A DNA stretch of 40,529 nucleotides from Microcaldota archaeon (GTDB lineage Archaea; Micrarchaeota; Micrarchaeia; Micrarchaeales; Micrarchaeaceae). Shown here piece by piece: positions 1-40,529 of the stretch. Location of the stretch: positions 1-40,529 of the forward strand of contig JAKAVF010000003.1 in assembly GCA_021827605.1 (NCBI GenBank), read 5' to 3'. Numbering within the stretch: position 1 is the first letter of the stretch; each line of letters begins with the position of its first letter. Both the position numbers and the translations under genes were made by a program. The notes below the pieces were generated by a model. That model had not been told where the DNA came from and did not search any database. It was given only the letters and a program-made list of their open reading frames with translations.

Positions 1-7
1 AAGGATT

Positions 8-67
8 ATGGCAAAAGTAAAATGTAAACGTGCAGTTTTGACAAAACGCCGAGATTTACAACAATGA
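8..67 (+). CDS. Possible 3' end of an upstream gene or a 19-residue basic ORF
   Basis: An open frame runs from the window edge to a TGA at 65-67. It contains an ATG at 8 and would give a short Lys/Arg-rich peptide beginning MAKVKCKRAV. The frame is open to the left edge, so this is either the C-terminus of a gene lying mostly outside the window or a very short independent ORF. No family is recognisable and there is too little sequence to decide. Confidence 0.25.
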   Translation: MAKVKCKRAVLTKRRDLQQ

Positions 68-103
68 AGTGAGGGTTGCATTATCCATTCAACAGAGCAA
101 TAA

Positions 104-111
104 TTTATAAA
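104..111 (+). promoter_or_regulatory. TATA box of the large surface-protein gene
   Basis: TTTATAAA lies 37-44 nt before the ATG at 148. That is the spacing expected for an archaeal TATA box serving a short-leader transcript. It also argues against the upstream TTG at 76, which precedes the box. Confidence 0.55.
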
Positions 112-147
112 CTTTCGCATGCATTATTTTTGCAGGGTGCAATTGTT

Positions 148-3129
148 ATGCATAATCGTCTCTCTCTTGTAGTATTAGGGTTGTTTATTTCATTGGTGCT
201 GTTCAATTATGCAGGCGCAGCTCCCACCATAGTGCCGTGCGCAGGCACAGGCACGCTGACATGCGGCTTCATAAACGTGACAAATACCACCCTAGACGTC
301 GGACAGAACACTATAATAACAATAAACGGGATCAGCGGAGGCGCGCCGGGTGTCAACGGCTACACAGCGAATTGGATACTGGACGGCTACTCTGGGACTC
401 CAATAATATACAGCAAAGTTTTCGCGAACACGATAGCATTCAGGATAGTGCCGAGCACTACACTCGCAGGAAACGTCTTCGTATACAACGGCACAGTCTC
501 CTCTGCCAATTCCGTCGCTAACGGCGCGTACGGTGAAGGCACAAACATATACACGGTCAACGCAGCAATCACTGACCAGCCAGGTGCGAACTCAATAGTT
601 ACAAATGACATACCGCTGCTTACGATAAACCTCGCATTCTCTTCCGGCAACACAAATCCATCCGGAGATTATGATGAAGGGCAGACTGTGAACATGATCG
701 CATACGCTTACAACGGAACCCCGCCATATACATACAACTTCCTGATATGCCCCTCAGGCGGCTGCTCCACAATCATCGCAAACTCGTTAGTTGTAACATC
801 CGCGACGAGCAACACGTTCGCATGGGTCTCGAACCAGGTCGGCACCGGTTTCCTTTTCATCGCACATAAAAACGACAGTGCCAGCACCCCTGAGTTTGCC
901 TCGGGAGTCCAGTCCTTCACTGTCGATTCCACTCCAGCAGTAACGCTCACGCCGAGCAATAATCCGATTGACGCAGGCCAGACAGAAACATATACAATTG
1001 CAGTAAGCGGAGGGACGGGTCCATTTACCGCAGAGCTTTATAACGTCAGCGGCAGCGCGCAGGTCGGGAGCAATGTGATAATAAGCTCTCCGGGAGGCAG
1101 CAACACCATCAGTTTCCCAGCATCAACAACAGGGACCTTCAGCTACAACGCAATAGTTACGGACTTAGGTACGTTCTTGCCTTATGTATTCAATTCGGTG
1201 TCAAACACTATTATACTCAACCCTGCGCTCGCAACGCCGACAGCGCCTGTTCTCAGCGGGAACAATATCGATTATACCGGTAACCCAATTGGAAACCAGA
1301 ATATAGATGCGAACACATTGGTAACTGGAGGCACATCACCTTACACCTATAACTTCATAACATCATACGCCAGCAACGACGTGGTCTTCAGTTATACTCC
1401 ACAAGCATCAAACAGCCTCTCCGACTCCACCCTGCAGACAGCTCCGCCAGGCAACTACGTGATGAACGTCATAGTCACGGACAGCGCCAACACTCCTGTA
1501 AGCGCAAACTCCCTCTACACATCAAACATACTTGTGTCTGTGGCGCCTACCATATCTTCGCTCGCTGCCAGCAACACCACGCTTGATGCTGGGCAGGTAG
1601 AGGTATACACGTTCAACGTATACAACGGCATCGGACCATTTACCGCAGAGCTGTACAACAGTACAGCTGGCAAGTTACAGGGAAGCAACGTCCTTATAAA
1701 CTCACCAGGCGGCAGCAACACTATATCCTTCATCACATCCAATACTGGCACATTCAGCTACGAAATCTTTGCGACTGACGAGGGCAGCGATGCCATCTCG
1801 CCCCATGCGGTTTCTTCCATAACCAACAGCATAACCGTGAAAAAGACACCTACAATCACACTCACAGCCACGAGCAGCACATCGCTCACCCTCGGAGGTA
1901 CGGTAACCTTCCTGGCCAGCGTGCCATCCGGAGGCGCAGGTCCGTTCACAGTTGCGCTGCATGGCGCAACATGCGTGAGCGGCGTTGTTACTAACACTAT
2001 AACCACTTCGGGAAGCAACGCGCTGCTCTCATGCGACCCGCAATCAACAGGCTCATACAACATGTATGTGAGTGCTGTGGACACGGGCACGACAACGCAC
2101 TACAACCTTGTAAATAGTGGGACGGTAGCAGTGGCAGTTTCATCTTCTGGTGGCGGCGGAGGAGGAGGCGGTGGCGGCAGTGGTGGAGGCGGTGGTGGCG
2201 GAACACAGAAGCCAGTCATAGTCAACATCACCAACGGCTTCAACGTCACAGGAATAGCGCAGCTCAACACATTCAACGTAACCCTGTGCGGAGGGAAGTT
2301 CTTCTTCACCGACAACTTCATATCCCCGAATGATACCGGCATGTCCGTCAATGGAAAGAACTACACGATGTACGTAAACAAGCCGATAGTGCTCCTGAGC
2401 ACACCTACGCAGACCTGCTACATGGATCTGCAAAACGTTTCATACCTGCCTGTACTTCACACAGTCCAGCTAATGGTTTATGTCAAGTCTAACGGAGTCG
2501 TCCACACAGTGATTATAACGGAGCAGAACTTCATCGGCGTACTCAACGGCACATTCGCTATTTCTGGCAATTCCTCGGACAAGCTTAACTTCAAGCCTGC
2601 CAATGTAACTGTATTGATATCCCTTGGCGTCAACAAGACAATAACGCCGAACTACACGATAGAGAACGTTACGGCCAATACCCCGGCATTGGCGAACGCC
2701 ACGAAACTGGTTGCGATAAGACTCAACATCAGCAACAGCACTGTGATTCTGTTCTTCACAATGCACTACCCGTGTGGCATGAACGTATCGAGGATAAATG
2801 CATACAAGCTGATTAATGGGGCGTGGACTTCGGTCACAAGCACGACAAATGCGAGCGCCTGCGCTGACACGTTCACGCTAACAGGAGGAGATCCTACTGT
2901 TGGGTTGTTCGAGGCTGCGCTTCCAGCGGCAACATCCTCAACAACCTCCGCTTCTACAACTGTGTCAACAACAAGCGTTTCTGGCGTGCAGCTGCCTCCA
3001 GCACCGGATTACACAGGAACAATCATAGCCATAATCGTGATAGTGGTCGTAGTAGTGGCAATCATGCTCTACTACCGCAGCGTAGCGATGAAGAGGAAGC
3101 GCATGCCCGGCGGTGGCAGCAGGCGCTGA
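148..3129 (+). CDS. Large secreted surface protein with Ig-like repeats, poly-Gly hinge and C-terminal membrane anchor
   Basis: This 993-residue protein is exported and anchored, probably as part of the cell surface. Residues 1 to about 24 form a Sec signal peptide (MHNRLSLVVLGLFISLVLFN). A series of beta-rich Ig-like modules follows. Two are clearly related and share GPFTAELYN and SPGGSNTISF, encoded near 1.02-1.15 kb and 1.64-1.76 kb. A glycine run near residues 668-687 acts as a hinge. After it comes a module with many N-x-S/T sequons that resembles the region before membrane anchors in other archaeal surface proteins, then a Ser/Thr-rich stalk, one transmembrane helix (TIIAIIVIVVVVVAIMLYY) and a basic tail. 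The start at 148 is chosen because it opens the signal peptide and follows the TATA box; an in-frame TTG at 76 would add 24 residues. It could be an S-layer-like or adhesive protein; the sequence does not distinguish these. Confidence 0.8.
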   Translation: MHNRLSLVVLGLFISLVLFNYAGAAPTIVPCAGTGTLTCGFINVTNTTLDVGQNTIITINGISGGAPGVNGYTANWILDGYSGTPIIYSKVFANTIAFRIVPSTTLAGNVFVYNGTVSSANSVANGAYGEGTNIYTVNAAITDQPGANSIVTNDIPLLTINLAFSSGNTNPSGDYDEGQTVNMIAYAYNGTPPYTYNFLICPSGGCSTIIANSLVVTSATSNTFAWVSNQVGTGFLFIAHKNDSASTPEFASGVQSFTVDSTPAVTLTPSNNPIDAGQTETYTIAVSGGTGPFTAELYNVSGSAQVGSNVIISSPGGSNTISFPASTTGTFSYNAIVTDLGTFLPYVFNSVSNTIILNPALATPTAPVLSGNNIDYTGNPIGNQNIDANTLVTGGTSPYTYNFITSYASNDVVFSYTPQASNSLSDSTLQTAPPGNYVMNVIVTDSANTPVSANSLYTSNILVSVAPTISSLAASNTTLDAGQVEVYTFNVYNGIGPFTAELYNSTAGKLQGSNVLINSPGGSNTISFITSNTGTFSYEIFATDEGSDAISPHAVSSITNSITVKKTPTITLTATSSTSLTLGGTVTFLASVPSGGAGPFTVALHGATCVSGVVTNTITTSGSNALLSCDPQSTGSYNMYVSAVDTGTTTHYNLVNSGTVAVAVSSSGGGGGGGGGGSGGGGGGGTQKPVIVNITNGFNVTGIAQLNTFNVTLCGGKFFFTDNFISPNDTGMSVNGKNYTMYVNKPIVLLSTPTQTCYMDLQNVSYLPVLHTVQLMVYVKSNGVVHTVIITEQNFIGVLNGTFAISGNSSDKLNFKPANVTVLISLGVNKTITPNYTIENVTANTPALANATKLVAIRLNISNSTVILFFTMHYPCGMNVSRINAYKLINGAWTSVTSTTNASACADTFTLTGGDPTVGLFEAALPAATSSTTSASTTVSTTSVSGVQLPPAPDYTGTIIAIIVIVVVVVAIMLYYRSVAMKRKRMPGGGSRR
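2149..2205 (+). repeat. GGN-repeat tract encoding a poly-glycine hinge
   Basis: A run of GGT/GGC/GGA codons interrupted by a Ser codon encodes about 18 glycines inside the surface protein. It separates the Ig-like part from the membrane-proximal module. Such triplet tracts are prone to length variation. Confidence 0.85.
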
Positions 3130-3220
3130 ATGCGCTTGCGCAATTGGCAGCGCAGGTACCGGTTCATGAGCCGTAGGAGCCATTATTATAAGGATTCCGC
3201 AATGAATATATTGTGAGGGC

Positions 3221-4273
3221 ATGGCAGTTGACCTGAGCAAGCTCGTCTCAAAGCGGAAGATCACTCTCGACGAGCTTAACAACCGCACCATTGCAGTTGA
3301 CGCATGGAACATCCTCTACCAGTTCCTCTCCATCATAAGGGGTCCTGACGGCAATCCGCTCAGGGACATACACGGGAACGTGACAAGTCATCTGTCCGGC
3401 GTATTCTACAGGAATATAGAGCTAATCAGCCATGGGATCTCTCCAATCTATGTGTTCGACGGGATTCCTTCGATGCTTAAGCAGAAGACTATAGAGGCGC
3501 GCATGAACCGGAAGCGTGCTGCCCAGGAGGCCTACGAGAAGGCGCTTGCCGAGGGAAAGCTTGAGGAGGCCAGGATGTACGCCCAGGGCACCGTCCGCAT
3601 GACAAAGGAAATAATAGAAAGCGCAAAGAAGCTACTCGAGTACATGGGAATCCCGTTCATAAACGCGCCCAGCGAAGGAGAGGCGCAGGCGTCGATAATG
3701 TGCAAGAAAGGGGTCGTCTACGCCGTCGCGAGCCAGGACTATGACACTATGCTGTTTGGAGCCCCTCTCGTGGTCAGGAACCTAAACATAAGCGGAAAGA
3801 GGAAGCTGCCGAAGAAGAACGTCTACGTCAACGTGGAGCCAGAGATGCTGAGCTTCAAGGACACAACAGAGAGCCTTGGGCTGAACCAGAAGCAGCTGAT
3901 CTGGATTGGCATCCTCTTGGGAACGGACTTCAACGAAGGAGTTAAGGGAGTAGGTCCTAAGACGGCGCTCAAGATAGTGAAGGGTGCGAAGAGCATAGAC
4001 GACATAAAAGGGTATGTAAAGGAGAGGTACAACACGGAATTCGAGCTCGACATAAGGGAGGTAGAGTCTCTATTCCTGAATCCTGAGGTAAAGGAGGTGG
4101 GGGAGGCCGAGCTCGGCACTCTCATGGAAGCGCTCCCAAACAAGGAGAAGATAGTCAAGTTCATGTGCGACGAGCACGACTTCAGCAGGGAGCGGATAGA
4201 GAAGTACACAGACAGGCTCATGGAGCTGCGCAGCGCATCGCGCCAGAAGGGGATAGGCAACTGGATAAAGTAA
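3221..4273 (+). CDS. fen: Flap endonuclease 1 (FEN1/XPG family)
   Basis: FEN1 removes 5' flaps during Okazaki-fragment maturation and base-excision repair. The 350-residue length is normal for the archaeal enzyme. The N-terminal nuclease domain has the metal-site motifs (TIAVDAWNILYQFL, IYVFDGIP) and the internal domain has NAPSEGEAQAS and YAVASQDYDTMLFG. A helix-hairpin-helix segment follows (GVKGVGPKTALKIVKGA). The last residues, QKGIGNWIK, fit a PCNA-interacting (PIP-box) pattern. Residue 2 is Ala, whereas most family members have Gly there. A purine-rich GTGAGG just before the ATG and a TATA-like TTATTATAAGG near 3182-3192 support this start. It stands alone on the plus strand between the surface protein and the Hsp20 gene. 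Confidence 0.95.
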   Translation: MAVDLSKLVSKRKITLDELNNRTIAVDAWNILYQFLSIIRGPDGNPLRDIHGNVTSHLSGVFYRNIELISHGISPIYVFDGIPSMLKQKTIEARMNRKRAAQEAYEKALAEGKLEEARMYAQGTVRMTKEIIESAKKLLEYMGIPFINAPSEGEAQASIMCKKGVVYAVASQDYDTMLFGAPLVVRNLNISGKRKLPKKNVYVNVEPEMLSFKDTTESLGLNQKQLIWIGILLGTDFNEGVKGVGPKTALKIVKGAKSIDDIKGYVKERYNTEFELDIREVESLFLNPEVKEVGEAELGTLMEALPNKEKIVKFMCDEHDFSRERIEKYTDRLMELRSASRQKGIGNWIK

Positions 4274-4310
4274 CGACCCTTTACCTGGAAAACCTAAGAT
4301 GAAGAAAACG

Positions 4311-4320
4311 CTTATATACT
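4311..4320 (+). promoter_or_regulatory. TATA box of the Hsp20 gene
   Basis: CTTATATACT lies 31-40 nt before the ATG at 4351. A GAGAGG sequence abuts the start codon. Confidence 0.55.
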
Positions 4321-4350
4321 CTATGTGGCAAATAGAATTGGGTAGAGAGG

Positions 4351-4878
4351 ATGGCGCGGAAACGTGCAGGGGATGCAGCTGAAGGGCTGGATAATTTCTC
4401 AGAGATAAACGCACTAATAGCGCGTTTTCTGCATGACGTAGCAAAGGACTTCAGCGACTTCTCCGATGTTGGTCCTAGGAGCCAGCCAATCATCTATGGC
4501 TTCAATGTTAGAATAGGTCAAAATGGCGAGCCTATAGTCAACAGTTTCGGCAACGTGAAGCCAACCGAGCCGAGAATAAAATTCAGCGAAGACAGGGAGC
4601 CTCTCATCGACATAATCGATGTCGAGGAGGTAATTACGGTTCTTGCAGAGATGCCGGGCATCGACAAAAAGAGCATAAAGGTCACAGCCATGCCAGATGA
4701 GATAACGATAGACGCGCGAGAGCGCGGGAGGAGCTACCACAAGGTCGTCAGGCTTCCAGCAAGCGTAGACCCGCAGCAGTCGGAATCAAGGTTCCACAAC
4801 GGCGTGCTGCAGGTGGATTTCAAAAAGTCGTCAAAGGCAAACTCTAATAAAACAGTTGTCATAAGGATTAACGAATAA
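4351..4878 (+). CDS. Hsp20 / alpha-crystallin family small heat-shock protein
   Basis: This 175-residue chaperone should hold unfolding proteins in solution. The N-terminal third carries GFNVRIGQNGEPIVNSFGNV, a block typical of an archaeal Hsp20 subgroup. The alpha-crystallin domain follows (roughly residues 83-160, including VITVLAEMPGIDKKSIKV and RLPASVDPQQSESRFHNGVL). The C-terminal VVIRINE contains an I-x-I-type motif used in oligomer assembly. It is followed 11 nt later by a tiny basic ORF, possibly co-transcribed. No heat-shock operator could be identified. Confidence 0.9.
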   Translation: MARKRAGDAAEGLDNFSEINALIARFLHDVAKDFSDFSDVGPRSQPIIYGFNVRIGQNGEPIVNSFGNVKPTEPRIKFSEDREPLIDIIDVEEVITVLAEMPGIDKKSIKVTAMPDEITIDARERGRSYHKVVRLPASVDPQQSESRFHNGVLQVDFKKSSKANSNKTVVIRINE

Positions 4879-4889
4879 ATCGTGATTTT

Positions 4890-5009
4890 ATGCAGAAGAA
4901 GGTAATGAAGTCAAACAGAAAGAAGGGAAAAGTCTACAGGAACGTGCAGAAGCTGCGAAGGTTGAAAAGGAACACAAGGAAGATCTACAAATCGTCGCGC
5001 AAAGGGTAA
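4890..5009 (+). CDS. Small highly basic protein (39 residues), unknown
   Basis: ATG at 4890 to TAA at 5007-5009 encodes a 39-residue peptide, about half Lys plus Arg, beginning MQKKVMKSNRKKGKVYRNVQ. A GTGAT sequence at 4882-4886 sits 3 nt before the ATG and looks like the GGTGAT ribosome sites used elsewhere in the window. It lies 11 nt after the Hsp20 stop, so co-transcription is likely. The composition suggests a nucleic-acid or ribosome-associated peptide, but I do not recognise a family and it could be non-coding. Confidence 0.5.
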   Translation: MQKKVMKSNRKKGKVYRNVQKLRRLKRNTRKIYKSSRKG

Positions 5010-5112
5010 TCATCGATTCTACCGACCACTTGGTTTTTACGATCTTGCGCTCCCCCTTTTTATGCCTACTTTTACTCGGAAACAGCAAATATTTGAAATG
5101 TAGCCATAGGAG

Positions 5113-5700
5113 TCAGCTTATCTCAGTATGTATCTGGTCGTTGAACTCGTAAGCGGTAGTCTCGTCGTTTATCTCCAATGATTTTATCATCTCATCTCTG
5201 TTAGCGAACTTCTTGAATCCGCTCGCGAAGTCTAGCGCATAAGCCTTTCCGTCGAATTCGTAGTAGGTAAACACCCTTCTGACTCCCTCTTTCACGCAGA
5301 CGAATACCTTTGCTGATGGGTTTCCCAAGTCTATGAGCAGGCTTGCGAGCAGTATGTTCCTGTCCATCACATCCCCTACTCCGAACGTCAGCGTTTCCTC
5401 AGGCGTCAGCCAGAACTGTAGGGGAAGAGCCGTGTCCTCTATGCTGTTCTTTACGAAATAGAATGCGTTGATGCTCGCCTCATAGAAGTTTATCTTGTAG
5501 TTGTAGACGCCGAAGCCCTTCTTTATGTCGTCCGCCTTCTTCATCACCATCTCGTTCTTCGGTGTCACCAATGCAGGCAGCTCCGCTACTGATATGTGTT
5601 CCATCTCTTCGATGTAATCCTTGTATCTTGACACTATTGCGAGGTAGAGCTGGTTGAGGCGCATCTCGCGCTCCAAAGCCCTATCGGTAGCTTCTGCCAC
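5113..5700 (-). CDS. Transglutaminase-like fold protein lacking the catalytic Cys
   Basis: The product has 195 residues: a helical N-terminal half and a C-terminal half resembling the transglutaminase/papain-like core. The stretch GVGDVMDRNILLASLLIDLG (residues 107-126) matches the family's GDCxDxAxLLxxLLRxLG helix, followed by KVFVCV and a strand pair ending ALDFASG, where active members have the catalytic Asp. The catalytic Cys position is Val111, and the His position in the following strand is occupied by Phe or Thr (VFTYYEF), so hydrolase or transfer activity is unlikely. The role is therefore probably binding or structural. The fold assignment is inferred from pattern only. It is a single minus-strand gene convergent with the Hsp20 unit. 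Confidence 0.55.
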   Translation of the reverse strand: MAEATDRALEREMRLNQLYLAIVSRYKDYIEEMEHISVAELPALVTPKNEMVMKKADDIKKGFGVYNYKINFYEASINAFYFVKNSIEDTALPLQFWLTPEETLTFGVGDVMDRNILLASLLIDLGNPSAKVFVCVKEGVRRVFTYYEFDGKAYALDFASGFKKFANRDEMIKSLEINDETTAYEFNDQIHTEIS

Positions 5701-5780
5701 TGCTATCCACCCCGTTATTATATTCGATGCAAAGAGCCAAATATCTTGTCGTCCGTCCGCGTTGGCGCATAATAATCGCC

Positions 5781-5790
5781 ATTTTTATAC
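5781..5790 (+). promoter_or_regulatory. TATA-like box before the broken gene
   Basis: ATTTTTATAC ends 28 nt before the ATG at 5819. The spacing matches other promoters here, suggesting that the remnant at 5819-6086 was once, or still is, transcribed. Confidence 0.4.
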
Positions 5791-5818
5791 CGGTAGAGTA
5801 AGCCTCTTTGTGTCAGGA

Positions 5819-6086
5819 ATGAGAGACATGCTCATCTCGGACAAGAGCCAGAGGAATGGATCAGCGTGTACAAGACGATACCTGCGGCAGGGCTTGATCC
5901 AGATTTCGACAGGAAGTTCAGGTTCCTCCTTCTAGAGCGCACTACCTGTCTGATATTCGGAGACCTTGGTTCTGGTGAATACTAGTGCAGCGAAGAGGGC
6001 AGAAAACATTTCCTGCGCTTGTCCTATGGAGCTTGGCATAGGCCTGTTCGGCCATCTCGCATCCCAGCTTCAGAAGCAGTCTCAAT
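5819..6086 (+). pseudogene. Remnant of an about 90-residue gene with two compensating frameshifts
   Basis: The ATG at 5819 opens MRDMLISDKS, but this frame stops at 5933-5935. The next frame reads plausibly as protein over 5821-5982 (for example EEWISVYKTIPAAGLDPDFD and RKFRFLLLERTTCLIFG) and stops at 5983-5985. The first frame then resumes (NTSAAKRAENISCACPMELG, IGLFGHLASQLQKQSQ) to the TAA at 6084-6086. Two opposite single-base shifts would join the three pieces into one protein. A TATA box lies at the right distance upstream and the polX promoter follows directly. I do not recognise the family. The shifts may be real decay or assembly errors. Confidence 0.5.
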
Positions 6087-6134
6087 AAACTTTTAAATGC
6101 AGCCACCCATTAAATTAGAGAGGGGAGCCAGGGC

Positions 6135-7862
6135 ATGATAAACAAGACCATTGCCGACATTTTCAATGAAATCGCGGCCATGCTGAGCCTCGATGAGAGG
6201 CCGACGGTCAGATTCGAGGTCCGCGCATATCAGAAAGCAGCGCTTACCATCGGGATGATGCAGGAGCCGATAGAGGACATCTACAAGAAGGGAGGAGTTA
6301 AGGCACTCATGGAACTTCCCGGAGTCGGAAAATCCATCGCGAGCCACATAGAGGAATATGTCAGGACAGGCAGGATCAAGAAGTACGATGAGCTCAAGAA
6401 GAAGTACCCCATCGACATGGCTGGCCTCACATCCATATCTGGGATGGGAGCGAAGCGGGCGATGATACTTTACAAGAAGCTCGGAATCAAGAACATAGAT
6501 GACCTAAAGAAGGCGCTCGCACGGCACGAGATAAGGGCCATCGAGGGATTCAGCGAGAAGAGCGAGGCGTTAATCGCAAAGGGTCTTGCGTTCAGGGAGA
6601 TGAGCAAGGGTAGGATGCTCATTTCTGACGCTCTTCCTGTCGGTGAGGGAATAGTGAAGGCGCTGATGGACAGCGGGCTGGTTGAGAAGGTCATGATAGC
6701 CGGGTCAGCCAGAAGGATGAGGGACACGGTCGGCGACCTCGACATCCTTGCAATATCCAAGGAGGGCCCCAAGGTAATGGATTTCTTTACCAAGCTCCCA
6801 GCGGTCTCCGGGATTGTTGCAAAGGGGCCGACAAAGTCCACAGTCAACCTTGACATTGGAATATCATGCGACCTGCGTGTGCTCGAGCCGGAGAGCTTCG
6901 GCGCAGCTGTGCAGTACTTCACTGGCAGCAAGGACCACAACATACAGACGCGAACAATCGCGGTGAAGAAGGGATACAAGCTGAATGAGTATGGCCTGTT
7001 CGACAAGAAAGACAGGAATATAGGAGGCGTTGAGGAGGCAAGCATCTATGAAAAGTTGGGGATGCAGTGGATGCCGCCGGAGATGCGCGAAGCGCGCGGG
7101 GAGGTGGAGTTGGCACTGCAGCACAGGATCCCAAAACTGGTCGAGCTAAATAACATAAAAGGGGATCTCCACAGCCACACGAAAGCCACAGACGGAGACA
7201 ACACCCTTGAGGAGATGGCCAGCGCCGCGATGGAGCTGGGATACGAATACATTGCGAATACGGACCACACGAAGAGCCTCTATGTAACCAAGGGGATGAA
7301 CGACAAGCAGTTCGACGCGCATTTCAGGAAGATAGACAATTACAACGACTCGCTTAAGGGAAAGTTCAGGGTGCTCAAGGGCGCCGAGATAGAGATACTG
7401 AAGGACGGCTCCCTGGACCTTGCACCCCATACTCTAGAGAAGATGGACTGTCTTGTCGCGTCTGTACACTCCAACTTCAACATGCCGAAGAAGGAGATGA
7501 CCGACAGGGTGATCAAGGCTCTCGACTCAGGATACGTGCACATACTAGGCCATCCGACCGGCCGTGTCATAGGGGTCAGGTCAGCCTATGAAATCGACCT
7601 CGAGAAGGTCGCCGAAGCCGCCGAGAGAAACAGGGTCGCCCTCGAGGTGAACTGCCTGCAGAGGTTCGATCTAAACGACACCAACATACTGCTTACATCG
7701 AAGTACAAAGTCAAATATGCTGTCAACACCGACGCCCACCAGACGGGCCACTTCGATATGATGAGGTACGGCGTGGGAACTGCGAGGAGGGGATGGCTCA
7801 CAAAGGAGAGAGTGATAAACGCCCTCCCACTGGGAAAACTGTTGAAAGAGCTCCACAGATGA
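6135..7862 (+). CDS. polX: DNA polymerase X family protein with C-terminal PHP domain
   Basis: Family X polymerase for gap filling in base-excision repair, with a metal-dependent PHP nuclease/phosphatase domain; 575 residues is the usual PolX length. The N-terminus has helix-hairpin-helix elements (ELPGVGKSIASHIEEYV, SISGMGAKRAMILYKKLG). The polymerase palm has the paired Asp in GDLDIL (D201, D203) and a third Asp at about 246 (SCDLRVL). The PHP domain starts with GDLHSHT (D344, H346, H348) and continues through NTDHTKS, SVHSNF, GHPTGR and NTDAHQTG, so the metal ligands look intact. A TATA-like CTTTTAAATGC at about 6089-6099 and a GAGAGGGGAG purine tract near 6117-6126 support this start. Confidence 0.95.
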   Translation: MINKTIADIFNEIAAMLSLDERPTVRFEVRAYQKAALTIGMMQEPIEDIYKKGGVKALMELPGVGKSIASHIEEYVRTGRIKKYDELKKKYPIDMAGLTSISGMGAKRAMILYKKLGIKNIDDLKKALARHEIRAIEGFSEKSEALIAKGLAFREMSKGRMLISDALPVGEGIVKALMDSGLVEKVMIAGSARRMRDTVGDLDILAISKEGPKVMDFFTKLPAVSGIVAKGPTKSTVNLDIGISCDLRVLEPESFGAAVQYFTGSKDHNIQTRTIAVKKGYKLNEYGLFDKKDRNIGGVEEASIYEKLGMQWMPPEMREARGEVELALQHRIPKLVELNNIKGDLHSHTKATDGDNTLEEMASAAMELGYEYIANTDHTKSLYVTKGMNDKQFDAHFRKIDNYNDSLKGKFRVLKGAEIEILKDGSLDLAPHTLEKMDCLVASVHSNFNMPKKEMTDRVIKALDSGYVHILGHPTGRVIGVRSAYEIDLEKVAEAAERNRVALEVNCLQRFDLNDTNILLTSKYKVKYAVNTDAHQTGHFDMMRYGVGTARRGWLTKERVINALPLGKLLKELHR

Positions 7863-7922
7863 AAGTTTAAATATCCTCTCTCTAAATAAAAAACGACAAA
7901 TTAGCACAAAGCACGTGTTCTA

Positions 7923-9368
7923 ATGGTATCCCTGGCAATCATGGACAAGATAGCACGCTTTATCCCTACGATTAGGGGTCCAGCCAATCCGCTCTCGCTT
8001 AGGGAGAAGATGGTCTGGACTGCTGGCGTGCTTGTCATCTATTTCCTGCTGTACAGCACAGTTGCATATGGAGTCAACCAGCAGACCCTTTCGCAGCCGT
8101 TCCTCCAGCTCATCAGCATAGTGTTCGCGGGAAAGATAGGAAGCCTCATCACCGTTGGCATAGGCCCTATCGTGCTCTCAAGCATAGTACTACAGCTGCT
8201 TTCGGGTTCAGGACTGTTCAAGCTTGACATGAACGACCCGGTGCAGAAGGCCAGGTTCCAGACGCTGCAGAAGTCCGCCGCGATAGCGATAGCGGTGATA
8301 GAATCCGTCATATATGTCGCAACAGGCTTCGTTCCGATATCTGGGCCAGCTTCCTTCGGCATAGTTGCGCTGCAGCTTGCCATCGGCGCAATAATGATCA
8401 TATTCCTCGACGAGATAATGACCAAGTGGGGGATAATGTCGGGAATCAACATATTCATAGCAGCCGGGGTTTCCTATTCAATCGTTGCAGGAACCTTTTC
8501 CATCCTCCTTCCAGGTGCGGCAGAGGCGCTGAAGAACGGAGGGGCATCAGCCCTATCCAGCGCAGTCCTCGCATTCGGGCCGCTCTTCTTCGCGATAATA
8601 ATATTCCTGATCAGCATCTACGCCTATGAGACCAAGGTGGAGCTGCCTCTGGCATTCGAGCAGCTCAGAGGAGTGGGTGGCCGTCTCCCAATACCTTTCT
8701 TATATGTCAGCGTTCTTCCCGTAATACTCGCATCGTCGCTTGAGCTCTCTCTTACTGTCTGGTTCCGGTTCCTTGCGGGGATGTCTGGAAACATCGTCAA
8801 GTTCTTCGCGCTCTATGTCCCAAGCAGCGCAGGCCCGCAGCTAACCGGAGGTCTGCTTTATCTGATATCGCCTGTCTTCCCATCCCCGTATCCGTCGCCT
8901 TATGGAATAGGTGGATACGGCGCATACTTCAACTATCTCGCGACGTCGTCATCGCAGCTCTACCTTCCATGGGGAGGGATGATAATGGTCCCGGAATTCG
9001 TGCACATAATACTATACACCCTAGTCCTTGTCGGGCTGTGCGTGATATTCGGGAAGTTCTGGGTCGGAATGACAGGCCAGAGCCCGAAGGAAATGTCTGA
9101 GCAGCTTGGCGACATGGGCTGGCAGATTCCCGGATTCAGGAGAGACCCCAGAATAATAGAAAGCGTGCTGAACAAGTATATCCCAACCGTGACGGTACTG
9201 GGAAGCATATTCGTCGGGCTTCTCGCTGCGCTCGCCACCCTGACGGGAGCGATAGGGACAGGAATGGGAATACTGCTTACAGTTGGAATAATCTACATGG
9301 TGTACCAGCAGCTGCAGCAGGAGCGCCTCTTCGAGACGTATCCGCTTCTGGACAAGATCATGAAGTAG
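7923..9368 (+). CDS. secY: Protein translocase subunit SecY (Sec61 alpha)
   Basis: SecY forms the membrane channel for protein export and insertion. The 481 residues contain ten hydrophobic helices in the normal order. TM1 (VLVIYFLLYSTVAYGV) is followed by the plug region and TM2 (PIVLSSIVLQLLSGSG), then the cytosolic DPVQKARFQTLQK loop. GRLPIPFLYVSVLPVILASS precedes TM7, and a long cytosolic loop after TM8 (FWVGMTGQSPKEMSEQLGDM) is the region that binds the ribosome. TM9-10 follow. The ATG at 7923 is used; a second in-frame ATG at 7941 is possible. An AT-rich CTAAATAAAA near 7882-7891 may be the TATA box. It stands outside the ribosomal-protein operon where secY often sits. A divergent paralogue is encoded at 27181-28404. 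Confidence 0.95.
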   Translation: MVSLAIMDKIARFIPTIRGPANPLSLREKMVWTAGVLVIYFLLYSTVAYGVNQQTLSQPFLQLISIVFAGKIGSLITVGIGPIVLSSIVLQLLSGSGLFKLDMNDPVQKARFQTLQKSAAIAIAVIESVIYVATGFVPISGPASFGIVALQLAIGAIMIIFLDEIMTKWGIMSGINIFIAAGVSYSIVAGTFSILLPGAAEALKNGGASALSSAVLAFGPLFFAIIIFLISIYAYETKVELPLAFEQLRGVGGRLPIPFLYVSVLPVILASSLELSLTVWFRFLAGMSGNIVKFFALYVPSSAGPQLTGGLLYLISPVFPSPYPSPYGIGGYGAYFNYLATSSSQLYLPWGGMIMVPEFVHIILYTLVLVGLCVIFGKFWVGMTGQSPKEMSEQLGDMGWQIPGFRRDPRIIESVLNKYIPTVTVLGSIFVGLLAALATLTGAIGTGMGILLTVGIIYMVYQQLQQERLFETYPLLDKIMK

Positions 9369-9392
9369 CGCAAGCTCTGCAGGCTGCGCTCT

Positions 9393-9401
9393 CTTTATAA
9401 A
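9393..9401 (+). promoter_or_regulatory. TATA box of the class III signal peptide protein
   Basis: CTTTATAAA lies 30-38 nt before the ATG at 9431, consistent with a nearly leaderless transcript. Confidence 0.55.
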
Positions 9402-9430
9402 TCTTTCATCCTCAAGTAATTCTAGATTTG

Positions 9431-11065
9431 ATGCGCTCCAATAAGCTAAGGCAGCAGTCTGCGATAGAATATCTCATGACATATGGGTGGGCGATCCTTG
9501 TCATCGTCGTTGTGCTTGCGTTATTGTTACTGATGAACATATTCAATACCGGGACGTTCACTACCGCAGGCTGCGAACAGCAGCCAGGCTTCCTCTGCAG
9601 CAACCCGGTGCTCAACACATCTGGCTATCTGAGCATGAGCGTTGGCAGGAACGGCGCAGCGCTGAACGCGACCGGAGTCGCATGCACGTTCAACAACACC
9701 GTCCCGACATCCTTCAGTGCAATACCTACGACGCAGATGCTCAACGGGTTCACATACCATCTGCTGTTCCACTGCCAGATTCCCCAAAGCTCGATCGGCA
9801 GCTGCTTCAGCGGAACGGTGTGGGTGGAGTATACCGAGCAGGGCCAGGCCGGGCTTGTAGGCGAGATCGGAAGGGTAAATGCATGCGTCAAGACGAGTGG
9901 TGTAGTCACTACCTCTGCAGCAACTACCGCATCAACCACCTCCACGACAACATCCACCACCTCCACATCCGCATCAACCACTTCCACCACATCCACCACC
10001 ACGTCCACCACGACCTCAACGACAACCATAGGCGTCAGTATACAGTATGTCCCAATAACCATCACGAATGGCGAGAGCTCTCCGACTCCAGCCCCATTCC
10101 AGCAGTCCCTTGCCATAGACAGCGCAGCGTACAGCAGCTACATCAACAGCAACTGGCAGAATGTAGAATTCACTACTGGCGCAGGCGCCACAGGCACCAT
10201 CCTGCGGGCTTGGATTGAGGCGAATGCGTCCAACACCTCTTTGAACACTCCGGTGTGGGTAAACCTTCCAAGTGGGATATCGGGCAGCAGCAGCGTGACG
10301 ATATACATGGACTTCATGCCCACAAATGTGATGAACGCGACGTGTGCTGCCGGCGCGAATCCAGAAACAAGCCCATCCACATGCGTTACGGGAGAAGCAC
10401 CGCAGCTCTCTTCATCGTATGGCGAATACGACAATGGAAACAGCGTGTTTACGTTTTATGATGGTTTCGCAGGTACATCCCTTAGCTCAGAATGGACTGT
10501 GAGCACGGTAGGCGGCGGTGCAACAGCAACTGTGAACGATGGACTGACAATCCAGACGACGCAAACCTCTTCAGGAATAGGGATATTCAGCTCTTCCAGC
10601 TTTGCCTACCCCATGGTTGCGGAGAGCGATATTACCTCCTATTCAAACAACTGTGGAGGCCCCTATACAGGAATATTTGAGTCCTTAAACAACGTGATGG
10701 ACACGCAGAACTACGCCGAACCTGAAAACGCTTATCTGCTTTCTCTCGGCGGTTCTGGCACCAATATAGGCGCCTTTACGATTACAACGCCCTCCGGAAG
10801 CTCCAACCTCTATTCCGGCGAACCTATTCCGTCATACCCATTCATCTTGGGGGTAACGTGGGTAACCACTGGGAACGAGGTTGCATCAATCGGCACTACC
10901 AACTATGCTGCAAGTGACACCACGCTATCGGTTGGCAACTATTATGTCGGAGTGGCGAACAATGCCGGTGGATGCGTTGCAACAGGGACCTACCAGTGGT
11001 TCAGGGGCAGGGCGTACCCGCCAAACGGCGTCATGCCAGGATTCAGCTTCGGCAGTGTTGCGTGA
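9431..11065 (+). CDS. Surface protein with class III (archaellin/pilin-type) signal peptide, Thr/Ser linker and lectin-like domains
   Basis: The 544-residue product starts with a short basic leader and KLRQQSAIEYLMTYGWAILV, a class III signal peptide cleaved by an archaellin/pilin-type peptidase just before the hydrophobic helix. That helix would assemble into a filament core or anchor the protein. A globular Cys-containing part follows, then a Thr/Ser-rich stalk (about residues 160-200, likely O-glycosylated). Next comes a DUF2341-like domain (VPITITNGES to VWVNLPSGISG), then a concanavalin/laminin-G-like domain beginning FYDGFAGTSLSSEWTVS and ending RGRAYPPNGVMPG. The ATG at 9431 is preferred over the TTG directly before it. 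The window lacks the peptidase and assembly ATPase. Carbohydrate binding is inferred from the domain type. Confidence 0.75.
   Translation: MRSNKLRQQSAIEYLMTYGWAILVIVVVLALLLLMNIFNTGTFTTAGCEQQPGFLCSNPVLNTSGYLSMSVGRNGAALNATGVACTFNNTVPTSFSAIPTTQMLNGFTYHLLFHCQIPQSSIGSCFSGTVWVEYTEQGQAGLVGEIGRVNACVKTSGVVTTSAATTASTTSTTTSTTSTSASTTSTTSTTTSTTTSTTTIGVSIQYVPITITNGESSPTPAPFQQSLAIDSAAYSSYINSNWQNVEFTTGAGATGTILRAWIEANASNTSLNTPVWVNLPSGISGSSSVTIYMDFMPTNVMNATCAAGANPETSPSTCVTGEAPQLSSSYGEYDNGNSVFTFYDGFAGTSLSSEWTVSTVGGGATATVNDGLTIQTTQTSSGIGIFSSSSFAYPMVAESDITSYSNNCGGPYTGIFESLNNVMDTQNYAEPENAYLLSLGGSGTNIGAFTITTPSGSSNLYSGEPIPSYPFILGVTWVTTGNEVASIGTTNYAASDTTLSVGNYYVGVANNAGGCVATGTYQWFRGRAYPPNGVMPGFSFGSVA
9908..10028 (+). 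repeat. ACN/TCN low-complexity tract encoding a Thr/Ser stalk
   Basis: About 120 bp of near-repetitive ACC/ACA/TCC triplets encode runs such as TTSTTTSTTSTSASTTST. The tract joins the pilin-like N-terminus to the lectin-like domains. It is a candidate for replication slippage and for dense O-glycosylation of the product. Confidence 0.8.
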
Positions 11066-11134
11066 ATTTGGCTCAGTTTGCAAATGAGCAGCCGCTATGT
11101 TGTGTCATTGCCACCGTACAGAAGTGAGCGTAAT

Positions 11135-11209
11135 TTACAGTTCTCCGACTCTCCTCTTCTGCGCTCTCTTCAATCGCTTTCGCCTTTTCTTCTTCCACTT
11201 CCAGCGCAT
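11135..11209 (-). CDS. rpl41e: Probable ribosomal protein eL41
   Basis: A 24-codon minus-strand ORF starts at ATG 11209 and ends at TAA 11135. It encodes a peptide beginning MRWKWKKKRRKRLKRAQKRR. This matches the eL41 pattern (M-R-x-K-W-x-K-K-R-x-x-R-L-K-R), a tiny helix that sits at the ribosomal subunit interface. It is too short for ordinary gene callers and lies in what otherwise seems a 277-bp gap between two plus-strand surface-protein genes. An AT-rich stretch upstream (11285-11300) could hold its promoter. The same frame stays open upstream with another KWKKK segment, so a slightly longer product is possible. The call rests on motif similarity over 15-20 residues. Confidence 0.65.
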   Translation of the reverse strand: MRWKWKKKRRKRLKRAQKRRVGEL

Positions 11210-11342
11210 TCTTCCTTTCTTCTTCCATTTCCTAGGTATGCTTCCCAAACATAACACCGTAGAATTACGAATAACTATCTATCAGATACAAATAAATACC
11301 TAATTGAGTGAATCTAATTGAACCCATTGGTTGGTAGTCTTC

Positions 11343-12449
11343 ATGGCAGGAGTAAGCAAGGGGCTAATTACGTACATCGTAATGGTCGTCATCGTGATAT
11401 TGGTGTGGTATCTCAGCACCGGCTTCAGGCTACCTGGCGGGCAATCATCCACGACCACGACGACAATATCTGGCCCTTCTACTTCATCCGTATCAACCAC
11501 GAGCATAATGTATATCTACCCGTGCTCAAACTTTGATGAATTTACGCAGGCCAATAACACTACGGTCACGAACGAGTGCAACGCCTCCTCAGGATATCTC
11601 GGCCTATGGGTGGCGAGCGGGAACTCCCAGTACGAGAAGGTATTGATAAAGGGGCTTTCCGACAACAAGACTTACATAAACCAAACTGCAAACTACTCAT
11701 GCACGACGTTCTATTCGAACTTCTCCGTCTCGAACCAGATTTATTCGATCTCGTTAACAACAGGGCCGCTTGCCAGCAACACCCTTACCTCTTGCACGCT
11801 CGCACGCGCAAAGCTGAACACAACCCTCTTCCCTCCACCTACAATATACACTAACGTTTACAATGGTAACTTCATGAATGGAGAATATACCGGTTGGTCG
11901 CTGTATGGGAAGGGATTCGGCACCGCTCCTCTTAACATAACGAAGGCAAACGAGAACACCACTTCGCAATGCTATGTCGGTCAGCCGTGGACAGGATACG
12001 TAGGCTCTTACATCGCAACGACATACAACTGCGGCCTGAGCAACGCTCCTGGGAACATTACATCAAGCCTGTTCTACGCGAACCAGCCATTCCTTAACTT
12101 CAAGATAATAAGCCCCCAGGACAACTTCCTGTATGTGGAAATATTGTACAACAATACCCCATACATAATCGCGCACTACAACACGTTCAACATTTCAAGC
12201 GGAAGCACGTGCAATGTAACCAACCCATTACCGAATTCAACTGGAAGGAATTCATCCGCGTGCGCCTCTACCACCTTCAGGAATGCCAGCATCCCGCTGG
12301 TAACCGTAATCAACAAGCCTATTCAGGTAAGGGTTGTGGCAGACACGCTGAACCAGCAGACCTACATCGCGGCCGGGGACTTTTCCCTTGGTGCAAAGCC
12401 GAAGCAGGACCAGGGAATACTATACGGACCCTACAATTTCACGCATTGA
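11343..12449 (+). CDS. N-terminally anchored extracellular protein, unknown
   Basis: The 368-residue product has one N-terminal membrane helix (LITYIVMVVIVILVWYLS), a short Ser/Thr-rich linker, and a large extracellular part with many N-x-S/T sequons and several Cys residues. The centre contains a beta-rich segment (NGNFMNGEYTGWSLYGKGFG) reminiscent of carbohydrate-binding or jelly-roll modules, but I cannot assign a family. The ATG at 11343 is preferred to a TTG at 11331 because it places the basic residue just before the helix. Together with the preceding class III protein it forms a pair of probable surface glycoproteins. Confidence 0.7.
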   Translation: MAGVSKGLITYIVMVVIVILVWYLSTGFRLPGGQSSTTTTTISGPSTSSVSTTSIMYIYPCSNFDEFTQANNTTVTNECNASSGYLGLWVASGNSQYEKVLIKGLSDNKTYINQTANYSCTTFYSNFSVSNQIYSISLTTGPLASNTLTSCTLARAKLNTTLFPPPTIYTNVYNGNFMNGEYTGWSLYGKGFGTAPLNITKANENTTSQCYVGQPWTGYVGSYIATTYNCGLSNAPGNITSSLFYANQPFLNFKIISPQDNFLYVEILYNNTPYIIAHYNTFNISSGSTCNVTNPLPNSTGRNSSACASTTFRNASIPLVTVINKPIQVRVVADTLNQQTYIAAGDFSLGAKPKQDQGILYGPYNFTH

Positions 12450-12466
12450 GGACGTGGATACAGGGA

Positions 12467-12976
12467 CTACTTCTTCTCCTCAGTTTTCTTCTTCTCCATG
12501 AGCTTCTTTCCTAGCTCAGCCCTGTTCTCCAGCTGCTTCTTTATCTCGATCAGCTCGTCAGGCTTGAGCACCTTCTCGAGCATGAACTGGGAGTAGCCTA
12601 TGGAGAGCGCGGACATGTCCATGAGCATCGATTGCAGCTCTCCAGTCTTGAAGTGCATCTCCTTCTCAGGCTTAAGTATCTCGATTCCAGCCGGCGCGTA
12701 CCGGAAAGATATGCTGAGAAGAGGCATGAAGCTGTCGAAGAGCACGGTCACTATAGCGCTTGTTATGAAGACACCCTCCTTCTCAAGCGGCTCCTCAACG
12801 CTGCCATAGACGTACACGACACCAGGCTCCTTCATCAGCCTCTCGTTTATCAGGTCGACGAGGAGCGGCTGCAGCTTCTCTTTCTCCTTATGCTGCATGT
12901 CAAAATAGAACTTGACGAGCAGCCCTCCGGCACGTATCTTCTCCTCTGTCACTTTTTCAACATCGTTCTTTGCCAT
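12467..12976 (-). CDS. Hypothetical protein downstream of hisS
   Basis: The 169-residue soluble protein has a mixed alpha/beta core (GLLVKFYFDMQHKEKEKLQP, VFITSAIVTVLFDSFMPLLS) and a charged helical tail ending in a Lys/Glu run (GKKLMEKKKTEEKK). I do not recognise a family. Its ATG directly follows the hisS stop codon, so the two are almost certainly translated from the same message. The context suggests a housekeeping role, but none can be named. Confidence 0.7.
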   Translation of the reverse strand: MAKNDVEKVTEEKIRAGGLLVKFYFDMQHKEKEKLQPLLVDLINERLMKEPGVVYVYGSVEEPLEKEGVFITSAIVTVLFDSFMPLLSISFRYAPAGIEILKPEKEMHFKTGELQSMLMDMSALSIGYSQFMLEKVLKPDELIEIKKQLENRAELGKKLMEKKKTEEKK

Positions 12977-14251
12977 CTACTGACCATTTATCGTTTTGAT
13001 TGCCTCATCAAGCGTTGCGCTTTTCTCAACGCCATCGATAAGGTTTCTGACCTTGACATTATTTAGCTTTTCCTCAGCGTCCCCGCACACGATTACCCAC
13101 TTGAACTTCAGCGCATTAGCGTATGCGAGCTGGTTAGATATGTTCCTGCTCGCCGCGTTCAGATCGACTCCTATGCCGGCAGCCCTCAGCGCCGCCGCGA
13201 CCTTCAGCGCATATTGGTAGTTGCTGTCCTTTATGTTTGCAATGAAGACCGTAGCGAAAGTCTGCTTCTGGGAAGAGGAGAAGTTCATGACTTCGAGAAT
13301 CCTGTCTATTCCGAGCGAGATGCCAACGGCAGGAACCTGCCTGCCTCCAAGCATGCTTGTCAGTTTGTCATATCTTCCGCCACCGGCCATGCTGCTCTTG
13401 TATTGCTTGTCCCCAGCCATTATCTCGAAAACTATACCCGTGTAGTAATCCAAGCCCCTCATAAGCGAAAAGTCAACAATTATATCTCCCTTGAGCGCAT
13501 AGAGCTTCAGGAGTTCTAGCGTTTCCCGTACTTCCTGCAGTGCAGCCTTGTCGCTCATTGTCTTCTCTACAAGCTCCAGCTTCTCTTCCTCGCTGCCCTC
13601 AGAATTGATAAGCCTGTCGATTTTGTCGACCGTATCCCTGTCAAGGCCGAGCGCCTGCAGCTGCTCTATTACACCATCCCTGCCTATCTTATCCATCTTA
13701 TCGATAATCCTCATTATCTGGTTGAAAAGCTCTTCCTTCACTCCAATCGATGCTAGCAGAGAGTCTATGAAGACTCTGTTGTTCAGCCTTACTACATATT
13801 CGAAGCCGATCTCCTCAAGGGCCTTTGCTGCCGTAGCTATGACCTCAGCATCAGCAACCGGAGCCCTTCCGCCAATTATGTCCACATCTGCCTGCGTGAA
13901 CTCCCTGTACCTTCCCTTCTGCGGCTCATCTCTCCTCCAAGCCTTGTCTATGCAGTATCTCTTGAATGGCATTGGAAGACTCTGGTACGTGGCAACGTAC
14001 CTAGCAAGCGAGACGGTCTGGTCATATTTTAGGGCGAATCCCTCGCTTTTTGTTTCAAATATCAGCTTAGACTCGTCGCCTATCACGTCCTTTGCTGTGA
14101 GGATCTTAGTCGCCTCGAGCACTGGCGTGTCAATCGTCAGGAAGCCGTACCTGCGGAACACTCTCTCTATCTTTTCGAGCAGCTCTCTCCTGAAGAGCGC
14201 CTCGTTTGGCATAAGGTCTCGCATCCCCCTAGGTGTCGGTATATCTGCCAT
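12977..14251 (-). CDS. hisS: Histidyl-tRNA synthetase
   Basis: Charges tRNA-His. The 424-residue class II synthetase begins with ADIPTPRGMRDLMPNEALFR. Motif 2 is in AWRRDEPQKGRYREFTQADV. The histidine-specific loop is RGLDYYTGIVFEI and motif 3 lies near VPAVGISLGIDRILEVM. A C-terminal anticodon-binding domain follows (FATVFIANIKDSNYQYALKV). It is the third gene of a minus-strand group (winged helix, ankyrin, hisS, unknown) with only 11 nt between it and the ankyrin gene. Confidence 0.95.
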   Translation of the reverse strand: MADIPTPRGMRDLMPNEALFRRELLEKIERVFRRYGFLTIDTPVLEATKILTAKDVIGDESKLIFETKSEGFALKYDQTVSLARYVATYQSLPMPFKRYCIDKAWRRDEPQKGRYREFTQADVDIIGGRAPVADAEVIATAAKALEEIGFEYVVRLNNRVFIDSLLASIGVKEELFNQIMRIIDKMDKIGRDGVIEQLQALGLDRDTVDKIDRLINSEGSEEEKLELVEKTMSDKAALQEVRETLELLKLYALKGDIIVDFSLMRGLDYYTGIVFEIMAGDKQYKSSMAGGGRYDKLTSMLGGRQVPAVGISLGIDRILEVMNFSSSQKQTFATVFIANIKDSNYQYALKVAAALRAAGIGVDLNAASRNISNQLAYANALKFKWVIVCGDAEEKLNNVKVRNLIDGVEKSATLDEAIKTINGQ

Positions 14252-14262
14252 AGAATCAATAT

Positions 14263-14553
14263 TTACCCGTCTTCAAACTTAGACGTTTTCCATTTAAAAC
14301 CCTTTCGTAATTCTTGGATTGGGATCTCATAAGTGCCGCCATTCTGCTCAAGAAGGCCCGCCATCTCATTTAAATCCCTCTCCCTTGCCCTATCGATTGA
14401 CTTTATGCCGTCCCACTCCGCCCTGGAGTTCGCGTCGGCTCCCAGCCTGAGGAGCCTGCCAGCAGACACAATGTCATTACCAAGTACAGCGAGAACAAGG
14501 CTGCGGTCCAAGTCCGCCTGCCTGCAGCCTCTTTTCCCTATAGCGGTCGCCAT
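14263..14553 (-). CDS. Small ankyrin-repeat protein
   Basis: The 96-residue protein contains about two ankyrin-like helical repeats: LVLAVLGNDIVSAGRLLRLG followed by ADANSRAEWDGIKSIDRARE and then RDLNEMAGLLEQNGG. The GADxNxRxxxGxxxxDxA pattern is the recognisable hallmark. Ankyrin proteins bind other proteins; no partner is evident. Its ATG lies 3 nt after the stop of the upstream winged-helix gene and its stop is 11 nt before hisS, so it sits within one transcript. Confidence 0.7.
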   Translation of the reverse strand: MATAIGKRGCRQADLDRSLVLAVLGNDIVSAGRLLRLGADANSRAEWDGIKSIDRARERDLNEMAGLLEQNGGTYEIPIQELRKGFKWKTSKFEDG

Positions 14554-14556
14554 GGT

Positions 14557-14897
14557 TCATACACCTCCGCCAATTATACCCAGTATCTGACTGCCTGCAT
14601 CGGTCAATCTTGCATCCCGTAGTCTGCTGCCGTCGCTGAAGTCTACAAGTTCAAGCTCTTTTAGTATCTTTGCATTGAGTTTCAGGGTTGATAGAGGAAT
14701 TCCCCTCTCAGCCTCCAAAGCGCGCAGTATAGAGCTTATGCTGGAATATTCATACTCATAAATTCCGCGAAGGACTATTATCTGATTGCCGTTAAGAGCC
14801 CTAAGAATAAGTTTTGCAAGCAGAGTGCGCTCTAGGTTTATGCTGTTTGCCCTGTCCTGGCATCCGTAAACGCTCTTTTGTGTTGGTAGCGCATCAT
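14557..14897 (-). CDS. Winged-helix DNA-binding protein with an apparent frameshift near its start
   Basis: An open frame ending in TGA at 14557-14559 encodes about 100 residues of a winged helix-turn-helix type: LERTLLAKLILRALNGNQII, a recognition helix in PLSTLKLNAKILKELELVDF, and a C-terminal RLTDAGSQILGIIGGG. That frame has no ATG, GTG or TTG start. A tandem ATG at 14894-14897 sits directly after GAGTGAG, with a TATA box 34-43 nt upstream, but it opens another frame that stops after about 19 codons. One base shift near the AAAA run, roughly 14870-14885, would join them. This is either a real frameshift or a sequencing error. It is likely the regulator of the divergent locus. Confidence 0.55.
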
Positions 14898-14930
14898 CTC
14901 ACTCTGTGTTATAGATATTGTGAAGCTTCA

Positions 14931-14940
14931 GATATTTAAA
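14931..14940 (-). promoter_or_regulatory. TATA box of the winged-helix/ankyrin/hisS group
   Basis: Read on the minus strand, TTTAAATATC lies 34-43 nt before the tandem ATG at 14897. Confidence 0.5.
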
Positions 14941-14945
14941 GCAGT

Positions 14946-14965
14946 TAGGCATATGCGCATGCCTA
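14946..14965. promoter_or_regulatory. Inverted repeat, candidate operator between divergent promoters
   Basis: TAGGCAT and ATGCCTA are perfect 7-bp arms separated by ATGCGC. The element lies between the TATA box of the winged-helix gene (14931-14940) and that of the zinc-ribbon gene (14998-15009). A dimeric winged-helix repressor would be expected to bind such a site. This is inferred from position and symmetry only. Confidence 0.4.
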
Positions 14966-14997
14966 GCCGATTGTCTAAGCTGTCTTCGTCGCAAAAA

Positions 14998-15009
14998 GGT
15001 ATAAATATC
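14998..15009 (+). promoter_or_regulatory. TATA box of the TFIIB-type zinc-ribbon gene
   Basis: GGTATAAATATC lies 30-41 nt before the ATG at 15039. Confidence 0.6.
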
Positions 15010-15038
15010 TCATTTTCCCTCTGTATTCCGGCGATTTA

Positions 15039-15512
15039 ATGGCCTTCCAGCAAACAAGCATAGGAGACAAAGAACCTGCGGCATCTGCTGCAGGTGCGGC
15101 AATGGTGGATGACACGGCAGGGGCGGGAAATTTCTCGGTAGAAAACCTTGATCTATCAGACATAGGCGGAAGGACGGAATGGCAGCCTCATCTTAGGGGT
15201 CCGGTAGAGATTGAAATCCCTACTTCCCCAAGCGTAAAATCCACAACGAAAGCTATTGGAGAGCTTATCGTGAAAGTCGAACTATGCCCATCCTGCGACA
15301 GCGAAGACCTGCACAGGGATGAAAGGACCGGAGAGCGATTTTGCAACGAATGCGGCATTGTGATAGACTATTCATTGCCCGAGGGCTGCGGCGCAATGCC
15401 GAAGCTGAAAGAGGACGAGCCTGTGGAGGTATACGATCCGGAAGAAGGCGGCATCACCCTTAGGGATGAAAGAAGAAATAGGGTCTGGAACGATAGATTA
15501 AGGAGGAACTAA
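15039..15512 (+). CDS. Protein with a stand-alone TFIIB-type zinc ribbon
   Basis: The 157-residue protein has a low-complexity acidic N-terminus (about residues 1-75). A zinc ribbon follows with C83, C86, C102 and C105 in the order CPSC-x15-CNEC followed by GIVIDY, as at the N-terminus of archaeal TFB/TFIIB. The two cyclin repeats of TFB are absent. The C-terminal 45 residues are short, charged and end DERRNRVWNDRLRRN. In TFB this ribbon contacts RNA polymerase, so the protein could act as a TFB competitor or modulator; that is inference. The gene diverges from a winged-helix gene, with a palindrome between the two promoters. Its stop overlaps the thioredoxin stop by a shared CTAA. Confidence 0.7.
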   Translation: MAFQQTSIGDKEPAASAAGAAMVDDTAGAGNFSVENLDLSDIGGRTEWQPHLRGPVEIEIPTSPSVKSTTKAIGELIVKVELCPSCDSEDLHRDERTGERFCNECGIVIDYSLPEGCGAMPKLKEDEPVEVYDPEEGGITLRDERRNRVWNDRLRRN

Positions 15513-15829
15513 AGGTTCTTGTCTATCCATCTCTTCAGCACTTCCTTTGGTACAGCTCCCACCTGCATCGCCTTTACCTGGCCCTTTGAAAAGAGGATAG
15601 TAGTAGGAATGCTCATTATGTTGAACTTTGCCGCTATGGCCTGGTTCTCGTCTACGTTCAGCTTCATGAACCTTACCTTCCCCTCATAGTCCTTCGACAC
15701 CTCATCGATGACCGGGCTGTACATCCTGCACGGGCCGCACCATTCCGCCCAGTTGTCAACAAGCACAGGAATCTTCGACTTTATCACCTTCTCGTCAAAA
15801 TCAGCTTCGTTCACGTCTTCTACTGCCAT
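15509..15829 (-). CDS. trxA: Thioredoxin
   Basis: The 106-residue protein is a typical single-domain thioredoxin for disulfide reduction in the cytoplasm. The active site WAEWCGPCRMYSPVIDE has C31 and C34, the buried Asp lies before it (VDNW), and the cis-Pro loop is IMSIPTTILFSKG. A GGTG site lies 9-12 nt before the ATG and a TATA box is at 15864-15873. The gene is convergent with the zinc-ribbon gene, sharing bases at their stop codons, and divergent from the following gene. Confidence 0.95.
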   Translation of the reverse strand: MAVEDVNEADFDEKVIKSKIPVLVDNWAEWCGPCRMYSPVIDEVSKDYEGKVRFMKLNVDENQAIAAKFNIMSIPTTILFSKGQVKAMQVGAVPKEVLKRWIDKNL

Positions 15830-15863
15830 TCTAACACCTTTGCACTAGCACTTTGAACGTGCA

Positions 15864-15873
15864 GGTATAAAAA
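15864..15873 (-). promoter_or_regulatory. TATA box of the thioredoxin gene
   Basis: On the minus strand TTTTATACCT lies about 35-44 nt before the ATG at 15829. Confidence 0.5.
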
Positions 15874-15924
15874 GCGTATTGATATGTATTAAATTCTAGA
15901 ACTGCGCAAATATAATGTGGGAAA

Positions 15925-16569
15925 ATGGCTGAGGAGACGGTGGAATTTTTCTGTTATGGTCCTGGTGCTGACCTGGATGTAGTTACAGCAGAGATAGGGC
16001 ATCCGCCAATAAGCGGAAGACCGGCTGTGTTACACGGTTTCAAACTAGGGATTCAGGGTGTGGAAAATATTCCGGATAAAAAGGTGCCGGTACCTGGTCA
16101 TCCAGAAAAAATATCGCCGGTTACGGCTAGGAGCATAATCATAGATTCGTGGGGAAAAGACTTTGAGATGTACGTTGTTCGGGAAGGGGAGGGAGAAGTC
16201 AGGGGCACAGTGTGGACCATTAAGAAATCCGACCTTGCACCCATAGAGGACTGGGAGCTCGTTGATTTCGGGTGGTACAGCATAGTGCGGGGCGTCGTGA
16301 CGCTTGAAAATGGGGAAAAGCGCGACGTTTGGACCATAGCAGTGAAGGACCAAGGCGTGAGGAGGGAAGTCGATGGCATGAACTATGATGACTGGCTCGG
16401 CGGAGGCAAAAAATTCAAGGAGATATTCCTGACGCATGTCGCCGAGAACTTCAAAAGGTTCACTGAACGGCAGCAAAATGGGCAGACGCTTGAGGCCGTT
16501 ACACCGATTACATTCTCGAAGAGTGGGGAGGGCGCTGGCAAAGATAAATCAAAGAGTAAAGGCGACTAA
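15925..16569 (+). CDS. Gamma-glutamylcyclotransferase-like (AIG2/GGCT fold) protein
   Basis: The 214-residue protein has the hallmark layout of the GGCT-like beta-barrel: an N-terminal strand FFCYGPGADL and the block EVRGTVWTIKKSDLAPIEDW. Next comes a candidate catalytic Glu in ELVDFGWYSIVRGVV, and a last strand (KRDVWTIAV). A helical tail and a Lys/Ser-rich C-terminus (GAGKDKSKSKGD) extend beyond the domain. Family members cleave gamma-glutamyl amides to 5-oxoproline; the real substrate here is unknown. It shares a 95-bp divergent promoter region with thioredoxin, which would fit a link to thiol metabolism, but this is only suggestive. Confidence 0.65.
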   Translation: MAEETVEFFCYGPGADLDVVTAEIGHPPISGRPAVLHGFKLGIQGVENIPDKKVPVPGHPEKISPVTARSIIIDSWGKDFEMYVVREGEGEVRGTVWTIKKSDLAPIEDWELVDFGWYSIVRGVVTLENGEKRDVWTIAVKDQGVRREVDGMNYDDWLGGGKKFKEIFLTHVAENFKRFTERQQNGQTLEAVTPITFSKSGEGAGKDKSKSKGD

Positions 16570-16643
16570 GCGGCATACGCAGCATATGGAACCCTTTTCG
16601 ACTACGCAATCAATTAGGAAACGGCAGGTAGAAGGCTTCAAGA

Positions 16644-17324
16644 TTATCTTATCCCTTTAATCCTCTTTAAGATCGCACTAGGCAGGCTTGGTTTTTTCAG
16701 CTTCTTTCCATTCCAAACACTAAGAATAAAACCCTTGGTCATTACATATGCAAATAGCATATTCATTACGGTAAGCGCAGCATAATGTTCCTCTTCCATC
16801 TGTTTAGGCATGGCGACAAGTTCTATCGGCACAAAGACATTGTATCCTTTTGTTGCAGCCGACCTTACCGTTGTATCTATTGCCCTTGAGGTATAAGCGC
16901 CGCTTACGACAAGAGTTTCTATCCCGCCTTTTTTTAGGCTTGAGCGGAGCTTTTCATTCGAAAGTGCATCATAATTGTTGCAATCGAAGATATGTTCTCC
17001 TTCCACGGGCTTAACCCCACACCAATCATGGCCCCACCATCCAGGGACCGCAAGATCTAAAGCTCCCTTGCCAAGCGACTCCATCTTTAGCTTGAAGTTT
17101 TTTTGCATATGTGCCGAATCTTCTGAAAGCTGCACCCAGAATATCGGGATGTGGCAGTTCCTCGCTTCATCAAGGAAAGCAGGGAGCTCCGACAGCATTT
17201 CAGTTATTGGCGCTACATCAAGATCCCAATGCTTTATCAGTGCACCATTCCTATCGCAGTAATCGTTTTGGATGCCGATAACAAGGATTGCAGCATTCTT
17301 TTGCAGAAGTGGCTCAAATTCCAT
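16644..17324 (-). CDS. Isochorismatase-like (cysteine hydrolase superfamily) protein, catalytic Lys and Cys replaced
   Basis: The 226-residue protein has the isochorismatase Rossmann-like fold. The first strand AAILVIGIQNDYCDRNG carries the catalytic Asp (D21). The Lys strand reads EHIFDCNNYDALSNEKL, and the nucleophile region reads GIETLVVSGAYTSRAIDTTV, followed by GYNVFVPIELVA. In active members a Lys sits where C115/N116 is, and the nucleophilic Cys sits where A148 is, so both are absent. It may be a pseudoenzyme or use other chemistry. The C-terminal 40 residues are basic. It is transcribed divergently from the 499-residue unknown gene across 87 bp of AT-rich DNA. Confidence 0.7.
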   Translation of the reverse strand: MEFEPLLQKNAAILVIGIQNDYCDRNGALIKHWDLDVAPITEMLSELPAFLDEARNCHIPIFWVQLSEDSAHMQKNFKLKMESLGKGALDLAVPGWWGHDWCGVKPVEGEHIFDCNNYDALSNEKLRSSLKKGGIETLVVSGAYTSRAIDTTVRSAATKGYNVFVPIELVAMPKQMEEEHYAALTVMNMLFAYVMTKGFILSVWNGKKLKKPSLPSAILKRIKGIR

Positions 17325-17342
17325 GATATTTATTAAGAAGAA

Positions 17343-17383
17343 AGTAATAAAAGCAATAATACAGTATACAATAATTAAATACC
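17343..17383. promoter_or_regulatory. Divergent promoter region
   Basis: On the plus strand ATTAAATACC (17374-17383) lies 29-38 nt before the TTG at 17412. On the minus strand an AT-rich CTTTTATTAC near 17343-17352 lies about 20-28 nt before the ATG at 17324. Both genes of the divergent pair therefore appear to have short leaders. Confidence 0.4.
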
Positions 17384-17411
17384 CAATAAGGCAATTTCAT
17401 GTAGTGATGCT

Positions 17412-18911
17412 TTGACCGAAACAGAAGAGAGAGCAAGCAAAGGCAAAGAAACACCAGGGTCTGTGACTCTACAGGGACGAATAGATGAACTGAAGATGGT
17501 CCTTTCACGTGTCCACATCAACGACTTTCTTGATAACGGCGCCACGCTTATAAGAGATATAGAAATGACAGCAAAGGCGTATTCCAAAATAGATGGTGCT
17601 CCGGAGTATTTTGTCAGCACAGTGCTCAAAACTGCATTCAACGACACTGACGAATTTAATTACGTTCTCGGCCCCACATATATAAGCCGCGAAGGGGCAG
17701 AAGCAGTGCAGAAATTCGTCTTGGCAGCAAAGGATAGGGAGGTGGTCAAGGCGGTAACGAACAGCGAAAATCCGGAAGCTTGCGCAAAGTTCGCATTCGA
17801 AGCCATTTCCTCAACGACGGAAAAAGAGGTCGTGCTAAAAGCATTGGAGGTAAGAGAATTTTTTGAAACGGAAATTAAATCCTACGATGCAAGCATTGGA
17901 GACCTGATTAAAATTACGACGAAGAACGTCGGTGCTGATGTCGGGATGGGGGCAGCAGATGAACCCGGGTTTAAAGCTGTAAGTGGAGCAGAAGGCTTTA
18001 TCAAGCTAATACGCGAAGGCGCATCATTTGAAACGATGCTCCTTACAATACTTGAAAAATCAAAAATGGCGGATGATAATGGCGAAAAGGTAATGGTAGC
18101 GCTGCAAGGCGTTGATAACTACACACCACGCGCCGCAGCGATATACCTTGCTTATATCTACGATGCGGCAGTGGGGCCAGCGGGAATTGGGCTAATAGTG
18201 AACACCGGCAAGATTGGCAATCCATTTGCCGAAGGCTCGTTTGGCCTTGTCGCATCCAAGGAGTTTGCCAACTTCACCAATAGGTTCAAGAGCCCAAAGG
18301 AGAGGCCGGAAGACGAGATTAGGAGGCTTGCAGCTGCATTCAGGTGGGGATTCTCTGTCGAATCGCAAGCACGCGGCGAAAATGCAGATCAGCAGCTTGA
18401 GGGCGTCAAGAATCTCGTCGGTGACTGTAAGGAAAAGGAAATGTACAATGAAATACTCAACATGGACGTCCAAAACTTGCTGAACATATTCAACACTCCT
18501 GGAATAAACGGAAAACAGATCAAGCGCAGGGAAGACCTACTGCGTGCAGCTACGCTAGCGAGGCTAGTAAGGTACGAAGTTTCGCAGGACTTTGACCTCT
18601 TAAGCAATGAGGAGTATAAGAAGCTGAAGAATCCCAGAAAAGACAGGGCATATAGTCTTTCAATAGACCCCTTCTTAGGTAACAAAGCCGGCTACGTTGC
18701 AAGTAACTCAGCAACGGAGGAATTGATAGCAAAAGTAAATGCGCTGCCTCGTGATGCGCAGACCCAGACATATGAAGACCTCGCGAGATCCTATATCGCG
18801 AAAAGATATGGCGTAAGCAAGTCCGCAGGGCTGACACTTGACGGGCTATATGCTTTTAGCTGCATGGACCACAGGCACAGGATAGCGCTGGCGGAATCCC
18901 TTGCCAAGTAA
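17412..18911 (+). CDS. Unknown 499-residue helical protein
   Basis: Starts at TTG 17412, with a GTGAT site 4-8 nt upstream. The product is predominantly alpha-helical and soluble, with an acidic N-terminus (TETEERASKGKETPG). Helical-repeat-like pieces include REVVKAVTNSENPEACAKFA and DEPGFKAVSGAEGFIKLIRE. A Gly-rich central segment (AAVGPAGIGLIVNTGKIG) and a basic C-terminal region (GKQIKRREDLLRAATLARLV) follow. No transmembrane helix, P-loop or metal site is evident. I do not recognise the family. It has its own promoter and no obvious partner apart from the divergent isochorismatase-like gene. Confidence 0.75.
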   Translation: MTETEERASKGKETPGSVTLQGRIDELKMVLSRVHINDFLDNGATLIRDIEMTAKAYSKIDGAPEYFVSTVLKTAFNDTDEFNYVLGPTYISREGAEAVQKFVLAAKDREVVKAVTNSENPEACAKFAFEAISSTTEKEVVLKALEVREFFETEIKSYDASIGDLIKITTKNVGADVGMGAADEPGFKAVSGAEGFIKLIREGASFETMLLTILEKSKMADDNGEKVMVALQGVDNYTPRAAAIYLAYIYDAAVGPAGIGLIVNTGKIGNPFAEGSFGLVASKEFANFTNRFKSPKERPEDEIRRLAAAFRWGFSVESQARGENADQQLEGVKNLVGDCKEKEMYNEILNMDVQNLLNIFNTPGINGKQIKRREDLLRAATLARLVRYEVSQDFDLLSNEEYKKLKNPRKDRAYSLSIDPFLGNKAGYVASNSATEELIAKVNALPRDAQTQTYEDLARSYIAKRYGVSKSAGLTLDGLYAFSCMDHRHRIALAESLAK

Positions 18912-19005
18912 TGCCAACCTTTATAATGTTTAATCGCAAATAGCTACTGCATGATGATAATGCACTACTCTGAGCTTTGCTGTGAAGAAGATCTTGAGTG
19001 CTGAC

Positions 19006-19218
19006 ATGACTAAAATCTCTAACGCGATGATAAAGAAGCTTGTCAAGGAGCAGACCGGCTCGACGATAAGCGACACCGCGGCAAGTGCAATAGCAAAGCT
19101 TCTTGAGAAGAAGGCGAAGATGATGGCGAAGTACGCAGTCGCAAGGGCGAAGAAGAAGGGACGAGCAGCAGTGACAGAGGACGACATATACTCATACAAG
19201 ATGCAGTTCGGTGAATGA
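19006..19218 (+). CDS. Archaeal histone-fold protein
   Basis: The product has 70 residues from the ATG at 19006 and matches the archaeal histone layout: alpha1 (SNAMIKKLVKEQ), a long alpha2 (ISDTAASAIAKLLEKKAKMM) and alpha3 after RAAVTEDDIYSY. Such proteins form dimers and wrap or bridge DNA. It is more basic than usual (KKKGR before alpha3). An in-frame GTG at 18982 would add 8 residues; the ATG is preferred because it gives normal family length. A CTTTATAATG box near 18919-18928 could serve either start. The next gene's ribosome site lies inside its last codons, so the two are coupled. Confidence 0.85.
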   Translation: MTKISNAMIKKLVKEQTGSTISDTAASAIAKLLEKKAKMMAKYAVARAKKKGRAAVTEDDIYSYKMQFGE

Positions 19219-19219
19219 C

Positions 19220-19762
19220 TTGCAGCCGGCGGTTCTCTCGAAGAACGGGAAGGGAAAGGCAAGGCTGGACTACATCGAGAACGGCGGGAAAAGGACCATG
19301 CTCTGGGAGCGGGTCCGCGACGGGGTAATCGAGACTGTTTTTGATGGGAACGGCATAGTGGTAAAGGAGCTGTTCCATAAGAGCGGGGACAGTGCGGAAG
19401 TGTTTGCAGACACGTTCATGAAGGAGAAAGGCATTCCAAAATCTGAGCGCGGGCAGTACTCCGAGGTCAAGATAGGGAAGAACTGCCCTGGCTGTGGAGA
19501 GGATTCGCTTGTGCGGATCGCGGAATCAGCAGAAGACTCAACGAAGGTGCCGATAACCCCATTGTACAAGTGCAGCAAGTGTGGGAAGCGGAGCTACTAC
19601 CTTTCCGGAGAGTATCTCGACTACCTTGTCGTAAACAACAGGGCTCTCTTTTCCGAGCAGGAGCTGAAGGAACTGGACTCTGACAAGGAGAAGTTCATGA
19701 CCGAGTTAAAAGAGTATATAATAAGAATATTTGCATCCCAAAAGATTATGCGAATCAGGTAG
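19220..19762 (+). CDS. Zinc-ribbon protein, unknown
   Basis: The 180-residue protein contains one zinc ribbon (C89, C92, C118, C121: CPGCGED and YKCSKCGKRSYY) between an N-terminal basic/beta region (KARLDYIENGGKRTMLWERV) and a helical C-terminus. Start choice: a GGTGA site at 19210-19214 sits 5 nt before TTG 19220; a GTG at 19211 is the alternative and would overlap the ribosome site. The ribbon recalls those of transcription-associated proteins, but no family is clear. Translation appears coupled to the upstream histone gene, and a PRC-barrel gene follows 8 nt later, so the three form one operon. Confidence 0.65.
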   Translation: MQPAVLSKNGKGKARLDYIENGGKRTMLWERVRDGVIETVFDGNGIVVKELFHKSGDSAEVFADTFMKEKGIPKSERGQYSEVKIGKNCPGCGEDSLVRIAESAEDSTKVPITPLYKCSKCGKRSYYLSGEYLDYLVVNNRALFSEQELKELDSDKEKFMTELKEYIIRIFASQKIMRIR

Positions 19763-19770
19763 GTGTAAAC

Positions 19771-20013
19771 ATGGCGATCTTACTAAGCGAACTCTACGGG
19801 AAGCAGATAATAACCAACAACGGGCAGATTGTTGGCATGGTCGAGGACATAATAGTCGACTTTGAGAAAGGGAATGTTGCAAACCTTCTTCTTACGAAGA
19901 TGGAGAACCTTACACGTGCACAGAACACTGCTGGCATACTAAGCAAGAACAGCGTGAAGTACGAGAGGGTCAAGAGCGTTGCAGAGTCAATCATAGTCAG
20001 CACGGGGAAGTAA
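19771..20013 (+). CDS. PRC-barrel domain protein
   Basis: The 80-residue protein is a single PRC barrel: LLSELYGKQIITNNGQIVGM then VEDIIVDFEKGNVANLLLT, with further strands (SVKYERVKSVAESIIVSTGK). Such archaeal proteins act as small RNA- or protein-binding modules. A GGTG site at 19762-19765, 5 nt before the ATG, overlaps the last base of the upstream zinc-ribbon gene's stop codon. Confidence 0.9.
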   Translation: MAILLSELYGKQIITNNGQIVGMVEDIIVDFEKGNVANLLLTKMENLTRAQNTAGILSKNSVKYERVKSVAESIIVSTGK

Positions 20014-20018
20014 CGCGA

Positions 20019-20603
20019 CTATTGGCTACCAGGTAGCGCACTCAGCACCGGAGTCCACCGCTCATAAAGGTTGATTATCGATGTGGTGTGGAATTCAACC
20101 CTTCCATAGGCTGCGAACTGCATCTCTCCCGCAATCACTATAGGGAATACTATCTCCCTGATTTGGGTCTCATTTGCTATCTTCTTTGCGCACGCAGTGC
20201 AGCGCACGTTCTGTGCTCCAATGGGAAGCACCTCCTTCCTGTTCTTCAGCCTTGCGACCACCATAGATGCCTTCTGTTCCACTCCCCTCCTTATGTCTAC
20301 CGGAAGTTTTGCAAGATTGTCTGCAGCATCTTCCTCCGCGTGTATGACGAAACAGAGCTCGGACCCTACTCCTCCCTTTAGCTGTTCAACGCCCAGCCTT
20401 GGGCAGTGCGACTTGCAAGCCCATCCTATTTCCTTAAGGTGGTCTGGAACGTGGTTGAACCCCCTCGCAAGCTCACGCTGTTTGTAGAATACGACAGCGC
20501 CGAACTGAGCTTCGCTGCAGTCGCTGCGTAGAGCAATATCAAGCGCAGTCCTGTAGTGCGGGAGCACCAGGCTCCTCTCCTCACTTCTGAGCGTCCTCGG
20601 CAA
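20019..20603 (-). CDS. Cytidine/dCMP deaminase-like zinc protein
   Basis: Zinc-dependent deaminase fold of about 194 residues. The metal motifs are ELCFVIHAEEDAADN (His ligand and catalytic Glu) and NVRCTACAKKI, which gives the paired Cys ligands, with Arg in place of the usual Pro. An earlier CKSHCPRLG resembles the extra Cys cluster of dCMP deaminases. The likely reaction is deamination of a cytosine nucleotide; substrate is not determinable. The TTG at 20603 is chosen because a TATA box at 20632-20644 and an AGGAGTGGT tract lie before it. The longer frame starting at ATG 20684 would place the promoter inside the gene. It is convergent with the PRC-barrel gene. Confidence 0.7.
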   Translation of the reverse strand: MPRTLRSEERSLVLPHYRTALDIALRSDCSEAQFGAVVFYKQRELARGFNHVPDHLKEIGWACKSHCPRLGVEQLKGGVGSELCFVIHAEEDAADNLAKLPVDIRRGVEQKASMVVARLKNRKEVLPIGAQNVRCTACAKKIANETQIREIVFPIVIAGEMQFAAYGRVEFHTTSIINLYERWTPVLSALPGSQ

Positions 20604-20631
20604 ATGACCACTCCTAGTAATCTGGTCCGAC

Positions 20632-20644
20632 TGATATTTAAAGC
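20632..20644 (-). promoter_or_regulatory. TATA box of the deaminase-like gene
   Basis: On the minus strand CTTTAAATATCAG lies 29-41 nt before the TTG at 20603. Its TTTAAA core is symmetrical, so it could also fire towards the plus strand. Confidence 0.5.
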
Positions 20645-20684
20645 TTGCATAAGGCGAGGCTTTGCCGGAATATACTCTGCACAT

Positions 20685-20977
20685 ATACCTGACGGTTGTG
20701 CAGGACGGCAGAACAGCAGGTCATATAATAAGAAGGATCAATGGAATCACCATTGGCGAAGCGGTAGGCTGCTTTGCCGCAGAAGCAGGAATTTCATCGA
20801 GCCCAATGAGCCATTCTTTCCAATGCGGTAAGAGGCACCCCATCTGCGATATATCCCCTACCCTACTTAAAAACACCAGGTCAGCAGGCACTCTTTGCAT
20901 GTCCCTGCCAATTCCAGAGCCAATTGCCGCCTTCCTAAAATATCGTCAATTATCCGCTGCAGGTATTTTCTATGTCC
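20685..20977. other. Stretch without a convincing gene
   Basis: This 293-bp stretch lies between the deaminase-like promoter and the 3' end of rpo12. A plus-strand frame from TTG 20662 to 20991 and a minus-strand 59-codon frame from the ATG at about 20900 both exist. Neither shows a recognisable motif, a clear ribosome site or clearly coding composition. In other archaea pcc1 can follow rpo12, but I see no Pcc1 here. Confidence 0.4.
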
Positions 20978-21109
20978 TCAATCAGTGCTGATCTCCCTTG
21001 CGATGTTAGGCCTCTCCTTTATCAGGACCCTGCTACCGCAGTAGGTGCACCTTATGAACTGGTCAAGGAGCTTGACCTTCCTTCCGCATCTTGAACAAGC
21101 GTATCCCAT
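20978..21109 (-). CDS. rpo12: DNA-directed RNA polymerase subunit Rpo12 (RpoP)
   Basis: This 43-residue zinc-ribbon subunit of RNA polymerase is encoded from ATG 21109 to TGA 20978-20980. The protein begins MGYACSRCGRKVKLLDQFIR and continues CTYCGSRVLIKERP. The ligands are C5, C8, C21 and C24, and the GSRVLxKERP tail is the family signature. A GGTGTGAT ribosome site lies a few bases upstream. It closes the exosome superoperon, where rpo12 commonly follows eL43. It is short enough to be missed by gene callers. Confidence 0.93.
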   Translation of the reverse strand: MGYACSRCGRKVKLLDQFIRCTYCGSRVLIKERPNIAREISTD

Positions 21110-21140
21110 TTTATCACACCTTTATCATAATCGGTAATAT

Positions 21141-21470
21141 TTAGAGCTTTGCCTGGCCCTTGAGCCACTTCGCAAAGTCCTTGTGAAGGCTGCTCTTCGT
21201 TGTATCTATTATCTTGATCTTCATCTCGGCCTTGTAGTTCTCGTCGTTAAGGATTAGCACAGGCGAATACTTATCCAGCTTAGCGAACTGCACCTCTGAC
21301 CAGTGTACCTTTCCGGAAAGGTAGTCCCTTACTATATCCCTTGTCCAAGGCATCGAGTTGAACGTGAAGAGTATTCCGTCGCACCAGTAGAGTGGGTAGT
21401 TGCCTGCAGGCGTAATCCTGCTCCTCAGCAGGTCGTCCATGTCGACAGCTATGAATTCGTGGACCACCAC
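21141..21470 (-). CDS. Unknown 109-residue protein inside the exosome superoperon
   Basis: GTG 21470 (another GTG follows directly) to the stop at 21141. The product is mixed alpha/beta and soluble, starting VVVHEFIAVDMDDLLRSRI, with a central GILFTFNSMPWTRDIVRDYL and a basic C-terminus (KSSLHKDFAKWLKGQAKL). No family is recognised; it is not Pcc1 or prefoldin. It lies between eL43 and rpo12 in the same direction with short gaps, so it should be co-expressed with RNA-processing and translation genes. Confidence 0.65.
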   Translation of the reverse strand: MVVHEFIAVDMDDLLRSRITPAGNYPLYWCDGILFTFNSMPWTRDIVRDYLSGKVHWSEVQFAKLDKYSPVLILNDENYKAEMKIKIIDTTKSSLHKDFAKWLKGQAKL

Positions 21471-21507
21471 TTCCTTAATTGGAGAATAAATTATTGCTAC
21501 CAGAAAA

Positions 21508-21744
21508 TCACTTCTTTATGCCCGCTATCAGCCTTCTCGCTACCTCCCCTTCCGGAGTTGTCATCGTGTATGCCCCTCCCGCGTATGTCGCATTGCAGTG
21601 CCTGCACCTCCATATACTGGTGCCTATCCTCTTTACGGTCATCTTACCGCAAGCCTCGCACCTGTAGAAAGCCTGCTTCTTCTGCTTGACTCCTGCGGCT
21701 CTCTTCCTCGTGCTTGCCCCGTATCTAATGCTAGAGTTTGCCAT
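21508..21744 (-). CDS. rpl37ae: Ribosomal protein eL43 (L37Ae)
   Basis: The 78-residue large-subunit protein has a four-Cys zinc motif: C29, C32, C47 and C50 (YRCEACGKMTVKRIGTSIW then CRHC), followed by the signature AGGAYTMTTPEGEVARRLI. The basic N-terminus (RYGASTRKRAAGVKQKKQ) is slightly shorter than in many archaea. It follows rrp42 by 4 nt, with a GTGATG site before its ATG. Confidence 0.95.
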   Translation of the reverse strand: MANSSIRYGASTRKRAAGVKQKKQAFYRCEACGKMTVKRIGTSIWRCRHCNATYAGGAYTMTTPEGEVARRLIAGIKK

Positions 21745-21748
21745 GTCA

Positions 21749-22543
21749 TCACTTTCCTGCTGCCTGCTCTATGATCCTCTTGAGCTCATCATATTTAGAC
21801 AGCGAAACATCTACAAGGCTTTCTATCTCCTTAGGTGAGAAGCTGCCTCCAAGGCCCTTCTGCATCGCCCTGACAACGTTGCCATCATTCGCTATGGTGA
21901 TCCTTGCGCTCGCAGCGTTCTCCTCATGTATGTTCGGGTCCAGAAGTATGGTTTTGTCGACTTTCGCAAATGTGGTGGAAGCGGCAAGCCTGTTTATCTT
22001 GAGCGGTTCGGTCCTTTCAGTGTAGATTCCCTCCTTCTTCTCGCTGTCGTACTTCGGCATCTTTGCGCTCGCCAGCGCTGCCATCGCAGCCATCATGCTT
22101 GCATCGAACAAGTTGCCGTTGTAGTTGAGCACATACAGGTCTATGAAGACCGTCCACGCCTTCCCCTCTTCTATGAACAGGCCTGGCAGGTCTACCGTTT
22201 CAGCTGCCCTTATGCCCCTGTCCACAACCCTCGACAGCTCTATCGATTCTGGGCTTGGCGGCCCCGACTCGAATTCCGCGTGCGCGAGTGGCAGCAGCTC
22301 AGATGAAACCATGAGGTTTCCCTGGTTAGGCGTGTCCTCCATCGTCTCCTCAACCTGCAGCTTAACCGCAGCTAGAACCCTTGTCGCGCCCAAGTCGACC
22401 TGTGCAGATCCCTCTGCATGGTCTATCACATTCGTAACAAGCTTTATGGGCCTGAAGCCCATCATTTTCCTTCCATCTTCCCTTGCGTTCTTGAGCAAGA
22501 GTTCCTTCACATAGCTTATCTTTACAACATCGAATCCTTCCAT
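21749..22543 (-). CDS. rrp42: Exosome subunit Rrp42 (RNase PH-like, non-catalytic)
   Basis: The 264-residue RNase PH-fold protein pairs with Rrp41 in the hexameric exosome ring that degrades and tails RNA from the 3' end. Family features are GRKMMGFRPIKLVTNVIDHA, the strand GSAQVDLGATRVLAAVKLQV, PESIELSRVVDRGIRAAETV and a late LDPNIHEENAASARITIAND. Its ATG directly follows the rrp41 stop (TGAATG), and a GGTG site lies in the last rrp41 codons, so the two are translationally coupled. Confidence 0.95.
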   Translation of the reverse strand: MEGFDVVKISYVKELLLKNAREDGRKMMGFRPIKLVTNVIDHAEGSAQVDLGATRVLAAVKLQVEETMEDTPNQGNLMVSSELLPLAHAEFESGPPSPESIELSRVVDRGIRAAETVDLPGLFIEEGKAWTVFIDLYVLNYNGNLFDASMMAAMAALASAKMPKYDSEKKEGIYTERTEPLKINRLAASTTFAKVDKTILLDPNIHEENAASARITIANDGNVVRAMQKGLGGSFSPKEIESLVDVSLSKYDELKRIIEQAAGK

Positions 22544-23287
22544 TCAAACACCATTTCCATTTTCGCTTCCTTCGTATACTCTCTGCAGCGCCTCCTTCTG
22601 TATCTGCGATATCGTCTTTCCTGCATCGAGAACCATCTGCAGCCCGTTGTGCAGCTGCTCCCTCGTGAGGCTTCCATCCATCTGCAGCAGCACCAGGTCG
22701 TTGTTCCTCGGCGACACCGCAGTCGGCATGTCGCAGTCGGAGTAGTTGTCCTCTATCATGTTGAGATCAAGGATCAGGTCCTCTCCAACCTTCCCGAAGG
22801 ACACCGCGTATATCAGGTCCTTCATGTGTATGCCTGCGCTAGCCATCGCGACAGCAGCAGCGGTTATTCCTGCTGCCCTTGTTCCGCCATCGCTCTGTAG
22901 TATCTCGATGAATATGTCTATCTCGCTGGCGGGGTAGTCATGCAGCATAGTCACGCTCTCGAATGCCTCTCTAGTGACCTTAGATATCTCTATCGCGCGC
23001 CTATTTGGTCCGCTCCTGCTGTGCTCCCCCATGGACGAGAACGGCGCCATTGAGTATTTGCACTTTATTATCGCCTTCGCGGGGTCCTGCACATGCTTTG
23101 GCATAGCCTCCTTCGGCCCGTATACAGCTGCGAGCACCTTGTTGTTCCCCCATTCCAGATAGGCGGATCCGTCAGCGTTCTTTAGAACCGAAGCCTCTAT
23201 CTTCAACGGCCTCAGTTGGTTGAAGCCCCTTCCATCTAGTCTTTTGCCGTCAACTATCAGCTGCGGCCTGTTTGATTTGTCAGCCAT
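22544..23287 (-). CDS. rrp41: Exosome catalytic subunit Rrp41
   Basis: This 247-residue catalytic RNase PH-like subunit performs phosphorolysis of RNA. Recognisable blocks are LIVDGKRLDGRGFNQLRPLK, NADGSAYLEWGNNKVLAAVY and the Arg-rich phosphate/RNA site EHSRSGPNRRAIEISKVTRE. The active-site region is QSDGGTRAAGITAAAVAMAS and DLNMIEDNYSDCDMPTAVSP, with the conserved Asp residues. It is 5 nt from rrp4 and directly abuts rrp42. Confidence 0.97.
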   Translation of the reverse strand: MADKSNRPQLIVDGKRLDGRGFNQLRPLKIEASVLKNADGSAYLEWGNNKVLAAVYGPKEAMPKHVQDPAKAIIKCKYSMAPFSSMGEHSRSGPNRRAIEISKVTREAFESVTMLHDYPASEIDIFIEILQSDGGTRAAGITAAAVAMASAGIHMKDLIYAVSFGKVGEDLILDLNMIEDNYSDCDMPTAVSPRNNDLVLLQMDGSLTREQLHNGLQMVLDAGKTISQIQKEALQRVYEGSENGNGV

Positions 23288-23291
23288 TATA

Positions 23292-23912
23292 TCACTTGCT
23301 TGTAGTTTGCGTTTCTTCTTCTAGCATATGCTTTATCTTTTCGGTTAAACCTGGTAAGTGCGCTTCATTCTCTATCTTCCTTATGGCTTCAGTCGCAAGC
23401 GGCACATTAGCGCCCTTCAGCCATATTATCCCGTTGTTGCCTACAGAGATGTTGCACCTTGTGAGCTTCGATATCTGTTCTATCATGGTGTTAGCCTTCC
23501 CGATTATTCTCGGAACCTTTGTCGGCTTCACCTCAAGTATTGTCCCTCCAATCAACGTGCGCGGCCTCCAGAGGATGAGCGTCTTTCTGTCCTCTATGTC
23601 CTTTACCTCAGCCTCTATCACGTCTCCGGGTTTGTAAGCCTGTCTGTCAAACTTGCTCCCTATGAGTATGCTTCGCGTGAAGTGAGAGAGGTCTATCTCG
23701 TAGACCGCATTCCTTGCGTTGACGACTATTCCGACAACTATGTCGCCTATCCTCGGCTGCCAGATTCCCTCAAGAGGGATCACCTGGCGCTTCTCGCTTT
23801 CGTAGAATCCAAGGACCTTCGCGAAGGTCTTTCCGTTCTCCACATAAGTATTATCAAGCCTAACAGGCTCGCTTGCTATCATCTCTCCGGGTATCACTAA
23901 TTGTCTTGGCAT
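23292..23912 (-). CDS. rrp4: Exosome RNA-binding subunit Rrp4
   Basis: The 206-residue cap protein of the exosome feeds RNA into the ring. The order is an N-terminal domain (LVIPGEMIASEPVRLDNTYV), an S1 domain (RIGDIVVGIVVNARNAVYEI) and a KH domain with GKANTMIEQISKLTRCNISV, then NNGIIWLKGANVPLATEAIR. A GGTGG ribosome site precedes the ATG. It lies between SBDS and rrp41, the standard archaeal order. Confidence 0.96.
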   Translation of the reverse strand: MPRQLVIPGEMIASEPVRLDNTYVENGKTFAKVLGFYESEKRQVIPLEGIWQPRIGDIVVGIVVNARNAVYEIDLSHFTRSILIGSKFDRQAYKPGDVIEAEVKDIEDRKTLILWRPRTLIGGTILEVKPTKVPRIIGKANTMIEQISKLTRCNISVGNNGIIWLKGANVPLATEAIRKIENEAHLPGLTEKIKHMLEEETQTTSK

Positions 23913-23922
23913 ATTTCCACCA

Positions 23923-24612
23923 TCACTTGCTTTCTAACATCTTTGTAATCGCCTTTCCCTGCGTTGCTTTGTTTATCCTGTCAAAGAACTCAGACTGCAT
24001 CCCAGCCGGGAATTCAACTGTTGCCTTCAGGCTTCCATTTGCTAGCCACTCCTCCCCCTTCAAGCCGTACTGCTTTAGTATCCCGTAGCACCTGTTTGCC
24101 GATTCGGCAGGGAGTATGACTTCAATCCTCGCTGTCGTAAACTTCAATGGCAAGACCGCTCTGAGCTTTTCGACGACTATCTCGACCTGCTCTGACACAC
24201 TCTTGACCGGGTCTATTGATACCTTTGCCTCCTTCATCGCGTTCTCTACCCTGAGCGGCGGGTTCGGCGCGTTTGTCCTCGGATCGATGGAGTTCCTGGA
24301 TATTATATCAATGATCTGCTTCCTCTTTTCCTCAGTCATTTTCGCTCTCTGCTCTGTGGTGATCGGCACATCGCCCTTCTTCAGCATTATGTCGACTACC
24401 TTTGCGAGTTCGGTTGTTCCGAAAGCCTTCTTCAGCTTCTCCTCGCTCGCCCTCTCACCCTTGTTCGCATCCTTGAATATGTCCTCTGCCTCAAGTACGC
24501 TAAGGGGATCCTGCCTCTTGCCAGTTATGTACTCGTAAGCCATGTCTGAATTCACGAGTATCTCGAACTCATCTCCAGCATGCTTGTACTTTACTATGAC
24601 CGTTTTTGACAT
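23923..24612 (-). CDS. sdo1: Ribosome maturation protein SBDS (Sdo1)
   Basis: The 229-residue, three-domain archaeal homologue of SBDS takes part in 60S/50S subunit maturation. Domain 1 contains [20 protein letters not shown] and [20 protein letters not shown]; the linker has [20 protein letters not shown]; the last domain contains [20 protein letters not shown]. It stands between psmA and rrp4, as in many archaea. Confidence 0.96.
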
Positions 24613-24645
24613 TTTACCACAGAAAAGGAAAAAGAAATATGAAAT

Positions 24646-25338
24646 TCAAAGGATCTTTGCTATCTCGTCAGGAGCGTACTGCTTGAAGCCTGCCTTCTTC
24701 GATATGACAGCTACGTCGAGGCTATTTTCGGTGAGCTTTCCAGCCACTTTCTTCATCACCCCTAGGGCGAGGTGCAGTGCATCGTCGAGCGGCATGTTTT
24801 CCTTGTATTCCCTCATTATGAGCTCCTGCGCAGCCTGCTTTCCTGATCCAATCGCGTCAGCCTTGTAACCGAGGAACGACGCTCCGGCATCTATCTCGAA
24901 CAGCTTCGGGATTTTGTCAAATCCGCCAAGAAGCAGGGATATCGCATAAGGCCTCATGCCAGCATACTGGGTGAAGACCTGCATCTCCTCAGCTATGTCG
25001 CGAGCCACGGTCTCGACGCTTTCCGTCTCGTCGTACAGCATCCTGTGCGACTGCGTCTTGTGCCTCATTATGTTTATGAGGTGAAGCCCGTCTGAGACTA
25101 AGCCTGAATAGGTTGCGCCTATGTTCGCGTCTATCTTGAATATCTTCTGAACAGTTGCGGGTATGGCAAGAGGCTCTGTTATGTTCTTGTGCGCTACCAG
25201 CACGACTGCGTCGGCTGCTATCATCCCTATGGAAGTTGCTCCCTTCCTTACTGCTTCCCTTGCGTAATCAACCTGGAACAGCCTTCCGTCTGGGCTGAAC
25301 ATTGCACCTCTGTCATAAGCCTGTATGTTTGGATACAT
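24646..25338 (-). CDS. psmA: Proteasome subunit alpha
   Basis: Outer-ring subunit of the 20S proteasome. From the ATG at 25338 the 230-residue protein begins MYPNIQAYDRGAMFSPDGRL and continues FQVDYAREAVRKGATSIGM, the alpha signature. Later blocks include FTQYAGMRPYAISLLLGGFD and the gate helix region GYKADAIGSGKQAAQELIM. A GGTGG site lies 5 nt before this ATG; an upstream in-frame codon at 25392 would add 18 atypical residues and is rejected. A TATA box at 25421-25429 implies a leader of roughly 55-60 nt. It is the first gene of the exosome superoperon. No beta subunit is in the window. Confidence 0.95.
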   Translation of the reverse strand: MYPNIQAYDRGAMFSPDGRLFQVDYAREAVRKGATSIGMIAADAVVLVAHKNITEPLAIPATVQKIFKIDANIGATYSGLVSDGLHLINIMRHKTQSHRMLYDETESVETVARDIAEEMQVFTQYAGMRPYAISLLLGGFDKIPKLFEIDAGASFLGYKADAIGSGKQAAQELIMREYKENMPLDDALHLALGVMKKVAGKLTENSLDVAVISKKAGFKQYAPDEIAKIL

Positions 25339-25420
25339 AATTCCACCAATTAACGTGAATCTTGAGCGTAATTGTTGAAGATTTCTCTTCAAAACAAGAT
25401 AAAGTATTAGTGGTATAAGC

Positions 25421-25429
25421 CTATAAAAA
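25421..25429 (-). promoter_or_regulatory. TATA box of the proteasome/exosome superoperon
   Basis: On the minus strand TTTTTATAG lies about 83-91 nt before psmA. Another AT-rich GCTTATACC follows at 25412-25420, so the exact start is uncertain. Confidence 0.45.
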
Positions 25430-25458
25430 GGTTTTGCTCCAGTGCGTGTCGATGCGCG

Positions 25459-27108
25459 CTATCTTTCAAGATTGTGCTCAGCACGTATGAGGGCGGCCAC
25501 GAACTCTTCCGGCGTGCTGGCGAGGCTTCCGCGCTGCGCCACTCCCCTACCTGTTATATCGGTGTTTATCTCCTGTATAGCACTTCTAATCGATCCTAAT
25601 TCATCCGTGAATATCTCATCATACCCTTTAAAGCGCGGGTTCTTAATACGGAAATTCTGTATGGTAAGACTAATATCGTCCATGTCGAGGTTTTTTTCCG
25701 TAAGCAAGTCATCGAAGAGCTCTTGCGCCTTTTCTCTTTTTTCTGCTTCCCTTCTGCCAAACTTCAAGTATAGCGGTTGGCCGCCAGGATTTGCGCTGTA
25801 TGTCACATTGCATTTGTCCCGCTCGATACCGACGCGCAGCCCAGCTCCAGAAAGTGCTGCCCTGCTTATCCCGCCTAGCGCATCTGAAACAATCGCCAAC
25901 TCCCTGATTGTCGCTATAGGAACAGCCCGCGACCTTGCCATCGTCATCTCCACAATCTTTCTCCTCTTTTCTGGGTCATCAACTGGAGCGGCAAAGAGTA
26001 CTTTCTCTCGGCTGGAATAGTCTATGTAACCATCATCGCGCAGGGGAAAACGCTGCACAGATAGGCCGCCGTCGAAGTAAAATAATGGTATATCAGTAAC
26101 CTTAAATGCCCTAGCGATCCTGTCTCTAGTTTCGTTAATCAAGCTTAATAATAGCGTTGCAGCGTAATTCCTTAAACTAAGATCAAATAACCTATAATCA
26201 TCATCGTAACGTTTACCCCCGCTATTGGCGAAGAACGCCGTCAGGACTTTTATCATCGCCTCTTTTCCCATTGTCGCTACTGGCTGCGTATCACTGCCCT
26301 CCTGCTCTTCGGTAAGTGGATTCTGAAGCAAAAGCCTCTCAATCCTGCGCTCATCCCACAGTTCCTTTGCCTTGCTAATGATGAGGTCAGGCCACTGCGC
26401 AAGCACAAGCGGCATGAACTCCTTTCTGACGCACCAGGCTGTCAAGTCCGGCGTCTTCTCATCAAAGAATATCTTGAGGTAATCGTCTGTCATGCCCCTA
26501 TAGTCAAGGTTCAGATAGCCGCCCAGCTCATTTTCATCGTATGTCTTGTTGAGGTGCTCCTTAAAGAACTCCTCGTCATAGGCATCTCCGATGCATCCGT
26601 CCAAAAGGAGTGCAAACCGTTTGCGCATCTCATCATTCTCGAAGCGCATAGCCGTCATTGCCGGGCCCTCAGCCATCACAAAGACTATCTTTGCTCCAAT
26701 CCTTTCAGCCTCGCTCTTGAAGCCTTCCAGGAACTCAATCACCATTTTTTCGGTCAGCTTTCCGCCACAGAGCCTGGAAGCCTTCATCTCCTCGATTAGG
26801 TAGTGCACGTCGTCGACTACTATCATTTCGGGTTTTTTGTTATCTACAAGCACGGTAAAGGCGATCTCTCCATTGTCAATTTTCCGTTTGTCAAACTCAA
26901 TAATCCTCATCGGCTTTTCCCTAGAGTGGAAAATAATAATGTGGGTCTTTCCACAACCACGCCCACCAACAATCACTCCCGGGCTCCTTCTCTGTTCGAT
27001 ATTCGCCATGAGGAATTGCGAAGGAATACCCTCAAAACAGCTAGTTATCTGGTCGCTCGAATATTCTGCCCTGCCACGCAGGTTAGCTGCCGTTATAGTT
27101 TTTTGCAT
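25459..27108 (-). CDS. Unrecognised P-loop ATPase
   Basis: The 549-residue protein starts at ATG 27108. It carries a Walker A motif GGRGCGKT (residues 48-55, K54) in GVIVGGRGCGKTHIIIF and a Walker B PEMIVVDDVHYL (D99, D100). A sensor-like strand AKIVFVMAEGPAMTAM comes next. A helical middle (KELWDERRIERLLLQNPLTE) and a C-terminal half with winged-helix-like pieces (ATIRELAIVSDALGGISRAA) follow. The layout resembles AAA+/STAND ATPases of the ORC/Cdc6 or archaeal ATPase type, but no family is clear. It has its own promoter and precedes psmA by 120 bp; no membrane segment is present. A TTG at 27117 would add three residues and is not needed. Confidence 0.7.
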   Translation of the reverse strand: MQKTITAANLRGRAEYSSDQITSCFEGIPSQFLMANIEQRRSPGVIVGGRGCGKTHIIIFHSREKPMRIIEFDKRKIDNGEIAFTVLVDNKKPEMIVVDDVHYLIEEMKASRLCGGKLTEKMVIEFLEGFKSEAERIGAKIVFVMAEGPAMTAMRFENDEMRKRFALLLDGCIGDAYDEEFFKEHLNKTYDENELGGYLNLDYRGMTDDYLKIFFDEKTPDLTAWCVRKEFMPLVLAQWPDLIISKAKELWDERRIERLLLQNPLTEEQEGSDTQPVATMGKEAMIKVLTAFFANSGGKRYDDDYRLFDLSLRNYAATLLLSLINETRDRIARAFKVTDIPLFYFDGGLSVQRFPLRDDGYIDYSSREKVLFAAPVDDPEKRRKIVEMTMARSRAVPIATIRELAIVSDALGGISRAALSGAGLRVGIERDKCNVTYSANPGGQPLYLKFGRREAEKREKAQELFDDLLTEKNLDMDDISLTIQNFRIKNPRFKGYDEIFTDELGSIRSAIQEINTDITGRGVAQRGSLASTPEEFVAALIRAEHNLER

Positions 27109-27137
27109 AAATGTCAAAAATCCTGTGGTGCATCCTG

Positions 27138-27148
27138 ATATTTAAAAC
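27138..27148 (-). promoter_or_regulatory. TATA box of the P-loop ATPase gene
   Basis: On the minus strand GTTTTAAATAT lies 30-40 nt before the ATG at 27108, the spacing of a leaderless transcript. Confidence 0.5.
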
Positions 27149-27180
27149 AATAGGACTCCATAAAATTCTGGCTTCCAATC

Positions 27181-28404
27181 CTACGGTTTTGCCGAGACCA
27201 CTTCTCTGAGGAAGTATACCACAGCCGCAGCCGCTACCATGCCGGGACTCAGCCCGAGTATCGGTGTCAGGCTTGCCAGGAATGCGACAGCCGCGCTGCC
27301 GAATAGCCATTCCCTCCTCGGTATCAGATGCTCGAGCTTCAACCTTCTAGCTATCAGCTTCGTCCAGGCCCATGCAATCAGCACCGAGACGACGATGAGG
27401 AGCAGCGAACTCAATAGAGCATGCATATATTCCGGCACAAGAACCACGTTTGTTCCTGAAAGATAAAGATTGCTTGCGGAGCTTCCCAAGTAGTTCATGT
27501 AGGCCGCATAGCCTCCTATCCCGTATGGAGCGGCGAATGGAAGCGGGAATCCGTTGTCTGAAAACAGGTAGACTATGCCGCCGACAGGCACGCTGCTCTG
27601 CTGGCCGAACTGCTGCGTCTGGGCATATGTGATCCAGATATCGTTATTTGTCCCGTTTGCGAGTATTATCCCCGTAAAGACGATGCTTATCAGAAAGCCC
27701 GCAAGAATGTAAGAGAAGTAAACAGGGTAGAGGAATGGAATCGGTATCCTCCTCCCGCTGCCGTTGAAGAGCGTGCCTGCAACGTGCCTCTGTGCTTTCA
27801 TCGTCTTGAACACCCTGTATCCAAGGAAGAAGATAATTATCGTGAAAAAGGTCGGGGCGAAGTTTATGAGCGTCGTTGCAAGCGCCGAATTCCCGCCGGA
27901 ACTGAGGGTAGAGGCCGCACCATCCAGCTGGAACAGGAACCACTGCAGGAACGTAGCAGCGAATATGGCAACCATGAAAAAGTTTATCCCAGACGCAATG
28001 CTGTTTTTGAGCGCATAGTGGTCCAGGGCGACTATTAGGATGCCGAAGATTATCCACTGCATCCACTGCACCGCAATAAGCGTGACATCCGGCGATTGAT
28101 AGAGGACGGCAGGCGCTATCAGCAGCACGATTATAAGCGCTATTGCAATAACATTCCTGCTGTCGAGGAATGGTATGCTCTCTTTGCTCTTCTCCTTTTG
28201 CACATAGCCAAGGCCATAAAACAGCATAGCCAGGGTAGTTACCAGGATCAGTATGGAATAGCCCGGATCGCCAAGCCCGGATTCAAATAACGAGAATGGA
28301 GATGGCTCTCCATACGGTGCTATCAAGAACAGGACAAATGCGATTGCAGTTACGGCAAGAGCCATCTTCATCTTCTTGTCAGACAGCATCTTTCCAAAAT
28401 CCAT
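27181..28404 (-). CDS. Divergent SecY-like membrane protein (second SecY)
   Basis: The 407-residue polytopic membrane protein is clearly related to the SecY at 7923-9368. RRIPIPFLYPVYFSYILAGF corresponds to GRLPIPFLYVSVLPVILASS, PFAAPYGIGGYAAYMNYLGS to PYPSPYGIGGYGAYFNYLAT, and the KNSIASGINFFMVAIFAATF region to the normal TM4-5 region. It is about 75 residues shorter. The plug/TM2 segment is reduced and rewritten. The long cytosolic loop after TM8, which docks the ribosome, shrinks to about 20 residues (WTKLIARRLKLEHLIPRREW). It follows the Trm56-like gene by 28 nt. A GTATAAAT-type box near 28425-28432 could also give its own leaderless transcript. Role unknown: specialised insertase, channel partner or non-channel derivative. 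Confidence 0.8.
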   Translation of the reverse strand: MDFGKMLSDKKMKMALAVTAIAFVLFLIAPYGEPSPFSLFESGLGDPGYSILILVTTLAMLFYGLGYVQKEKSKESIPFLDSRNVIAIALIIVLLIAPAVLYQSPDVTLIAVQWMQWIIFGILIVALDHYALKNSIASGINFFMVAIFAATFLQWFLFQLDGAASTLSSGGNSALATTLINFAPTFFTIIIFFLGYRVFKTMKAQRHVAGTLFNGSGRRIPIPFLYPVYFSYILAGFLISIVFTGIILANGTNNDIWITYAQTQQFGQQSSVPVGGIVYLFSDNGFPLPFAAPYGIGGYAAYMNYLGSSASNLYLSGTNVVLVPEYMHALLSSLLLIVVSVLIAWAWTKLIARRLKLEHLIPRREWLFGSAAVAFLASLTPILGLSPGMVAAAAVVYFLREVVSAKP

Positions 28405-28432
28405 GATATTGCTTTAAGGAGCAAGTATAAAT

Positions 28433-28957
28433 TTACTGCTGCTTGGTCTTTTCCACGTGGACCCTTCTTTCCTCTGGGACTATCTTGTACTGCGCATTCT
28501 CGAAATGCAATGAGAGTTCCCTTCCCTCGAAGAAGTGATGGAGGAAGACGGCTACCGCAGATGTGGCAGCGTGCGGCTGCGTTGTTATGCTCACGTTGAA
28601 GTCCGCCATCTGGTAAAGATTCTTCGCAGCCTCAGTGATCGTGACTATAATAAGTATGTTCTTGTAGGTCTTGAGCGTGTACTCCACCTTGTTTATTGGG
28701 ACTCCGTACCTTGTCAGGTAGACAATCTTGTAGTTCTTCTTCGTCTTCAGGAACTCCCTCCAGTTGTTGGTGAAATCGACAGAGAAGGTACCTCCCCACC
28801 TCCTGTTGAGGCTCTTGAAGTATTTTATAAGCCTGCCATTCTTCGGGGATGCGAAGGTCACGTTCGAAGCGCCGAATGCCCTGGCGGCGGTGCATAAGTC
28901 CAGGTTTGATTCGTAGGCGTTCTTCCCTATGACTAGAACAGATATCGTGTCTTCCAC
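28433..28957 (-). CDS. Trm56-like tRNA 2'-O-methyltransferase (SPOUT family)
   Basis: The 174-residue protein resembles archaeal Trm56, which methylates ribose C56 in the tRNA T-loop. The C-terminal SPOUT knot is well conserved: KIVYLTRYGVPINKVEY, NILIIVTITEAAKNLYQMAD and FNVSITTQPHAATSAVAVFL, followed by the FENAQYKIVPEE tail. The N-terminal block normally rich in Arg/Asp/Thr-Thr-His is replaced here by VLVIGKNAYESNLDLCTAAR, so RNA recognition may differ. It starts with GTG at 28957. A TATA-like TTCTTAAACC (28982-28991, minus strand) lies about 25-34 nt upstream. Confidence 0.75.
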   Translation of the reverse strand: MEDTISVLVIGKNAYESNLDLCTAARAFGASNVTFASPKNGRLIKYFKSLNRRWGGTFSVDFTNNWREFLKTKKNYKIVYLTRYGVPINKVEYTLKTYKNILIIVTITEAAKNLYQMADFNVSITTQPHAATSAVAVFLHHFFEGRELSLHFENAQYKIVPEERRVHVEKTKQQ

Positions 28958-29002
28958 CCAATATTATAATTCAATGTCAAGGTTTAAGAAGTTGTTGCGC
29001 CT

Positions 29003-29239
29003 GTGCCAGAAGAAGAAAACGTAACGGAAATCAGAATTTTCAATGAATCTGTGCAGGCAGTTTGCTCTCAAGGGGCGGGATCACAAAGAGTGAATTTGCA
29101 GGCATGGATTTTTCTACTGGGAAAAGGAGTCTTTAAATGCGAATACGTACTCTCTCACGCCAAGGGGGCGCAGCAAAGCGGAGAACTTGGTGTGTGGATT
29201 TTCAGCATCGTAACAGGATTGCATGCTCTGCATCAATGA
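29003..29239 (+). CDS. Doubtful 78-residue ORF in the trm56-gyrA gap
   Basis: GTG 29003 to TGA 29237-29239 in a 292-bp gap. A TATTATAAT sequence lies about 32-40 nt upstream. The first 20 residues (MPEEENVTEIRIFNESVQAV) look protein-like, but the remainder has no recognisable feature and overlaps a hairpin with its own TATA-like box. It may be chance. Confidence 0.25.
   Translation: MPEEENVTEIRIFNESVQAVCSQGAGSQRVNLQAWIFLLGKGVFKCEYVLSHAKGAQQSGELGVWIFSIVTGLHALHQ
29131..29194 (+). ncRNA. Candidate small RNA: TATA-like box followed by a stable hairpin
   Basis: CTTTAAATGC at 29131-29140 is followed, at about the expected transcription start, by arms CACGCCAAG (29156-29164) and CTTGGTGTG (29186-29194). 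These form a 9-bp stem with one G-U pair. A smaller CGC/GCG stem lies inside. An ACA lies 18 nt past the outer stem, but neither an H/ACA pocket nor a kink-turn can be drawn convincingly. Strand and function are unproven. Confidence 0.3.
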
Positions 29240-29249
29240 CTGGAAGATT

Positions 29250-31652
29250 CTAGACAGTCTGTGCATCTACGACCCTTACTCCCTGCTCGACTCTCATTAG
29301 GCGCACCCCGCTCGCGCTTCTTCCGGTCTGCCTTATCTCTGGAACAGGGAACTGTATCGAAAGACCCTTTGAATTTATCAGGAGGACGCTCTCTTCAGGC
29401 ACCACCTTCATGGATTTTACGACATAACCCGTCTTATCTTTCACTTTTAGGTTGATGACCCCTTTCCCTCCCCTTCTCTGGAGCCTGTATTCCCTGAGCT
29501 CCGTGACCTTTCCGAATCCATTCTCCGTTATCGTTGCTATGAAGTCTGTTTCCTTTGCAACGAGGACGTTGACGACCTGGTCATTGTTTCCGATCCTTAT
29601 GCCTCTGACCCCTCTTGCAATCCTGCCCATCGGCCTTACGTCGTTTTCGTCAAATCTCAGTGCCTTGCCCCTCTTTGTCGCTATGAATATCTGCGACTTC
29701 CCGTCGCTTATGCAGGTGTCGGCGAGCGTGTCTCCATCCGTCATCGGCATTGCTATTATCCCATTTGCCCTAGGCCTGGAAAATCTCTCAGCGTTTACTC
29801 TCTTTATCCTCCCCTTCCTTGTGACAAATGTCATGAAGCTCTTTTCAAATGCACGCGTGTCTATTATCTTTTCGATTGATTCTCCTTCGGCAAGCCTGAC
29901 AAGGTTGACAGCTGCCTTTCCGTGTCCATACCTGCTCGCCTCAGGAACCTGCCATGCCTTCATCCAGTAAGCCCTTCCCTTATTCGTGAGAACGAGCAGG
30001 TAGTCCTTTGTCATGCAGGCGACAATCTGCTTTACGAAGTCCCCTTCTGCGAGTTCTATTGCTATGATTCCCTTCCCTCCCCTTCCCTGCGCCCTGTACG
30101 CGTTAGCTGGCAGCCTCTTCATATAGTTCCTGCTAGTGAGAATGACCGTTGTCTCCTCGTCAGGAATCAGGTCCTCGTTCTCTATCTCCTCAAATTCCGC
30201 CTGCTCTATCCTCGTCCTTCTATCCCTTCCATACTTTTCTTTTAACTCCTTTGTCTCCTCCTTGATTATCTGGAAGACCCTGCCTTCGTTTTCCAGTATC
30301 TCCTTGAAGTTTGCTATCTTCTGCACAAGGTCCTTCTTCTCGGTTTCAAGAGAGGTGCTCTCGAGGCTCGTGAGCTTGCTGAGCTTCATGTCAAGGATTG
30401 CAGTAGCCTGCTTTTCAGAAAGAGAATACTTGCTCATGAGATGGGAGCGCGCCTCCTTTGCGTCAGAGCTTTTCTTGATTGCCGCGATGACCTCGTTTAT
30501 GTTTGCGATTGCGATAAGAAGGCCATCTACAATGTGCAGTCTGTCGCTTGCGACATCAAGGTCAAATTTCGTCCTTCTCTTTATAACTTCGAGCCTATGG
30601 TCGACGAATATCTTGATGAAGTTCCTTATATTCATGGTCATAAGGTTGTTGCCAATCACCGCGATGTTCATCACAGGGAACGATATCTGCAGTTGCGTGT
30701 GCTTGTATAGCGTGTTGAGAACTGCGTTTGCGTTCGCATCCTTCTTCAACTCAATAACCACTCTAATTCCCTCTTTTCCGCTCTCATCCCTGAGATCGCT
30801 GATTCCTTGAATCTTCTTCTCCTTTACAAGTTCAGCAATCTTCTGCACCATCGTTGCCTTATTCACGGTGTAAGGTATTTCCGTTATTAGTATCACATTC
30901 CTGTTCTTCTGCTCTTCGATAACTGCCTTCCCTCTCAATATGCAAGATCCCCTTCCTGTGAGATATGAAGCAATCAGTGCATTGTTCCTGAACACTATAC
31001 CTCCAGTAGCAAAGTCCGGTCCCTGTATGTACTGCAGGAGCTCCTGGGGTGTTATGTCCTGCTTATCAACATAAGCGATTATCGCATCGCACACCTCTCT
31101 GAGGTTGTGCTGCATTATGTTGGTTGCGAACCCCACCGCGATCCCCGCGGCGCCGTTTACCAGCAGGTTAGGGAACTTTGCGGGAAGGACAAGCGGCTCC
31201 TCCTCTGTGTTGTCGAAGTTTGGGACAAAAGGAACCGCTTTCTTTTCAAGATCCGCAAGCATCTCCTCTGCAAGTTTGTTCAATCTTACTTCAGTATATC
31301 TTTGAGCTGCAGGTGAATCTCCGTCGATGCTTCCCATATTTCCCTGTCCCTGTACAAGGGTGTGGTTCATTGAGAAATCCTGCGCCATCCTCACAAGAGT
31401 CTCATATGCAGCGAGGTCGCCGTGCGGGTGGAAGCGCCCTATTACCGTTCCAACCACCCTTGCGCTCTTTATAGTCGGCTTGTCGTGCGTGTTGCCGAGC
31501 TGCTGCATCGCGAAGAGGGTCCTCCTCTGCGCAGGCTTGAGACCATCCCTTGCGTCGGGGAGCGCCCTGCCTACAATTACGCTCATGGCGTAGTCTATGT
31601 AGGAGCTCTGCATCTCCTTCTCAATTGGCGCATCGTTTATCTCTTCTGGCAT
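29250..31652 (-). CDS. gyrA: DNA gyrase subunit A
   Basis: Type IIA topoisomerase subunit that cuts and rejoins DNA while negative supercoils are introduced. The 800 residues contain [20 protein letters not shown], the active-site Tyr in [18 protein letters not shown], and the breakage-reunion and coiled-coil domains. A C-terminal beta-pinwheel has the GyrA box [15 protein letters not shown], plus an earlier blade [16 protein letters not shown]. The GyrA box marks true gyrase rather than topoisomerase IV. Archaeal gyrases are generally regarded as acquired from bacteria. It follows a DUF218 gene by 4 nt, itself downstream of gyrB. Confidence 0.97.
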
Positions 31653-31656
31653 TGAT

Positions 31657-32298
31657 TCACTTAAGTTTGAATTTTTTCATAGTAACGTCCATGAATTTGT
31701 CATAAATCTGCTGGTTATAAAGTGCCTCTATTTCAAACGGTTCAGAAATTATGGTGTGCATACCGTTTTTGTAGTCCTTGTGGTAGTTATCTATCACGAC
31801 TTTGACATTTTTGTACTCCAACAAGCGTTTAATGTCCTTCAGCTCTATTGCAGTACCTTTCTTTTTGGGACTGTCATAGACCTTTTGTATGATTGCGTAC
31901 CACGTCTGCACAACTTCTTCCCTGTTAACGTTAAACCAACGATCAAGCACAATCCAAAATATCTTGAAAAACCTGACCGCATCGGAGACGATGATTATTC
32001 TGTTGGCGCCATCCAGGTTAACGAACTGTTTTGCGAACTTTATATTTTGCTCGGTCGTGAGGGATTGATCTTCTATATGCACTTTGACATTTGCGCCTAT
32101 AAGTGGTTTCAAATATTCTGCAATCGTACCTGCTTCTGACTTCTCCAACATGTTTTTGTCTGTATGCCCACCGCACAACACAACCTCCTCTATCCTTTTT
32201 TTGTTCACAAGTTTCGCAAACCGGTCGACATATGCTTTATACTTCGGATTGCTCTGATCAAAAAGTCCAAAGCCAAAAAGTAGCGCATATTTTGTCAT
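31657..32298 (-). CDS. DUF218 (YdcF/SanA-like) family protein between gyrB and gyrA
   Basis: The 213-residue protein has the DUF218 pattern: YALLFGFGLFDQ, then EEVVLCGGHTDKNMLEKSEA, GTIAEYLKPLIGANVKVHIE, DQSLTTEQNIKFAKQFV and RIIIVSDAVRFFKIFWIVL. In bacteria such proteins are linked to envelope metabolism, but the biochemical activity is poorly defined. There is no signal peptide or membrane helix, so it appears cytoplasmic. It lies in the gyrase operon with gaps of 10 and 4 nt and looks more A+T-rich than the flanking gyrase genes. This suggests later insertion into the operon or separate acquisition. Confidence 0.75.
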   Translation of the reverse strand: MTKYALLFGFGLFDQSNPKYKAYVDRFAKLVNKKRIEEVVLCGGHTDKNMLEKSEAGTIAEYLKPLIGANVKVHIEDQSLTTEQNIKFAKQFVNLDGANRIIIVSDAVRFFKIFWIVLDRWFNVNREEVVQTWYAIIQKVYDSPKKKGTAIELKDIKRLLEYKNVKVVIDNYHKDYKNGMHTIISEPFEIEALYNQQIYDKFMDVTMKKFKLK

Positions 32299-32308
32299 TT
32301 ATACCACT

Positions 32309-34216
32309 CTATACGTCAAGGAACTTTACCTCGCTGGAATGCTCTTCTATGAAGTGCCTTCTCTGTTCGACATCAAGTCCCATGAGTATTGTGAACATCG
32401 TGTTCGCGAGTTCTGCGTCCCCTATCGTGACCCTCTTCAGCACCCGTGCTTTCGGGTCCATTGTAGTCTCCCAGAGCTGCTCCGGATTCATTTCTCCAAG
32501 ACCCTTGTATCTCTGGACCGTTGCTTTTCCATCATGGCCTTTCATAATTTCATTAAGCTGGTTGTCCGAATATGCGTAATTTACCTCCCTCCCCTTTGTT
32601 ATTTTGTAGAGGGGTGGCTGCCCTATGTAGATATATCCTCTCTCGATGAGAGACTTCATGAACCTGTAGAAGAATGTGAGAAGCAGAGTCCTGATGTGGC
32701 TTCCATCAACGTCTGCATCCGTAAGAAGTATTATTTTCTTGTATCGTACGCTGTCCGCGTTGAACTGCTCCTTTATCCCTGTTCCAAAAGCTGTTACCAT
32801 TGTGTGCAGCTCGGCGTTTCCGAATATTTTCTCTTCTGTCGCCTTCTCCACATTGAGTATCTTCCCTCTTAGTGGCAGTATCGCCTGGAAGAACCTGTCC
32901 CTAGCCTGCTTGCTGCTTCCTGCTGCGCTCTCTCCCTCTACTATGAATATCTCCGACTTATCCGGGTCGCTTTCTGTGCAGTCTGCTAGCTTTCCCGGGA
33001 GTACAGCACCCTCAAACAGTCCCTTTTTCCTGCTGAGCTCCCTCGCCTTCCTCGCCGCTTCTCTCGCCTCTGCGGCACCGTAAACCTTGTCGATTATTCT
33101 TCCCGCTTCGGCAGGGTTTTCCTCAAAGTATCTCATGAGCTCGGAGTAGACCGCATTCTCCACAAAGGTCTTGATTGCCGTGTTTCCCAGCTTCTCTTTT
33201 GTCTGCCCCTCAAACTCAGGGTTCTGCATAAGTATGGTGATGACAGACACCAGCCCTTCCCTCGTGTCGTCCCCCTCAAGTGCAATAGTCCTGGGTTTCT
33301 TTGATGTCTTGTTGTAGTTCGCAATCGCCCTGGTAAGCGCTCCATGGAACCCGACCACGTGCGTTCCTCCCTGCGGCGTCTTTATCTTGTTTACGAATGA
33401 AAGGAGATCTTCGCTGTAAGTGTTGACATACTGCATTATTAGGTCAAGCTTGAGCGAGTCTGTCTGCCTGACCACGCGCACAGGCTTAGATACCTCCTGC
33501 TTCTTGTCCCTCATGTAGTTAAGGAAGTCCGGAAGCCCCTCCTTCGAATGGTAATCGACCTGCTTTGGAGGCTGCTCCCTCTCATCGGTGTATTTTATGA
33601 CAAGACCTGGATTGAGGAAAGCCAGATCCCTGAGCCTCTCCACAAGCTCTATCGTATCAAAGCTTCTTGCGGAGAATATCTCCTTGTCAGGCTTGAACTT
33701 TATCGTAGTGCCTGTGGCGTTGTCGGGTGCGTCCCCGATTATCTCTAGAGGGCTTACAACCCCTCCCCTGCTGAACTTCTGCCTGTAAACCTTGCCATTC
33801 CTCTTTACCGTAACTTCCGTGTATTCGGAAAGGGAATTGACTACTGTAAGACCTACCCCGTGAAGGCCTCCTGAAACCTTGTAAACCTTGCTTTCGAACT
33901 TCCCTCCGGAGTGGAGCGAGGTCATGATTACCTCAAGGGCCGGCTTCCCCTCCTTTGGTATTATGTCAACAGGAATGCCCCTTCCATCGTCGCTTATCTC
34001 TGCAACATCTACATCCTCATCCCTGGAGAGCTTTACGGTAACCGTCTTTGCATATCCTGCGATAGCCTCGTCTATTGCGTTGTCCAGCACCTCATAAAGA
34101 AGGTGGATAAAGCCCTGGCTGCCAGTGCTCCCTATATACATAGCAGGTCTTTTCCTGACTCCCTGCGGGCCGGAAAGAACCACTATGTCCTTTGCAGTGT
34201 ACTCAGTATCACTCAT
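32309..34216 (-). CDS. gyrB: DNA gyrase subunit B
   Basis: ATPase subunit of gyrase, 635 residues. The GHKL ATPase has VLDNAIDEAIAGYAKTVTVK, DDGRGIPVDIIPKEGKPALE and SGGLHGVGLTVVNSLSEYTE. The transducer has TPQGGTHVVGFHGALTRAI. The Toprim domain has IVEGESAAGSSKQARDRFFQ, PLRGKILNVEKATEEKIFG and LLTDADVDGSHIRTLLLTFF. The C-terminus is YKGLGEMNPEQLWETTMDP. It heads the gyrB-DUF218-gyrA operon. A CGATAAATAAGC stretch about 25-35 nt before the ATG could be its TATA box. Confidence 0.97.
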   Translation of the reverse strand: MSDTEYTAKDIVVLSGPQGVRKRPAMYIGSTGSQGFIHLLYEVLDNAIDEAIAGYAKTVTVKLSRDEDVDVAEISDDGRGIPVDIIPKEGKPALEVIMTSLHSGGKFESKVYKVSGGLHGVGLTVVNSLSEYTEVTVKRNGKVYRQKFSRGGVVSPLEIIGDAPDNATGTTIKFKPDKEIFSARSFDTIELVERLRDLAFLNPGLVIKYTDEREQPPKQVDYHSKEGLPDFLNYMRDKKQEVSKPVRVVRQTDSLKLDLIMQYVNTYSEDLLSFVNKIKTPQGGTHVVGFHGALTRAIANYNKTSKKPRTIALEGDDTREGLVSVITILMQNPEFEGQTKEKLGNTAIKTFVENAVYSELMRYFEENPAEAGRIIDKVYGAAEAREAARKARELSRKKGLFEGAVLPGKLADCTESDPDKSEIFIVEGESAAGSSKQARDRFFQAILPLRGKILNVEKATEEKIFGNAELHTMVTAFGTGIKEQFNADSVRYKKIILLTDADVDGSHIRTLLLTFFYRFMKSLIERGYIYIGQPPLYKITKGREVNYAYSDNQLNEIMKGHDGKATVQRYKGLGEMNPEQLWETTMDPKARVLKRVTIGDAELANTMFTILMGLDVEQRRHFIEEHSSEVKFLDV

Positions 34217-34324
34217 GCTAACTCCACACTCTAACCTTTTGCTTATTTATCGTCGGAAAATAGGGCTAGAAACTCGCCTGTAGTTATTGTGCTTTTCAGC
34301 TTTAAAAGGCTTGCGGTATGGGCA

Positions 34325-34702
34325 TTAAAGCACGATAATTTTGCTGTTATGTAGGTTGCTGAAATCGCCGTCTGTTGCTAGAAGAAGCTGGCCCTTCGCG
34401 ATTGCGGTCCCTGCAATAAGGATATCGTTTTCATTGATGAGTTTGCCATTCTTCTCCAATTCCTTGTATAGCTCCGAAGCTATGACCGCTGCCTTCTCAT
34501 CAAATTGATATATCTCAACGTCTTTCAGGAATTCTGAGACCCTCTCAAAGGTTTTCATCCCCACATTCTTTAAAAGTTCATAAAGCGTTATTGCGGTAAT
34601 CGATATTTCCCCTTCTGGTCCGGCGTACTTTTCAACTGCTTCCTGCGTTTTGGTATCGCTTCGCATCAGCCTTATAATAACGCCGGTATCTAAGCAGATC
34701 AT
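34325..34702 (-). CDS. vapC: VapC-type PIN-domain toxin
   Basis: The 125-residue PIN-domain ribonuclease has all acidic metal-site residues in place: D5 (MICLDTGVIIRLM), E42 (TAITLYELLKNVG), D93 (NENDILIAGTAIAKGQ) and D111 (LLATDGDFSNL). VapC toxins cleave tRNA or rRNA when free of antitoxin. The start overlaps the vapB stop (ATGA), the usual toxin-antitoxin arrangement. Confidence 0.92.
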   Translation of the reverse strand: MICLDTGVIIRLMRSDTKTQEAVEKYAGPEGEISITAITLYELLKNVGMKTFERVSEFLKDVEIYQFDEKAAVIASELYKELEKNGKLINENDILIAGTAIAKGQLLLATDGDFSNLHNSKIIVL

Positions 34703-34923
34703 CGATCCACCTTAAATTTTCTGCCAAAGTTCCGTCTCCTGCCTTCAAGCACGTTGCGCTCCATCGCCTCCCCCTCCTCTCTCGTCAAAAGCCCGGCCAG
34801 TTTCATTATGTCAGGATGTCGTTTCTCCATGAGCGACTTTATTGTCTCGGTATACGACCTCTTTCCCTTAATTTTAGTCAGCTCGTTGTACAGCTCGTCC
34901 GACACCGCGATCAATCTCGACAT
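34699..34923 (-). CDS. vapB: VapB-type antitoxin (DUF217-like)
   Basis: From ATG 34923 the product has 74 residues: a DNA-binding N-terminus (MSRLIAVSDELYNELTKIKG followed by SYTETIKSLMEK), as in archaeal VapB/DUF217 antitoxins, and a charged C-terminus that would wrap the toxin (EEGEAMERNVLEGRRRNFGR). The longer frame from 35070 is rejected because it runs across the promoter and the structured RNA region. Such antitoxins autoregulate their promoter; the AT-rich alternating tract at 34937-34964 is the likely site. Confidence 0.85.
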   Translation of the reverse strand: MSRLIAVSDELYNELTKIKGKRSYTETIKSLMEKRHPDIMKLAGLLTREEGEAMERNVLEGRRRNFGRKFKVDR

Positions 34924-34951
34924 AAGTCCACAATAAGTATATACATATACT

Positions 34952-34964
34952 ATATATTTATATC
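34952..34964 (-). promoter_or_regulatory. TATA box of vapBC
   Basis: On the minus strand GATATAAATATAT lies 29-41 nt before the vapB ATG, within a longer TA-alternating stretch that could also hold the VapBC operator. Confidence 0.55.
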
Positions 34965-34976
34965 TTACGCAGAAGA

Positions 34977-35054
34977 GCGGCACACCCCGAAGGGCATGCC
35001 GCCGTTTCAGGTGGGTCCTTGGTTGAAACCCACACCGGACCGGCTTGCGCCGGC
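34977..35054 (-). ncRNA. Candidate compact structured RNA upstream of vapBC
   Basis: On the minus strand three hairpins are packed into 78 nt. Hairpin 1 (35054-35039) has a 6-bp stem closed by a GCAA (GNRA) tetraloop. Hairpin 2 (35033-35011) pairs GTGGGT with ACCCAC. Hairpin 3 (35002-34977) is an 11-bp stem with two G-U pairs capped by a C(UUCG)G tetraloop. The tetraloops are canonical only on the minus strand, which sets the orientation. Hairpin 2 competes with GTTTCA/TGAAAC pairing (35029-35024 with 35009-35004), so two alternative folds or a pseudoknot are possible. TATA-like sequences lie at about 35075-35086 and 35055-35070. It is not a tRNA or a known class I recognise. It could be a free RNA or a vapBC leader. 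Confidence 0.5.
35009..35027 (+). repeat. Copy 1 of a 19-20 bp near-repeat
   Basis: AGGTGGGTCCTTGGTTGAA here nearly equals AGGTGGATTCCTTGGTTGAA at 35197-35216, differing only in the G versus AT between the two blocks. This copy lies inside the structured RNA candidate; its complement forms the loop of hairpin 2. Confidence 0.75.
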
Positions 35055-35196
35055 AATATTTTATATACAAAAAGGAATTTAAGGCTTTCTTTTATCTTCA
35101 TACAATATTATATATTGAAGTAAACAAATAAATACTTTAGTCTTCATAATTCCTGCACAGAAATGCGGCCATCGCTATAACTGGCAAACTAGTTTT

Positions 35197-35216
35197 AGGT
35201 GGATTCCTTGGTTGAA
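35197..35216 (+). repeat. Copy 2 of the near-repeat, spanning a translation start
   Basis: This copy contains the GGTG ribosome site and TTG start codon of the gene at 35208. An RNA made from the minus strand at 34977-35054 would therefore be complementary to this start region over 6 plus 12 bases. Confidence 0.75.
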
Positions 35217-35690
35217 GAAAAACGCACTGGGGAGCATGAGCTCTGTCGGGGCTCAAACACGGAAGGAAAGCGCACTACGGAAGAGGAGATAGGCAGCCTG
35301 GGAAGGTTCGTTGATCTCTGCTCGCAGACGGATAGCGTCATAAAGAAGGTATTCGCTTGCATGCTGGAGTCGACGGAGAATCCGAACCCATATGGCAGCT
35401 TCTGGCTCACCGTGGACATGGGTGAAGGGCAGACCATTGCAAGTTTCAATGGAGCTGCCCCGAATCCGGTGTACATGTGCATCGCCACTAAGATGATGGC
35501 GGAACACGTGCCGCTCGATAGCAGACCCTACCTTTCCCTCGGGAAGGTGGTCAGCGCCCTCTATGACGCATGGAGACGGACATGCGAAGAGGAGAACAGG
35601 CATGTGAAGATCGTCATCAGGGTAAGCGGCGGAAAATGCGAGGTGTACAAAGTGTGGGAAACTCCCATGCGCTGGGACATGCAGGAATGA
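35208..35690 (+). CDS. Unknown 160-residue protein
   Basis: Starts at TTG 35208, 6 nt after a GGTG ribosome site (35198-35201); a GTG at 35199 overlaps that site and is less likely. The product is soluble and mixed alpha/beta: a charged N-terminus (EEKRTGEHELCRGSNTEGKR), a helix (LGRFVDLCSQTDSVIKKVFA), a strand pair GSFWLTVDMGEGQTIASFNG, and a C-terminal strand pair (HVKIVIRVSGGKCEVYKVW). No family is recognised. Its start region is complementary to the predicted structured RNA at 34977-35054. It stands alone, convergent with the methyltransferase gene. Confidence 0.6.
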   Translation: MVEEKRTGEHELCRGSNTEGKRTTEEEIGSLGRFVDLCSQTDSVIKKVFACMLESTENPNPYGSFWLTVDMGEGQTIASFNGAAPNPVYMCIATKMMAEHVPLDSRPYLSLGKVVSALYDAWRRTCEEENRHVKIVIRVSGGKCEVYKVWETPMRWDMQE

Positions 35691-35729
35691 CAGATTGAAG
35701 GGCTTTTGATTTTTGGCCCTTTCGTGCTT

Positions 35730-36500
35730 TCAACTCCTGGTTCCTATATAGATGCCGTGGCCTATCGCATCCTTCTGGAAGCGGGCGGCTATGCCATATT
35801 CTTTCATGATGCCAAGCACCCTTTTTATCTCGAAAAGGCCTACTTCGTATCTATCTATGAAATACCTGACCCTGTCCCCTTTCTCTGCTATGAGTGTGTA
35901 ATTATCCATAATCTGCCTGTAACCAATCCTTCTGGGGATCCTTAGCCTGGCAATCTTAAGTTCCTTGCTGTCATAAGTTGCCATGTACGGCATCCCTACT
36001 TCATAAAGATATTTCGTCCTGTTCCTCTTTCCATCTGTTGTCGTGTACCATGGGTCGACTATCAAGACCCCACCTCTCTTCATATGATTAGCGAAGTTCC
36101 TGATTACCTTCCTCAGGTTCGAATATGTTTTGACATACGGGAGCACTCCAAATAAGCAGAGCACGACGTCGAACTTCTTGCCAAGCTCCATCCTCACCAT
36201 GTCACCTTCGACCAACTTTACGTTCCTCAGCCTCTTCGCCCTAGCTATCTTAAGCATGTTCCTGCTTATGTCGATGCCAGTACAGGAGAAAGAGCGGTTG
36301 AACTGCTCGAGATATCTGCCAGTGCCGCACCCTACCTCGAGAAGCTCGTTGCCGTCCGATCGCTTATTCCTTGCTATTATGCCTTTTAGTATCGCCGCAT
36401 CCTTCCTGTAGTCCTTCCAGGAATAGACCTTTTCGTAGAAGCCAGCCAGCTTCCTGTAGAGCATCTGTTCGTTTGAAGCGCTATCGTAAAGTTGTCTCAT
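35730..36500 (-). CDS. Class I SAM-dependent methyltransferase
   Basis: The 256-residue Rossmann-fold methyltransferase has motif I LLEVGCGTGRYLEQF (residues 53-67). Motif II/III pieces are CTGIDISRNMLKIARAK and VKLVEGDMVRMEL, and motif IV is FDVVLCLFGVLPYV. The long C-terminal half is beta-rich (RIPRRIGYRQIMDNYTLIAE), as in small-molecule methyltransferases. Substrate unknown. Its ATG overlaps the stop of the kinase gene (ATGA), so the two are translationally coupled. Confidence 0.85.
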   Translation of the reverse strand: MRQLYDSASNEQMLYRKLAGFYEKVYSWKDYRKDAAILKGIIARNKRSDGNELLEVGCGTGRYLEQFNRSFSCTGIDISRNMLKIARAKRLRNVKLVEGDMVRMELGKKFDVVLCLFGVLPYVKTYSNLRKVIRNFANHMKRGGVLIVDPWYTTTDGKRNRTKYLYEVGMPYMATYDSKELKIARLRIPRRIGYRQIMDNYTLIAEKGDRVRYFIDRYEVGLFEIKRVLGIMKEYGIAARFQKDAIGHGIYIGTRS

Positions 36501-37318
36501 CGTCCAACGACCTCGGTGTAATCGACCTCCTGCCCAACCAGGAACTTGTAGACATCGCCTCTTCTTCCGCCGTTGAGTATGTAGCCCCTTGTCCCCGTTC
36601 CCTTCACAGCGTTGTAGAGCAGTGATATCTTCGTCTTCATGCCTCCGGTTATATCAACCTTTAACGACGGCCCAGCGCACCCCAGAGCCATCTTTATATT
36701 TTTTCTGTCTACCTTCCTGATGAGCCGCGCGCCTGCGTCTAGCTTTGGGTTTCCTTCGAACAGCCCGTCAACGTCTGTGCATACAATTATCTTTTCCGGG
36801 CTGAAAGAGTTTGCAAGTGCGCGCAGCACCTCCTCCGTAGAAATGTCGGAGAATCCCTGCTTTAGGTCCATCATCACATCCCCATATGTAACCGGCACCC
36901 AGTTGTATCTGAGAGCGGCCTTCAGCGGCGCAGCGTACACAGAGGAGATCTTTCCATTGTTCGTTATGCTGAATGAGTGGGGAGAGAACGAGAAGACGGG
37001 CATGCCTATGTCGTTCGCGATCTCAGTAACTATGCCGTTGAGCCTGTTGCATGCGCGCTCTGTTATGACACTCCCAATCCTGGCCTTCTCGCTTCTGAAG
37101 CCGTTTGGCACATCGTAATGCTTTGATGGGGCGTGTCCGACAGCGCCGCTCCCGTGGCTTATGATTATATTGAAGCCCCTCTCCCTCCTCGCATTGTCTA
37201 TTTCCTTCAGTATGCGCCTTATCTCGCTGTACTTTATCTCATTCGGGTTCCTCTGGCCGGCGATAAGACTCCCCCCTATCTTTAAGAGGTACAACTCTTT
37301 TTTTATCAAACCATCCAA
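36497..37318 (-). CDS. ipk: Isopentenyl phosphate kinase
   Basis: The amino-acid-kinase-fold enzyme phosphorylates isopentenyl phosphate to IPP in the archaeal (alternative mevalonate) route to isoprenoid lipids. The 273 residues include the nucleotide-binding LYLLKIGGSLIAGQ, the catalytic-His segment NIIISHGSGAVGHAPSKHYD, the substrate loop VPVTYGDVMMDLKQGFSDIS and VCTDVDGLFEGNPK, and the Gly-rich VDITGGMKTKISLLYN. The TTG at 37318 is used; a TTTAAA box lies about 36-41 nt before it. It diverges from the unit that contains IPP isomerase, grouping the last two steps of IPP/DMAPP formation. Confidence 0.92.
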   Translation of the reverse strand: MDGLIKKELYLLKIGGSLIAGQRNPNEIKYSEIRRILKEIDNARRERGFNIIISHGSGAVGHAPSKHYDVPNGFRSEKARIGSVITERACNRLNGIVTEIANDIGMPVFSFSPHSFSITNNGKISSVYAAPLKAALRYNWVPVTYGDVMMDLKQGFSDISTEEVLRALANSFSPEKIIVCTDVDGLFEGNPKLDAGARLIRKVDRKNIKMALGCAGPSLKVDITGGMKTKISLLYNAVKGTGTRGYILNGGRRGDVYKFLVGQEVDYTEVVGR

Positions 37319-37352
37319 ACCTCGTGAAGGATTGAGTAAGTGTTGTATTAAG

Positions 37353-37361
37353 CTTTAAAAA
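37353..37361. promoter_or_regulatory. Symmetrical TATA box serving both ipk and the idi unit
   Basis: CTTTAAAAA with a palindromic TTTAAA core lies 36-41 nt before the ipk TTG (minus strand) and 31-36 nt before the ATG at 37390 (plus strand). One element could position transcription in both directions. Confidence 0.4.
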
Positions 37362-37389
37362 GGGCGATAGCGGGTCTGCTGATAAACGT

Positions 37390-37470
37390 ATGTTCTCAAA
37401 ACCGAACGGAAAGGTTAAAAGAGACATCAAGCGCATATACGTTATCAGGTCATACTATTCTGTGGTATAA
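37390..37470 (+). CDS. 26-residue micro-ORF leading the idi unit
   Basis: The ATG at 37390 opens a 26-codon basic peptide (MFSKPNGKVKRDIKRIYVIR...). It ends in a TAA at 37468-37470 whose last A is the first base of the next gene's ATG (TAATG). Placement about 30 nt after a TATA box and the stop/start overlap suggest either a leader peptide controlling the next gene or a real small protein. No family is recognised. Confidence 0.4.
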   Translation: MFSKPNGKVKRDIKRIYVIRSYYSVV

Positions 37471-37943
37471 TGAAAGAAAGCCAGATGAGCATGCATTCCA
37501 GCCTTAGAAAACTGTCCTTTGTCCACAATGCGCTTCCAGAGTTATCCTTGGGGGAGGTGGACACCTCTTTCAACCTAGGCAAGGAAAAGGTCAAACTGAA
37601 GTTCCCACTCCTGGTGCTTTTCAGCGACAGAACAGAGGCGATGAAAGAATCCTCTGCAAGGAAGGATGTGCCAGCTGCCGTCATGGACGGCAGAAGCGTC
37701 GAGGTGTTCCTGAACGGCTCCAGCCATAAGGTCGCGCTTGACGGCTACAAGATGGAAAACGTAGGCGACGGAATAGAAGTCGCAAAGGCGTTGAGGATGG
37801 ACAGCAGTTTCATACCGTTCATTGAAAAGAGCAAGCTGGAAAACTTTGACCTATTCATAAAGCAGCTAAGGATAGCCATGTTCTTGACGGATTCAAGGGA
37901 CATAAAGGCGCTGAGGAAAGCGCCGATATACACGACGGGATGA
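37470..37943 (+). CDS. Unknown 157-residue protein preceding IPP isomerase
   Basis: Soluble, mixed alpha/beta protein with no recognised motif. It includes SLRKLSFVHNALPELSLGEV, a central strand-rich part (KVKLKFPLLVLFSDRTEAMK) and a helical C-terminus (LDNF-like KLENFDLFIKQLRIAMFLTD). It starts in a TAATG overlap with a micro-ORF and is followed 5 nt later by idi, so it should be co-expressed with isoprenoid synthesis. Function cannot be stated. Confidence 0.7.
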   Translation: MKESQMSMHSSLRKLSFVHNALPELSLGEVDTSFNLGKEKVKLKFPLLVLFSDRTEAMKESSARKDVPAAVMDGRSVEVFLNGSSHKVALDGYKMENVGDGIEVAKALRMDSSFIPFIEKSKLENFDLFIKQLRIAMFLTDSRDIKALRKAPIYTTG

Positions 37944-37947
37944 TATT

Positions 37948-39039
37948 TTGCCAGATGAATCGAAAGAGACGCAGAGCAGGAAGATAGAGCACATAGAGAT
38001 AGTGCTGAACAAGGAGACGCAGTACCGGAGCAAGACGACTCTCTTCGAATGCATCGAAGTGCTGCCTAGTGGGAAGAGGATAAGCGGTGAAGATGTCGAT
38101 GCATCTACCACGCTGCTCGGCAGGAAGATCGCAGCGCCCATATTCATATCCGGCATGACCGGAGGGCATCCTTCGACTTACGAGATCAACAAAAACATAG
38201 CGGTAGCTGCTTCTAGAATCGGCATACCGATGGGAGTAGGGAGCCAGAGGGCAATGTATGAGAAGCACGATCTTGCATATACATATGACGTCAAGAAGGC
38301 CGCTGGCGACCTGATACTCATAGGGAACATGGGAGCCACGAAGCTCCTGAAATACGATGACAGGAAGATCCAGGAGATGCTGGATTCGATAAATGCGGAT
38401 ATGCTTGCGCTGCACACTAATCCAGCGCAGGAGAGCGTACAGCCTGAGGGCGACATCGACTTCCGGGGAGTCTACTCAAGAATATGCGAAGTCGGGAAGA
38501 GCATAAGGCAGCCGGTAATACTCAAGGAAGTGGGGAATGGAATCTCGAAAGAGGTCGCGAAAAGGGTGGACGGAAAGGTCTACGCGATAGACGTGCAGGG
38601 AGCCGGCGGCACGACGTGGGTCGGAGTGGAAACATACAGGAGCAAGGGCGCTTATGGAAGCGCATTCTGGGAGTGGGGGATTCCGACAGCTCTGTCTGTC
38701 CTCGAATCAAAGTCCGCATTCCATGGCCCCGTGTGGGCGAGCGGAGGAATAAGGACGCCGTCAGACATAGTAAAGGCGGTTGCGATAGGCGCAGACATGA
38801 GCGGGATGGCGAAGCCGGTGCTTGTCAGCGAAAGGAGGAAAGGCGCAGAGGGCGTCTACGACTACCTCAACAAGCTTATCATGGATTTCAGGAACGAGGT
38901 CGGCAGCCTCGGCTTTAGCTCGATGGAGGAGCTCAAGAATGCGGAGGTGAAGATAGGCGAGCCGCTGGCCAGCCTGCTCAAACAAAGGGGCGCAATCCCG
39001 AAGAACATGGTTAACAAGGAGGTCCAAGAAATAGCATAG
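37948..39039 (+). CDS. fni: Type 2 isopentenyl-diphosphate delta-isomerase (FMN-dependent)
   Basis: Converts IPP to DMAPP with reduced FMN. The 363-residue TIM-barrel protein has PIFISGMTGGHPSTYEINKN, MGVGSQRAMYE, LHTNPAQESVQPEGDIDFRG, the phosphate/flavin site KEVGNGISKEVAKR and VQGAGGTTWVGVE, and SGGIRTPSDIVKAVAIGADM. The TTG start is preceded by GATGAT, similar to other ribosome sites here. With the divergent ipk gene it supplies both prenyl diphosphate building blocks for membrane lipids. Confidence 0.95.
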   Translation: MPDESKETQSRKIEHIEIVLNKETQYRSKTTLFECIEVLPSGKRISGEDVDASTTLLGRKIAAPIFISGMTGGHPSTYEINKNIAVAASRIGIPMGVGSQRAMYEKHDLAYTYDVKKAAGDLILIGNMGATKLLKYDDRKIQEMLDSINADMLALHTNPAQESVQPEGDIDFRGVYSRICEVGKSIRQPVILKEVGNGISKEVAKRVDGKVYAIDVQGAGGTTWVGVETYRSKGAYGSAFWEWGIPTALSVLESKSAFHGPVWASGGIRTPSDIVKAVAIGADMSGMAKPVLVSERRKGAEGVYDYLNKLIMDFRNEVGSLGFSSMEELKNAEVKIGEPLASLLKQRGAIPKNMVNKEVQEIA

Positions 39040-39045
39040 GTATAG

Positions 39046-39690
39046 TCAAAGCGATTTCTTGAATCCTTCCATGCTCTCGAATATATAGTCCGGGCCTGTG
39101 GACTTCAACTTATTGTAGTCCGAGAATCCGGATGCGATAGCGCAGGAATGCACCTTCGCGTACTTTGCCATCATTATGTCGTCGACCATGTCTCCGATGT
39201 AGACCACCCTGTCCTTTTTCGCGCCGAGCGTCTTTATTATCGTCTCAAGCCCTGCTGGGTTCGGCTTTATCGCCTTTATCTCCTGCGCGCTGACTATAAT
39301 CTCAAAATAGTCCTCAATCCCGAATTTGGCAAGCGCACGGAGCGCCCTCCACGGTGCTGCATTCGTGAGGAGGCAGATGACCTTTTTCTTCGCCCGCAGC
39401 TCGTCCAGGACCGCCTTCGCGTCCCTCTGCAGGTGTGGCCTTACGACGAAGAAATACAGGTCAACGAATCTTGCAAACAACGTTCCCTCGAGCTTTGCCT
39501 TCTTCATGCGCTCCTTTATGTTGTAGTCTCCCTTTTCCATAGGTACACTCTTCCTCTTCCTGCTCCTCTTCTTTTTGTACAGCCACAGCGGACCGTATCT
39601 TTCGTTGAGCTTCGATACTGGACCTATGTTCGCTAGCGTTCCGTCCCAGTCGAAGATGAAGACGTCGAACTTTTTCAGAAGATGATCCAT
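39046..39690 (-). CDS. HAD-superfamily hydrolase (phosphatase-like)
   Basis: The 214-residue protein has all HAD motifs: I FDVFIFDWDGTLANIG (D14, D16), II VICLLTNAAPWRALRA, III with Lys in AIKPNPAGLETIIKTLG, and IV RVVYIGDMVDDIMMAKY. A basic cap insert (YKKKRSRKRKSVPMEKGDYN) is unusual. It most resembles phosphoglycolate-phosphatase-like HADs, but the substrate is unknown. The ATG at 39690 overlaps the leuS stop (TAATG), so a GTG at 39699 is less likely. Confidence 0.88.
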   Translation of the reverse strand: MDHLLKKFDVFIFDWDGTLANIGPVSKLNERYGPLWLYKKKRSRKRKSVPMEKGDYNIKERMKKAKLEGTLFARFVDLYFFVVRPHLQRDAKAVLDELRAKKKVICLLTNAAPWRALRALAKFGIEDYFEIIVSAQEIKAIKPNPAGLETIIKTLGAKKDRVVYIGDMVDDIMMAKYAKVHSCAIASGFSDYNKLKSTGPDYIFESMEGFKKSL

Positions 39691-40529
39691 TAACCCCACA
39701 CTATCTCTATGCTTGGCTTGCCCGGCGCCGCCCTCTCCGCCCTTGGCGAGGACGATGCCCCTTCCCTCTCCACTATTATCTCTGCGCCGAACTTCCTCTT
39801 CAGGTATTCTCTCGCGCTGAGGAAACTGGAGTAGATGTCGCTGCTCTCTATTTCCGGAGCAGGCACCAGCCCATTAAGCCTCTTCATGAATTGCGCAAGG
39901 AACTTGGAGAGCTTTTCCTTTTCCACGTCTGATAATTCGGGTGCGTTCATAACAGCTGACATCTCCCTCTTCTCTACGAGCATGTTGTAGGCCGTCCTCT
40001 TCCAGTCATCCGCCACTATTATCTTTATGTTTCTTACACTCCTGCCCCTGTTCGCATCTATTTTGGATGAGAGCGCCATAGTATGCGCTATGTCATCCAC
40101 CGTGCTGCTTATCACGTCCTCCATCGTTTCTATCTTGCTGTTTATCATGCTTTCATTTGCCTTCGGCCACCTTTCTTGCACGACGAAGGTCTTGTTCCCA
40201 AGCCTGTGCCACATCTCCTCCGCGAAGTGCGGCATTGTCGGCGACATCATAAGCACCATCTTTTCAAGGAAATCCCTGAACACCATCTGGTTCTTTCCTC
40301 CTCTTGCTATGTAATAGTCAAGCTCAGCGGTGGAGTTGTAATAGATCTCAGTATAAGCATTTCTGAATTCGAGCGCATCCATATGCGCTGTCGCCTTCTG
40401 TATCTTAGAATTCAGTTTTGAATAGAGAAGATAGTCAATGTTCTCAAGCTCTGTGCCAGCCATGGTCTGCAGTCTCTCCACCATGTTTGCAATGTACTCG
40501 TTTCTTGTCACTATGCTCGCGGCGAGATC
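39690..40529 (-). CDS. leuS: Leucyl-tRNA synthetase, C-terminal part (runs off the window)
   Basis: The open frame continues to the window end, giving 279 residues of the C-terminal region. The anticodon-binding helical domain contains ALEFRNAYTEIYYNSTAELD and LMMSPTMPHFAEEMWHRLGN then FVVQERWPK, as in archaeal leucyl-tRNA synthetase. The last part (KFGAEIIVEREGASSSPRAE to SIEIVWG) corresponds to the archaeal C-terminal extension. The first in-frame GTG at 40511 is internal, not the start. The 5' part with the catalytic HIGH/KMSKS motifs lies outside, so a related class Ia enzyme cannot be fully excluded. Confidence 0.8.
   Translation of the reverse strand, partial: DLAASIVTRNEYIANMVERLQTMAGTELENIDYLLYSKLNSKIQKATAHMDALEFRNAYTEIYYNSTAELDYYIARGGKNQMVFRDFLEKMVLMMSPTMPHFAEEMWHRLGNKTFVVQERWPKANESMINSKIETMEDVISSTVDDIAHTMALSSKIDANRGRSVRNIKIIVADDWKRTAYNMLVEKREMSAVMNAPELSDVEKEKLSKFLAQFMKRLNGLVPAPEIESSDIYSSFLSAREYLKRKFGAEIIVEREGASSSPRAERAAPGKPSIEIVWG

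Follow-up and report, generated by a model that had tools for sequence, protein, structure and literature searches.

A reduced second SecY with a shortened ribosome-docking loop in Micrarchaeota

Ordinarily, secY is an essential, slowly evolving gene present in one copy, and the presence of two secY-like genes in one stretch of micrarchaeal DNA raises the question of whether the second encodes a genuine SecY and what such a protein could do. The stretch analysed here (the window) comprises 40,529 nucleotides of contig JAKAVF010000003.1 from a Microcaldota archaeon (assembly GCA_021827605.1). It encodes a housekeeping SecY of 481 aa (7923–9368, plus strand; PF00344, E 5.5e-55; NCBIfam NF006341 above cut-off), and a first-pass annotation, made from the sequence alone, had reported a second SecY-like protein carrying the same motifs and about 75 residues shorter. 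We located this protein on the minus strand (27181–28404), where the reading frame runs from an ATG start at 28404 to 27181 over 407 codons with no internal stops; the IPIPFLY, PYGIGGYxAYxNYL and SGIN motifs are common to both proteins of the window, ten TM helices are predicted, and the second SecY is 74 residues shorter than the first. BLASTP aligned the two proteins at 36% identity over 250 aa (E 3e-36), and a profile comparison using hhalign, in which the second SecY and two orthologues were set against 12 housekeeping Micrarchaeota SecY sequences, gave a probability of 99.95% and an E value of 1e-37 over 389 columns spanning TM1–TM10. Thus, the second protein derives from SecY over its entire length, beyond the TM4–TM8 region seen by BLAST, and does not fall into another membrane protein family, an outcome that the annotation had left open. 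The Pfam PF00344 and NCBIfam SecY models, which recognise the housekeeping copy, miss the second one, with no match at E values up to 1. The second protein is a genuine, intact SecY paralogue, homologous over its full length, and retains the body of ten helices, the two halves and the helices of the lateral gate.

Structure prediction, also suggested in the annotation, gave a compatible picture when the second SecY was modelled on its own: AlphaFold2 (55 alignment rows) returned a model with a pLDDT of 83, a pTM of 0.83 and ten long helices (residues 9–27, 45–64, 82–101, 107–134, 139–169, 183–201, 225–250, 325–355, 363–383 and 389–405), for which the top 27 PDB matches in Foldseek were all SecY/Sec61 structures (best TM-score 0.62). 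Using the three orthologues alone, the pLDDT was 40 (too few sequences) and the result uninformative; the model therefore relies on the housekeeping SecY rows and is not independent evidence of the fold, so that it is sequence homology that carries the predicted SecY fold of the second copy.

The most uniform difference between the two types of SecY lies in the cytosolic TM8–TM9 (C5) loop, which the annotation had described as cut to about 20 basic residues. In the second SecY this loop (27307–27357, minus strand) comprises 17 residues of basic sequence (ARRLKLEHLIPRREW), whereas each of the 53 aligned housekeeping Micrarchaeota SecY, and M. jannaschii SecY as well, has exactly 42; across the seven second copies that we identified it measures 15–35 residues, and the GFR motif present in 53/53 housekeeping copies is found in none of the seven. 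The TM6–TM7 (C4) loop of the second SecY also aligns without the conserved VE[IL]PL motif. As SecYEG contacts the ribosome through loops 6/7 and 8/9 (PMC4737761), it is fair to infer from these losses that the second SecY would function without canonical ribosome docking, whilst the basic residues that persist in its short C5 loop and in C4 may still afford some residual ribosome contact. The plug segment between TM1 and TM2b (28273–28323, minus strand) is likewise reduced, as had been claimed: it comprises 25 residues in the second SecY and 24–27 across its three-orthologue group, compared to 36–39 in housekeeping copies, and the only plug helix (TM2a) in the AlphaFold2 model is a four-residue helix at 38–41. 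The four more divergent second copies exhibit plug segments of 32–40 residues, which indicates that loss of the C5 loop is general to the second copies, whilst loss of the plug is particular to the three-orthologue group. The six pore-ring positions, mapped from M. jannaschii in a part of the alignment that is uncertain, are mostly hydrophobic and not exactly conserved, with Tyr or Phe in place of I75 and Ala in place of L406; with the ring partly altered, conduction by the second SecY is not assured.

The reading that we prefer, with a probability of roughly 0.5, is that the second SecY is an accessory SecY-type channel or insertase that works without canonical ribosome docking and shares a single SecE with the housekeeping protein. 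The window genome encodes one SecE above cut-off, and a dedicated second SecE was sought there without any further match above cut-off; the second SecY would pair with the only SecE available. Since the ribosome-docking surfaces are gone and no SecA (SecA_DEAD match) turned up in five carriers of a second SecY (G008, G049, G019, G055 and the window genome itself, G000), its substrates would arrive post-translationally or be handed over by another factor, and a small set of them would be passed or inserted by a weakly gated channel or via its lateral gate. SecY is known to tolerate plug deletions (PMC8675477). We infer the conducting activity, the binding and sharing of SecE and the class of substrates alike. 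The annotation had proposed a link to particular surface proteins, which was not borne out: neither a substrate nor a partner gene linked to the second SecY was found. The window does encode large proteins with a high content of Ser, Thr and Asn that are predicted to lie at the cell surface (76–3129 and 9428–12449); one of them (9428–11065) differs strongly between the window genome and G008 (68% identity over 206 aa).

A somewhat unlikely alternative is that the second SecY does not conduct at all and instead acts as a regulator or partner, joining the housekeeping SecY or competing with it for SecE and in this manner modulating export. Such a role would suit the altered pore ring and plug, the single SecE to be shared and the observation that a full SecY is always present in the same genome as the second copy, but it does not sit easily with the retention of the channel-body and lateral-gate helices over the 389 aligned columns. 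We retain the accessory channel or insertase as the main reading, and turn to the locus and the history of the gene.

Directly upstream of the second secY, across a gap of 28 bp, lies the gene for the tRNA methyltransferase Trm56 (28433–28957, minus strand; PF01994, E 7.2e-32), and on its far side the insertion site is bounded by psmA, encoding the proteasome alpha subunit (24646–25392, minus strand; PF00227). In four congeners (G005, G006, G013 and G004) psmA comes immediately after trm56, and in a fifth (G001) psmA lies near trm56 in inverted orientation; no SecY match is present between the two genes in any of the five. The second secY occupies this site in the window genome and in G008, and the window genome additionally carries an ORC/CDC6-like AAA ATPase gene (25459–27117, minus strand; PF24389, E 1.6e-4, below cut-off), a further insertion that is missing from the G008 locus and from most of the genomes examined, G006 alone holding a partial relative. 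Near the insertion site, Pfam matches identify DNA gyrase A and B subunits (29250–34216, minus strand), here in an archaeon. A conserved link to trm56, raised in the annotation, extends no further than the sister genome G008: the second secY has unrelated neighbours in G049 and in the four remaining genomes. In G055 (L035, region 8578–11652) the reduced second SecY directly follows PolX, which stands ahead of the housekeeping secY in G008 and in the window genome (region 6135–9368); at the other loci checked, the 1.2 kb or so around secY showed no PolX. Integration linked to a tRNA gene was considered and rejected, tRNAs being absent from both the window and the G008 locus.

Comparison of the window genome with G008 reveals that the divergence is specific to this gene: the housekeeping SecY is 99% identical at the amino acid level and the other genes compared are 87–97% identical, whilst the second SecY reaches only 60%, with nucleotide identity dropping abruptly at the end facing trm56. 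The dN of the second secY is far above that of its neighbours, and its dS is about 2.3, compared to 0.5–1.4 for other genes. As faster amino acid change alone would not raise dS, the simplest reading is allelic replacement or separate acquisition of the second secY. Its dN/dS against G008 is 0.147, a rough figure given that dS is near saturation, and points to purifying selection. Thus, the second secY is probably an accessory, horizontally acquired gene under purifying selection.

In order to place the gene among its relatives, we searched the proteins of 60 related genomes and ran profiles against 164 genomes from the order and 301 from the phylum Micrarchaeota, a search whose first stage may have overlooked very divergent copies. 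Tight orthologues were recovered by protein and profile searches in only two genomes: G008, of the same genus (MAG DBS1-1.bin129, 59% identity), and G049, of another family (MAG TL1-5.bin98, 47–49%). A scan of genome contigs with an alignment of the three-orthologue type found only the MAGs corresponding to these two, and the same scan with the single protein as query gave no match. Second copies that have diverged further, and in which the C5 loop is also shortened, occur in G019, G055, G077 and G075, of which G077 (77% complete) and G075 (recorded as 5% contaminated) are the weaker cases. The second SecY is hence rare, with 7 of the 164 genomes of the order carrying one; the remaining double matches appear to be housekeeping SecY divided between matches or at the ends of contigs, and G095, a bin with 5% contamination, contains an additional copy of the normal type. 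In G075 (L139, 6585–7772) and G077 (L138, 6616–8100) the reduced second SecYs have a D-aminoacyl-tRNA deacylase gene as neighbour and an MFS transporter gene nearby, respectively, and these differing neighbours suggest repeated gain or transfer.

In the SecY tree, which had likewise been suggested, the three tight orthologues group together with support of 100/100, in a clade that spans two families and lies on a very long branch outside all housekeeping copies. Recent duplication within the genus was rejected by the AU test (log-likelihood 188 lower, p 3.5e-71), a test that is affected by long branches. A single origin of all seven second copies is favoured but not established (support 65/89), and an independent duplication for the G055 copy is compatible with the data (AU p 0.45). 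Descent from a SecY of this lineage is indicated by the retained extracellular TM7–TM8 domain (27433–27654, minus strand; predicted strands within residues 259–324), which displays GG..YL and PYGIGGY motifs as in the SecY of the order itself: its length is 63–69 residues in the second copies and 59–74 in the order's own SecY, whereas housekeeping SecY from a different family within the class has 46–52 and M. jannaschii SecY has 38 (18 aligned plus 20 added to the count, as this sequence entered the alignment as fragments lacking 20 TM7–TM8 residues); together with the PYGIGGY-type motif, this length points to such an origin. We rejected a viral or phage source, with no match in viral contigs (pattern scan) or phages (tblastn).

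The rarity of the gene, its very long branches and its dN far above that of the neighbours could also be explained if it were a functionless duplicate under relaxed constraint and heading for loss. We consider this improbable: the annotation had asked whether the protein might be in decay and present in this genome alone, but the frame is open in seven genomes, orthologues exist in two other MAGs, 60% identity is maintained at near-saturated dS with the low dN/dS given above, the fully supported clade crosses two families, and a new C-terminal segment, KLI[SA][KR]RLKLE.IP[RK][RK]EW, is conserved. Least probable is a resistance variant of, or decoy for, a SecY-attacking toxin or peptide, which would suit a mobile, fast-diversifying accessory gene with sharp single-gene divergence between normal flanks and congeners lacking a copy at the same site, but PADLOC and PHROG matches are absent, the phages and viral contigs searched hold no such protein, and toxin-like neighbours were not found.

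The accessory channel or insertase remains our main reading, and the second secY looks like a gene moving horizontally between genomes. We tentatively extend this to a mobile pool of SecY-derived channels in Micrarchaeota from which the docking loop has repeatedly been lost, and which would serve an undescribed ribosome-independent route of translocation or insertion in archaea, organisms that lack SecA; this wider proposal is less secure than the channel reading itself. To our knowledge, the driving force of archaeal post-translational export is an open question. A mobile SecY that is poor in plug and devoid of the loop, next to a normal copy, would amount to nature's own test of how much of the channel is required in the absence of a docked ribosome or SecA, and would point towards an archaeal route independent of the ribosome. 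That an ancestral SecY had no plug has also been put forward as plausible (PMC8675477).

The literature searched, which left most subscription journals outside, contains no description of an archaeal or DPANN SecY paralogue of this kind, whilst second SecY-type channels as such are already known from bacteria (SecY2, PMC12445088) and yeast (Ssh1, PMC10233368). Comparison with archaeal SecY/Sec61 alpha (M. jannaschii, 1rhz) reveals the same ten TM helices in two halves, the lateral gate and the SGI motif in TM5, but the second SecY lacks the C5 motif and the C4 VE[IL]PL motif, has a shortened plug and escapes the Pfam and NCBIfam models. Like the YidC/Oxa1/EMC3 insertases, it may act as an insertase that has no gated plug (PMC8675477); these proteins differ in topology, with a three-helix core and a cytosolic hairpin in contrast to the ten TM helices of the second SecY, which has no Pfam match, and the window genome encodes one separate EMC3/TMCO1-type insertase. 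Bacterial SecY2, of the SecA2–SecY2 system, likewise stands beside a full SecY and serves specific proteins (PMC12445088). SecY2 works with SecA2, whereas the five carrier genomes named above yielded no SecA. Ssh1 is eukaryotic and binds ribosomes, whereas the Micrarchaeota protein lacks the docking loop. The second SecY would resemble Ssh1 in being a paralogous Sec61-type channel that prefers its own set of substrates (PMC10233368).
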